NCBI GenBank assembly: GCA_963920665.1
Contig: OY987271.1
Location: 13,643,350 to 13,707,349 of the forward strand
Length of the DNA stretch: 64,000 bases
Direction of reading: 5' to 3'
Source of the DNA: Straminergon stramineum
Lineage: Eukaryota; Streptophyta; Bryopsida; Hypnales; Calliergonaceae
Positions within the stretch are counted from its first letter, which is position 1. Each line of letters opens with the position of its first letter. Under the pieces are notes generated by a model that searched no databases, had not been told where the DNA came from, and worked only from the letters and a program-made list of their open reading frames with translations. Shown here in pieces: positions 1 through 64,000 of the stretch. Both the position numbers and the translations under genes were made by a program.

Positions 1-787
1 CATTGCTATTCAAATATTGATTGCCATAGACAGGTAACAAAGTATGCTTACTCCAATTGTTAGTATATCCAACCAAGTGGTGAACACTACATGTAACAAT
101 TCCTTTGCTCGAGCTCATATGTGACAATATTTATCAAATGTCTTGGTCTCTTGTGTGTCAACTTTAACAGCCAAACTTATTCGAAATAGTGTTACCTGTG
201 AGTACATGTAAAGCAATTCACTGCAACTCTATTGAACTCACGACACTAAATCTAGTATTGATCAGTGCAGTTTGTATGCATAGAACTTTATTTCAGCATA
301 GTTGAGCGTGTCTTGTGTGTCACAGTTGGCTGAACACCAATGTCGTATTTCATGAACTGAAGACGTGAGGGAATCTATACCGAAGAAAACAGATGCTAGA
401 GACAATTTAGAGCATCGAAAACACCTGAATTCTTCTTTAAATTAGAAATTGGGCCCAAGAATCCTTAATATTCTTGACAGGAACTGGGCTCCAGGATATC
501 ATGTAAAGGTCTTTTTCAACCAAGGTGATCGAGCTCTGGACCAAGTACTGATTCAAAAACAGAGCACAAAAGGTGGAAGGTAAGCATTGAATATCCTCCT
601 CATCTCTCAAGTAAAGGTTCTTTTTCTTGTTACCTGAAAAGTTCCAAATTGTCTCAATGGTCTTTGGTTATATTCTTCTCTGAATCAACGTGCACATCCT
701 TTGTGCTTGACCAAAATCCAATGTCGGCTTGAAGCCAAAGAAATTCATTTGAAGACAACCAAGCATAGGAATGGTTTTAGTACAGTG
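1..787. other. Left-edge spacer with one exon-like segment
   Basis: Mostly AT-rich, no long ORF. Positions 481-579 look exon-like: they follow a TTGACAG acceptor-like site, stay open in one frame for 32 full codons, and end at a GTAAGC donor-like site. The 99-bp length preserves phase. I do not recognise the peptide. It could be an upstream exon of the possible gene end at 1020-1262, but the reading phases do not join simply. Confidence 0.25.
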
Positions 788-990
788 CTCTCTTCGTCCC
801 AAAATGATCTTCTGGTTGCTCAAAAAGCTCAAAAATGATCATTTTTGTTCTTGAAGGTTGAGTGAATGGATAACATTTTCCTTGAAAAGTTGAAATAACG
901 TTATTTTAAAAACAGTTTGAAATATTGTTATTTTCAGCCTTAATTTTGAACATTTTGTCCAACCTGAAGATCATTTTGGGATGGAGAGAG
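788..990. mobile_element. Stowaway-like MITE
   Basis: Seen: inverted ends. The left end reads CTCTCTTCGTCCCAAAATGA and the reverse complement of the right end reads CTCTCTCCATCCCAAAATGA. The right end is followed by TA. Known: Stowaway (Tc1/mariner) MITEs in plants have ends of the CTCCCTCCGTCCCAAAATA type and TA duplications. The left TA is not directly adjacent, so that flank may have mutated. If the neighbouring exon calls are right, the element sits in an intron. Confidence 0.8.
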
Positions 991-1019
991 TAATATGAAA
1001 AACTTTTCATGTCTTCCAG

Positions 1020-1262
1020 TTCGTTACATTGCAAGTGATATTGCACGAGTTCACATTGTTGTATGTTGAATTTCTTCAAAAGGGGGTTGGATTTTTTCAC
1101 TCTGGATCAATTGCTAGTTTGGTAAGTTTTTTATTTATTTATCATAGATCCCCAGCTGTGGCTTTCGCTTTGACACAATCATACAATCGGGGCTGGCCCA
1201 GGTTTGGGCTCATCTTTTTATTAATACCATTCTTTTAGTTTAAAAAGCTGTCAAAATTTTGA
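1020..1262 (+). CDS. Possible last two exons of an unrecognised gene
   Basis: Exon candidate 1020-1121 follows a strong pyrimidine tract ending in CTTCCAG and is open for 34 codons in phase 0. The peptide includes LHEFTLLYVEFLQKGVGFF and a following SGSIASL. The exon ends exactly at a GTAAGT donor. The next acceptor (TTCTTTTAG, ending at 1238) keeps phase 0 and gives eight codons to a TGA at 1260-1262. Phase agreement across the splice and good splice signals argue for a real gene end. No family was recognised and no full upstream gene structure is visible, so this may be chance. Confidence 0.28.
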
Positions 1263-2459
1263 TTGAGGAACTCACTTGGATCCCTGAACGTGACTTGTTT
1301 GTGAAAAGAAAAGATTCGAATCAGAATAGGATTAGAACAGGCTCACCTTTTGAGGGTATGTGTCGGAAGGGCTATTAAATGTTTTTTCTTTTTGCTGGGA
1401 ATTCCCTTCAACTTTACTGAGAAAAACACACACAGAATTTAATTTACTCTGCTTTCAAACTGCTGTAACTTAACTTAATTCAGAGGATGATTTCAAACTT
1501 AGCAACTAACTTAACTTTAAGTTTGGTTTCTTTTCTTTGTTTCCACTCATCGCAGGAAAGTTTGATAATCTTGTCGGTGCGCTTGCACGGTTGCAGAAAA
1601 AATGATGGTTGCGATGATTCGAAGTAAGCTTCGAGTGGGCGATCATTTCCTGCATGTGTTTCTTTCTCTTCATTATTTGAGGTTAGCCTATGATGAGATT
1701 AGAAGCAACCAATCCTCTTCCTTGACGCCAGCTATTAAAAGAGGGCTGGATGGAAGTGTCCTTCATGTTGAGCTAAAGGCCAGCCATTCAATGCTTACTC
1801 TTGTTATTGGCGCAGTTTGGAGCCATTGTACAACACACACACACACAAGAGCCAAGCCAATCGGATCCAATCCTCCTCCAGCGTCGAGTTGATTTGGTTG
1901 GTTTCAACGACGCTGTAAGTTAAGAAAAAACGGAAGAAACTACTACCGATCAATCCATTGATACCGCTGGGGATGTAACAGTGTAAATCGGCCAGGCCGG
2001 ACACCCTTCTCGATCGATGCCTGTCCTGCAGTCAGTCTGGTAACATGTAAATCATGCCTCTATCATTGACTGTTACTTGAAGAGGGTAGGTGTTGCCAAA
2101 TCCAGTGTTGCCTGGACTGTGCGCACAGGAGGAGAGAGAGAGAGACTGAGAGAGCAATCATGTATTTTTCTTTGTGTAAATTTCCAAGAGTGATCAATGG
2201 TGAGCAGATGTTGCGAAAGGTCAATTGGAATTGGAGTTGGAGTGTCAGAAGTGCTCATTTTATGTCATGAGTGTTACTGTGGAAAGATTTGTAATATGAC
2301 AGTTCCAATATGACCCAAATGGTTTAATACCCCCATATTGGCATTGTCTGATGGAACTTCTTGGTACCTCTGGGGAGGGGAGGGAAAAGAAAAAAGAAAA
2401 AAAGAAAAAGAGAAAATCTTTTTCTCTCTGTTCTCAAAAAGAAATAGAAGTGCTTCTTA
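1263..2459. other. Spacer with simple repeats
   Basis: No gene recognised. It holds a short (CA)n run near 1833 and a (GA)n run near 2131. Small ORFs here (for example 1602-1892) have no recognisable domain and are probably chance. If the exons at 1020-1262 are real, the first part would be 3' untranslated or downstream sequence. Confidence 0.4.
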
Positions 2460-2688
2460 TTAACCCTGTAAGGATGCAGGGTCCATGTGGAAATCATCAT
2501 TTCTGAAACCGTGGGAATAATTGGTATTAAAAAAAATCAAAAGAGCTCATTTGAAGTCAAACTAATGTAGAAGATCTCCACTTCCCACCACTAATTCCAA
2601 GGATGAATAGTTGAATTTCTATCCTACACAAGAGAATGCCTTGTCATTCATCAGACACTACATGTCCTCAGTGTCCTTTTTAGGTTAA
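2460..2688 (+). mobile_element. TTAA-flanked MITE, copy 1
   Basis: Flanked by TTAA on both sides, starting TTAACCCTGTAAGG. Its interior matches the copies at 3473, 20146 and 21756, with shared blocks around GGAAATCA, GTCAAACTA, AGAAGATC, GATGAATAGTTG and CATCAGAC. A second TTAACCCTGTAAGGATGC follows at once from 2685, perhaps a truncated tandem copy. TTAA targets are known for piggyBac and Kolobok elements. Confidence 0.75.
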
Positions 2689-3472
2689 CCCTGTAAGGAT
2701 GCTGCATACCAGAATGGTCTCATGGATGACTTCATCGTTGACTGTAGAAAAAGACAATGCACCTATTGGTCCAATAATCGGAGAATTTTGGTGACTATTT
2801 TGGTCATGGGGGGCCACGTCCTTACGGAGTTAACACTAATTTTGAAAAAAAATTCTAGTGCATGTGTGCAAATATGGAGAGCTTCAACATTGCAAACTCA
2901 CCTCTAACTATCTTACCCTTGTTTTCTATTTCTATAGGTCTCCTTTTCCCAATGACAATTTTATTTTTACTAATTTAGAAAATCCACAATAGAAAAATTC
3001 ACCTCCCTAAAACTAATGTTGATTATAGATGTTTGTCCATAGAACATTTTCTCCTTATGCAAAGTCTTAATTATTTTCCAAAACCCCTTTCTTTTGTGCC
3101 AACATAACATCGTATTACTAGGCCACGGTCCTCCCTCTAATGCTGAGAAGGTATTATGCTTTGTTAGATACCAAGGAGGGACTTACCAATTTAATTCAAA
3201 AGTTGGGGTTGGTTGAGAAACCATAAATAAGACAATTTTGCGTGTCGTATGGATACCCTTTTCAAGGATGTAAAAAGCTCCCCCTGCCTCATTGGTAAAT
3301 AATTGTATTAAAAAAAAAAATCATCTTTCAATCTAATTTTCCAATACCCGTCAATAAAGGTGAACATATTAAGCCTTATTTTTGAAGTTGACTTGAAGGT
3401 CTAACGATACAACTATGATTTCTCCAGTTCTCCCATTAAATTACAAAACTCATCTTTGTATAATCAAAATCC

Positions 3473-3702
3473 TTAACCCTTGAACGCTTGTCTGGTGACT
3501 GTGAAAATCAGCTATTTTGGAACCGTGTGACATCATCTACTTCAAAAAAATCAAAAATACTCATTGGGAGTCAAACTACTGTAGAAGATCTTCCCTTTCC
3601 ACCCCTAATTCCGAAGATGAATAGTTGCACTTCTGTCCCACATGAGACATTTTGTGTCATTCATCAGACCAAAAACGTCTGCCTTGTAGTTTGTGGGTTT
3701 AA
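3473..3702 (+). mobile_element. TTAA-flanked MITE, copy 2
   Basis: Begins TTAACCCTTGAACGC and ends in GGGTTTAA. Its 230-bp length matches the other copies (229-235 bp) and the interior is collinear with the copy at 20146. The right inverted repeat is more decayed than the left. Confidence 0.78.
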
Positions 3703-5969
3703 TCTCTTCAAAGTTAGTACTACCACACAGTACTTAACATTTGCTGATGTTAACATTACAAGGAAGATAAACTAAGCTTAAAGGGGCAATTCACATTTGG
3801 GGTCGGGAAGGACATGCCCAGGTGTGGGCCTTCAGGGGGCAAATATTACGACAGGATACTTATTATTAGGGACTTAGGCAAGTTGGTGAAGGACGGACGG
3901 GGAACTTTAAGACACGCGGGTACTTAAATTAGCGAGGCCAAGCGGGTACACAAGGTGCAGGACAAGGTAAGTATACTGGGTGAAAGGGGATGAAAACGAA
4001 GGGCAGTAAAAACAAAAGCACTTGCAAAAAGGGGAGAAGGGGACCTGTAGCATACTTTGCACAACGGGATTATTTACGGGATTTGATTGTGTTCCAATTG
4101 AAAGCACCCTATACTATTTGCTATGTGGTGGATTATCCATTATGGAGGACAGGCTTAGCCTACAGATCATAGCTAAAATTGACTGTATGTAAGGAATTGA
4201 AATGTATTTGCTATTAGTAGGATCATTTAGAAGTTTAGAACCAATGTTTGGGATTTTTTTTTTGAGTTTTACAACATATTTTTCTGTAATTCCCCTATTG
4301 AATTTTGGTATGAATTTTGGTATGAATTTTGGTAATTCAAGTACGAAGTTTGGTTATTTTCTCTATTTCTTTATTATAAATAGATTTTTAAAAGATTTGT
4401 TCACCATATTTTTTGCCAATGTTTTCAAATTGCAACCAGGTTTTTTTTTCAATTCCACTAGCTAACTTTGAACTAGTTATTGGCTTTTTTTTAACATTGT
4501 TTAGAACTAGAGAGAAGCTCAACAAGGGATCCTTCTGGAGTAGTGCTACAAGCGTTTCTTATAGGGAGAAAACTGTAAAGCTTTGTTTCACATTTGGAAA
4601 ATTTATATGTGTTTGGAATCTAAAAATATGAATTAGTTAGAAGGATTACGAAATATAGACTAATCAAGTAGGGGACTTGTTTTTACATATGAATCAATTA
4701 TTCTTTATGTTATAGACCATAATATTTATAATGTATATACTCATATTTATTCTTGGAATTATTGAGATTCCAAAAAATGGATTAAAATATTTTGTACTTA
4801 TTCTATTGTAGTTTCAAGGACTTGTCACAATACACATTTCAAATCACCAAAAGTGCACTCTCACCAATTTCAATTCAATTTCAATTTAGGATTAAAAGAA
4901 AATTGAAGAAAAAGAAGAAGATGATTTCCAAGATTTTTAGGATAAAGTCTCTAATATGTGGTGTATTTGACATGAATGACAAGGACAATAAAAAAAATTA
5001 TTGTTCAAAGATATTCAAAAAAATGTGTCGTGTCTATATCAATTAGTACCTTTTTTTTATAGCCGCATCGTTTCTTGAATTTGTGCATATAATTTGCACA
5101 TATCCTTTAGTTGGACAGATACAATGATTGCCTCAATTTCATCAAACTAGTTATAAAGAAAGATATCCTACTTTTGGAAGATTCAAACAATATAATTGTG
5201 GATGAATAAAAACTTACTTGGACAAAACATCACCCCAAATCACTCACTCTCTTCATCATCCCAAATACGACCTTCACTGGATATTTAGCCCCCAATAATT
5301 TCTCACTTATCAACAAACTGATTACAAGAAACCCAAACATTATCATGAGATGTTTTTTGCATTAATTCCAATTCTATGTATCCCACTTTTGATGAAATTT
5401 CATCGTAATTTGTATAAGTATGGAAGTAAAAGTAACACAAACTTCAGGTGTCATCACAACAAAGGAGTTTCTCTTCTAGTAAGTTACTCAATCCATGCAA
5501 TTGTTGTGTGCCCAAAATATAAGGTACTTGAAGTTCAAAAGCTTGTGGCGTACATGAGTTTCCACTATCTTCACTTTTAGGAGACTGCCAATTTCAACCC
5601 ACAATTTCAATCAGATGACAGTCACCAACAAATTCACCATCACAGTAACTTAACTTAATTGAACAGTGTGGCTTGAAATTTCAAAGCTCGAAGAAGCTAC
5701 CATAGGCAAGCGGGTCATTCACACATGTGCTAAGAATACATGAAATCCCATCGCTGTTACTTTCCATTGGGTAGTTGATCAGTCTAGTATTTGCTTGCTG
5801 AGTCCAACATCTTCATGACAACATGACATTCAAGGCCTTCCATCGTGTCCATCTATGACCAATACTAACAACTCAGCAACGGTGGCTACTTAATTAGCTG
5901 ATGGGCACATCCAACTAGCCAGTGGAATTTCGGGGAATTGGTTGCTAATTGAAAACATGGGGAAAAAAT
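3703..5969. other. AT-rich spacer
   Basis: No gene recognised. Positions 3780-4160 are noticeably richer in G and purines than their surroundings, but I could not assign them to a gene or element. Three tandem copies of a 12-bp unit (TGAATTTTGGTA) occur at 4299-4334. Small AT-rich ORFs have no visible domains. Confidence 0.4.
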
Positions 5970-6745
5970 TGGTGAAAAAATCTATTGGAAGTTTTTGTTT
6001 AGAGTTGTTAAAATGGAGAAAAAAAAATCCAGATTCTGTACTTGAAAAAATAGTTCAATATGGGAATGATAGGAAGATAGCTGGTAAAAGTAACTCAAAC
6101 AAAATCTCTATCATTGGTCGGGTCTGAATGTAAACATCAATGGACATCAGGTTGGTGTAAGGTAAACCACAAGTGGTCACTTTTGAACAAGAAGAAGAAC
6201 TCAAAGAACTCAAGAAAAGAGAGGAAGAAGAAGAAGAAGAAATAATGAAGATCAAAAGTGAGTCACAGTGTAAATTGGTGAAAAAATCTACAAAATATCT
6301 ATTTGGAGTGAAAAAATAGAAAAATAATTGGATTCTGTGAATGAAAAGACTTGTTCAATATTCAAATGAAAGGAAAATAGCTGGTAAAACTCAAAAAAAT
6401 ATCCCTAACTTTGTGCATGTCTGAATGTAGCCATCAAGTCACCTGGCATCTTCGGAAACCCACTTGTGGGGCCTTTGTGTAAAATGGTGACTCTGGGTTG
6501 TGTGTTTGGCTGGGTTTTTTCTCTCTCCAAGGCCTTGCCTTCGGCTTTCTGCCGTTTGTTCTTGGTTACTTTCTTGGACTAAACTCTGGGTTTCAAAAAA
6601 GAAAAGAATATTGGTCCATGTGTTTCAAAAAAGAAGAAAAAAGAAGAAAAAAAATGTAGCCATCAATGGACAGGCTGATGTAAACCACCAAGAAAGAAGA
6701 ATTCAAGGGGAAGAAGAAGAAGTGATGAAGAAAGTGAGTCACGCT
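5970..6745. repeat. Imperfect tandem repeat, about 310-bp spacing
   Basis: The segment starting near 5970 (GTGAAAAAATCTATTGGA, then GGTAAAAGTAACTC, TCTGAATGTAAACATCAATGG, a GAA-rich stretch and GTGAGTCAC) recurs near 6279. Its second half recurs again at 6655-6745. The last repeat is interrupted by the retroposed insertion at 6438-6653. Confidence 0.6.
6425..6666 (+). mobile_element. Truncated retroposon with 13-bp target duplication
   Basis: Insert 6438-6653 is flanked by identical ATGTAGCCATCAA at 6425-6437 and 6654-6666. It ends in an A/G-rich tail of AAAAAAGAAG type. Before the tail it contains TTGGTTACTTTCTTGGACTA and AACTCTGGGTTTC, which resemble the 3' end of plant LINEs. An inverted relative lies near 7177-7270. 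The long direct duplication plus A-rich tail fits target-primed retroposition. It is only the 3' end and carries no coding region. Confidence 0.65.
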
Positions 6746-7176
6746 TTTTTCCCCCTTCCGGTGTGGCCATCAAATGCTGCACAGTTACTTACTCAATTGA
6801 AGACATTCTCCGTCGTCGGGGTTGATTCATTGAATGCACATCCGGTGTGAGGGTCTACTCCCGGGGCCACCTAGCAAGCTCCTCTAGAGAGAGAGAGAGC
6901 TACAAAAATAATAAGGCGTGCACAGTCTGGACTCTCAATGCCGGTACGTCCAACGTGGGGGCGATGGCGACATTGTCTTCACTTGATGGGACGGCTTGAA
7001 TGGGAGTTTGGCTTCATCTGGAGAGGAGAAGAGGGAGGAGGAGATTTCCAATAACTAAAGTAGGCATACTAACTTGACCGTTATAATCGTCCTTGTTCTT
7101 TGATTGCGTCTCGTATTTGCACTTATCCAACATTTCAGCCCATAATGTTTGTGTCTTTGATTGTGTCTAATATTTG

Positions 7177-7270
7177 CATTTTTTTTTAGAAAACTTGGAG
7201 TTTATTTCAAGAAAGTAACCAAAAATTAATGGTGGAAAGTGAAGGGTAGCACCCTGGAAAAAAAAATTAG
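7177..7270 (-). mobile_element. Inverted LINE 3'-end-like fragment
   Basis: On the minus strand this reads TTGGTTACTTTCTTGAAATA, then AACTCCAAGTTTTC, then a poly-A of about nine bases. That matches the tail of the insertion at 6438-6653. Duplicated host sequence (TATTTGCA...TTATCCAACATTT) suggests the fragment and the adjacent inverted-repeat element interrupt an older repeat. Exact ends are uncertain. Confidence 0.45.
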
Positions 7271-7274
7271 CCTT

Positions 7275-7666
7275 ATGGTAGAACCACCCATTACCAACAA
7301 CAACCCTACATGGGCAATCTATAGGTATTAGGAGTTTCAATAGAAATTATGATTGATTTATAACCATTAGTTACTGGTTTCCAACCATCTTCTAACTATC
7401 ACTGCCATGACACATGCATTTGGTTTTGAGAGCTAAAATAATCTTTGAATGAACATTTATGGAAGACTCTATGTATTGGGTATGGGTCCAGATCAACCTT
7501 TGACTTCTAAAATTCATAGTAAATCCAATTTAAGGCAAAAAATTATAAAGAAAATTGTAATCCCTATGATTTCTATCTTTCTACATGGCAAAGAATTTAT
7601 ATTGCTTACATTGCTCCAGATCATGCACAAAATGTTATAGTGGTTAGTAATGGGTGATTCTACCAT
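7275..7666. mobile_element. Small inverted-repeat element
   Basis: Left end ATGGTAGAACCACCCATTAC (7275) and the reverse complement of the right end, ATGGTAGAATCACCCATTAC (ending 7666), match at 19 of 20 positions. The similarity continues as CAAC/TAACCAC. The interior is AT-rich with no recognisable gene. Superfamily not determined because no clear target duplication is visible. Confidence 0.65.
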
Positions 7667-9913
7667 ATTGGGATTTATCCAACATTTGAGCCTATAATAG
7701 TTGTGTCTGGTGTATTTGAGTGGGTAGTTATAGGATGTACCAAAGTGATTTAATGAACAAACTTGAAGCTAAGTACCCTTGTCTAATTTTTTTTCTTTAA
7801 TTTTTTTAAATCCTTGAAAATTTCAAATACTAGCTAGTGGCAATTCAAGTTGTCACCAAAAGATATGGGATAATTAGCACCTATATCAACAACAATATCT
7901 ACATCTATATTTGTATATATATACATGTCTAAATCTTTATAAGTATGAATATCGATATATATATCCACATTTGTACCGATATACAACAAACTTGTGTATC
8001 TAGATTCCCCATTTTATACTTAGCTTATTTTTCTCCCAACCAAACCCAAACTTCTCAAGAGTTTGCACTTGGTATTTTTTAGGAGATAGTGAGGTTGAAG
8101 ATGCAATGGAAAGAGGAAGACAATAGGTATGCACTCCTTATGATAGAGATGAAATGAGGTTTCATTATTAATCTTTTATTAACCTTTGAATGCCCAAGGC
8201 TATTTGTGAGATTTGGATAGCACAATCTAAACAACAGAAGAAGTCACAACTTTCTTAATTTTTTATAATTTAGTGAAAGTTGTCAATGAAAGATTTGTCC
8301 CTTTAAAGACCACACAACCACTTTTTCCAATTACAAGAGGAACACTTAAGAGAATAAGGTAGTTTGCTTTTAAGAGCAGACCAGTTAAGAGCTAATTGCC
8401 TTTTTGAAGGAAGAAAAATGGACCTCACGTGTAATCCAAGTTGTTTCATATTTTGGGACCCTTCGTGGAATTAGTTATAAATTTTTGAAGTTGAAACACA
8501 ATGGTCACTAAAGGCAACCACCTCCTCAAATGTACATTATTGATACATTGAAGAAAGCAAAATGTACCTTTGTATCATAATCGCTTTTAGAGCACAATTG
8601 CTTTTAGGGTAGGCTATCTTATATATTGATGAATTTGTTTTGGAACCTTGAGGAACATTTTGTGTATGAAAATGGTGCATCCCACAATTCAAGTTCAGAT
8701 AATTCTATTTCCCCAAATGGAAAAACTTGTTTTAACTCCTAATGCAAGCAAGAGCCACAATGTGGTCTACTATTTTTGTATTCTTTCATTCCAAAGTTGA
8801 TTGCAAAAAAATCTTTCGTTTACAATTCTCAGCTTGCTCAAAAATTATGCAAATTACATAACATGCTCTCTTATCATTCTTCTTAGGCTACAAAAAAAAA
8901 ATTAGCCCCATACGACATGGTATGCTACAATGAATGCCACTTGTATTTTTATTTCCTCTCTGTACAGTCATGTATGAACAGGGCAACCTCCTTTAGGGAT
9001 TAATCAATAAAAGGATTTTGGGGGCTAATAATGTTACCAGTACTGATATGTTCTGAATTCACCTACAACTAGCAAATGTAACAATAAAGCAAAATAAAAT
9101 AAAATAAAACCAAACCGTGCTTTCATGTGGCGGCGTCCAGGGAGACATCAAGGTACAACAAGTGTGACAAGTAATGGGCGATTTGGCCATTGGAGCTTAG
9201 GGACCGTAAGAGGACAAGATGCATCATAATCAAACAGTAATCTTAGTGCAGGGTGTCTGTCTGCAAGGTTAGGAGGTGGGAGTCAAGAACTGTCTAACCA
9301 AAGGATCAACCGAGGACACAATGACGGGGACACAACAGGGACACGACGGGACAATGGTTTGTTACTCCAGGATAGAGACCCTCGGGGGGTGGGCTCGACA
9401 TCATACGGGTCGTCTCTTGTATCTCAAATCCTCGATCTGTCCCATTAGCAAGATCATTTGTAACTTAGTTTGGTACTGTCCAGCACTCACTGCCTCCTTA
9501 GTCCTTACTGTCATGATATTCTTCTGATTTCAAGGTAATTCTAATCATTGGAACTTACTCGTTGCGTAAAACGGGGAAGGGTTTCCATCATTTTACTGCC
9601 ATTAGTTACTTACTTTTGGAATGCATAGGATCAGCCTTTGGGAAGTTTTTGGAGCGGCCCTGGTAATTTGCCTCCTTTGCAGGGGGGGGGGAAGGGCATG
9701 GGTTGTATCCTTTTTTTGAATCAAAAACTACCATTTCATTTCCTTGTATAAACAGAAATTTTCTCACTAGACATTTTCTTTCAATTTCAAATTTGCAAAG
9801 GCTACAATCTTCTTTGAAAGTCATGTTGGTTTCAAAACTAAACTTCAAATTTCATTTCATTGTATAAACATGGATGATGGATTAAGGGTTGGTTGGCACA
9901 ACCAGCATAAGCA
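7667..9913. other. AT-rich spacer
   Basis: No gene recognised. A GC-richer patch at about 9110-9500 has only short ORFs with no domain I know. It may be a decayed transposon or part of a non-coding transcript. Confidence 0.35.
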
Positions 9914-10138
9914 ATAAGGTAAGAGCACCCAAATGGCGTCCTTGTACCCAATGGTGTTCCTTTCTAGGCTAGGAATTCATTCTAGAACATAAATGTAGTT
10001 GGATTGTAGACATCTTATCATTTTAGGTCAAAAAAATAAGCTCTCTATTGTCTACTTACATTTACAACCTGAATGATTACGCTTTGTAGAATCTCAGGCC
10101 ATTGGGTACAAGGATGCCATTGGGTGCTCTTACCTTAT
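9914..10138. mobile_element. MITE with 40-bp class inverted ends
   Basis: The left end runs ATAAGGTAAGAGCACCCAAA, then TGGCGTCCTTGTACCCAATGG. The right end is its inverse with small differences (CCATTGGGTACAAGGATGCC, then ATTGGGTGCTCTTACCTTAT). Length is 225 bp with no ORF. No convincing target duplication, so the superfamily is left open. Confidence 0.75.
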
Positions 10139-11479
10139 CCACCCTTGCCATGTCCAAGCATTCTGAGCCCCTCAATAGCCAATCCTAAAGTGACACTTGC
10201 CTCTTCTAAGAATAATACCCACCTCTAGCACCCCATGTATTAGCCTTGGATTCAAAATGGCAAGTGGTTAAAATCTGGAAATTTTATAAAAAAAACAATA
10301 GCTACATATCCATCTTTTGTTTTGTACACTGGTTGATTGCCAATCCAACCAATTTTTTGTTTTGTTTTGGATCCTCCATTTTCACACTCCAAACAATTAT
10401 TTTTCCAAAGGCACCATCTACTAATGAACTATTGTAATCACTAGTTCTCCCCAAACATTGCTTAGGATACTACCATAGTTGTTGGATAAGCTTGGCAAAA
10501 AATAATTCCAAATATGGACATCAAATAGTTTGGGACTATTTTTAAAATATAATCAATTTTTAGCATCTATCAAAATTTATTTTTTAAAAAAACATTCAAT
10601 ATTTTGATAGGAAGTGATTATCCCATCTTTCACTTATGATACTTAGTGCTTCTTCTACAAACTTTGAAATAAAGTAATCCATGATCCTATTTGTGCCAAT
10701 ATGCACTAGAATAGCACATTTGAAAATTTGAAATTTGCATTGTTAATACACAATGGCACAAATAGATACAATAAAATTGTGCCACCAATTGGATGGTGTT
10801 ACCTTTTAGCAAGATTGACTTGTAGTAGTATTGTTTGAGGTTGAAACTATATTAAATATAGTTGCAAAAAAAAAGCATTCAAATGGATGAAAAGTTGATT
10901 GTGAAATACTAAATTATTGAGGGCACCTATTGCCCTAGTAAAGTAGGATGAACTAGAATCAAGGTTGTACTCAAAAACTTGTACAAATGAATGTAGATAA
11001 GAAATTTATAATCAATATAGAATGTCTAAATGTTTAACTTGGAACAATGAAATTAGATCACAAATTTGAAAAATTATCCAATTTAACTTTATGTTGTTGA
11101 AATTTAAATTGTATACAACATGCACACTTGTCATTCTTGAACTTCACTTAATAATTTGCATGTTTGTGATCAAATATTCAAGAAGTCATTTATAGATAGT
11201 TACAACTATAGTGAATTTCCACACAAAGAATTCATCCTAAATTGAACCCCTAATATGGTAGATTGTCTAAGAAGCGATTGCAGATGATTTTCAATTACTA
11301 TTTTTTGGGTTAGCTCTATCATTTATATTTTAAAAAGAAATTGAAATTACATGAAAATGTCATCTTGTTTCAAATGATACCATATTTGAGACACTTCGAC
11401 CTTGGATGTATTCAAAAATGAAGAAAATGCAAGCAATGACAATTCTTAGCATTTTGCATCTATTGTTTAGAAAGTTAGA
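10139..11479. other. AT-rich spacer
   Basis: No gene or repeat recognised. It ends directly at the GAG target duplication of the CACTA element. Confidence 0.4.
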
Positions 11480-11482
11480 GAG

Positions 11483-12420
11483 CACTACAACAAAATAGGT
11501 GTTTTATGACTGCAAAAAATGACTGCAATGAGTCGTAAAATCTCAAAATATGACTCAGGCAAAAAACATTGTAGATGACGCGTGATATGACTGGATCTAG
11601 TCATTACCGACTAGTCAAATTTTTCATGAGTCATATTTGCAGTCATTTGTATTGGGGGTATACTTAGCCATATATTGCCTATGTGGCGTATATGTTGACT
11701 ATCCTTGGAGTCTTGACTTTTCCTTGAACTGCTCGGGCAAAAGAAAAAAAAAATCTACGTGGCATATGACTCCATGTAGTCATATTTTTGGCTGACGTGG
11801 AATATGACTACATTGAGTTATATTTTGGTTCATGTGGCATATGACTCTATGTAGTCATATTTTTGGTTAACACGGAATATGACTTTTATGAGTCATATTT
11901 TTGGTTGATGTGAAAAATGACTCTTATGAGTCATATTCTCTATATGTTGATGTAAAAATGACTCTAGTGGGTCGTATTTTTTATTGATGTGGAATATCAC
12001 CTTCATGAGTCATATTTTTGGTTGATGTGAAAAATAACTCTCGTGAGTCATATTTTTTGTGATTATGAAAAATGACTCTTAGGAGTCATATGCTCTACAT
12101 GTTGATGTAAAAACGACTCTAAAAAGTCATAATTTTTTCTTGATGTGAAATATGACCTTCATGATTCATAATTTTATTGATGTGAAATATGACTAATGTA
12201 AGTCATATTTTAACTCATGTAGTAGTTCACATGGAATATTACTTGTAATTTTATGATTGAATGTAGTCATAATTTTAAAAGTATAGAGTTACATTAATAA
12301 CATGATTGTGAGCATTATATAACTACAACGAGTTATATTTTGGCTAAGATATATTATAAAATATGACTCAAGCAAGTAATATTTGTAACTGGAGTGACTT
12401 GAGGTTTATAGTAGCTTTTG
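11483..12420. repeat. CACTA left subterminal repeats
   Basis: Repeated units of about 50-70 bp share a core of the form ATGACTC, four to six variable bases, then GAGTCATATTTTT. The core is therefore itself an imperfect palindrome. The spacer between cores often reads TTGATGTG or TTGGTTGATGTGAAA. These are the likely binding sites of the element's transposition protein. Confidence 0.8.
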
Positions 12421-13019
12421 TTATAAACTACAATCACATTCCATACATTCTTAATCGACTTAAGGCGTTGCAATCATGCATCAATATGGTTTAGTAGTTG
12501 AATAAATGACTCCATCCAATAAATACTAAGTACATATGATTTTTAAGATGTACAAGAGATAGTTATATTGAAGTAAGAAAATGCAAGAAAAAATGTGACT
12601 CTTTTCAATGACATTTATTAGTCACTAACACAAAACATATCACAGTAACACTTTGTAAATGTATCTTTCTATACATTCTAAAACCTATATTCCTTACAAA
12701 AATGTGAAGAAGTTGCTTCTCCAATGTTGTAAGTAGCCTCCAATAACTTCATTCCAACTTTAAGTGCCTACATATACAATGAAGGAGATTAATTTTTAGT
12801 GAATGAACAATATAGCTCAACCTTCAAAGATTTAAGGCAACAAAAAATATAAAGTACAAGTTTAAAGTAAGAAAAATTCATAACCACTATATCTTTAGAA
12901 AACATAAATAAATAAATAAATAAATGAGAAGAAATAACAACAATAGTGATAAAAGAAACAAGAACTAGAAGGTGGCAAGTGTTAAGAGGTAATAATAAAT
13001 AAGAAGAAGTAAGAATTAA

Positions 13020-13530
13020 GGTGCCACAAAACAAGAGACACAACTTAAGATGCAATAAAATGCAACAAATAACTAGAGAAAATAAGAACTAGGATGCAAC
13101 AAGAAGCAACAAAAAATATGATTTAAGATGCAACACATAACAAGAAAAAGAAAGAACTAAGATGCAACGAGAAGTAACAAAAAACACAATTTAAGATGCA
13201 ATAAAATGCAATAAATAACAAGAAAAAACAAGAATTTAAAAAAACAAACAAAAAACAAGTTAAAATGAATAAAAAAAAAATTAAAAGTAACAATTAGGAA
13301 GCAAGAATTTAGATGGAACAAGAAAAAACTAGAAGCAATAATCAAGAACTAAGAAGCAAAAAAAATAGAAACTATGAAGCAAGAATTATGACGTAACAAG
13401 AAGAAACTACAAATAAGAATCAAGAACTAAAAAGAAACAAAAAGTAAGGACTAAGAGGCAAGAAGAACCAAGAGCTAGAAAACAACAAGAAGCAAAACGT
13501 AAGAGACAATAAAAAACAAAGAAGAAAAAG
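13020..13530. repeat. Purine-rich degenerate tandem repeat
   Basis: Units of about 55-65 bp are built from AAGATGCAACAAGAAGCAAC and ATAACAAGAAAAA blocks, lying in the middle of the CACTA element. The minus strand is pyrimidine-rich, and the short ORFs across it are low-complexity chance frames. Confidence 0.6.
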
Positions 13531-13540
13531 AAATGGCGGC

Positions 13541-13560
13541 TAGGGTTTCAAAACCCTAGT
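13541..13560. repeat. 20-bp palindrome with telo-box arms
   Basis: Perfect 9-bp arms CTAGGGTTT and AAACCCTAG are separated by CA. The arms contain the plant telo-box core AAACCCTA in both orientations. It sits inside the CACTA interior, right after the purine-rich repeat. Confidence 0.7.
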
Positions 13561-15993
13561 CATGCACATGACTTGCTCTAATCATGCGACTTGAAGTAGT
13601 CATGCGAGTCAATAAATATGACTATACTAAGCAATTAAGTTATTTTAACAACAAAATTTGCTACAAAGTGAATGTATGTTGCAATTCAACTGTACAAAAT
13701 GTATAAAGGGAAGTTACAAGGCCTTAAGTACGTATAGTTTTGGCAAAAAAAAGTCATGCATGAATCAAAGTATCTACGTCCATGCACTAAGTATATAAGA
13801 GCAAAAGTATTTTATAAAGGCAATATTGAAAAACATCTTTGAATTTTTTAAAAAGGGATTATATTTTTATAGTCTGTATCTTTGTAAAAACATTCAAACA
13901 ACCATCTTTTAATTGCAATTCAACCATGTATATCACAATGAGCCTCAATCTTCATATAAATAATTCAATAACTTCTAAATAACCCTATAGAGATTCTTTA
14001 TATATACAACTTATATGACATTGCGGAGAACCTTTCTAAAAAAGAGACAAACTTCAATACATGATATATATGAGTGTTTTATCTATATCCTTGAGATAAA
14101 ATAAACACAACTATATTTTTTGTTGTTGGGCTTCAAATCCTAAGTTAGATATTTAAATATTGTTCAATGGGTATTTTAAGCAATGAATAATTTTTTTCTA
14201 ATGATGAACTATAAGTGGTTCACATCTAAACTAAAACACACTCAAACTATAAAAGTTAAAGGTTTTAGATGTTTTTGGCCAATCTAGGTCAAAACTCTAG
14301 ACTTCCAAATCCTAGTTGAGAAATTTTAAAATTTGTTAATTTAAGTTGTAGAACGTTGTAGGCCTATTCTAAAATCGTAAAGATATTTATAAAGAAATGT
14401 TTTTAGCAAAAAAATATAGATGGATGAAAGTTTATTTTTAATTTATCCTTCGGCATTTCATCCAACATTTTCTCTTAGCTTATAATTTAAAATTCATTCA
14501 TACTTTCAAAATTGGATTCTAAATGTCACTAAATTTCAAGTTTTCTTTTTTACTTGAATTGGATGAGCTTTGGTATTTTTTATCCAAAACTAATGCCATA
14601 GATTATCCAATTTTATCGTACTCTATCTTTTATAATTTTTTTCTATTTTTTAAAGTGTGATATGTTATTGGAATCCTCTAAAAATTAATGAAGTGTTCTT
14701 CATTCCAAATTAGATTTAATAAATTCTTAGAGGTTTGATTTAAACCTCTAATTTCTAATACAACTATAGTTTCTACAAGAAGAGAATAAACTAAGTGCCA
14801 AATTTAAAGACATGCTTTGGAATTTGTTTCCACAACATCCCTATTCTTCAACATGTATATTGTAATTGTATCATGAAGCCTGCTTTAATCTATTTTTGTT
14901 ACGTTTTTATGTTTTTGGATACAACTTAAATAACAACTTTTACAACAAGGAGTATAAATTAGATATATAATTTCATTCTTTTCTTTCAACCTATTTCTTT
15001 CTACTTCCCCCTCTTGACTTTCTCCAAATTATTTTCAACATTTTTTGTTTTTTTCCTTCATTTTTTGAAATAGTTTAGAATTGTAATCTTTGACTTCTAC
15101 TACTACTAATTGATTTCTAATTACTCTAAGAATCAAACAATTGTAACGACATCAACCTCATGAGTGGTAACTAAATATCTACTTAAGACTTGAAAAATTC
15201 ATTTGATCAACTACGTGTATTATAATCAACAATCTTTGTTTAATACATAGTCAAATCCTTATAAGGGATTCATATTAGTCTTCTAATCATGTCCAAAGCT
15301 TGGAGTAGCAACTTGGAACCTACGCTTCTTCTTCAAACACTTAGAGACTCTCAACACAAATCGCACTCTTCACTTACTCTTGCTCCATGGCCACTCTGGC
15401 ATGAATTTTTCTCACACTCTTCTTTCTTTTCTTTGGATTAGATTTTTCCCAATTTTCAAGTAATTTTTCTAAACTCTACAACCTTCAATCTACATCACTA
15501 GTTTAAATGCATTAGATTTCGCTTTGCATTAGCCATCACAATCAATTAACATAATTAGCAAATTCCACAGCAAATTCCAATAGTGAATCAAGGCAAGCCC
15601 GATTTCTATCTTGGATTCTCAAGCTTAGTCCTACCTTAGGGCTTTGGTTTGTCTATAGGCTTTTATTCCTCTCTAATTTCTTTTTAAATACTCAAATAAA
15701 AATTGATTATCTTCTATTATTAATTGTTTTATTCCTCTCTATTCCTTTTCTAATTCCTATAAAAATTTTAAATATATTAATTGAAATATAAACATGTGCC
15801 ATCCCAAATTATTTGGACATTAATTTGTGTAATAGACACATCATACAAAAGAAAATAATTTTTTTTAATAGGTATTAAATAAAGTCATCCCAAGGAATGG
15901 CCTCTAGGGGCAAAATATAGAAGTCCCATCTTAGATTGCCAACCTTTTCCTTAGGCTCCCACTAAAGAAAGAAAAAATAACTACCAAAGAAAT

Positions 15994-16570
15994 GTGTCTA
16001 CAAAATATGACTGACTCAAAAATACGACTGCCAAATATGACTAAAGTGAAATTATAACTGACAAATATGATTTAGTACTCTCCAAATATATTTCCCTCCC
16101 AAATTTTTTTCAAGCTACCCAAAAGAAAAAAAATGGAACTATCATAAAAATATGATTGCAAAATATGACTGATGCAAAAATATGACTAATAAATATGATT
16201 GACTCAAAAATATGACTGCAAAATATGACTGATTCAAAAATATGACTAAAATAAAATTATGACTAGCAAATATGATTTAGCACTTTCCAAATATAATCCC
16301 CGCCCCAAATTTTCTTCAAACTGCCCAAAAGAAAAAAAATGTGACTATTATAAAAATATGACTACAAAATATGACTGACTCAAAAATATGACTGCAAAGT
16401 ATGACTAAAGTGAAATTATGAGTGACAAATATGATTTAGCACTCTCCAAATATATTTCCCACCAAAATTTTCTTCAAGTTGCCCAAAAGAAAAAAATGGA
16501 ACTATCATAAAAATATGACTACAAAATATGACTAATGCAAAAATATGACTAATAAATATGACTGTGCATT
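15994..16570. repeat. CACTA right subterminal tandem repeats
   Basis: About three and a half copies of a unit of roughly 170 bp. Each has several AAATATGACT motifs followed by ATATGATTTAGCACTCTCC, TTTCTTCAAG and CCCAAAAGAAAAAAA. The ATGACT motifs run in the opposite sense to the AGTCATA motifs in the left half of the element, as expected for inverted subterminal regions. Confidence 0.75.
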
Positions 16571-16793
16571 CCCCAAACATGTTCCCTATAAAGCTCTATG
16601 AAGTATTTTGGAGTTCCCAATGAATATATACTATACGCCCGCAACGTACAAGGCCAAAACATGATTAGCAGTCATATTTGTAGTCATATTTTTTTTCAAA
16701 GAGTTGGCCTCCAAAAATATGACTGCGAATAGTCGCCAGTCATTCTCAGTCATATTTTTGTAGTCATAAAACACCCGTTTTCTTGTAGTGGAG

Positions 16794-17288
16794 ATATCAT
16801 ATACAACCCTTTGAGGATATATTGTGATGTATGTTTTCAAGTGACAGTGTAATCACGTTGTGGCATATTTATTATAGCAAAGACAATTTATATGGAGATT
16901 GAGGACCATCTAAAATGTTGGGCAACTAATCTTGAAGGTTAATCTTCTACATTATATAATTCCTCTTCAAATCTTGACAATATGCAAATTCTTGTTCCAA
17001 GCTAGCTTCCAATAAAAATAAGTTGAATTTTGAGATGAATTTTTTTTGTATTGTGTCCTTCAAACTCTAACACTTTCTAACACTAGTTTTTTTCCTTACA
17101 TCTTTGGGATTAATTTTTAAAGGTACAAATGTATCATTCCAAAAAAAAGTTGCCCATACAAAACAATGTGATGCCCTTCAATTTTTGTAATTTTGGACAC
17201 TTTACCACACACAAGGGGCAATTTTGGTAGTTGGGTGCTAAAATACTTTACTTTCATCAACACAAGGCTTTGGCAACTTGAAAGTCCA
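16794..17288. other. AT-rich spacer between two transposons
   Basis: No gene recognised. It joins the right side of the CACTA element to the left side of the element with 5-bp duplications. Confidence 0.4.
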
Positions 17289-18640
17289 TTGTTGGGTGAT
17301 TGCAAGAAACACCTGTCCTATTTGTTGTGTTTTCAATAATACTTATGATTTTCTCGGGAGTACTTTAAAATTAGAAAACTATTTTTTTTAAATTAAAAAA
17401 ATATGAATAATGTATATACCTTTAAGATGAAGGTACCCATGGAAGGAATTGCATAGAAAAATTCTCTAAGTAGGAGAACTAGAAAAGTGCCAAATCTTAA
17501 GAAAATACATACCTTGATGTTTTAATTAGGGAAAAATAGTAAAAATAAAAATATATAGAAAATAAAAACAAGCCATTTGTAACAACTCTATGGAAATGGC
17601 CATTCACCAAAAGAACCACCAAAATAATATCTTATGTGTTTCAAAATGCAAGCAAAAAGAAGCTCACTTTGTAGACTTCCACACCACATAAAATTACTTA
17701 TTTTAAAAATTCCTTCATCCATTAGCTATAAGTCTACTAGAAGACCATCTCCTCAAAATTTCAGCTCAAAATTCGTTTATTTGGGTTCTAAATAGTATTA
17801 AAAACCTCCAAATTGGCAAGTGTGACATTGAATTGGGCTCTATTTTTGGATAGTATATTATTTTTGAAAATTAAGAAAAAATTAGGCAAGGTCTATAATA
17901 TTCATGAGTATCATTCCCTATAAATCTTAACCCCTATTTAGTATTTTAAATCATTTGGAATTGTGCAACATATAGGAAAAAAATAGTAAGTAGAAAGATA
18001 TAGAGAATGATTCAAAATACTAAATTGAAAATAATTTATTAATGGAATTGAAAAATGCCAATCCCAATGGTTGTGATGTTTAAATAAACAATCTACATCT
18101 AATGTTTTTATTTTTTTCAAAAAATATTGAAAATTGAGTTAAATAAAGGACTTCAAAGTTTATTTTAGAGTAGAGAATCCATACTTGCTGGCAAACTAAA
18201 ACATCTCATAACTTCTGACTCATTGATCAAAATAGAATGATTCAAAGTTTTCCATGTATATATAAATCTAGAAAACCAAATTCAAATTTTTATTTTTGAA
18301 AAAAAATATTTTTTCAGATCTGCCCAAACTGCCTAAGTTGAGAAACAAACTACATATTAGGCCATAACTTTTGACTCATATTTCCAAATGCCCTGAAATT
18401 TAGTGCACATGAAAGATATTCCTTATCCACGCCTTCTATTAAAATTTGGGCCAAAAACATGGAAATCTCTAATCACACATACTTGCCCCCAAAAGTTATG
18501 TTGCCAAAAAACACACCTTGGTCCTTTCCTTTAGGGGTTAAGTCATTTGGAGTCAAAACACAAAAGTTATGGCCAAAACTCATATTAATATGCAACGTGT
18601 GACGCAAAATAGGACAAGTGTTTCTTGCATTCACCTTGTT
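17289..18640. mobile_element. DNA element with 5-bp TTGTT duplication, copy A
   Basis: Body 17294-18635. Left end GGGTGATTGCAAGAAACACC; the reverse complement of the right end is GGTGAATGCAAGAAACACTT. The direct repeat TTGTT lies at 17289-17293 and 18636-18640. A second full copy lies inverted at 25917-26650. Copy A is 1342 bp and copy B is 734 bp; the difference is the nested TTAA element at 17927-18541. No coding sequence. The superfamily is unclear: 5-bp duplications occur in some hAT elements but the ends are not typical. Confidence 0.85.
17927..18541. mobile_element. Nested TTAA-flanked element (0.6 kb)
   Basis: TTAA at 17927-17930 and 18538-18541. Left end CCCCTATTTAG; right end inverted CCCCTAAAGG. 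Copy B of the host element has a single TTAA at the matching place (26007-26010), so the empty site confirms insertion into TTAA. A related sequence starts TTAACCCCTAATGG near 42153, in opposite orientation. Known: TTAA is the target of piggyBac, Kolobok and Sola3 elements. No transposase gene is present. Confidence 0.85.
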
Positions 18641-18979
18641 AGGATTTTGGTTCTCCTAGTTCAACATTTCCTTGTCTTGGGTTGTGCCACAACTTTTCTT
18701 ATTCCTCGTTTTTCCATCTTTCCTCATCTCTAATTGGTTCAGAAATTCATACATTTTAATTAGAAAATAATTAATTTATGTTTGAGTCCAACCCTTACAT
18801 AGGGTATATTAATCTTTAGATCTTCCAAGCATGCTGATGGTTTTACATTTGATTAGAATTGACCTAAATACCAAATCTTAGTGTTACCTACTCAAAAGTC
18901 ACGAAATAAATTGTGGTATTTGTTCATTTTCAAAGAATGCCTTTATAGTCATAGAAAATCCTCAGTTCTTGCAATCAAC

Positions 18980-19200
18980 ACCTCACCTTTGCATTAGAGG
19001 TTTAGGATAACAACATGGTGGCCTAAAAGTGTTCGGTGGATGACATAGAATCTTTTTGTGTAAGACAAAAGTGCAAATGTTCATCCTTGCAATTTTGTGT
19101 GAAAAGGGGAGATTTTCTATAGTATTTTGACCTACAATGAATATTCTTTGGGATTTTTTAAGCAAATGATTCACACAGTACCCCAAATGATGATTTCCAC
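18980..19200 (-). mobile_element. Degenerate TTAA MITE copy
   Basis: On the minus strand it follows the order of the 230-bp TTAA family: GGAAATCATC near its start, then GAATCATTTGCTTAAAAAA, AAGATGAACA/GCAC blocks and a GTCATCCACCG block near its end. The terminal TTAA is no longer clear. It faces the direct copy near 19540. Confidence 0.55.
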
Positions 19201-19539
19201 AAAAACAATCTAGTATTTCTAGATTAAACTAGGTCAAACATGTAAGTTTGGCCTAAACAATCACTTGTATCAAATTAAGAAATTAATCTTCCTTTTTCCA
19301 CATCATATGTTGAAATAGTTGCAGCCCATCTACATATGCCATGTGGCATGAATTTCGAATTTCCAACGACTAAAGATAAAAAAATTATTAACCAACTATA
19401 GGGAGGCTCTTGTTTGTTTCCTCAGAAAGTAGGAGCCCCAAGAGTTGCAACTTCCCACCTTGCCAATGACTATCAACAATGTCTCAATCATTTAGTGGCA
19501 CTAGCATTATAACTTTCCAACCAACCAATGACTCTCTTC

Positions 19540-19750
19540 AAATTAACCCCAAAAGGACGAGTTGGTTATTGTAGAAATCATCCTTATTGGTATTGTGTGA
19601 ATCATTTGCTTAAAAAAAAACAAGAGCCCTCATTGGAGGTTAGACTACTATGCAAGATCTCTCCTTTTCAAATAAAATTCCAAAGATGAACATATGCACT
19701 TCTGTTTTACATAGAATGATATTTTGTCATCCATTGGACACTCAAGGTAG
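19540..19750 (+). mobile_element. Degenerate TTAA MITE copy
   Basis: Starts near TTAACCCCAAAAGGACG and then follows the order of the 230-bp TTAA family: GTAGAAATCATC, GGTTAGACTACT, AAGATCTCTCC, AAAGATGAACATATGCAC and CATCCATTGGACA. The end is poorly defined. Confidence 0.55.
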
Positions 19751-20145
19751 GAGGCTCAAATTTGGACTAGGCATTATAAGCGAGAATGATATGGAGGTAC
19801 ATTTGGCTTTCTTCAATGTACCAACCTTGGACATTTCATTTCAAGGGGGCAGGGCTTTTGATGACTACTACATTTCAACTTCAAGAATTTGTAACTAATT
19901 CTACAAGGGTCCCAAAAATATGAAATGACTTAGGTTAGATGCCAATTCCATTTTTTGTTCCTATGAAAACTTACTGAAAGTTGTTTCCAGGAGCTCCACT
20001 TCCCCGAAAAGGCAGTCAACTCCCAAGTGGTCACTTTAAGAGCCTCCTACCTTTAGTATCCGATGTGTTTTTATAAGATTAAACCAAATTCACTCCCCTT
20101 CAAAGATCGAGAGAAGGATTATCCCAATCTTCAAGGGGGAATGGT

Positions 20146-20377
20146 TTAATCCTTGAACACCAGACTGGTGACTATGGAAATCAGGCATTTTGGAACCATG
20201 TAACATCGTTCACTTAAAAAATATCAAAAATACTCATTGGGAGTCAAACTATTGAAGAAGATCCCCTGCTTTCCACCCCTAATTCCGAGGATGAATAGTT
20301 GCAATTCCGTCCTACAGAGGAGAATTCCTTGACGTTCATCAGACAGAAAAACGTCCGCTGCGTTGTTCAGGGGTTAA
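20146..20377 (+). mobile_element. TTAA-flanked MITE, copy 3 (best preserved)
   Basis: TTAA at 20146-20149 and 20374-20377. The left end after TTAA is TCCTTGAACACC and the inverted right end is CCCCTGAACAACG, so a short inverted repeat CCYTGAAC is visible. Length is 232 bp with no ORF. It serves as the reference for the family. Confidence 0.85.
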
Positions 20378-20587
20378 GTTGGTTAACAATAAGTTATGGA
20401 GACATTCGAGGAGATTGAATCTGACACTCGGCCATGTAGGCCAGGTACTTATTGGGTAACGCTAGACATACAAGAGCCAGGGTGGGGTCCAAATCCTAAA
20501 GACCAACAAAAACTCAAGAGTCAGAGATGGCACGCCTTGTTACCCTTAGTATCCAGTGTGTCCAGTTTTTCCCACTAATAACTTAAA

Positions 20588-20842
20588 CTACACTAAATAG
20601 TGAAATTAGGTTGCCTTAACAATTAGGTTGCCTTACCCCAAGAAAGTTAATTTACAAGCCATCAAAGTCAACAAAAACTTCTAAAAATATTTCCATTTGT
20701 ACATATGGAGGTTCATGAGTCCCAAATACATCGATATGAAATTCAAAAGTAGTTCATTCTCGTACAGTAACTGTAAATATTTATTTAGTGTCAAATGTGG
20801 AGAAATTGGTGAGGGGCAACCTAATTTTACTATTCAGTGTAG
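20588..20842. mobile_element. MITE with CTACACTRAATAGT ends
   Basis: Left end CTACACTAAATAGTGAAATT; inverted right end CTACACTGAATAGTAAAATT. Both continue AGGTTGCC. Length 255 bp, no ORF. A relative lies at 21525-21719. Target duplication is unclear. Confidence 0.75.
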
Positions 20843-21455
20843 ATGAATCAAATCAAGTTAAGTTATAGTAAAGTGGCCCACGAACAAACACTTCCAGAGT
20901 CCAGAGAACAATGCTTCCATAGAATATTCCTGCTGGAGGCAGTCAGAGACATGGCAGAACAAAATTTTAGACCCCCCCATTGACAGTACAAAATAACGTG
21001 CCTGGGTGTAAGTTAATTTATTCAAGTGGATTGATACACTCATCTCAGCTTTACTGTAAGGTGGCTACCCCCCAAACCACCACTTTTTTGTTTCTCATTG
21101 GCAAGTCAAACTAAGCTTAAGTTAAGAAGCTTTTAATGCATCAAAGAACACAACATTTGGATATCGTATGCAAAGGTTATGAAGGAATAAAGTTTGATTC
21201 CTAGACAATTTATTCCAAAGAGGTACATAATAAATTTTGGAGATCTATTGTAGACAGAGTAAAGATGGCAGGTTAGGGTCAGTGACACCTACTATGGGGT
21301 GCCCATGAGCGATCCAAGTACAGGTTTAGGGAAATTGGTGGTGCCTAATGTCCATTTTTGAAAGATTTTTTTGAATTTAGCACTGAGGGCATGAAAAAAG
21401 TAAGTAGCAATTGAGCAAAATTTAGCCACCTTAACATACTTTACTAGTTCCACAA

Positions 21456-21752
21456 TATTCCCTCAGTTTGTCTCAAAATAAAACTGTCAATGCTAAGTTA
21501 CTTACTCCCCCAGTTCAGTTTCCGACTACACTGAATAGGGATATTAAGGGGACCAAAAAATTAAAGGGACTAATTGTGGAAAATTGTAGATGTTTGAAAC
21601 ATGATGTACATCCCTGGGCCACTTCAATAAGTACTGATGTATAATGAAGGTAGATATTTATATAGTGTGAAATGTCAATTAATTTGTATGGGTCCCCTTA
21701 TTACCCCCATTCACTGTAGAAATCAAGGATTTATTTTGAGACATGGGGAGTA
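21456..21752. mobile_element. Stowaway-like MITE split by another MITE
   Basis: Left end TTCCCTCAGTTTGTCTCAAA, preceded by TA; inverted right end CTCCCCATGTCTCAAAATAA, followed by TA. These are Stowaway-type ends. The interior is occupied by the element at 21525-21719, so this is a nested pair. Confidence 0.6.
21525..21719. mobile_element. MITE with CTACACTGAATAGGG ends, nested
   Basis: Left end CTACACTGAATAGGGATATT; inverted right end CTACAGTGAATGGGGGTAAT. Both continue into AAGGGGACC. It lies inside the Stowaway-like element and belongs to the family of the element at 20588-20842. Confidence 0.65.
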
Positions 21753-21755
21753 TGC

Positions 21756-21990
21756 TTAACCCCAAAATGCCGATGCGGACAGTTTTCGTTTGATGAATGA
21801 CAAGAAATTCTCGTGTATAGGACATAAGTGAAACTATTCATCCTTGAAATTAGGGATGAAGAGGGAAGATCTTCAACAATACAATAGTTTGATTCCCAAT
21901 GAGTATTTTTTATTTTTTTAAAGTAGATGATGTCACATGGTTCCAAAATGCTTGATTTCCACGGTCACCAGCCCGGTGTTCAAGGGTTAA
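21756..21990 (-). mobile_element. TTAA-flanked MITE, copy 4 (inverted)
   Basis: TTAA at 21756-21759 and 21987-21990, 235 bp. The minus strand is collinear with the copy at 20146, from CCTTGAACACCGGGCTGGTG to the CATCAAACG block. It sits just right of the nested Stowaway-like pair. Confidence 0.82.
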
Positions 21991-24900
21991 TTTAAGCTTA
22001 TCTGTTTGTTTGTTTGTTTGTTTTTTGTTTCGTTTTGTTGAAAAAAGTGAACTAAGTTATCTGATTGCTAGAAACCAAAATCAAACTGCTCACTGGCACC
22101 ATGGCTGGCTTGCCACATATTTCCCAGTTTCCGCAATTTGTGCAACTGAAGCACACATGCATTGACCATCACTGGGCTTGTCTCGTCTGGTCTCGAGTCA
22201 ATCAGCCATGGCATGATTTGCACTTTGTGCTTGCGCCTAGATCAGACAGAGCAAACACGGAGTCTGACTGCATGTGTGGGTCCTCAACTCCTTTCTCCTC
22301 CTCAGTCCTCATGGAGTCTCACTTGTCTCTCACTCGTCACTCTCTGTCCTTATGGGTTGTGTCAGTCTCGTGCTTGGGGCGCAGACACAGACGAAGACGA
22401 CGACTAAAAAAGGGCCCTAAAAACTAAGTGTTGCTGAGTGTGCAATTGTGCATTATAATGGTGGTGCTGCTGCTGCCTGCAGAGTGACTGGTCTCCCTCA
22501 CTACAACTTGTAGCTAGCTAGCTAGCTAGTCAGTGGTGGAAAATTGAAATATATTAGAATTGTACACTCATTTGTTTCCTAAAAATAAAAATAACCGATG
22601 TACATTACATTCAGACACGGTCCCTGCCTGGTGGGTTCTCAATCTAAGGTAGCTAGCTCTTGAAAATAATAATGCAGTTCGTGGCAGTGTCTCCATCAAC
22701 ACTTGTTTTGTTCAACTAAATAGACAGCCACTTGTGTTAATATTGATAGAACTACGCTATCTTGAGTTTTGACTGAGGGAAAAAAGGAGTGCGGTGGGGT
22801 GCTGACCACCTTGCCCCCGTGTGTGTCCCATTCAACACACCACTGAAGAAGAAAGGGATTGAGGGTCAATAATGTGAATTTGGATTGACTGACATCAAAT
22901 GAATTCATTTGGGGTGATCAATTCAGAGTCAGCTTTGCCAAAATTGTGACATTCAACCGGTGCGCATTGGAAGCTCGAAAAATTTCGTTTTCATTTGTTT
23001 CCAAAAAGAAAAGGAAAAACAAAAGACTCAAAAAATGTTTAATTCTTAACCTCTAAACGTCTAGAATCATCTCCGAAATTGACAATTCAAGGAAAATCAT
23101 TATAAAGTTCAATTTGGAAGCATATTTTGGAATTGATATACAAATAAAAGTTGTAGATTTTGACTTGCAGAGTTGATCTGTAGGGTTAGATTCACCAATG
23201 CTATCACCAATCTTTCTTTCTTTTTTCATTTTGAAAGAGAAATTCTGAAATTCCTTCAAAATTAGATTACAAGCAAAATATTATCATTTTTTGAGTAAAA
23301 TTTGTTAAAGTGGATTTGAAATGAGGTTCTTTTTGCATGGTGTTTTTTGGAATTTTTGTATTCTTAAGATCTATGACCACATTTTGGCAAATCCAGTTTT
23401 GAATTGAAGTCAATGCAATTTGACCACTTAACATCCTTGCACATTTGTAATTTTAGAAAAATATATACTCTAGTAACACCAAATCCAGCCCTTAGATGGG
23501 ACACCAACTTGATAATGTAATGTTTGAATCAAAAGAAGACAACCATCCTTAATGACTGAATTCTTGAAATTTCAGTAAATCATATTTCTGTACAAAGATA
23601 TAAGCAAAAATGTGCAAAAATTCAGAAAAGGATTGAGGCGTTTACAGGTTAAGGTGCCTGCTGGTTTGAGTTTTTGAAGTGTACCTATGTAATATTGTGT
23701 CAGATTTCTTGCTGATGCAGGCATGCAGCAACAAAAATGATGGTAATCTGAATTTGGACTCACCGGTGATCTTGGTTGAATTTGTAGGTGCTGAAATGGA
23801 TTTGCAAGAGCACTATAATTGGTCCAAGACATTTAATTTTAAGTTGTTCTATTCAATGAACAACATTTTAGATCATTCTGTTCATAACCGAGCAAATTTT
23901 CTCTAAAAGCTATGATTGTGTCATTTGTGTGTCTAATCAAGAGATGTGACTCTTTAGTCACTTATATCAATTAATATGCATTACAAGTGACAAAAGGTCA
24001 AAACACATTTGGAAGATCTAAATTGAATTCAAATGAATTGAAGAGAGTATGAAAACACTAGGCTATAAGTCTACCTATCTAACCTAGGTGGATAAAAAAT
24101 AAAAAATCTTATCTATACAAAGAAAAGATTCTCATAATATTCAAACAATGGATCAAAACATTGTCCAAGCCCAAGGATGTCAACTTCGGCCATGCAAAGT
24201 TGAAACTTAACTCCTAGAGTCTCATTGTTCCCTTGGGAATAAATGAAAATTTGGGTAGGCTCTTATGTTCTCAATTTTTGACAAAATTTTTGAAAAAAAA
24301 ATTGTATTATAGAAAAACACACCAACTTTCTAGAATTGTAATTTTTATTTCAATTTGTGCTTGGGAGCTAAAGTTATGCCATTGTAAGCCTGAATGTTAG
24401 GACACTAGACAACAAAAGAAACACACAAAAGCTTGAAATGTTTTTTAATAAAGTTTTATTCTTATATATTGTAATTTTGGTCTACATGGAATGCTTTAAT
24501 TCATTCTATTTGGAATTTTGGATTAGTGATGTGAAAGTTATGGAACTTCATGTATTGCAAGCAATCATAGCATTTTCTTGAAAAAAATAGCATATTAGAT
24601 TTCTTTTTGAACAATCAATTTTCAAAAACTCTACGAGCTAGGTTTACTATGATTGCTGGAACATTAGCATGGTTGGAATGAGTGTGTTTCAATTCCATCT
24701 TAGAGCTATCAAAGATTTATTTTTTCTTTCAATTTTGTACCTACTTCTACTTAACAATTTTAAAAGAATGAAAATCAAATTGTTGTTTTTTGGATTTTTT
24801 TCCTAGACTTTTTGACTCAATTCTTCAACATGAAAATTTCAAATTCAAAATTTTTCGTACAAAAAATTTCAACTAAAAACGTTCAAATTCCTATAATTGA

Positions 24901-25911
24901 GTCACACAAGGTGCAAGATAACTTGTTTTTTTTCACTTTTAACACAATTATCTTGCAACAACTTAGTGAAAGTTTTTGAAATTTCTTCAACACATTTTCA
25001 AGCTAGTTTAGTGTAACATTCTTTGGTCAAATATGCAAAAAATAACTAATTTTTTTCTCTTTGCCATAGAAATGGCAATTTTGAATGGCTTTTGATGAAA
25101 AAAGGCCTCAAGACTTTAGAAATTAAGAAACATCACGACATACTATCCTTACACACCCCATCAGTCTAATTACTATAAACAAGAACACCTATTACCAAAA
25201 CTACATTAATATGTCCTAATAGTGAGGTGAATACCAATGTCATCTACAAAATGAGTAATGTTGCAAAAATTTGTTTTTGAGTAATTTAGTACATTGCAAT
25301 ATTATTTCAACCCACATTAATTCAAATAGTGTGATTTTGGTAAATTAAGGTTACATGCACTATTACTTAGGACAAGAAATCAATGTAGTCTCCAACTCCA
25401 ATCCATGTCATTGCACAATGCATGGTTCTCATAGGTTTTTATGTACTTCAAAAATTGCCATATCTAATTGAAAAATTGGATATTTTTTCAACAAATTTTG
25501 GGCATGTGGTAAAAGTAACATACTTGTATAAAGTGCTTTTTCAATTTTTAAAAAACGATTAAAATTTTTTAAATGAAATTTATTAGTATATTTTTTAATA
25601 TCAATTTTTTTATTTTAGAATGATTTGATAAAAAATTTAATGTAATTATTATTTTTATTAAGTGAAATATTATTGACTAACAAAGGATACTAAATAATTT
25701 TATTTTTATAATTCACTTCCTAAATCTCCTATAAAAGATCATGAAATTATATATAAATATGCTATATACTTTTCAAGTCCAACATAAGTTTTTGGAGATT
25801 TTTGGAGTAAATTATAAAAAAAGAAACTATTTAATTAGGATCGTATATTACTTAGTAATATTCCATTCAAAGAAATTTTAGAATTTGTAAATTCTGACTA
25901 CAAAATTACAA
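21991..25911. other. Spacer, GC-richer at left, AT-rich at right
   Basis: Positions 22060-22900 are less AT-rich and carry ORFs such as 22065-22427, but with no recognisable domain or splice structure. A TGTTTG simple repeat sits near 22003 and an (AGCT)n run near 22512. From 23000 on the sequence is AT-rich with nothing identified. Confidence 0.35.
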
Positions 25912-26655
25912 AAATAGGGTGATTGCAAGAAAGACTAGTACTATTTTGTGTCACACTTCGAATGATGGAGTTGTTATGTGCTATAACTTTTGAAGTATGA
26001 ACCCAATTAACTTTAAATTTTTTATTGGATATGGAAAACTTGATAGTAATTAGATCCTTTATTTTTCAGAAATTTTCAAAAATCAATATATAATTAAATT
26101 TTAATTTAGCTAATTTGTCACATTTTGCGGTTTAGGGGTGTTTAGTACCGGGGAGTACCCAAAATTGATGATATAGAGATGAAATTTCTGTAGTCTATTC
26201 CCACACTAGTCACGCATGTGCCTACCAAAGATCACTTAAAAAAACATTATTTTCTGTCATGTACATTCATGGAAATAGGGCTCCCTTTTGCGTACAATTT
26301 TGAACATTGAAAATGGTTTCAAGATCATTCTTTTGGTGAAATCTCTTCACCAGGAAGTCTTCCCAAATGGAATTTTTTTAGTTTCTTCGAAAATTGTTTT
26401 TCCTATATTTTACAAATTAAAATGTGAAAGTACCTATTTTCATGAGATTTTGCACTTTTCTAGTTCTCCTACTTAGAGAATTTTTCTATGCTTTTCCTTC
26501 CTCGGGTACCTTCTTCTTAAAGTTGTATACATTAAACATATTTTTTCCATATTTTATAAATTGTTTTTCTAATTATACAATACTCCTGAAAAAAACATGA
26601 GTACTGTGGGAAATGCTACAAAACCCGAACGGTCTTTCTTGCAATGACCCAAATA
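25912..26655. mobile_element. DNA element with 5-bp AAATA duplication, copy B
   Basis: Body 25917-26650. Left end GGGTGATTGCAAGAAAGACT; inverted right end GGGTCATTGCAAGAAAGACC. AAATA flanks it at 25912-25916 and 26651-26655. It is the inverse of copy A (17294-18635) without the nested TTAA element. No coding region; the AT-rich frames inside are chance. Confidence 0.87.
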
Positions 26656-29376
26656 ATTCTCAATCCTCTTATTCAAGAATCAAGAAATAAATTTACTTGT
26701 ATTAATATTTTTTTTAACTAATAAATTTGATTCATTTTTAAAAAATTGGTTGAAAATTCTTGAAAAATCAATTTATAAAAGTTTGCTATTTCTACCACAA
26801 CATGTTCAAATTTTGTTGGAAATCTCTAATTCCCAAATTAATTATTTAATTATAGTAATTTTTATAAGTGCACAAAACACAATGAGAGCTACTAAATCCT
26901 TGGTCTATTCTACCCATTCATTTTTATTTCCATCCAAAAATAGGGGCCAACATTCCATATTTCCATCGCTTAGCTACACTCTTCATTCTATTTAGTGTGG
27001 TCCACTCCCAAAAGATACCATTACAATATTTGTGGTAATTTTGTTTAGTGTTTCTCTCATAATTTAAGGAATTCACCCTATTCATTGATTGAGTTTTTCT
27101 TTTTTCTTTGAATAGTGCTACAATTACATATGTAGTGTGGTCTTTGCCAATTATGATGACTCTTTGCAATGTATGGGTTCACAATCTTGGGGTGAAGTAC
27201 AATCTAGTACAATAATTGATGATAAAAGCTCTACTTGGTGTGCCCCATGTTTGTAGTATGAGTTTCAACACTACTTGAGAACCAACACTAAATAGAATGA
27301 AGAATGTAGCTTCATTCATTCATAGCCACCGCATGTTACCTTCGCTCCAACTCCAGCAGCAGCTGCAAGAATTCCTCACCCCGGATAACTGTAATTCCGG
27401 AACCAAACCGACTAGTCCTGTGGTAGGAGTCCTGACACGAAGCCGGATCGAACCAGAGATGTCTCAAAGTACAACGGACTCAAAAGGTAAGAATAAATAG
27501 CTTAACCGTTAGAATGGTAGTAGCAAGCTACCTTGATGACCAACCCTTTCAGTTCCCCAGATGCACAGTTTAGCTCGCAAGACATTGATTGTTGATTCAT
27601 CGAACAGCATGCCATTCCATTCCCCTATCCATTCCCAATTTTCTAGCTTTTTTCCTTTCCAGTTCCTGCCTCGATAGTTGTACTATCAAGTCAAAGATTA
27701 TTGATCAATACCATTATTCGAACGGCATTCTCAAGTGCATCCACATAAGTGAGCTAGAAACTTAGAGCCAGTTGCCAACAGACAGTCCATCTTCGAGACC
27801 CCATCTCGATCCGGGACCCCACCTAGCTCCAGGAACCTCAGCTAGCAAGCAACGGTGACATGATCGATGGATGTTGTAAATCTTATCCAATTATTCTGCC
27901 CTATTGATCGATTACAGTCCAGTTTTTGCCTAGCATCACATGGCTGGGATATTCTAGATTTGGACTTACTAGCTACTCCGGCTGGTCGGACTTGAATGGA
28001 GGTCTACCAATTCAAGCTAGTAAGTTAATTGTGCAAGTTGCGTCTCGGATGCCACGAATCGTTGTCGTCTCAACCTTGTGAGCGCGCACTTGCGGTTGCA
28101 GTTGCACTTGGCTTTGCTTTGGAAGCTAGCTAATTAAGCATTCCTTTGTTTGTTTTTTGCAGTGGGTCCCGATCGAGCTGGTCGGCAAGCTGGAGCTTTA
28201 GTACGGGAAGGTCGTCTCATGAGTACCTTTACTCTTCGTACTGGCGGGGTGAGGGGCTAGCTGGAACTGAGGCATAAATGGAGCCGCATGGAAATGCGCT
28301 TCTGGTTTTGGCTCCTAAGACTTCACTTTCTCTCTTTTTCTCACTTGGTCTCTTGGTCTCTAAGTTGCTCTCTTTCTCCAAAACGGTAGTGACTGACTGT
28401 ACGTCCTGGACTGGCCGGACTCGATCGATGGGTGTCCTCCAGATTCAACAGATCGGCCCCAAGAACCCCACTGGTTGATCTTCCGGATTCTTGTAACCCC
28501 CCGACGTTAAACGAGTAAAGGATGAAGTGTACCACACGCCACTAGCGAAATTGGCACACCGTCACGGCCTCCGTCGCCCTTGTCAAGCTTGTGGCCGGCT
28601 CGGCCATAACTTGCCTGCCTCCCAGTGTGAGCCTCCTTGTGGAATCGATCTCGTCTATTTGGTGTAAGGAATGCTAGCTACAACAGTGCTCGCCCGGTGT
28701 TCAAGCTGTATGTAATTGCCAGCCTAGATCAGGAGCAAGCTTATTTGCAAGTGTGTTCGTTCCTTCCGGCCTGTGACTCCAGTGGGGTTACGTGAAAGCT
28801 AGCATGCAACAAGCAGTGGCAGAGATCTGTTGAATCCTGGAGGTTTAGGGACTATCTAGTGCGTTGGATTCTGGTGGTAGCTAGCTGCTCTGGGATCAAT
28901 CTTTCTCGCCAAGAGTTGAGGGTTGATCGAAGGGTATAACTTACAGTTGTGTGAGACTGAATTACCGACTGGAAGGAGCTCTAAGGTGACGACGGCACCA
29001 GTTGAGGTCTGGTTTGCAACATTGGAGTTCTAGCGTGGCAAGCTGTAGGTCCGGTTTGATATCATTCTAGGGTTCAAACTGACGGCGAAAGATAGGCGGC
29101 TGGTGAGATGCACCGATCCTGGTGTTGAAGATTTGGGAGTAAGAGACAGTTGGAATAGGAAAACTCCCGTATGGACGCCGGTTAAGATATCGATCTGGTT
29201 GGGGTTCGAATTGAAACGATCAACTGGGTTTTCAGGAAGGTAAATTGCAAGTAAGGGTATGTGATTAGGAAGTGTGGAGACGCCGTGATGAGACCGCTGA
29301 AGTTAGAGAGGGAGGAAAGGGAAGAACCGAGAGCTGGATTCAAGTTGCAGCTGCATCAGGGGTTGTACTGAGGATC
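26656..29376. other. Spacer and 5' flank of the MYB gene
   Basis: From about 27,300 the base composition becomes balanced, marking gene space. A CT-rich patch lies at 28,325-28,380. On the minus strand a GGTTCGATCCGG block near 27,440 resembles a Pol III B box, but no tRNA or SINE body could be built. No TATA box was convincingly placed. The frame upstream of the MYB start codon is open to 29,272 but has no ATG, so it is likely 5' untranslated. Confidence 0.4.
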
Positions 29377-32300
29377 ATGGGCCGCCACTCGTGTTGTCAC
29401 AAACAAAAGCTGAAGAAAGGGCTGTGGTCGCCCGAGGAGGATGAGAAGCTGGTGCGCTATATTACCAAGCACGGCCATGGCTGTTGGAGCGCTGTCCCCA
29501 AGCAAGCAGGTGCGTGCTCCACTCCTAACACTGTCCACTTCCTTCTTCACTAGCTCCTCCTGGTCCCTGACTGTGTGTCCCCATGTCCAACTGCTTAATT
29601 ACTTCACTTGCAAAGTAATGTCTGACTATGCCCATATTGTATAAAGTAGCCTCATCGTCCAGTTCCTTCTCCACTAGCTCCTCCTGCCTCCCGACTGTGT
29701 GTCCGCATGTCAGTCGATCTGCTTAATTACTTTACATTCAGCATATATATGACTATGCTCACATTTCTGTGAAGTAGCTTTATGTTAAGTTCATATTCTA
29801 TTATGTTCATATTCATGCGGTCATCACGTTTTACAAAATACGCTAGTTGTTCCAGACTTGTTCGAATGGCACCTGTTAACAGTCTTGCTTTCAACTGATC
29901 AGTGGCTTCGATGTTAGACTTTGTAACGACAACGTAACCTTGACAGGTTGACTAATCAGGAGTTGCATAATGATGGCTTGGGAAATGATCAGTTCTAACT
30001 TCCACGTTGTAGGAATTGTAGTCTCGAAGTTAGTGATACTACTGATGTAATGACACTGTAGACTTGTAAGGAACGCTAGCTAGCTTGACAGTTTTCATTT
30101 CCCGTTAATACTTAGTCCCTAGCATTTCGAATACTCGGTATCTAAATTAGATTTGTCGATTACGCTGAAAGAAGACGTATTTTGGCACTCTTAGATGAGT
30201 CTTGACGTTGATTGACCATGTTTCCAGCCTTCGTAATCGATTCTATGTAACCCGAAGTCCAATGTAACCACTTTCCGTAGCAAGTTAAGTCCTTCTAAGT
30301 CTTGCTGCACTTAATTAAGTATCGTTGAAGGACTTTGACTCAAGTGAGAAATCATATTGACTTTGATTCCCCTTCTTCTTAAGACTCTGAAGTCGAATTT
30401 AATACTGAGGTCAGTCAGGCCACGAACCGCAAAGTTTGTTTTGTGAGACGGATTTACAGGTTTTGTTAGAATTAGAAACCGTGAACCATGAACTGATCAA
30501 GATTAGCAATACTAACTTCTTTGGTAATAATCAGGTCTGCAAAGGTGTGGAAAGAGCTGCCGGCTCCGGTGGATCAACTACCTGAGACCCGATCTGAAAC
30601 GAGGAGTGTTCTCGGCGGCTGAAGAGAATTTGATCATTGACTTGCATGCGGCTCTTGGTAACAGGTTCTCTCAATCTCAACACATGATCTGCTCTCCATT
30701 TTATAACAAAATTAAATTAAATTTCATCTCTTTCATTTCACTCTTTTCAGGCTATCAGGGCACGTACTGTTCGCTAGCAGCTCCTAACCTCTCAATCTCA
30801 ACTTACTTCACCTCTTTCTTTTGTTTGTTTCCGTGCTATCAATGCACATTCGGTAGTTACTTACATATGCACACGTACTCCTCTCTGGATGAATCGATCT
30901 CATTCAACTTTACACCTCATCTACTTCACATAACAATCATTCTTCATCTAGCTCTTACATTTGTTTGCATTCATGCGCGCTATCAATGCACTGTCAGAAA
31001 CTTACATACACGCCCACTCCTCTCAATCGATCTGAAACCTCATCCACTTATAATTATTCCCCACCTCTTCCTTTTGTTTGGTTTCAGGCGCGCTATCAAT
31101 GCAGCACGTTCAGTACCTATTCGTAACTGCATAGCCCTGCAGGAGTGAAAAAGCTCCAGGTATCATAATGGTTGAAGAATGAATGCTGTAGAATCGAGTA
31201 AGGTCGTCCGGGTGTGCAATGAATCATTGACAAAAGGTATCGAAATGATCTTAACTTATTTGGGGGTTGTGGTATATGTTACAGGTGGTCCCAGATTGCA
31301 ACGCAACTGCCTGGGCGTACAGACAACGAGATCAAAAACGTTTGGAACTCGTGTATCAAGCGGAAGCTCCGTAGCATCGGCATCGACCCTGACACCCACA
31401 GGCTGGTCACTCCCGAGCCTCTTGCCAATCCTTCCCCTGCTGAAAACTCCCTGCATCCTGGCCATGAGTTTCCAGCCTCGTCGTTCATGAGATTTGGTGG
31501 CAGTAGCAGTAGCCATGAGTTCAAAGCGCAGTCTCTCTTCCAATTGCAACCACCAGCCACCGCAATCCCGATGGAGGATGTGATGTACTGCAATCCAACC
31601 AGACCACCAATCCAGCAATCGAGTGTCGACCGAGCTGCTGCTGCAGCAGCAGGCTTTGGGGGGGATTTCCACTGCGCCAGCAGTCGATTGGGAACCGATC
31701 TCAATGGGGATCTCAATCATGGGGAACTCAACCGGGAGCTTCATGGGGAACTTCATGGGGAGAATGGTGGGGAGGGGGGGAGTAGTGGGGAGCACACTTT
31801 GCTGGAGCGTCTCTTGATGAAGAGCCGGCAGTTGTCGAGTCCGAAGGTGTCAGTGAATGCTTTAGATCTGACACCCCATGAATTATCAGGCCCCCCAGCT
31901 GGCAACAAGACTCCCTCGCCCCCTGCTGCCACGACCATGGTGCCCCCGGTGTTCAACCCAGTCTTCTGGCTCCTCCAACCCGGGGGCCCCACGTCCGCCG
32001 CCACGTCACAACCACCACCAAACCGGAACCCGGAGGTGGAAATGCGGTTGGGACCGTTTTTGCCGAGCTCCGAGCGTTTCCAATCGACGGGGTTCATGCA
32101 CGACCGTGGGGATTTGAGCTCCATGATTAGCGTGAATCAGCAAATGCAGCGCGCGACGGATGTCGTGAATGTGGACGTGGACGTGGAGCATGGCCATGAG
32201 GTCGGGCGGTCGTTGATCGGGTGGGAACAACACAATGGTCGGGACGCCAGCAGTAGCAGCACCAGCAACAACAACAGCAACAACAACAGGCCTGGGGAGA

Positions 32301-32641
32301 GGAGGTTGATGATCTCGGCGTCAGCTGATGGTGATCAGCAATCCCCATTTGATATGAAATCATGGCGTGATTTGGAGCAGATGGGGCGCCTTGGACGGCA
32401 TAACCAGAGCCACGACGAAGGGATACCGGTGACCACGAGGAACACGATGATGTTGCCTCAGGAGAGTCGCCATCTGCATTTCAATGGCGGTGGCCCATCG
32501 TCGACGGCACCAAATTGCGAGAATTGGCAAATGCAGGTTCAGGGGGGGGACAATGGACTGTATGGCCACGCCATGGCTGCAGGGGGGCCCTTGTCACAGG
32601 AGCTTCAACGGATGGCTGCTGTTCTCGACCAGATCAATTAG
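29377..32641 (+). CDS. R2R3-MYB transcription factor, three exons
   Basis: Nuclear DNA-binding transcription factor. Exons: 29377-29509 (133 bp), 30535-30664 (130 bp), 31285-32641; the spliced protein is 539 residues. The donors (CAG|GTGCGT; AACAG|GTTCTC) and acceptors (AATCAG; TTACAG) are canonical, and both introns sit at the positions conserved in plant R2R3-MYBs (after residue 44 and inside Arg88). R2 starts [11 protein letters not shown] with tryptophans 17, 37 and 57. R3 has Phe70 in place of the first tryptophan, as is usual, then W89 and W108. The N-terminal GRHSCC and HGHGCWS motifs resemble the MYB61/MYB50/MYB55/MYB86 group. The long C-terminal part is disordered, with a tandem GELH/GEL repeat and an Asn-rich run. 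The start is the first ATG in frame and matches the family. Exact target genes are not inferable. Confidence 0.95.
29533..29783. repeat. Tandem duplication in MYB intron 1
   Basis: Two copies of a unit of about 125 bp (29533 and 29657). Each contains CACTAGCTCCTCCTG, GACTGTGTGTCC, CTGCTTAATTACTT and GACTATGC blocks. The first copy starts 24 bp after the donor site. It lies wholly within the 1025-bp intron. Confidence 0.75.
30665..31140. repeat. Degenerate tandem repeats in MYB intron 2
   Basis: Four diverged units of roughly 110-130 bp. Each starts with CTCTCAATC-type sequence, runs through a pyrimidine-rich tract, and ends in a GCTATCAATGCAC-type block (near 30752, 30835, 30979 and 31091). 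At least two of the pyrimidine tracts end in TTTCAG, mimicking a 3' splice site. The frame of exon 2 stays open across the whole stretch, to a stop at 31146-31148. Confidence 0.65.
31310..31330 (+). promoter_or_regulatory. Possible miR858-type target site
   Basis: The codons for the R3 motif GRTDNEI include TACAGACAACGAG. The block ACAGACAACGA is the part of the MYB target that pairs with the 5' half of plant miR858. The remaining positions match only partly. The site is embedded in conserved coding sequence, so the match may simply reflect protein conservation. Confidence 0.3.
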
Positions 32642-35600
32642 TTACTTAGCTTTTTTTTATTACTCTGCGACTTGGAGTGAGGATTGGTGATTGATTGAAT
32701 TAATTTCCCTCTGAGATCGATGATTTTTGAGTTCTTGGTGACTGTACAATTAAGGGTTGGTATTTCAGTAGTAACTAAGAGGCTTTTTCCGTAGATTGAA
32801 AACATGTAGAGAAAAAACATAGTGAACATCCCCTTCATGTAGGGCAGAGGGACAGGTTGCCGGGCTCCTGAAATAACTCGAAAGGTTGCTGTAATTCAAG
32901 TGTGCTGATGACTTACTTATGTTGTATGTCAACAGCATTGCAGTGACCATGTAAGTTCAATATAAAACCATCACTTTGAGGATCAATCTTTCGTAAATGG
33001 AGTTTAGACTAATTGAATTATGGATTGCTAGCAAGATCAATTAGCTACAAAATTTCAGATTAATTTCTGTTTCAAAACTGGAATTGAAAAAAACTACAGG
33101 AGGAACTAGTTTAGCATCAAATAAGTTAGACTAGAATCCCAAATCTGTAGCTATTTAGAGGGGGCACTGTTGTACTGGACGGTGACTGGACAGTACTGTA
33201 CATTTGCCCAACTTAATCTCTTGAGTTTTGGGGGTATAAGTTATTGATCAACTCAAAGAGGTTTTATTTACTTTTGCTTGTCTTGGGCACTGAGGACATA
33301 TACCCATGTCATCTGCCGAAGTGGATTTCAAATATCTGTGTGCAGACTGTTCAACAGTGTCGGAGATTATTGGAATTTTGGTGTGTCAAAGAATTTAGCA
33401 TGATTTATCTATCCTTGGATCCAACCCACAGACTGTCTGTAAACTCCAATCTCCAGGCCCATCTCTACTATGCGCTGCAGCAAAATTGCTGCAAGGAAGT
33501 TAACTGCAATTTATGTTGAAGAATTGCTCACTAACAGGTTTTATGTTCAGATATTGCCAACCTTATCTCTTTACCAGTGCAGTTTTTACAGTGTGAGGAT
33601 TGCCTGGAAGAAAGCTGAAGAATTGGTTAGGATTAATCATCCTACAACTGGTACAAAACATTCAATTAGGGTTTGAATTGACAGAATAGAACGTAGGAGC
33701 ATGCAATTAGGGTTTTGATGAAAATCTGAGTGAATTAGTTTTGTAGAGTTGTTGCAAGAATTCTTACTGATTTGTGCCCGATTAGGCAGTTCATGGAGAA
33801 CTATGAGTCTCTGAAAAAAGAATATTATAAACTACAAAAAAAAATAATTAAACATTGAATTTGGCTAATTAGAGTTCATGAATCTCAGATAATTTGGAGG
33901 TACAGAGCAAAAGTTATGACCCCCAAATCACTCTCTTTGAGATGTTCAAAGGATAGAAAGTAGGGCATTGCCAAGTGTTTTCGAACAGTCACTCAGTATA
34001 ACATAAATTTGTTTTAGATCAAATTTATGAAATTCAAAGATTCTCCTTCACGTTATACAAGAATTTAAAAGAGATACTTGATGTTTGTAGATTTTTGTTC
34101 TTAACTAAGTGCACAATTTCCATCCAAACACTTACTGATTGGACTCACTACCTGTAGTGAGGATGCTAGAGCTTTCACTTGACCTGCACACCAGTACCAC
34201 CCTTACACTGAAAAAAGGGACACGACAACCAAACTGAATGTGCTCAAATTCAGCGACATATTTGACCAAAGTCATGCTTTCTCAAAGGTGAGCACAGTCA
34301 CCAGTTTTTCAAACAGTTTCAATCAGGCGCGCGTCTTAATCTTGGACAGTCAGCCTTGTCTGTGACCCACGACTGAAAATTAAAGCTCAAAACTTTTTTT
34401 GCCTATAACTTAATGAAAGCAACCTAGATATTTTCAAATTGAATTTTCCAAAAAATAATGAAAATGCAAAAAAAACAAAATGTCACAGCACTCTGACTGA
34501 CAGACACCATGACTCATCGAAACATATAATAATATTCGTTATGTGCTGTCTGGTGTTTCCACTGGACCCCAGGCGGGGAGGCTCGTACAAAGTGCACACA
34601 CTGACTGTCACATTGTTCTCAAGTATAGAGACTGATGCAGGATGCATTGCAGACTCCTTCACGCTCCCCGCTTTGTCTTATTACTGCGCTGCTGCTGCTG
34701 CACGAACCCCAACTGTACTGGAAGAGAAAGAGAGAGAGAGAGGGAGAGGCCAGCGGCGATTCTAGATCTTTGGCAAGTTTCTTCATCATGGCCACTGGCA
34801 CGAATTGACCATGATACTACTGTAGGTCTTTTGGAATATCTTGCCCCCAATTTACGGCTTCTTGGAAGCACTCAGATTTTTTTTGGCTTGGCTTGGACAA
34901 CCCGGGTCACACTGATTGTGCACATCTCACATCAACTCCACAGGGCTGCTGTCAGAGACATGCACGGTTGGTGTTCTAACTTGAGAAAACACATTAGTTA
35001 GTAGATTGACGAAAATTTTGTAGAAAAATTGAAGCAGGACTTAGTCACATTGTCCCAGTTCGTAGATTTCAGGATCATGCAAAATTTTTGGATTTTGGAG
35101 CAGATTTAATTAGGGTTCCACGAAAGTGCTCAGGAGTTCTGACCCTTGCAAAATGGCCAATTCAAATGAATGCACTGATTTATGGTAACCTAGTGCATCA
35201 AACTGTGTTAAAATTGTAAAATTTTGCACTGATTTATGGCAAGATAAAAGTGTGTCAAACTTGTTGAGATTGCAAAGTTTCAAGAGACTGGCACTCAAGC
35301 CTCAAACCTCAGACGTATACCAGTCCTAGTTTCTAGAGCTTTGAGCATTTGAACGTCACAATTTTGGTGCTCTGAAGCAGAGGATACTGATGAAATTTGA
35401 ACAGTGTTAATAGGGTTTAAATGTTTACGTAGGGGAGTGAGAATTTGCATGATGATAGTTACAAGGGGCCACCACAAGTCGCCTGCGATCTCCATGTGAT
35501 TATCGACATCCTGGAGGAGCACATGATCGCACCGTCCAAGCCTTGTTGCAATCCTCATGAAAGCTCAGGGGTTTATGAATTTTGGTGGCAGGGCTTGAAT

Positions 35601-38600
35601 GCACAATCCAATCAGATTCCGTTGATATTCTCTCATCATTTGGCACAATGGTGAGAATCAGATGATAACCAAAAGGTAACCATCAAAATGAATAGTTTGG
35701 TCGTACTTTGCTTTGAGTGGAGAATCTGTTAGGACATTATTTAGTGCTTAACTTACCACCAGTGGAGGAAGGAGGAAACCTTAGAATGATGTGCCTTCAA
35801 GGAATCAAATGTACCCCCAAAAATTGAAATGGACATCACATGATCCAACATTTTGTGTGTAATTTGCGATTGATTTCTATCAGATTCCATTGACACTTTC
35901 TCAAAGGTTTGAGATCACGGTGAGAATCAGATGATAGCAAAAGGAAACAACAGGTAATTTTGAGTATTTCAATGTTTAAAGAATCTTTGCTCTTGGAGTT
36001 AGGAGTGGTGCCAACAAAATGAATCCAATCCAAAGGCGTACCTAAACTCATTCCAAAGACCCTAGTTAACTCCACTCTTACTATCAAGTGAAAATATATC
36101 TTCACCGTCAAGAAGAGGATTTCTTAAGGACATTAGCGGTTAATCACCACATAGAGTAATTAAAATGTCTATGAAGTTAAAGATCTTGTTTGCACTACTT
36201 CAGGATCAACTATGTGTCACTATCTAGAGTACATTTGAAACTTTCAAATGAAAACTATTAAAACATAGTAGCACAAATAGAATGACTTCTGAATTGTGGC
36301 ACAAGTAGGGTCTCCTCCATAACTTTCTGTCTTCCAAGGAATGAATGGAGCAAAGGAAAGGAAGAAGCTGACACGTTGCATTACACAAGACATTTCTTAT
36401 TTCTTATTGTTTTTTTTTGGAGGTGCAAATGAAAGGGATATGATCATTGATTTCCAAGTCATTTTGTTTGCAAGTTGCTCACCATTTGTTCCTGTCCCAG
36501 ACCGTCCTCCTCCTCCGATCCAGACGCACATGGGTGGACCTCCCAATTATCTTATCAGCAATGTTGACATTGGACACTCGGAGCAGGGAGGGAGGGGACG
36601 CAGCTCAGCAATCAGCTTCCCAAGGTCAAATAGTCAGCAATTTTATTGGAAGGGCTCATTATGATGTGGGGCACTCACTTTGTTCACATCTCGCGCTCTG
36701 CCCTGCCTGCCAACTTCTCCTTTTCATGAACACGACAGGCGCCCATATTATTCAAACTTCTTCGCCACTGATTTCTTCGCGCTCGCTCCGATCCGTCCAT
36801 GGACTTGTGATAGCCACAGCCTGTAAATTGTTTCACAAACGCAACTCAACTCGTCTGTGTCCCCAAGCATTAACTGTACAACGGACCCCAAAATTCTTCT
36901 TCTGCTGATCAAACAAAAAAAGGATGAAGAATACAATTATAAGTTCGTCTATCATTGCCCGTTGTTGTTTTTTCCTATACGCACACACGCAAGTCGAGAA
37001 CTGAATTGTCTGCCCTGCCCTGGCTGATTTTTTCCCATGTGCAGGGAGCTTCTCTTAATTGCTTTTTGTTTTCTGACACACAAGTGATCGATATGAAAGT
37101 TTCATTTCAAGAGGAAAATAATAAGATAAAAGACGAGGGGTGGGGGATGCACGGCCATGTGCAGCATGTTTCAGTCAGTGACCAACAAAGTGGGGCAAAC
37201 GAGCTTCGCTCTTGGAGAGAGTCGTACATTCATTACTACTAAGGTGTCAGAAAACACACACACACACAACCCCACCAACAATTCTACTGTACATGAGGCA
37301 AAGCTTTCGAAATGGCGTTGCGTCACTTGACCATTTGCATTTCAGTTTGCCTTCCTTTGTGTCAGATGAAAAAGAAAAACTTTGCCTCAAAAGTTTAAAC
37401 ATTGAATGCGCACAACAATTCATGTCTAGATATTAACTTCAATGCCACTCTTCTAGTTGAGGCACTTGAGTGTTTTCAACAAGAGGATGGCAATTCGTCT
37501 TTAGTTCTGAAGGATATTATGGTGGGGCAACTACGAAGAGTCATTCTAAGCTTTACTGACATCGCAAATTCAGTCTTCCAAAAAAGTTGCACCCTAAAAT
37601 CGCACCCTGCCTAAAATTGGCATCATCACTCTGTGTACATCTTCAAAATGCAATATGTATGTATGTTGAAGAAACGATTTTAGAACATGTACCAATTTTT
37701 TTTGGTAAATTCATAATTTTTTGCATATGGCATCCAAATGTTGTGCATTTTCTGGTGCACGGGAACCTCCTTTCACTTGCTAACAAGAAAATATAAAAAT
37801 TTGATAAGTTTAATAATGGTAACTAAGCACACTAGCAAAATGTGGCAGTTTGGGGGATATCCACTTAAAATGCCTAAAAGCATAAGCACTATTATGTACC
37901 ATCCATGGTTGCAACAATGTGGTGTGCCCAGGCTTCATAGAGTCCTTTACCATGTGCTCACAAAATGGAGAATTTTGAATAGGCTTGCTTTATCCTCTAG
38001 GTAGCAAATTTCAAGGCCCACACAACTTCACAACTCACCCAAGAAACTAATCTTTTTTCCCAAAACAAGTGTAATGTTGGATCAAATGGTCATGACAATT
38101 AAGTCATGGTTGGGAGAAAAATAAAAAAATAGAAATGTTGTTGAGGGTTGAAGGGGGCACTTGGTGAGTGAGGCTAGCAAACTTGTAGCTTGTCAACCAA
38201 AGGTTGATAGGAATGCTAGCAAAAGCCCTCAAAGCTAGATTCGGTGAGTTTGTTTGCGTAGGTAATGGTGTAGATGTTCTAAATTATTTTATAAGTTTTT
38301 TGGAGTGTGTTCTAAACTGAAGAAAATGCCAAAGATTTGATAACTTTTATAAAAAAGTTGAATTGTAAAGTTTGAAGGATCTTAAACTACATGTAGTCAC
38401 ATATTATGTATAATTTAAGAAAAAGAAAAGGCAACAATGTCATTGAGAGATTATAATGGTCAATCATGAGGAAGTGAAAAATTTGAGAGTGATTTGAAGT
38501 TTTTCAATCTTCTTTCTACAAGTCAAATATAAAATTATGGTCATGAAAGAATATGAGCCGGGCTAAAAGACATAAAATGCATTACTAGTACCAATTAACC

Positions 38601-41009
38601 TCATTTCAAAATCTATTCTACAATTTCTTTAAAGATCTCTAACTTAACACTTACAAGGAACCCCTTTCAAATAATCTTGAATAGAAAATCAATTTTTTTT
38701 TCTACAATCAGACTTTTAATGCTAAATTTAGACTTGAAAAAATTGTCTACTTAAAAATAATAGAAATATAAATTTGGTAATATGTTATTTAACTTCAAAG
38801 TTTTTCTACAACAAAATGTGGTGCATTCGGTATTTAAGGTTTGAAATAGTATCTATTCAATTTTTTTTAAATGAATGCATTTTTATTCAATATTTTCAAG
38901 TTATTTCTTTTGTTACAAAATTTGAAAGTTAGAATGGAGGTGCTTCAGAACCTTCTCTACCATAAAATATTTGCCTTAAAATTAAAATTCTATTCACGAA
39001 TGCATTAGATAATGCTTATGAGGCATGGGCAATTGTAGGACACTTCACCTTGTAGATATATGTGTACTTCCTAAATGTGCATAAATTCCATTGTAAATGT
39101 ATACACTTTGTACATGTTACTTTGTCCATTCCATAATATTTGTCTTGTTTTTGTATTAATGAAAGTATTGAAGATTTGGCAATAATTTTTTGTTGTATAT
39201 TATAATTGATGATTTTATACTAAATATGCATTGTGTCCACTCAAGTGCTAAACAAGTAGACATAGCTACAAATTGCAATCAAGAAAAGATCAAAAATTAG
39301 GAGGTTGCAATAGATACAAAGTGCTACAATAAAATAAAGATAAGATTTCTAGAGAAGTAAACTTTCTATTCAAGTAGCAAATACCTTGCCCTCTCTTTGT
39401 ATTTAGATCTGCACAAAAGCAACTTGGAAATTATATTATTCAATGAAAAGTTCAATGTTTGGCTTCTAGTCTCTGACCCATTCATCTTCAAATTGCTATA
39501 ATCTTGAAAATTCAATCCTTAAAACTTTTTCATTTATAAATTGGACAATAAACTAGACTTCTTGTGCTTCATTTCAGTAGGTGATGTGAAAATATAAAAA
39601 ATATTGTCTTCAACCCTAAAATTAGGTTTGAATCATATTGTTGAAGGGGACAAGAAATTAGGGATTGATAAAAAATACAAAAGGGATTAGTATTATGGGA
39701 CAAAAGAAGTAGTTGTGAAAATTCTACTACTTTCCATCATTAAACCATTTGCATTGACTCTTGTAGAAACTACACATAAAATACTACACCTAAAATCTAT
39801 CCCTTTCTAAAACCGACCCCACAAATTCTTGCCTAAAATGTTCCCCCACTGTTCAACAAGAATCTAAAATTGATTTTAGAAATATTCACAATCCTTTGAA
39901 AACTACAATGTCTACAATCCTTTGAAAACTCTTATTTTACTCATATGGAGTCCAAATAAATGTATTCTTAGAGAATCTAGAATCCCCTTTTGACTACCAA
40001 CAAGATCCCACAAAAACTTTTTCAATACAACAATGGAAATCATATTAAATTGTTTATTAATTCAATTTCAAGTGTAGTTACCTTACACATTAAAAATTAA
40101 CTACCTTTAGTCAAACAACATCCAAGGTTTGGAACAAAAGTCAACAAGCATGGAGACCTTGTACTAATTTATTGTACAATACATGGTTGTCCTATATAGT
40201 GTGGTGGTGTATTTGAGCACATAGTCACATATGTGCTTAATATACCACCTAAAGTTGAGTTTCAAAATATATTAAAAGGGGAGATAAGTCACATGATTGT
40301 CAAATTTATATTGTTAGGGCGACTTCATCCTATGGCACTAGGTCAAGAGTGAGTCAATTTTAGCCAATCATATTTTAAAAACCCAAGATTTCAGCCTCTC
40401 AACCCTTCTGGTTCTAAAAATTCTTCAATACTAATCATATGTTAGAATCTCTCATTTTAAATATTTTATATTGGAATCCTCATTTCAACTAATAATATGG
40501 AATTAGAACTTTGTCCATGCATCCATGCTTGTATTTGTATGGGTACATATCTACACCATATTTGTGTTTATATCTTTTAGGGACGAATCATTTTTCTTCA
40601 TTTCTCCTTGACATTTAGAACCCAATGGGTGCTGGCAATTTTGGTTGCATAGTGAATAGTATAGTGCATTTGTTTTCCATTAAGAGCATGGTATAACAAT
40701 AAAATAGATGTCATGAGGAATGCCTTGATATTTCTTTTTCCTAACAATGGATTATATTCACCATGTCATACATAATTTTTAAAGTTGAAATGAATGACCT
40801 ATCATCATAACCATTAAAACATCATTGATTGGATGAGTATATACGTATTTTTTCACTATTTTATAGACATTTTAGAAGTCAATCATTGGACACTTGTTTG
40901 TCCTTAGCACTATCATGGATTTGATATCATAAGTCGGGTGTTCAAGATGCATAAAAATCTCTAAACATGATAACATTGTAGTAATGTAGTCTTGCATGTA
41001 ATTGTGCCA
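32642..41009. other. MYB 3' flank and long AT-rich spacer
   Basis: Just after the stop codon the sequence is probably 3' untranslated. Two small duplications occur: a tandem pair at 35171-35282 (TGCACTGATTTATGG twice) and a dispersed pair at 35608-35680 and 35877-35950 (ATCAGATTCC...GGTGAGAATCAGATGATA). A (GA)n run lies near 34,725. Region 36,340-38,000 has many short ORFs but none with a domain I recognise. From 38,000 it is strongly AT-rich with nothing identified. Confidence 0.4.
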
Positions 41010-43043
41010 TTAACTCCTAGAGGCTTTTGACTATGTTTTCACCAAAAATACTCCCAAACTAAAATTTCTAGTACAAGTACCAAATTTTAGAAGAAAAAAC
41101 ATTTTTGGACACATGTAACCACAGGATCTTGTAGTATGCTAGTTTGAAAAGATGTGGAAAAAATTTCAGAAATTTCCATTGTGTAGATTGCAAGATAATA
41201 GCATTTGAGTTTGCAATCCACTAACCAAATTAAATCAAGTTGGTGCACTTGGGGGGCAAGGGCTAATGTATAATAAGACTTCCAACCACTTTAGTGTCAT
41301 TCGCCTTTTCTAATATAACATCCTCTCCAGAATCCAATCCAATCTAGAAGACAAATCTAGAAGACAAACTAAATTAGTTTATAGTACATCCCCTTCATTA
41401 TCTATAATTGTTATATTCTATTGGACAATTGTACAATCACTACAATACACAAAGTCCCTTCGTGCATACAAGCTATATGAAAATGCTTGATTTACACTAG
41501 TTTTGCTCTAAAATTTGGATGTATGCAATACAATTTGTACATAAATACACATCTTTTACCACAACTAATTTATGAACTTTATAAATAATTTCCAGACAAT
41601 TCCCACCTCATACTTTGAGTACAATTCTCATTTAAAAAATAAGGGAAAATGTGATTTTTAAAACCTTGAAAAAGTAATCTGAAGTTTGAATGTGAGATCT
41701 ATATTAAATAAAAAAAAATCCTAAAATAGTATGAATATAAAAATACAATCTTTATAGTTCTCCTAACCTACATTAAATTTTTGAAAATAATCTCAATTTC
41801 TATCAATGAAATCTCTAGATTTATTATGCATGATGCATTGTGACAAAACACTATTTGGGTATAAACTTCTTAATTTTGAGTACTTGGAGACTTTTAAATT
41901 TTTTCGGGTGGTCATGTAGATTGGTGGCCTTTGTCTCTTGAAAATTGTCCTCCCCCTCATATTCAATGGGTAATTACTATAGGCATTTTACAAATTCACC
42001 AAACACAACCTCGTGCCAAAAATATCCTATATATTGTAGTTTGCGAACCCCCTTTTAAGATATATGAATTTGAATACAAATGTGAAAAAAAGAATTCATT
42101 AAAAGTATAAGTATTGTTCTAAAATCATCATTCTAATTCATTGCAATTTACATTTTAACCCCTAATGGACCAAATTACATTGTTTGGCAACATGGTGAAT
42201 TGGGGCAGCTCACTACAAAAGGATTTTTTTTAATTTAAAAAAAAAATTCACACATAACTTTTGACTACATGGTTAAAAAGTTATTGTATGGTATGTAATT
42301 TTTCTTGCTTAGCAAACAACTTGGGCAACTCAAATTTTTTTGGAAAAATCACTTTTTTCATAAACAAAAATTTGAAATTGGTTTTCTAGATTTAAATAAA
42401 CATGAAAAGCTTTGAATCCTTCGATTTTGATTAATGAGATGAAAGTTATGAGAAGTTTTAGTTTGCAGGCAACTATGGATTCTATACTCTAAAACAAACT
42501 TTGAAGTCCTTTATTTAACTCCATTTTTAATATTTTTTTGAAAAAAATGAAATCATAGGATGTAGATTGTGTACTACAAACTACGACTGTTGGGATTGGC
42601 ATTTTTCAATTCCATTACCATACTCTTAATAATTTTGTATTTTGAATCATTCTCTACTTCTTTCTACATACTATTTTTTCCTATATGTTGTACAATTCCA
42701 ATTTCCAAATGATCTAAATTTTTTCAAGCATGTAGCCAATTTGCCTTCAAGAATGAATTTAAAGTAGCACTACCATTTTGGACATTCTTTTCATACAAAT
42801 GTGACCCTGTGAAGTGTAGCTGCTCAGTTTTTTGTAGGGCCAAAAAAAAGATGTTTGTCAACTCAAATACTATCATCTTGCAATCTACAGGGCAGAAATT
42901 TCTGAGTTTTTTTCCACATCTTTTAAACTAGCATACTACAAGATCCTATGGGTGCATGTGTCCAAAAATTTGATACTTGTTTTAGAAATGGTAGTTTTGG
43001 AGCTTTTTTGGTGAAAACATAGTCAAAAACCTTTAGGGATTAA
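41010..43043. mobile_element. Fold-back element with long inverted arms and TTAA ends
   Basis: The arms at 41010-41223 and about 42830-43043 are inverted copies over roughly 215 bp. Shared blocks include TTTTGACTATGTTTTCACC, TTTTTGGACACATG, GGATCTTGTAGTATGCTAGT and GTAGATTGCAAGAT. The outer ends are TTAACTCCTAGAGG and, inverted, TTAATCCCTAAAGG. This is the same style of end as the nested element at 17927. The interior includes sequence homologous to that element, starting near 42153 in opposite orientation. No gene. Confidence 0.7.
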
Positions 43044-45204
43044 GGTTGATACTCTCTTGAATAATGCACTATATGGGCAATCTTTTAGGACAAGCAAATT
43101 CGTAATCAATATTGTAGATTCTAAAGTAGAACAAGACAAATGATGAGCGCTTTTAGAAAACTCCTAAGTTTCCCAATAAGCAATTTCAAAATTGATTATG
43201 AAGCATTCTTGTTCATTTGCTCTTCATGTTTAGATTCTAAAGTGGTCTTTCTTTGGATCTTGTCTACTTCTTCCCACTATCAAAGGCATCTTTTAGTAAT
43301 GTCTAGGTTGACTTCGATTCCTCAAGTTACCAAAGTATTTGAGTATCTTGTTTATATGTTACTATTATGTATATTTTGATGTTTGTACATGATGAATATT
43401 TCATTAGCATATTGTTGATTTTCTTTGCAAAGCAATTTCTCATGTAGTTTTCTTTCAATGTTAAGTGACCAATATTTTGTTTATATTTCCAAAACTTCTT
43501 TTGGAATTGTTCAAGGACCAAAAATCTTTCACCAAACACTAAAAAATAAAATCTATAGTTATATGTCTTGATCTACTCTAAAGTCAAAATCTTGTGGGCT
43601 CATGCTTATAGGCTCACCTACTACTCTATTAGCAACCTTGAGGTCTCCCTTGGTACACATAAGCCTTTGGTTGATGAATTATATATTGTACAAGTTCTAA
43701 TTCTAATTTGCAATAAGAAAACGTATCCATACACTACTAGAGAACTTGATGTTCGAGACCACAATCAATACTACAAATGTATATTGAAAATTTTTGTTGA
43801 TTCATACAGCTTAATTTGGACAATAGATAATTCAAATTTATTAATTCATGTTAGCATTACTTCTCTTATACATTGCCACAACATATTTTGAAATTTGATG
43901 TAGACAATGATGTTACAAAGTATAGTGTCTCTAGCTTGTAAAGAATTTTATAATGTACTATAGTCAATGATTTTCAAATGTACAATGATGATAATTATAT
44001 AAAATACAATTGACAAAACAAACTTGAAATTTACAAGTTGAGGGATTTTGAAAATGTAAAGATTGTAAAATGTACCACCATGAGTTGGTATGTTTATAAT
44101 CATATAAATATTTGTTCATTTGAAGAATTCTAAATCTATAGAATATTTCTATTATAACAAGTAAGAATTCCAATTCTATAAATAAATCTAAATCTATAAT
44201 TTATTAAAATCCTTTTTAAATTTGTGAAGCCTTGAATCTCTAAATCTCTAAATACATATAATTCTAAATCTATGAAGTCCTAAGATCCTTTCCAAATCTT
44301 GAAATTCTTAGCTACGAAAACTCAAACAATGCTAAGCAATAAAAGTAAGCCAAGAAAATGGAAAATGCCAAGAAAAAGAATACTTTGATGTTTCGTTTTT
44401 AGAAAATAGTAAAAGAATTTTTTAAAATGAAATAAAAATTGGCCATTTATTCTAACTTAAAGGTGCTTCTTCTCAACTAGTTGCATCTTTTGGAAAAAGT
44501 GTATTTCTTGCAATCATCTACATTATAAACTTTTATTATTCTAAACAGATTTATTAAATTAGACTAATGACCTTTAGGTTAGAATTAGTTTAGCTTATTT
44601 TTGGATTACTCTTTAAAAGTTCTATATTAATAAAACAGAGGTTCTACTTTGCAACCATAGGGTGCATTTTGAGGCACCATGACTAAAATGGTGAAATGGA
44701 GCTAAGATGAAAATGTTGGAATGAAGATGAGACAAAAATGGTAAAATGAAGTTAAGATGAAAATAATGGAACATCAAAGTCATATGACTAAAATGAACCC
44801 CATAGTGTCTTTTCAATTGAAGGAATTTAAAAGATTTTGAGGGAACCAATGAGAACTTTTTGAATTCAATTAATTTTTGAAATAAAGGCCAAAAGAATTT
44901 GGAATTTTAAAATTAAAAATATGAGAGTACAAATGGTTTATTTTATAAGCATTGATTTGGGATCTACAAGAAAATTTAGGGTCATTTAAATTGAGGGAGT
45001 TGAAAAGTCATAAGAAAGGACCAATGAAAAACTTTGGGATTGAATTAATTTCCAAAACATAGGCCATAAAAAATTGGATTGGAATTTGGATTTGAAAAAA
45101 TACAAGAGTTCAAAGAGTCTACTTTGCATTTGTAGGTTCAGGATCTTTAGGATTTCTATATTGACAAATATACAATTAAATGTTGGCTATTGGTCCATAT
45201 ACAC
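43044..45204. other. AT-rich spacer with partial element copy
   Basis: Positions 44330-44520 resemble part of the 5-bp-duplication element (compare 17490-17600), and TTTCTTGCAATCAT near 44505 looks like its terminus. The partner end was not found, so this is probably a fragment. The rest is AT-rich without recognisable genes. It ends in the CTCCAAAG duplication of the giant hAT element. Confidence 0.4.
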
Positions 45205-45212
45205 CTCCAAAG

Positions 45213-45231
45213 CAGGGTTGTTCTGTCGAAC
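45213..45231 (+). repeat. Giant hAT left terminal inverted repeat
   Basis: CAGGGTTGTTCTGTCGAAC directly after CTCCAAAG. Further GTCGA/GACGA motifs follow over the next 100 bp (GTGTCGAGTTGTTCGTC near 45249) and have counterparts near the right end. Confidence 0.88.
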
Positions 45232-45422
45232 GTGTTTTCGGGTTTGGGTGTCGAGTTGTTCGTCTGATGTCGCATGTCATATAAGACGAGTGTCGCATAT
45301 ACGAGACAAATTTGACGAGCGCGAAATTAGGGTTTAGGATTTTCGAGTAGGGCAGCCAAAATTTTTATCTTACGTGGCGGGTTGTCAACAGTGACATGGA
45401 AAGCTTTGACCACGTCACCATA

Positions 45423-45575
45423 GGCGACTGCGGGTGGGGCGTGTGCGGGTAAGGTGGGGCGACTGCGAGTACCAGAATGAGGGCGACTGCGGGTCCAAAA
45501 TCCAGGGCGACTACGGGTCCAACTCAGGGCGACTGAGGGTGTAAAGGCGACCGCGGGTGTAAGGAAAAGGGCGAT
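45423..45575 (+). repeat. GCGAC minisatellite array 1 (left subterminal)
   Basis: About seven diverged units of the form GGGCGACTGCGGGT with spacers of varied length. Orientation is plus. It lies about 210 bp inside the left terminus and near the 3' end of the transposase gene. Confidence 0.85.
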
Positions 45576-45582
45576 CTTGGCT

Positions 45583-45816
45583 TTATCCCATACGCAAGGA
45601 ATTTCTTTTGTTCCATGGATGATAAGAACTTCTAATATACGACATAAATGCAATTGTCCATCTTTGAAAATTGGGTCCCAATTCCCAAAAGAGAGATCTT
45701 ACTGAGTCCTCATACCGGAAATGAGTATTTTTGTGAGGGGAAAGGCAAGTACATCACATCACAGAGTTCCATTGGAGATGATTTTCATACTCACTAGTCC
45801 ATCCGTTAAAGGTTAA
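45583..45816 (-). mobile_element. Degenerate TTAA MITE inside the giant element
   Basis: The minus strand follows the order of the 230-bp TTAA family; the right end is AAAGGTTAA and the left end is decayed (TTTATCCC). Length of about 234 bp matches the family. Either it inserted after the giant element arrived or it travelled with it. Confidence 0.5.
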
Positions 45817-46441
45817 GAGCAACCTTGTGTGCCGTTGCAATTGCAAACATGGATATAACAACCATTTCAATCTTGCTCATGATTTAGGATCCTTCAGTTT
45901 CCATGTGCCATTGCATTCTCCTAAGCCTTAAATTAAGTATTTCACATTCTGTGGTCATTCACTCATTCATAGGAGCCTCCGAGTTCTACATGTTTTTATT
46001 ACATATGGTTGGGAATTTCTAATTCAAATTTTCTACTCCTATTGAAGTGTAGAAGCCAATATCGCAATTGGATATAATAATTACACCAAAAATAGATACA
46101 AAAACAAGAAAAAAGTAAGGATAATTAGTATTACTGTATTTATAAGTTGTACACACTAATAGAGTAGTGACCCAATCTTATAAATGAACTTCTACTTCAA
46201 TTGTACTTCCATGAACTTTGTTAAGATCTCCACGTCTATACTTGTAGAAGTCCACACTAAAGACATTGAACAAAACTTTGTAATTCTAACACTATCATGC
46301 TTTCATACTAAAGTAGATACTACACAAAACTCATCTATAGGCTATTTGCCTATGAACTTAAGCTAGAAAACTTCAACACACCAAAATTATGCAAAAGCAT
46401 TACATTACCACTTCACTACCTCTAAATCTATATTTATAAAG
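45817..46441. other. Non-coding stretch downstream of the transposase
   Basis: AT-rich, no gene or repeat recognised. It would hold the 3' untranslated region and polyadenylation signals of the minus-strand transposase gene. Confidence 0.4.
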
Positions 46442-49400
46442 TTACGGTGAAAATGTGTAATCACTAGGCACCTCATCAGCGTCAGGGTCAGAATCATCAT
46501 CCGACTCCTCCCCCCTATCATTATCATCACGGTTATCATTCTCGTCATCCTCCCTTTGTACTCGTTCATTTTGCACTTCATGTTCTACCTCTGAGTTCAC
46601 GTTCCGCACTTCAGTATCCACGACGCCATCGCCACTAGTTTGCACCAATCGTTTAGTCAACCTCAATGCATCTCTTGTTCCATCAAGGTTGGATGCAGGA
46701 TGTCGTCCGCCTCTACTAGATTGCCCGATGTTTCGATTCGAATTGGCTTCACCCATGATGAATCTTTGGACAACATGGTTCTGTCGTTTGGGATTTCTTT
46801 GTAGCCTCTCTTGCGTCTTCCTCAATCGCTTTTTCTGTCCTCTTGTGCCTTCACGCATGAGCAAGGATGATTCTCCAGGGCCAGAAATAGAGGAGGGTTG
46901 AGTGGGTTGCGGAGCTGAAGCATGGCCTTCATTATCAACTGTCCTAAGAGGACTATTATGCAAGGGCGGCCTAGTCGCACGGGTTGGTATAGACCTAGTC
47001 GCCCTAGCATTGTTTGCATTTCCTCCTCCACTTAAGGGCACCGTACGATTCCGGTTCATAACAGCTTGCAAGGGCAAGTCTGAATCATATTCCATATTTT
47101 CTGTTCTTAAGGGGCTTCGTAATGGAGAAAGTGGAACGCTTGTAAGCACAACATCTTCGACGTGTGTTGGCGGTGTTGCCTCCTCTTGCCTTTCATTTAC
47201 CTCAGCAACTCGAGCAGCACTTCGTAGGTTCATTACCCTTGTAGAACCTTGATCTACGACATTTGGAGATCTTGCTTCCTTAGCTCTTATGGGCATTGGA
47301 CTATGTATGCCTTCATTGGGGTTGTCGGGACTACTTGCTCGAGTTGGTGATGAATTTATTGGAGGAGGTACATTCCTATCCCTAGCAGAGACGTAGGGTT
47401 GCGGGGGCCTTCGCGGTGCACGTTGAATCTCCTCCTCCTCAGAGTAGTACGTATTATTCTCAGCTGTAAATGTATTTCCATAGTTGTGTCTCCGTGGAGG
47501 ACTCTTTTCACTACGAATCAGTCCTGTCCAAATATTTCCACGTAGACGCTCTTCTACCAGCCTAATGTTCTCATTAGCTCGAGCCCTTCTAACTGGGTCG
47601 CCATCCCTTGATGATCCTGTACCTAATGGCTCCTCATTCTCTTCCGAGGTATTTCCATCCATAAGGTACTTTTTGTAGAACACTGTAGGATTGCGTCCAC
47701 GTTTCTCACGTTCAAGTTTACTATTGGTGTAGATATACACCAATGCTTCTGCCTTGGATGTGGTTAGGCGATTTCGCACTTTATTGTGCACAAACGAATA
47801 CATGCTCCAATTCCTTTCACATGATGATGCTGAGCACGTCAAAGATAGAACTCTCATTGCAATTTTTGGGAGAACATTAGCACCCACAAGATTCCACCAT
47901 TGATGAGGCATTAGTTTACATTGTGTAATATCAGGAGCCTCTTCTAAGGGGTCAAAAGGACCTGTCTTCTCTTCGAACTGCGTGAGCTCCTGCAATGCCT
48001 CCATATATGATAATCCCAATGACTCGTTCATTTTTCGAAGCACCCGATTTAAGGCTCTTTTGGCCACACCGTCGTTACGAAGGGTTCCTACTTCAATCAA
48101 GAAAGGATTTAAGAGTGCCCCTGCATAGTGTAGGTCTGTGAGCATCAATTTCCAACGAGCCTCGAATTGCGTCTCAAACTTCGTTGCAGTTTCATCATTT
48201 AGAAAAAAAGGTTCGTTTCTCAAGCTCCACACGTGCTCTTGAAGAGTCTTCATAACCAACCAAGCCTTAGGCATTGTCGGGGCTTTCCCATCAAACACTC
48301 AGAGAGCAATAATGACGGGCTTCACCATGTGCAAAAAATTCTCACACTCCACCCAAAAAGATTCCGCATGAATGTCATTCCGCACTATACGGGCTCACGC
48401 ACTCAATACATCTCCATTTTGGCGACGTTCCAAACTAGCCTCAAATTGCACATATGTCTCATCCATTATCACTCGCATCAATGCTGACTTGCACTCCACC
48501 ACACGTGATATCATGAGGAAGTTCACTGCAAAGCGTGTTTGAGAAGGCATTCGCAATGCCTTGTCCGGAGAGTACTTTCGGAAGAGAGCCAATGTGGAAT
48601 GGTACCTCTTGATGTATTTTACTATCTGCGTACAACGTCATACTATTCTCGTCACCTTGACATCCTTTGCCCAGTCTTCCAAAAGCAAGTCCAAAATGTG
48701 TGCTGCACATCCTTGGGTATACATGTGAGGATATTTCTCTTATAATGCCTTCAAAGTCCCCGTCATGACAGCAGCATTGTCCGTACACAGTTGGACAATG
48801 TTTTGGGGGCCAACCTCTTCTATGTATTGCGCCATCATATTGGTTGTATACACAATGTCCTTCTTCTCCCCCGTGGTGTCCACCGATCCAAGAAACACAT
48901 CCCCCGTAGGACACACGAGCATTAAATTTAGTAATGGACGGCTATTAGTATCAGACCAACCATCCGAACAAATAGTCGCTCCATAAACTTCGATAGAGTG
49001 CTTTGTCCGCTTAGTGACCATTTTAGAAACACTTTCTTTCTTTGGCTCTATCATTCTTGTACGCAAAGCATTGTATGAGGGCAGTGGTATCGTAGTCCTG
49101 ATGCCGCTGTCTCTTTCACTACTTTCACAAAGGCAGGATGGCGTGCAACATTGAACGCGATGCTAGCCTCATAAAAAAAGGAAGCCCACATGGTATCTAA
49201 CTTTGCTCTCGTGCTACTTTGTAATGCCTCATCCATGCTAGTTTGCCTAGAAATGGAAGGGTTATTCCTCCTTCTCAAAATTGTTTAAGGAGTGGAATCT
49301 CCTGAATCTGTAATAGGGAGCATTGGTTCATTCGTAGCACTAGGCTCCTCTGACCTCTCCCTATCCCCCTCCAACATAGGCTCAACCACAGTCTCATCTA

Positions 49401-49719
49401 CAACATCAAATTCTGGAACCTCCTCATGCATTTGTTCAAAGCTCATTTCCTTTGGAACAACCCTACCACAAGTCCTGAACTTTTGCAATACTGCCCATGG
49501 GATTTTCTTACATTGCTCCGATGCAGTCCTGCCGCCAAATCCAAAGTGACAAAATGCCCGCTTTCGTACAAATACAGAGGTCCACCCACAGAAAACACAT
49601 GTTCGTGTGTTTCCCGCAAATTGACGGTCAATGTCTACAACCAACCAAGGGTCCCACTCCTTCGTGGCTCTCCTTGTATCGTTAACGGTAGTCCTCCTCC
49701 CCTCACCCCGACTAGCCAT
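46442..49719 (-). pseudogene. hAT transposase, disrupted
   Basis: Would encode the DDE enzyme that excises and inserts the element. Start ATG at 49719 (an in-frame GTG lies 12 bases upstream). Order: BED-type zinc finger (49510-49599: CVFC, then H and C before KKIP); a DUF659-like core; catalytic Asp in SDGWSD (48962-48964), Asp in CTDNAA (48779-48781) and Glu in SCERNWS (47816-47818); hAT dimerisation region (about 47714-47911, ending KVRNRLTTSKAEALVYIY). After this comes a tail of about 420 residues, low in complexity, Arg/Pro/Ser-rich and then strongly acidic, much longer than usual. Breaks: in-frame stops at 49285-49287, 48740-48742, 48395-48397 and 48299-48301, and a one-base frameshift near 49,105. 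Between these the frame is well kept, so decay is recent or the stops are assembly errors. An array lies upstream at 49,970. Confidence 0.9.
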
Positions 49720-49969
49720 ATTGTTCCTCACCTATGAGTTCTTCAAACAATATTATCATATGAATCAAAGCCTTAATTTAGAAAAAAGAATGGCAAAGCC
49801 ACTTGCTTTGAACGGTCTTTTAAACCACACAAACCAAGTCGTTGCCCTCCAAAGAACCAAACATCCGCAAGAAGCCTCTTTCGAAGATTCAAGGCAAGAG
49901 TTCATCCCTGAAGCAAGGTGAAAACCACAGTCCGGGCCTTCAACTTTATACTGCCGTCCTGCTAGCACC

Positions 49970-50445
49970 GCAAGTCGCCCCCTGAGAGCCAGAATGGGTG
50001 CAGGAAATGGGCGACATCGTAACAGGCGCACTCGCCCCGTGGTTGACTGCGAGTCGACGGTTTGCACTAGGAGCGCGCATGCAGATCAAAGGGCGACTGC
50101 AGGTCCAAGGGGGGCGACTGCGGGTCGAAAAAGAGGCGACTGCGGGTCTAAGGGGGGCGACTGTGGGTCGAAAAAGAGGCGACTGCGGGTAAGGGGGGCG
50201 AGTGCGGGTGGAAGGGGGGCGACTGCGGGTAGAAAGAGGCAATCGCGGGTCAGGGGGGGGCAACTATGGGTCCAGGGGGGGGGGCGACTGCGGGTCTAGG
50301 GGGGGCGACTGCGGGTCCAGGAGGTGCGACTGCGGGTCCAGGAGGTGCGACTGCGGGTCCGGGGGGGGCGACTGCAGGTAGAAGGGGGCGACCGCGGGTC
50401 TCAAGAGGTGACTTCGGGTACTTGAAGGGCGACCGCGCTTACGCT
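49970..50445 (+). repeat. GCGAC minisatellite array 2
   Basis: Units of 17-20 bp such as GGGGGGCGACTGCGGGTCTA, most regular from 50,091 to 50,400, with long G runs. It begins about 250 bp upstream of the minus-strand transposase start, so it sits where a promoter or 5' untranslated region is expected. Long ORFs across it (Gly-Gly-Ala-Thr-Ala-Gly repeats) only reflect the repeat. Confidence 0.92.
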
Positions 50446-51318
50446 TTAGGATCCAAGGCCATTTTTGTTATCCCGTTAGCGTTCCATCGCTGAGTTTCTA
50501 GATGAAAGTCATCCTAGTTTAGATAGAGATTTTATTAAACCCTAAACACTATCCAAGGGTTTCACGTGGTATTTATAGATACTTCAAAAAAAGATTTTCG
50601 GGAGTATGGTCATAGACTTAAAGAATGCAATTTTTTTTTTAAACAACCACATGAAGGGAAACTCATTTCAAATCCATTCCAACAAACTTAATAAAAAATA
50701 AATAGAATTAGCTTGTACTCAAATGTGGAAAAAATTAAGAACTTTCTCTTTCAAATTAAAAAGAAAAATGGGGGACAACATTGGTTGATCAAACCATATA
50801 CATGGAATCCACAACTCAAAATGTATAACTTCCATTTCTCTATCAATTCCAAAAGTATTCTTTTGAGTACCTTTTTAGGATGTTTTTTCCCAAATTATAA
50901 ATCTCAAGAAGAATCCATACATTCACGAGGTGAAGGGCATGGGAATGTTGTCATTTACAATATGTTCAAACCATAGGTTAAAATACTGAAAAATGCAACC
51001 ATATAAACTTATATTGAAACTCTCATGGATGATGCAGCTTAAATTTATTGAGGGTTCTTTGTGAAGACTCAAAGTTACTAGAATTCTTTTCTTTTTTAAA
51101 ACACTACACAAATTTAACAAGAAATTAACATTCACATAACTTCAAATCATCAAAATTTGTCAAAAATTCAAATGTTTGGATCCAAATGCAATCACATTTT
51201 CATACACAAAAAATAAAAATAAACATTCTTGTATTTCAACAAAAATAAGGACAAAGCCTTTTTCTTCATATATCTTGGAAGAAGTATATAGTCATAAAAG
51301 AAACAAGAGCCACCTAAT
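50446..51318. other. AT-rich stretch between two element genes
   Basis: No gene recognised. AAACCCTAAACAC near 50,537 is a telo-box-like motif. The remainder is AT-rich and contains the probable 3' region of the cargo gene at 51,319-52,878. Confidence 0.4.
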
Positions 51319-52878
51319 TTATACTCCATCCATTTCCCCTTGTTCTTCCCTTTTCTTCTTTTCCAATTCTATTTGGGCTCTTGCCACTCTCTCTTCCCTC
51401 TTCAAAAGAGTCAGGTCATGGTTCCACATCTTATTTTGGATCCACCACTTCTTGAACAATGACATGAACCTAATGTGTGCCTTCGGCCACGACATCTTTT
51501 CCTCCAACTTCTGTTCCAATCTTTTCACAGACGCTAACTTCATCTTCAACTTCTCTATTTCCGTAGTGGATGATGAATCTTCAACATCCACAGACAATGA
51601 ATCCGATTGCAACGACCGGTCAATAGGATCTGCATCCTTCATCTCCTTCAAGCGGTTCAATGTCGATCTTGCCTTTTTCACACCTCCTTTTTCAATGGCA
51701 AGGTTGTTTTCTTCCATCCTACATTTTCCCATTATTGTTTGAAGTCATTCATCCATAATAGGATTGACATTTGAACTAGAACCTCCATCTTCTCCCTTAT
51801 TGAACTTGAGGTAAAATTGTTCCAGTTGTTCCATTTCTCTTTGTTGGGCTGCCAAACGAGTTTGTCCAGCTTGAATTAGTTCTTTGAGGGTGCCCACATC
51901 CTCAACCTGAATCTCTTGTGCGCTTCGCTTCTCGATGATCTCACACTCCCTTTTTTTTCCTTCAAGATCCTTTAAAAGCATCTCCAACTCCACTTTATAG
52001 GATTCTTTCGTCCGCTGTTTATTGTCTTCTCCAAGTACACCTTGAAGTTCTTGTTCCATTTCACGCAATCCTTCCATGGAAGGCAAATTCATCAAGGTCA
52101 AAGGAATCTCTTCTTCGGCTTCACTCTCCCCATCCAACCTATCTTCATTAATTTCTTGCAAGCGAGCTTGCACGTAATGGAACACTTCGTCATCTTCAGG
52201 AGGACGGACCCCTATCGGTTCCACAGACATAAAAGGTTCTCCATCCGTTGGTGTGGTCCGTTGCATGTTGCCTTCTTCTGATACCACCAATGCTAAGTTT
52301 TCTTCCATTGATGTATCTTCCATCCTATCCCTAGGTTTAGGCAATGGCTCTTCATCGGAGTCCGATTCTCCAGTTGATGTTGACCAAACATAATCCTCAT
52401 CTGCCACTCCTTCTATAATGTTTTTTTTGGGCCCTAGCCCATCTCGAGGATTATTTGAAGGATCCGCTCTGGGAATGTCTTTTGTATCTGGAAGCGTGGC
52501 ATTCTTGGATGTCTTGAAGGTCATCCAATCTACCGTTTTCCCCAATTGTAACTCTGCATATACCATTTGGCATATGCCCATTGAGACTTCGCTCTGTGGA
52601 ATTTTTCGCTTTCCGTACAATGCTCGGTACACTTCAATACATCTCTGGACAAATGCATCATCCTTGCAGTAATGAAGATTTTCTTGGTTTTGCTTCACAT
52701 GGTGAATGTGTCGATGGTAAGGGAAGAGCTTGTCGATATGGCACCAATCCACAAATAACTTGCAAGTCGTCAAGGTCCAATCGGAATTTACATGACGCCA
52801 TCCCCGATATGCCTTAGCCGTTGGGTCAAGAAGGGCGCGTCGTTGCCTGCTATGGCGATCTCCTTTCTTCTTCGTCAT
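51319..52878 (-). pseudogene. Cargo protein 1: novel 103-residue domain plus coiled coil
   Basis: Function unknown. ATG at 52878. A basic N-terminus (KKK, RQRR) could be a nuclear signal. Residues 22-124 form a domain shared with cargo protein 2: 43 of 103 positions are identical without gaps, including GW, WT, TC, WCHI, FP, RH, NL, YC, AFxQRCIE, LY, EV, YAE and VDW. After an acidic linker (about residues 150-260) comes a long Glu/Lys/Gln-rich segment, likely coiled coil. A TGA at 51745-51747 ends a 377-residue frame. The same frame continues to 51319 with another charged helical part ending KREERVARAQIELEKKKREE. So either a 377-residue protein or a 519-residue one with a stop. The conserved Cys and His could bind metal, but this is a guess. 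A minisatellite lies just upstream. It may be a DNA-binding helper of transposition. Confidence 0.75.
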
Positions 52879-53083
52879 CTTGTCGTGTCACTCTAGCGTA
52901 AAGAGAACTAGACTTTTGTTGATAATATAACCGAAGAAATGAACTCATAAACGTGGAAGCCACAACACGTGTAGATGCCCAAACTTCCAACCCACGAACC
53001 GGCAGTCAAACGCTTCAAGGCGGATGAAAGGCGCAGTGCGACGAAGGAAGTGACGACTTGGGAATCCAGTATCCCCTTAAATA

Positions 53084-53414
53084 CCCGAAGTCGCCTAGGG
53101 CGCGTGCAGGAAGAGGGCGCGTGCGGGTCTTGGGCGACTGCGGATCTGGGTCCCACTATTCAGAAACTACCATTCAGGAAAAATTACAGTTTCTGGAAGG
53201 AGACCTCGGGTGCAGGGTGACCGCGGGTATAGGGGGGCGGTTGCATATGGCGACCACAGGTCTTTTCCTAGGCGACCACGGGTACAGGGGGCGGCTGCAT
53301 ATAGGGCGACCACAGGTCATTTTCTGGGCGACCGCGGGTCTCAGATTCCAAAAGGTCTTCCCCAGTTCATGACGATGGGAGCGGCTGCATATGGGGCGAC
53401 CTCGGGTCAGGGGC
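53084..53414 (+). repeat. GCGAC minisatellite array 3
   Basis: Starts about 205 bp upstream of cargo gene 1. It mixes GGGCGACYGCGGGT units with GGGCGCGTGCGGGT and with longer units such as GGGCGGCTGCATATGGGGCG. Orientation is plus, as in arrays 1, 2, 4 and most of 6. Confidence 0.87.
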
Positions 53415-53596
53415 GCCAAAAAACATGAGTTTGAGTTTCCGCCCTAACAAATTGGAGGGAAGGTGTTCAAACTTTTCAAGTACCGCTCCCCCCTTTTCTA
53501 AGGATTAACTCCAGAAAATTCTAAGAATGAGGCATTCAAGACAAAGTGATCAAAAGTTAATTAAGTACTAAAGAAAGAGAATTGGTTGACGACGTG

Positions 53597-54305
53597 GAGA
53601 GTTGGAAAAGCCCTTCTTCCTAACATTTTATTTCTTCTTCATCCATCCATGTGGTCATGTAAAATTCAACGTAACCATTTCCTACTTTCATTTTTGGAGG
53701 GAGTACATTAAAAGGAGACCTTTCCTTGTGGGGGGAAACGATATACAAATAAAATACTGAAACTGTGGGATGCATGAAGAAAAAATCTTTTTATCTACAT
53801 CAAAAGTGGTTTTAAAAAATGGAGACTTGGGAAAGCTCTTCTCCTTGACATTTTCTTTTTCCGCATGCTCATGTAAAATTCAACATGACCATTTCCTATT
53901 TTAATTTTTAGAGGGAGTACATTTGGAGGAGACCTTCTCTTTGGGGGAAATGAATAAATGATGTACAAAAAAAATACTAACACCATGAGATGCATGAAGA
54001 AAAAATCTTTTGATCTCCATAAGAAATGGTTTTTAAAAATGGAGGCTTGGGGAAGCTCTTCTCCTTCACAATTTTTTTTTTCTTCGTGCTCATGTAAATT
54101 CAACATGATCATTTCCTATTTTAATTTTTAGAGGGAGTACATTTGGAGGAGACATTCCCTTTGGGGGGAAACAATGTACAAAAAAAATACTAACACCATG
54201 AGATGCATGAAGAAAAAATCTTTTGATCTACATAGGAAGTGTTTTTTAAAAATGAAGACTTGGGAAAGCCCTTCTCCTCGTCATTTCATTTTCCATCTTT
54301 AAACA
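53597..54305. repeat. 215-bp tandem repeat, about 3.2 copies
   Basis: Copies begin near 53,597, 53,820, 54,040 and 54,252 (partial). Shared blocks: GACTTGGGAAAGC, CTCATGTAAAATTCAACATG, CATTTCCTATTTTAATTTTT, GGGAGTACATT, GGAGACC, GATGCATGAAGAAAAAATC and TTTTTAAAAAT. The short ORFs across it are repeat artefacts. Confidence 0.85.
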
Positions 54306-54577
54306 TAGGAATTTGAATAGGGTCCTCCTCTTGATACATCAAGGGGATTTAAAACACATTTGAAGGGGTGAATGAATATTGAATTTATTGAAGATTAAAA
54401 AGTTTGGAAATGACACCTTCAATGGTTTATATCTTACAAGTGCAAGGTTTAGGAGTTCAAACTTTTTTATGACATATAATGAAAAGCAAATCACATATGT
54501 TTATCATTTTATCCACCCTAAAAAATAGAAGTACATTACTTTTGGGGTGGCATACATGGAGAAGGTCCATGGTTTTT

Positions 54578-54622
54578 CTATAGGGTTTAGGGTATAGGGT
54601 TAGGCTTTAGGGTTTGGAAAAC
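54578..54622 (+). repeat. Degenerate TTTAGGG telomere-like run
   Basis: TAGGGTTTAGGG, then TATAGGGTTAGGC, then TTTAGGGTTT: several imperfect plant telomere-type units in a row. Too short and diverged to be a true telomere; it may act as a telo-box or be a chance remnant. Confidence 0.5.
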
Positions 54623-54819
54623 CCTCTTCAATTTTTCTAATTAGTCTTACTATAATTCTGTATTTATAGACTGATTTTGTAGTATTAACTCGCTACCAAT
54701 ATTGAAGGACAGGTCAGTTGTAGTCAATGAAGCATGCAATTAAGTCTGACTTCATTAGTGTTGGAGATGGCTCACATCTTCTGCTACGGTGGTTTCTCGA
54801 CTGGCATGACTTTAAGATA

Positions 54820-55735
54820 GAGGCGATTGCGGGTGGGGGGGCGACTTCAAGTCCTGGGCGACCGCGGGTAGGCGCTTGGTCTTCTTGCTTGCTGTTGTTG
54901 AGCCCAATTCGGTGGAATGGGGCGACTGCGGGTGGGGGGCGAGTTCAGGTTCTGGGCGACTGCGGGTGGGGGGTTGGATTTCTGGCTTGTTGTTGTTGAG
55001 CCCAATTTGGTGGAATGGGGTGTGACTGTGTGTGGGGGGCGAGTTCAGGTCTCGGGCGACCGCGGGTAGGGGCGACTTCAGGTCCTGGTGGTTTTGAGGC
55101 CAATTTGGTGGATTGGGGGCGACCTTGGGTGGGGGGGCGACTTCAAGTCCTGGGCGACCGCGGGTGGGGGCGACTTCAGGTTTTGGTGGTTTTGAGGCCA
55201 ATTTGGTGGATTGGGGGCGACCTCGGGTGGGGGGGGCCGACTTCAGGTTCTGGGCAACCGCGGGTTGGGGCGGCTTCAGGTCCTGGTGGTTGTGGAGGGC
55301 AGTTTGGTGGAATGGGGTGCGACTGCGGGTGGGGGGCGAGTTCAGGTCCTGGGCGACCGCGGGTGGGGGGTCCTGGTGGTTTCGAGCCAATTTGGTGGAT
55401 GGAGGGGCGACCGCGGCTTGGGGGCGACTTTAGGTCCTGGGCGACCGCGGGTGGAGGCGGGGTCTTCTGTTTTGGTGGTTTCCAGACTAATTTGGTGGAG
55501 GGGGGGGGGCGACCGTGGCTTGGGGGCGACTTCAGGTCCTGGGCGACTGCGAGTGGGGGCGCAGGCTTCTGTTTTGGTGGTTCGAAACTAATTTGGTGGA
55601 TGGGGGGGGGGGGCGACCGCGGGTGGGGGGCGACTTCAGGTCATGGGCAAGCGCGAGTGGGGGCGACTTCAGGTCCTGGTAGTTTTGAGCCCAATTCGTG
55701 GATTGGGGGGCAACCGCGGGTGAGGGCGTGCCTTC
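54820..55735 (+). repeat. GCGAC minisatellite array 4 with longer higher-order unit
   Basis: The largest array. Short units GGGCGACCGCGGGTGGGG and GGGGCGACTTCAGGTCCTGG alternate inside a longer unit of roughly 100 bp. The longer unit also carries TTTGGTGGTTT and CCAATTTGGTGGATTGG. Unlike arrays 2, 3 and 6, it has no recognisable gene directly beside it. Predicted ORFs in it are Gly- or Pro/Arg-rich artefacts. Confidence 0.92.
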
Positions 55736-55888
55736 CAATCCAAAGAAGTTTTAATAAGTATAACAAGTTCAACTTTTAACATCCAAGAACAAGTCACTTC
55801 ATTAGGACCTTGGGGTCTTCAAGGCATCTTCAGGTGATGCATCGAAGGTTTTGGCTTCCTCGAAGTCATTGTTCTTGTGGAGGTCTCG

Positions 55889-55899
55889 GGTTCGATCCC
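55889..55899 (+). promoter_or_regulatory. Pol III B-box-like motif
   Basis: GGTTCGATCCC matches the tRNA B-box consensus. A weak A-box-like TGGCTTCCTCGAAG lies about 37 bp upstream (near 55,852). No complete tRNA fold could be made, so a tRNA-derived SINE head is the likeliest reading, at low confidence. It lies about 50 bp before a long hairpin. Confidence 0.35.
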
Positions 55900-55951
55900 C
55901 AATGAGATCAATTTGGTTTGGTTCTTGTAGCCAACCGACAAAAAAGAAAAA

Positions 55952-56213
55952 ACAAGACGTCAAGCTAGTTCCCTGTGGTATGTGGGAGGGAAGGTGATTT
56001 GATTCGCAAGGTCTAGGGGATGGTCCATGAGAGTTATAAGAAATCAGTATTGAATTTCGGATGGAAATGTATGTGGTGCAACCTTGCACCTCATACATTT
56101 CCGTACAAAATTCAATACTGACCGTCTCAACCCTCATAGCACATCTCCGAAACCTTGGGAATCAAATGATGTTTCTTGCTCACCTATCGGAGTGACCAAA
56201 CTTGACGTTTTGT
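55952..56213. repeat. Long imperfect hairpin (130-bp arms)
   Basis: The arms 55952-56081 and 56084-56213 are inverted copies separated by 2 bp. Matching blocks include TTGCACC, CATACATTTCC, AATTCAATACTGA, CTCAT, AATCAAAT and CTTGACGT. Many scattered mismatches leave an estimated three-quarters paired. A transcript would fold into one long stem. Confidence 0.8.
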
Positions 56214-57224
56214 CTCTTTGGAGAGAGATAATTTTTTTGTATAGAAAAGTTGAAGTAAACCTTGGATAGCTTTTACAAGAACATATTGAATGTCCTCCAT
56301 AGAATACTTAGCCAAAGAAATTGTACATTGTATAAGGATTTGCATGTGACGGTTCTTCATCTTTAAATGATGGGGTGGCTAATTTTGAGTCCATAAATGA
56401 TAGAAACTCTCTATATAGGATAGAAGAGCATCTCATCATCTTGTAAATTTTGTAGTGTAAGAAGGGGTGGTCCTCCTTGGAAAGTTTACTTCCGAAGACT
56501 GCATCTATAATTTGTAACTTAACAATTTACAACGTGTAAGAAGGATGATTTCGAAGGTGTCCCATTTGTCCATTTAGAAATTTCTTGTATTTTGTGGGTG
56601 ACCAATTTTGAAGGATTGGCATGCAAAAAAAAGAAATGATAGCATTCAAACACCCTTGATGGTTTGAACAATGTCTTCATCAAGGATAACAATCTTTTGA
56701 CTTGATGTGCATATGCTTCATTTATTGTTCATTACTTCATTTCAATGTGCTTTGCAACATGAATGTTTGCATTTATGACCTTTTCCACCCCAAAAGGGTT
56801 TAGGGTTGTGTAAAAAAGCCGAATTCATGTTCATTGTAGAGCAAACTTGAAGAAATTAGAAAAAGACTTTGGACACTTCTAAAGTAACCTCTATAATATC
56901 ATTATGCAAAGGTAGAATGTAAGTATTTCAAGTTCTCCCTTTTTGTTTCAATAGAAGTCAATCATGTCCCGTACTTTTATATTTCTGATTCCCTTTTTCC
57001 GTTTTGGCCCATTCCTTTTTTTTCTTTGTGAACATTGTAGACATATATTTGGAACCATAAAGAAACAAGTCAAAATCTAATTCCACATTCTAGACCATAT
57101 CATAGTGGTCTTATGATTTTATTCGAAAGCAAGCGAAATAGAAGTGGGAAGTTGTAATGCCAATGTTTCTACCCCATATCAAGGTTTCTTTTAGCTATTA
57201 TTTAGGATGGTCCATCCTTTTTGT
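56214..57224. other. Non-coding stretch in the giant element
   Basis: No gene recognised. AT-rich, with a GGGTTTAGGG telo-box-like motif near 56,797. No repeat longer than simple runs was found. Confidence 0.4.
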
Positions 57225-57395
57225 ACCCGCGGTCGCCCAGGACCAGCGGTCGCCCCCACGCGAACGGTCGCCTCCATCCCCGAGGACCTCTGGAACCCGC
57301 AGCCACCCCCTCCCGCGGTCGCCCCAACCCGCAGTCGCCCCTCCCGCGGTCGCCTCCATACCCGCGGTCGCCCCTACCCGCGGTCGCCCCATACC
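57225..57395 (-). repeat. GCGAC minisatellite array 5, inverted, cut by gap
   Basis: Reads ACCCGCGGTCGCCC on the plus strand, i.e. the GCGACCGCGGGT unit in minus orientation, opposite to arrays 1-4. It runs directly into the 200-base N gap, so its true length is unknown. Confidence 0.9.
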
Positions 57396-57595
57396 NNNNN
57401 NNNNNNNNNNNNNNNNNNNNNNNNNNNNNNNNNNNNNNNNNNNNNNNNNNNNNNNNNNNNNNNNNNNNNNNNNNNNNNNNNNNNNNNNNNNNNNNNNNNN
57501 NNNNNNNNNNNNNNNNNNNNNNNNNNNNNNNNNNNNNNNNNNNNNNNNNNNNNNNNNNNNNNNNNNNNNNNNNNNNNNNNNNNNNNNNNNNNNNN
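57396..57595. other. Assembly gap (200 N)
   Basis: A run of exactly 200 N bases at the end of array 5. The real amount of missing minisatellite is unknown, so the length of the giant element is approximate. Confidence 0.99.
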
Positions 57596-58404
57596 AACGA
57601 AAAACCAATTATGCCCCAAATACCATATTAATCGAGGAAATTTATTGAGCTTATTTGTCTCAAGTGATTTGCTGCATTGTTCCTCCTTGTATATAGGATT
57701 TTTTAGAATTCTAGCTTTAGCGTAATTTGAAGAAAATTACAATGGATATTGAGGAATTAGGTAGGTTTTATATGTAAGTTGGCCTACTGATATTTTTTAT
57801 GAATTTGAATTTTGACCTCCAAGGACAGGGTGAACCATTTGAAGGTATGGTAATGTGAAGTCAACAAGTCAACATCCACGAAAAGGGGCATGTTGTATTT
57901 GAACCCCTTTTATTCCTTCTTTGGCCAAGTATCTTGAAAGCTTAGAGGAAAAGCTTTGTATAATTAGAACCTCACGATTTTAAAGAATATGAAAGGAAAT
58001 ATCCAATTGGACAATGATGCTCCACTCTAGTGAGTAGTGACCTAGTTTTCTTCTCAATGCAAGTGAAATTAATTTGAAAAGTTAAACTTTAGGAGCTTTG
58101 TTGATTTGATTCATACAAACTATTTTTGGAAGAACTCGAAAAGATCATTCTCGACATGATTTCAGAAATTGGTGCTTTGGTAGAGAGGAAAAAAAGGTAG
58201 TATTAAATAAAAATCAATGCCATATGGAATTGCCATACATAGGTATGCTAGGAAGTCGTAGAAGTGGAATGAAAGAAGCAAACCCTAAACCACTCCATCA
58301 TACTTGCCAAAACAACTAGAAACATAGTGTAACTAAAACCTAACCCTTACTTGTCATCTATTATGATGGGAGGTAAGGCTAAATTGCATGATTCCTATGA
58401 ATGT
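57596..58404. other. Non-coding stretch downstream of cargo gene 2
   Basis: AT-rich, no gene recognised. AAACCCTAAACCAC near 58,279 is telo-box-like. Probably holds the 3' untranslated region of the minus-strand cargo gene 2. Confidence 0.4.
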
Positions 58405-60896
58405 CTAGTCAATTACATTTGGGTTGTTTTGAGAGCCACTTCCTTCACCTTCTTCGTAGGTCGATGCTTCCCCAACCCCTAGCTTTCGCTTTGCACGGGT
58501 TCGTGAAGCTGGTCCGTCTGCCTTCAAAATTGATTGCAACACGTTGGAGTCCTGTAGAGCTTGGAGGGTCCTTGTTGTTTGTGGAGAATGTGCTTCCAAC
58601 AAGTAGTCAAGTGCTTGACTTTGGTAATATGGTCCGTACGTAGAAGTCCAGGTAAGCCATACTAGTCAAGTCTTCTAGGGAGGCACTATCATCTTGATTA
58701 ACCACCCTTTCTCCTTCTAAATTCCAACGGTGTCGTTGCGGATGAGGACCCCACTTGAAGGTTGAGGAGGTCTTGTCCCAATATCCACCAAGGCATTGGA
58801 AGAAGAATGCCCTCCTCCCTTCATTTTGTGGCCCCTTTCCCATGAGCCTTGGTGCAACTCTGGCAATTTCGTCTGGGTCTGTTTCCCAATTCAATTGCGA
58901 GCTAGCAGGTCCTTTTTCTTGATCATGTTGTCCTTCTCGCCAACTCCAAACCAAATCTCGGCCCCACAAGGTTGTGTCAGCCGTAGTATCACGTGTGTGT
59001 TCCAAGAAGGAGGCATGTAGGTCGTCAAGTTGAACATGGTATATAGGCGATCATGGAATGGTGCTGAACAAATCACACAACGTCGTCTAATCAAGCATTG
59101 TGTGATGAGACATTGGGGGTGGTATACATGTGCACAAGATCCTAGTGCCCAACCCCCTTCGGGGCCAAATTGTTCAAGACATATGGGGCATTTGGTATGG
59201 TCCAAAACAAAAGGTGCAGGCTTGGGCCACAATAGCATTCGTTTCTTCTCTTCTATGTGGCTAGACATTTGGTTTTGGTGGTCCCAACCATTTTTGCTCC
59301 AATCTATGACCTCCTTTTGTGGCAATTCCACCATGCACATGTTATTGGGAAACATGTCCTCCAACAATGCCCATGACGTCAGTCCATTCTCACGTTTAGG
59401 AGCATTTGCAACAAAGTTTCTAGAAACTTTCTCTAGCTCCTTCGCAACTTGTTGGGATCTATCCACGGAGAGAATGCAGGCAACCTTCCAATGGTAGTAT
59501 GTGGTAGTCAACTCAGCCAACTTTCTTCGAAGCATCTTATTTTCTTCTTGAAGTCCATGGTCTTTCTCCAATTGAATAATTGATGGAACCACAGGAAACG
59601 AAAGAGAGTCTTGGGTCCCATTGAGGTCAATTGTGTCATTGGTAGTATATCTTGTGACAATAGTAGGAAGTGTATTTGGAATGATGGGGGAGTGTCTAGT
59701 GCACTTGGCAAGAGGAGAACGCTGAAGGATATGGTTGGTAAGGTCCCCCACAACCTTGTCCACATTTTGGAGGTTCTGCTCAACAAAGGCGTCATCCATA
59801 TCCGACAAAGTGAAAGTGTCAGGGTCTTTCTCACGGAGGCGTTGCAGTTCTATAGTTTGTTGAGAGATGAGTGTACTTTTTTGTTCACACTCACATCACA
59901 ATTTCCTCATTTCATTCTATAGTGAAGAAATTTCAACATCTTTGGTCTTGAGGAGGTCCAGAGCTTTTGCCAAAGTCATAATGTCATGGCTTGAGCCCAT
60001 TGTTGATGGAGAAATGGGAACACGGTTAGTTTCTTCCATAGCTGTGTCCTCATCGGGCCCAAAGTCGAAGACGTCATTTGTGCACTGTGTTGGCAATGAT
60101 GGGTTAGGAACTATAGTTGGAATCGATGCGGGTCCCACTCGTGTTGTTGAACGCCGTACTCTAGATGGTTGCCTTGGTCGTTGTCCCATGGATGTCGCGG
60201 GTCCTTCTACAACTTCATTTGAACCTCATTGGGGCAAACAGATTGCTCCACGATTCGTATGACCCTATGGACGCACGTACCATCAAAGTCATCATCTTCT
60301 TCAGACTCCTCAGTGTCAACCTTAGTGGCAGGGGTTTGCGTTTTGTATGCACTTCGAATAGGACCGAGTCCCCCCTCAGGAAAAGCTAAAACTCCTTTTG
60401 GGATGAAACCACTCTCTGGACGAGTGACATATGTACTTCCCTTGATTGTGCTCCAATCAACCTCCTTGTTTAGAGCGACCTCAGCATATGCTCCTCTAGC
60501 AAGGAAGAGGGGGACCTCGTTCCTATCTACAAAGGCGGTTTTGTAGAGGACTTGCCACAATTCAATGCATCTTTGAAGGAATGCTGGATTCTCACAGTAC
60601 TTCAAGTTGGCCTTATTGGTGTGCCGATTATAATGATGACGCCATAAAGGAAAGAACTTGCCGATGTGGCACCACTCGATGTAGTCTTCACAGGTTTGTA
60701 TTGTCCAAGGCTCTGGTTCTTCATTCCAACCTTTAAAAGCAAGGTGGGCTTCACTATTGAGCACGTGCAATCGCTTCCGATGAATAGTGCCCCTACGCTT
60801 GCGATGTTTGTCTTTGGCAGCCTTTCGTAATGCCCCGGCGGTCTGTGCAGCTGCGGAGATAGGCAATGCCCTGGCATTGTTAACTCCAGTGGCCAT
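58405..60896 (-). pseudogene. Cargo protein 2: same novel domain plus RING-H2 finger, disrupted
   Basis: Function unknown; the RING suggests a ubiquitin ligase. The likely start is ATG at 60896; the frame is open upstream to 61049. A basic N-terminus (KDKHRKRR, HRKR) precedes the domain shared with cargo protein 1 (60435-60743: WCHIGKFFP, NLKYC, AFLQRCIE, YAE, VDW). Then an acidic linker (EESEEDDD), a helical, probably coiled-coil region, and a RING-H2 finger (59068-59190) with CPIC, SCAHVYHPQC and CVIC, giving C3H2C3 spacing. The tail ends in a Lys/Arg-rich, Gly/Ser-rich segment. Breaks: frameshift near 60,220; stops at 59917-59919 (TAG) and a TGA just downstream near 59,897; frameshifts near 59,000 and 58,605. 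Introns might explain some breaks, but I saw no clear splice pairs. A gene model with three or four pieces is possible. Confidence 0.75.
59068..59190 (-). other. RING-H2 zinc finger of cargo protein 2
   Basis: Eight metal ligands in order: C-x2-C, 14 residues, C-x-H-x2-H-x2-C, 10 residues, C-x2-C. All are present, so the fold is probably intact despite breaks elsewhere in the gene. Confidence 0.88.
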
Positions 60897-61070
60897 CAAT
60901 GATTGTCGTGTCCAAGGCTCAAAAAACTCTTTTGGGAGTTTAGGTGGTCCACAACTACTAAGGTAAGAAGGGTGGATGAATGTAATAAATAGTAAATAGT
61001 CAAGGTTCACGCATGTAGCCACTAAAGGATACAAGACAAGAAGCCTCAATGAAAGGTGCCCAAAAGGTCT

Positions 61071-61618
61071 TGGGCGAGTGGATAAATAGATGGGGCGAGC
61101 GCGGGTGAGAGTTGGTCATGGGGCGCGTGCGGGTGGGCGACCACCGGTTGAACCCGCGGTCTCCAGGGGGCACGCGCGGATCTCGGGGAGCGACTACGGG
61201 TCTGGTAGGGCACATTCGGGTTCGAGGAGGTGACTGCGGGTCCAGGGGCGCGTGCGGGTCCTGGGAGGGGCGACCTCGGGTACAAGGGCGCATGCGGGTC
61301 TTTTGGGGGGCAACTGCGGTTACAGGGGCGCGTGCAGGTCCTTTGGGGGGCGACTGCAGGTCTTTGGGGCGCGTGCGGGTGCCTTGGGAGGCGACTGCGG
61401 GTCTTTGGGGGCGCGTGCGGGTCCCTTGGGAGGCGACTACGGGTCTTTGGGGGCGACCGTGGGTAATTGTGGGGCGTTACTTCTCTTTGGGTTCTCACTT
61501 CGTGTCTTTGCTTCGCAGCTTGCCACGTACTCGACACCCACGGTTGCCCACCAGCCTGAACCCAAAGTCGCCCTACCCGTGGTCGCCCAAACCCGAGGTC
61601 GCCCACACCCGCATGCAC
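61071..61618 (+). repeat. GCGAC minisatellite array 6 (right subterminal)
   Basis: Starts about 175 bp upstream of the cargo gene 2 ATG. Between 61,240 and 61,460 it alternates two units, GGGGCGCGTGCGGGTCC and GGCGACTGCGGGTCTTTGG, forming a dimeric higher-order repeat. Units at 61,555-61,615 are in the opposite orientation (CCCGTGGTCGCCC, CCCGAGGTCGCCC), so the outermost right units mirror those of array 1 at the left end. Confidence 0.9.
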
Positions 61619-61785
61619 CCCTTTAGGATGCTACATGGAAGACACGTGTCTGCCACATGGCATCTAGGTGGCCTCACGGGCAGGGTAAAAAAAATTTTAA
61701 AAGTCAAAGGTAAGTTTGACTCTATTAGACGGACAAGAGGGTCTACTTGACGTGTTGGACGTCATGTTCGTCGAGTTGTCGAACT

Positions 61786-61804
61786 GTCCGCCGGAACAAC
61801 CATG
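61786..61804 (-). repeat. Giant hAT right terminal inverted repeat
   Basis: The minus strand reads CATGGTTGTTCCGGCGGAC, pairing with the left end at 15 of 19 positions and followed outside by CTCCAAAG. GTCGAGTTGTCGAAC at about 61,770 resembles the left subterminal GTGTCGAGTTGTTCG. Confidence 0.88.
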
Positions 61805-61812
61805 CTCCAAAG

Positions 61813-64000
61813 TTCATCATAATTACTAAAACTATTTTTTCAAATTTCACTTTGCAAGTACCTACAAATGCAATTGATGAGGTCTTAAATATTATTTGAA
61901 AGAATTTTGTATTAATTTGAAAAAAAATTGAAATTACCTTGAATTTAATACAAAAATGAAACAATTCATATCAAATGCAATTGATGCTTTTAAATTTTGA
62001 AAATCTCTCCATGATTATATCATAGTATTGAACAATATGATGCATACTTTTTTACTATGTCATTGTGAAATTAGAAAAATCATCAGCCCATAGTTGCAAA
62101 ATGAATTTTCCAAATTATTAGTCAATATTTCAAGAAATTTTATAATATTCTAAGGAGAATTTCAAATGAATAACCAAAGAGTATCAATGAAAAACTAATT
62201 TTCCAATAGAAATCTCATGGTTTTTTGGCTCCCAAATGCATTTGAGAATTCATGTCACGATTGACTCTCCAATTCAAAACAAGACCCCCCAATCTTCAGT
62301 TTGGCAAGATTGTCAACATAGAGAGCAGCAAAGTCCTAATTTGATTTTATCCACCAATTAATCCTTAGATTTGAGCATATAAATTATTAAAATAATTATT
62401 TTTTGAATAATATTTTTAAAATTCAAACATTTATAGACAATATATGAACCTTCAGTAAAGGAACAAAAACAAATTTAAAAATAATAATTAAGGTCAAATT
62501 GAGCTTGAGATGATACAAAATCTATGTGCAATTAATATGTGAGTATTACTTGAAGTTTAGCTCCATATTTATATTTACGATTATTTTAATTTTAAATGTA
62601 GATCTATTAATTTGTTAAATTATCATTTGATATAAAAGTCCAATCAACCTATTTTGAATTATTGGAATTAAAAATATTTTTTCTTTCTAATTTATAATTA
62701 CAAATTGTAAAATTGATTAATCAAATATATTATTCAAAAAGAAAATTAGTATTGCAAGTCTTTTTTCTATAGAAAATTTAAATATAATATTCAAAATTTT
62801 AGTGTATAAAATAAAAAATACGTAGTGAAAATTTATGGCACTAGATGTCCATATTAAAAGCAAGTTACAAACTAATTAATTTTTACCTTCTTTACAAATT
62901 ACATGAAATAGAATATTTATATAATTGAAATTTGTCTGAAAATTGATATTTTTATTTTACATGCTTGCTAGATCCTTCAAGTGTTTGAGACAATACTTCA
63001 AAAAATTTCATCAATGTGTACTTTGAAATGCAAGATAAAGCAATATATGATGACTAAAATGAAGACTAAAAATACATCAAATTGTGCAATATGAAAATAA
63101 ATGAGATATGAGCTAAAGTCCTTAGGTTGAAAAGAAATATAACTAAAGAAATTTGAACCATGTACATGTAGATATATAGTATAAGTAGACTAGTAGAATT
63201 TATTCTATTAATCTTTGCATTACTTGCATGCATAAATTACTCAATCTCAAATTGATGGTGTATTTCACAACAAAGTCAAAAAATATAAAGTTCATATCTA
63301 CAAATTCTAAGGAAAAATGGCATTCACAATTCAATAAGTTGATATGAGATGGATGGAACATAAAACAAGGCAACGTAGGGTCTTCATGAAGAAATTAAAG
63401 TTTATCCCCTTAAGGACCACAATGCTACCACATGGCTTTTGCAACTACATTTGTAGAAAATTCGAAATGTGAATTTTACTAACAATCTATAAACAACAAA
63501 GAAATCCTAGATGATTTTTTTCTATTGAATCCATTGTTACAATCTGATTAAGGAATGATTGAATGAGCAATTTTTGGTGAATTTTTTGAGAATGGAATAG
63601 GTGCTCTAGGCTATTACTTCACATCCTCATATATTTTTTCCACATCTCAAAATGATTTGAAAAAAAATTGCACATTTAAATCATGATGATATGTATCCAT
63701 GGAAAAAAATTAGAGTTTTTGGATCACTTTTGAGCATTCGGATTTCAACATTCCAATTTCAGAGTATGCACAAAATTCCACATAATTGGATATCTTTCAT
63801 CAATCTTGTCATTGGTGGCATTTTCTCAGAAATTGTGCAATTTTATTGATATTTTTTTTTATTAAGTCTTCTTTCATTTCAATAGTGGCGATCATCAAAA
63901 TCATTCTACACATTTGAGGAATTATTCTTGTTACAAGAGCTAGTCAAGAAAACGATAACTATGCTCAAACATCCCTAGTCCCTTCGGAGTTAACAATGAT
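61813..64000. other. AT-rich spacer to the window end
   Basis: Strongly AT-rich. No gene, RNA gene or repeat element recognised; short ORFs are chance. Confidence 0.45.

What the first reader, a model, noticed from the sequence alone, without database searches (positions are those of the whole stretch)
45205..61812. Giant cargo-carrying hAT transposon
Terminal repeats (15/19) and a perfect 8-bp duplication CTCCAAAG enclose 16.6 kb. Inside are a hAT transposase gene and two genes not known from hAT elements. Size, cargo and internal arrays are all unusual for the superfamily. The right end is defined by both duplication and inverted repeat, so this is not just a guess from gene content.
Basis: partly seen in the sequence, partly recalled or inferred. 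Interest (0 to 1): 0.92.

Follow-up and report, generated by a model that had tools for sequence, protein, structure and literature searches.

The report
Giant five-gene hAT transposon family
A plant genome carries hundreds of copies of a very large cut-and-paste transposon that brings along a kinase, a RING protein and related helper genes, all with the same repeated DNA motif in front of them, which suggests a jumping gene with its own regulatory toolkit.

Summary
Both ends and the 8-bp duplication CTCCAAAG are exactly where stated. The window's genome (326 Mb) holds many relatives. In 7 of 7 copies with both ends read, the ends are flanked by a different, perfect 8-bp duplication. 247 right ends match within 2 mismatches (reversed-pattern control 0). 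The window's 200-N gap stands for about 4.6 kb; three ungapped copies are 20.96-21.46 kb.

The full element has five single-frame genes: hAT transposase, protein kinase (hidden by the gap), RING protein, and two coiled-coil proteins. The last three share a helical domain without a PDB match. A 14-bp motif occurs 101-115 times per ungapped copy, upstream of all five genes in one main orientation, never in coding sequence.

A second, diverged family (15.8 kb) has its own hAT transposase, RING and kinase genes, and a different motif.

So the "cargo" is a conserved kit, not random passengers. I infer that it regulates or de-silences the element, as VANC does for VANDAL elements; that function is untested.

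The parts
45205..45212 (.). left copy of the 8-bp target-site duplication CTCCAAAG
   Evidence: six other complete copies have their own different duplications
45213..45231 (+). left terminal inverted repeat CAGGGTTGTTCTGTCGAAC
   Evidence: matches in the own genome begin here in 40 of 40 places, within query bases 1-10
45422..45562 (+). left subterminal array of the motif GGGCGACYGCGGGT (7 matches, first 210 bp from the end)
46442..49719 (-). hAT transposase gene, about 1,090 codons, broken in this copy (1 frameshift, 5 stops over the 980-codon reference); DUF659 and hAT C-terminal dimerisation domain
   Evidence: Pfam PF04937 2.2e-26, PF05699 2.5e-07; state of the frame
49967..50440 (+). motif array upstream of the transposase gene
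51319..52878 (-). gene 2: 519-codon coiled-coil protein with N-terminal GW/WCHI domain; one in-frame stop at 51745-51747 in this copy
   Evidence: 109 matches in the own genome; 6 relatives in metagenome proteins
53083..53407 (+). motif array upstream of gene 2
53799..53806 (.). ATCAAAAG: unoccupied site at which another copy (C5a) carries a 3.7-kb short relative with the same ends and this 8-bp duplication
54821..55726 (+). large central motif array (98-bp period)
57225..57395 (-). motif array in reverse orientation, cut by the gap; upstream of the kinase gene in ungapped copies
57396..57595 (.). assembly gap of 200 N that stands for about 4.6 kb holding a protein kinase gene (+, 529 codons in the copy used as reference) and gene 4 (+, 487 codons, GW/WCHI domain and coiled coil) in other copies
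   Evidence: kinase Pfam PF00069 3.7e-13
58405..60896 (-). gene 3: 830-codon protein with N-terminal GW/WCHI domain, coiled coil and RING finger; broken here (3 frameshifts, 2 stops against the reference copy)
   Evidence: RING Pfam PF17123 1.8e-06; open in 2 of 7 copies read; 12 relatives in metagenome proteins
61093..61464 (+). motif array upstream of gene 3
61536..61620 (-). right subterminal motif array (last match 184 bp from the end in ungapped copies)
61786..61804 (-). right terminal inverted repeat, reverse complement CATGGTTGTTCCGGCGGAC
   Evidence: 247 right-end matches in the genome, control 0
61805..61812 (.). right copy of the target-site duplication CTCCAAAG

Best explanation
It is a member of a high-copy family of giant autonomous-type hAT DNA transposons, about 21 kb and five genes when complete. 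SHOWN: ends, 8-bp target duplications, copy number, gene content and order, one shared motif in front of all five genes, and a second diverged family with the same transposase-RING-kinase kit but its own motif. INFERRED: the hAT transposase cuts and pastes the element; the three GW/WCHI-domain proteins (gene 2, gene 4, RING gene 3), which carry a basic stretch before the domain, bind the motif arrays at the element's promoters and ends; with the kinase and the RING ubiquitin-ligase-like activity they keep the element's own genes expressed, most likely by countering DNA-methylation silencing. This works like VANC proteins on VANDAL elements, in an unrelated superfamily. My odds: element identity and integral kit about 0.95; motif recognition by element proteins about 0.6; anti-silencing as the purpose about 0.4.
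For: Ends and duplications. Nested short relative with an empty site in 9 of 10 other copies. Arrangement across the genome: 27 of 40 left ends have gene 2 at 6.4-7.7 kb; 47 of 109 gene-2 copies have a listed right end 10-22 kb on in the right orientation, though only 100 of 247 right ends were listed; shifted control 0. Five genes. Selection: changes shared between copies have N/S below neutral (omega 0.23-0.66) while private ones are near neutral (0.85-1.38); the four non-transposase genes pooled give Fisher p = 8e-4. Kinase active-site residues invariant or nearly so over 20 relatives of 26-61% identity. Second family: right end sharp in 38 of 39 non-self matches, begins CATGGTTGT like the first family, predicted duplication plus left terminus found exactly once in 326 Mb, at the expected place, transposase 43% identical over 712 residues with DUF659 and Dimer_Tnp_hAT, RING and kinase genes beside it. 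Motif: 101/106/115 per ungapped copy, 0 in the coding sequence examined, 8-17 in gene orientation in the 1.2 kb upstream of each gene, 0-2 in shuffles, all 94 window matches inside the element. Arrays in one orientation in non-coding DNA, with a family-specific motif, are what passages of PMC5735166 report for VANC targets. C>T plus G>A make up 71-80% of changes in the copies, as expected if copies are methylated.
Against: No expression, methylation or binding data. None of the 11 copies examined has all five genes open, so activity today is not shown. For the transposase alone the selection contrast is not significant (p = 0.14), and shared changes can include recurrent C>T. The GW/WCHI domain has no Pfam or PDB match, so DNA binding rests on basic residues and analogy. 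Gene 2 and gene 4 were not found in the 19.8 kb read at the second-family copy, so they are not part of a minimal kit. The upstream count for gene 3 also holds 6 matches in the opposite orientation, from the right-end cluster.
Confidence: 0.8

Rival explanations
1. The motif arrays are transposase-binding subterminal repeats that spread inward, and the accessory proteins serve transposition itself (like TnpA of CACTA or the Myb-like protein of Harbinger elements, recalled), not anti-silencing.
For: Arrays lie 210 bp from the left and 184 bp from the right end, and other hAT transposases bind subterminal repeats (recalled).
Against: A 363-bp relative that keeps only about 106 bp of the left and 113 bp of the right end, with no motif, is flanked by a 7/8-matching duplication, so the arrays look dispensable for transposition in cis. 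Arrays sit 159-343 bp upstream of each gene, which fits gene control better.
Confidence: 0.25
2. The extra genes are host genes captured as passengers, like ToxA in ToxhAT, and matter to the host rather than to the element.
For: Kinases and RING proteins are common host proteins; ToxhAT shows that a hAT can carry cargo (passages).
Against: The kit recurs in two hAT families whose kinases are only 28% identical; its genes lack introns within the frames seen, share one promoter motif, and three share one domain.
Confidence: 0.04
3. Two or more adjacent or nested elements share the span by chance.
For: The span is unusually long for a hAT (recalled) and holds genes on both strands.
Against: Same ends, order and spacing in other copies; only one pair of ends inside the window element. 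Where a nested element does occur (C5a) it shows its own ends and duplication.
Confidence: 0.01

Closest known systems
hAT superfamily (Ac/Ds, Tam3, hobo; DUF659-type plant hATs)
   Same: 8-bp duplications, short inverted ends starting CAGGG/CATGG, transposase with DUF659 and hAT dimerisation domains
   Different: about 21 kb instead of a few kb, and five genes instead of the usual one (usual size and gene number recalled)
ToxhAT (fungal hAT, 14 kb; PMC6737239, passages seen)
   Same: large hAT-type element with inverted ends and extra genes
   Different: different gene set; here hundreds of copies in a plant-like genome, a kit shared by two families, and shared promoter arrays
VANDAL elements with VANC anti-silencing proteins (PMC5735166, passages; PMC10398659, abstract and outline)
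   Same: accessory proteins, plus a family-specific short motif in dense same-orientation arrays in non-coding DNA
   Different: VANDALs are Mutator-like; no VANC-like domain was found by Pfam here; the kinase, RING and GW/WCHI proteins are unrelated as far as tested
Starship giant transposons of fungi (search listings only)
   Same: giant size, multi-gene
   Different: Starships use a tyrosine recombinase (recalled); here a hAT transposase with 8-bp duplications

Membership tests
hAT superfamily | 8-bp target-site duplication | tested here: met
   7 of 7 complete copies, and one nested short relative with an empty site in 9 copies
hAT superfamily | short terminal inverted repeats | tested here: met
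   15/19, CAGGG.../CATGG...; the 40 left-end places start at it within 8 bases
hAT superfamily | transposase with hAT C-terminal dimerisation domain and a D-D-E type core | tested here: met
   PF05699 and PF04937 above cut-off; motifs CSDGW, CTDNA, CERNW found in order in the reference frame (assignment to the catalytic triad recalled)
VANDAL/VANC | Mutator-like transposase and VANC protein | tested here: not met
   only hAT domains in the transposase; no VANC-type Pfam match named for genes 2-4
VANDAL/VANC | dense same-orientation motif arrays in non-coding regions | tested here: met
   supports 'works like', not membership
VANDAL/VANC | element protein binds the motif and removes DNA methylation | not testable with these tools
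   needs binding and methylome data
Starship | tyrosine-recombinase captain gene (DUF3435; recalled) | tested here: not met
   no such Pfam match in the frames scanned
protein kinase superfamily (hidden gene) | kinase domain with catalytic residues | tested here: met
   PF00069 3.7e-13; invariant K306, H418, N419, N425, D444, G446 and D420 at 90% or more in 20 aligned relatives
RING finger proteins (gene 3) | RING zinc finger | tested here: met
   PF17123 just above cut-off, PF13639 just below; RING models match 7 of 15 members of A3; E3 activity not tested

The most novel reading that the evidence does not exclude
A lineage of giant hAT transposons carries a self-encoded regulatory system: up to three paralogous DNA-reading proteins, a kinase and a RING protein act on family-specific motif arrays in front of every gene of the element to undo host silencing. 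Protein families and motif arrays co-evolve, giving independent 'private' anti-silencing systems in one genome: an independent invention of the VANC strategy, with signalling enzymes added.
Probability: 0.4. Interest if true: 0.93.

Novelty: new variant of a known kind. Interest (0 to 1): 0.88.

Why it matters
hAT elements are textbook small one-gene transposons. A family with hundreds of 21-kb, five-gene copies, and a sister family with the same kinase-RING kit, shows that this superfamily can evolve virus-like gene complexity. One motif in front of all five genes makes a clear, testable prediction about how a transposon controls its own expression against host silencing, outside the single well-studied case of VANDAL/VANC. 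It also warns that gapped assemblies hide genes: here a 200-N gap conceals two of the five.

Tried and rejected
Chance duplication, nested elements and passenger cargo were considered and rejected (see rivals).

Fold of gene 2: full-length model poor (pLDDT 56), no PDB match. The shared domain alone modelled well (pLDDT 87, pTM 0.84) but matched nothing in PDB or viral models.

Viral contigs: no relatives of gene 2 or the kinase, so no support for a viral origin.

Empty site of a full-length copy: joined flanks of copy C3b hit only a repeat in one flank; no empty site found. A first look with the joined flanks of seven copies against the DNA held found none either.

Selection on the transposase alone: contrast not significant.

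Never answered (not completed) despite repeats: right-end DNA search, left-end pattern count, genome count of the 363-bp relative.

Full report
What the window shows. The 8-bp repeat CTCCAAAG and inverted ends lie exactly at 45205 and 61812. Between them are a broken hAT transposase gene with DUF659 and hAT dimerisation domains, a coiled-coil gene (gene 2) and a RING gene (gene 3), all on the minus strand, an N gap at 57396-57595, and arrays of a GC-rich motif.

Copies in the same genome. The window is part of a 326-Mb genome of 59 contigs, searched here without a name. The MYB gene in the left flank fits a plant; a moss is only my guess from genome size and about 11 large contigs. The left 501 bp matches 40 places, all starting within query bases 1-10 (only the best candidates are scored). 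I fetched 10 of the 39 other copies over 20 kb. They are collinear with the window copy over the stretches they hold, apart from gaps and insertions or deletions. In 7 copies both ends were read, counting the window, and all 7 have perfect 8-bp duplications: CTCCAAAG, AATACCCC, CCATGAAC, TAAATATG, AGTGTAAG, ATACCATA, CACTGAAC. For the other 4 of 11 the right end was not fetched. A right-end 27-mer occurs 247 times with at most 2 mismatches; the reversed control occurs 0 times.

Empty site. Copy C5a carries a nested 3.7-kb relative with the same kind of ends and duplication ATCAAAAG. Nine of the ten other copies, including the window at 53799-53806, have the uninterrupted site with one ATCAAAAG. 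This shows that such ends transpose and make 8-bp duplications. For a full-length copy, one attempt found no empty site.

The gap. Where the window has 200 N, copies C6a, C11a, C3b and C11b have 4.63-4.96 kb (C3b itself has a gap in it). Three copies without any N are 21,343, 20,963 and 21,458 bp. The hidden stretch holds two plus-strand genes: a protein kinase (PF00069, 3.7e-13) and gene 4, which has the same N-terminal domain as genes 2 and 3 (38-44% identity). Copies C10a, C3a, C5c and C3b also have 200-N runs in this part.

State of the genes. Against reference frames taken from the copies themselves, frames free of stops and frameshifts are: transposase 1 of 11 (the reference, which stops earlier than others), gene 2 2 of 11, kinase 2 of 6, gene 4 1 of 7, gene 3 2 of 7. 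No copy examined has all five open. Of 109 scored gene-2 matches in the genome, 522 residues is the commonest open frame. Between copies, changes private to one copy look neutral (omega 0.85-1.38), and changes shared by two or more look constrained (0.23-0.66); C>T and G>A make up 71-80%. Pooled over the four non-transposase genes the contrast has p = 8e-4; for the transposase alone p = 0.14.

Relatives elsewhere. Metagenome-derived proteins include 6 relatives of gene 2 (88% over part, otherwise 38-58%), 40 of the kinase (26-63%) and 12 of gene 3 (35-99%, where a thirteenth row is a gene-2 relative). The 99% one suggests the same or a very close species. Their genomic context could not be seen. 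In 20 aligned kinases the catalytic residues are invariant or nearly so.

A second family. A relative of the kinase (P0018) found 81 places in this genome that fall into two lineages, which I sorted by frame and identity: 44 like ours and 37 others. One place of the other lineage was read in part. Beside the kinase is a RING gene (34-54% identical to gene 3) and a hAT transposase 43% identical over 712 residues, with both hAT domains. The right end is sharp in 38 of 39 non-self matches (one stops earlier) and starts CATGGTTGT, as in our family. From it I predicted the left end: its duplication plus CAKGGTTGT. The one exact match in the genome lies where expected, at C5:9889810-9889826 (seven one-mismatch matches elsewhere; controls 3). 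This gives a 15,826-bp element. About 2 kb at its left end was not read. Genes 2 and 4 were not seen in it.

The motif. GGGCGACYGCGGGT (up to 3 of 14 mismatches) occurs 101, 106 and 115 times in the three ungapped copies and 0 times in the coding stretches examined. The 1.2 kb upstream of each gene has 8-17 in one orientation relative to the gene and 0-2 in the other, except gene 3 with 6 in the other, from the right-end cluster. Five shuffles gave 0-2. In the window, all 94 are inside the element. The second family has a different motif, near GGGCGCGGACT, in front of its transposase and between its RING and kinase genes. A 363-bp relative with both ends has none.

Interpretation. Transposition by the hAT transposase is well supported. 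The kit recurs in two families and is constrained, so it serves the element. I think genes 2, 3 and 4 read the motif and, with the kinase and RING activity, keep the element expressed. Passages on VANC describe same-orientation arrays of family-specific motifs in non-coding DNA, bound by an element protein that removes methylation (PMC5735166; PMC10398659 abstract). Binding and anti-silencing are not shown here.

Literature. Searches found no listed paper on a hAT with a kinase or RING gene. A 2026 review of gene capture in plants has no 'hAT' or 'kinase' as a whole word in its main text (PMC13317346). This is an open-access library only.

Noticed in passing
L043/L044, C5:9882951-9883313: A 363-bp miniature relative with both ends of our family, no motif, flanked by ACTGTAGG/ATTGTAGG (7 of 8), sits inside the second-family element; its genome count did not complete.
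   Followed up: partly
G000 contig C11 (about 14.79, 4.05, 1.44, 2.51, 9.33 and 1.06 Mb): The gene-2 matches most like P0006 (60-69% over the N-terminal part, 47% for one over 424 residues) are all on C11, the shortest of the contigs C1-C11 whose lengths were seen.
   Followed up: no
L021/L022 (copy C5a), element-oriented 9103-12814: Nested 3.7-kb short element with the family's ends and arrays but no match to the five proteins.
   Followed up: partly
window 30531-32641: R2R3-MYB-like gene in two long frames with Myb domains.
   Followed up: no
window 11759-12211 and 16033-16563: Tandem arrays rich in ATATGACT, unrelated to the element.
   Followed up: no
G000 copies C10a, C3a, C5c, C3b and the window: Five of 11 copies have 200-N gaps in or near the array and kinase/gene-4 region, so assemblies lose part of this family.
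   Followed up: no
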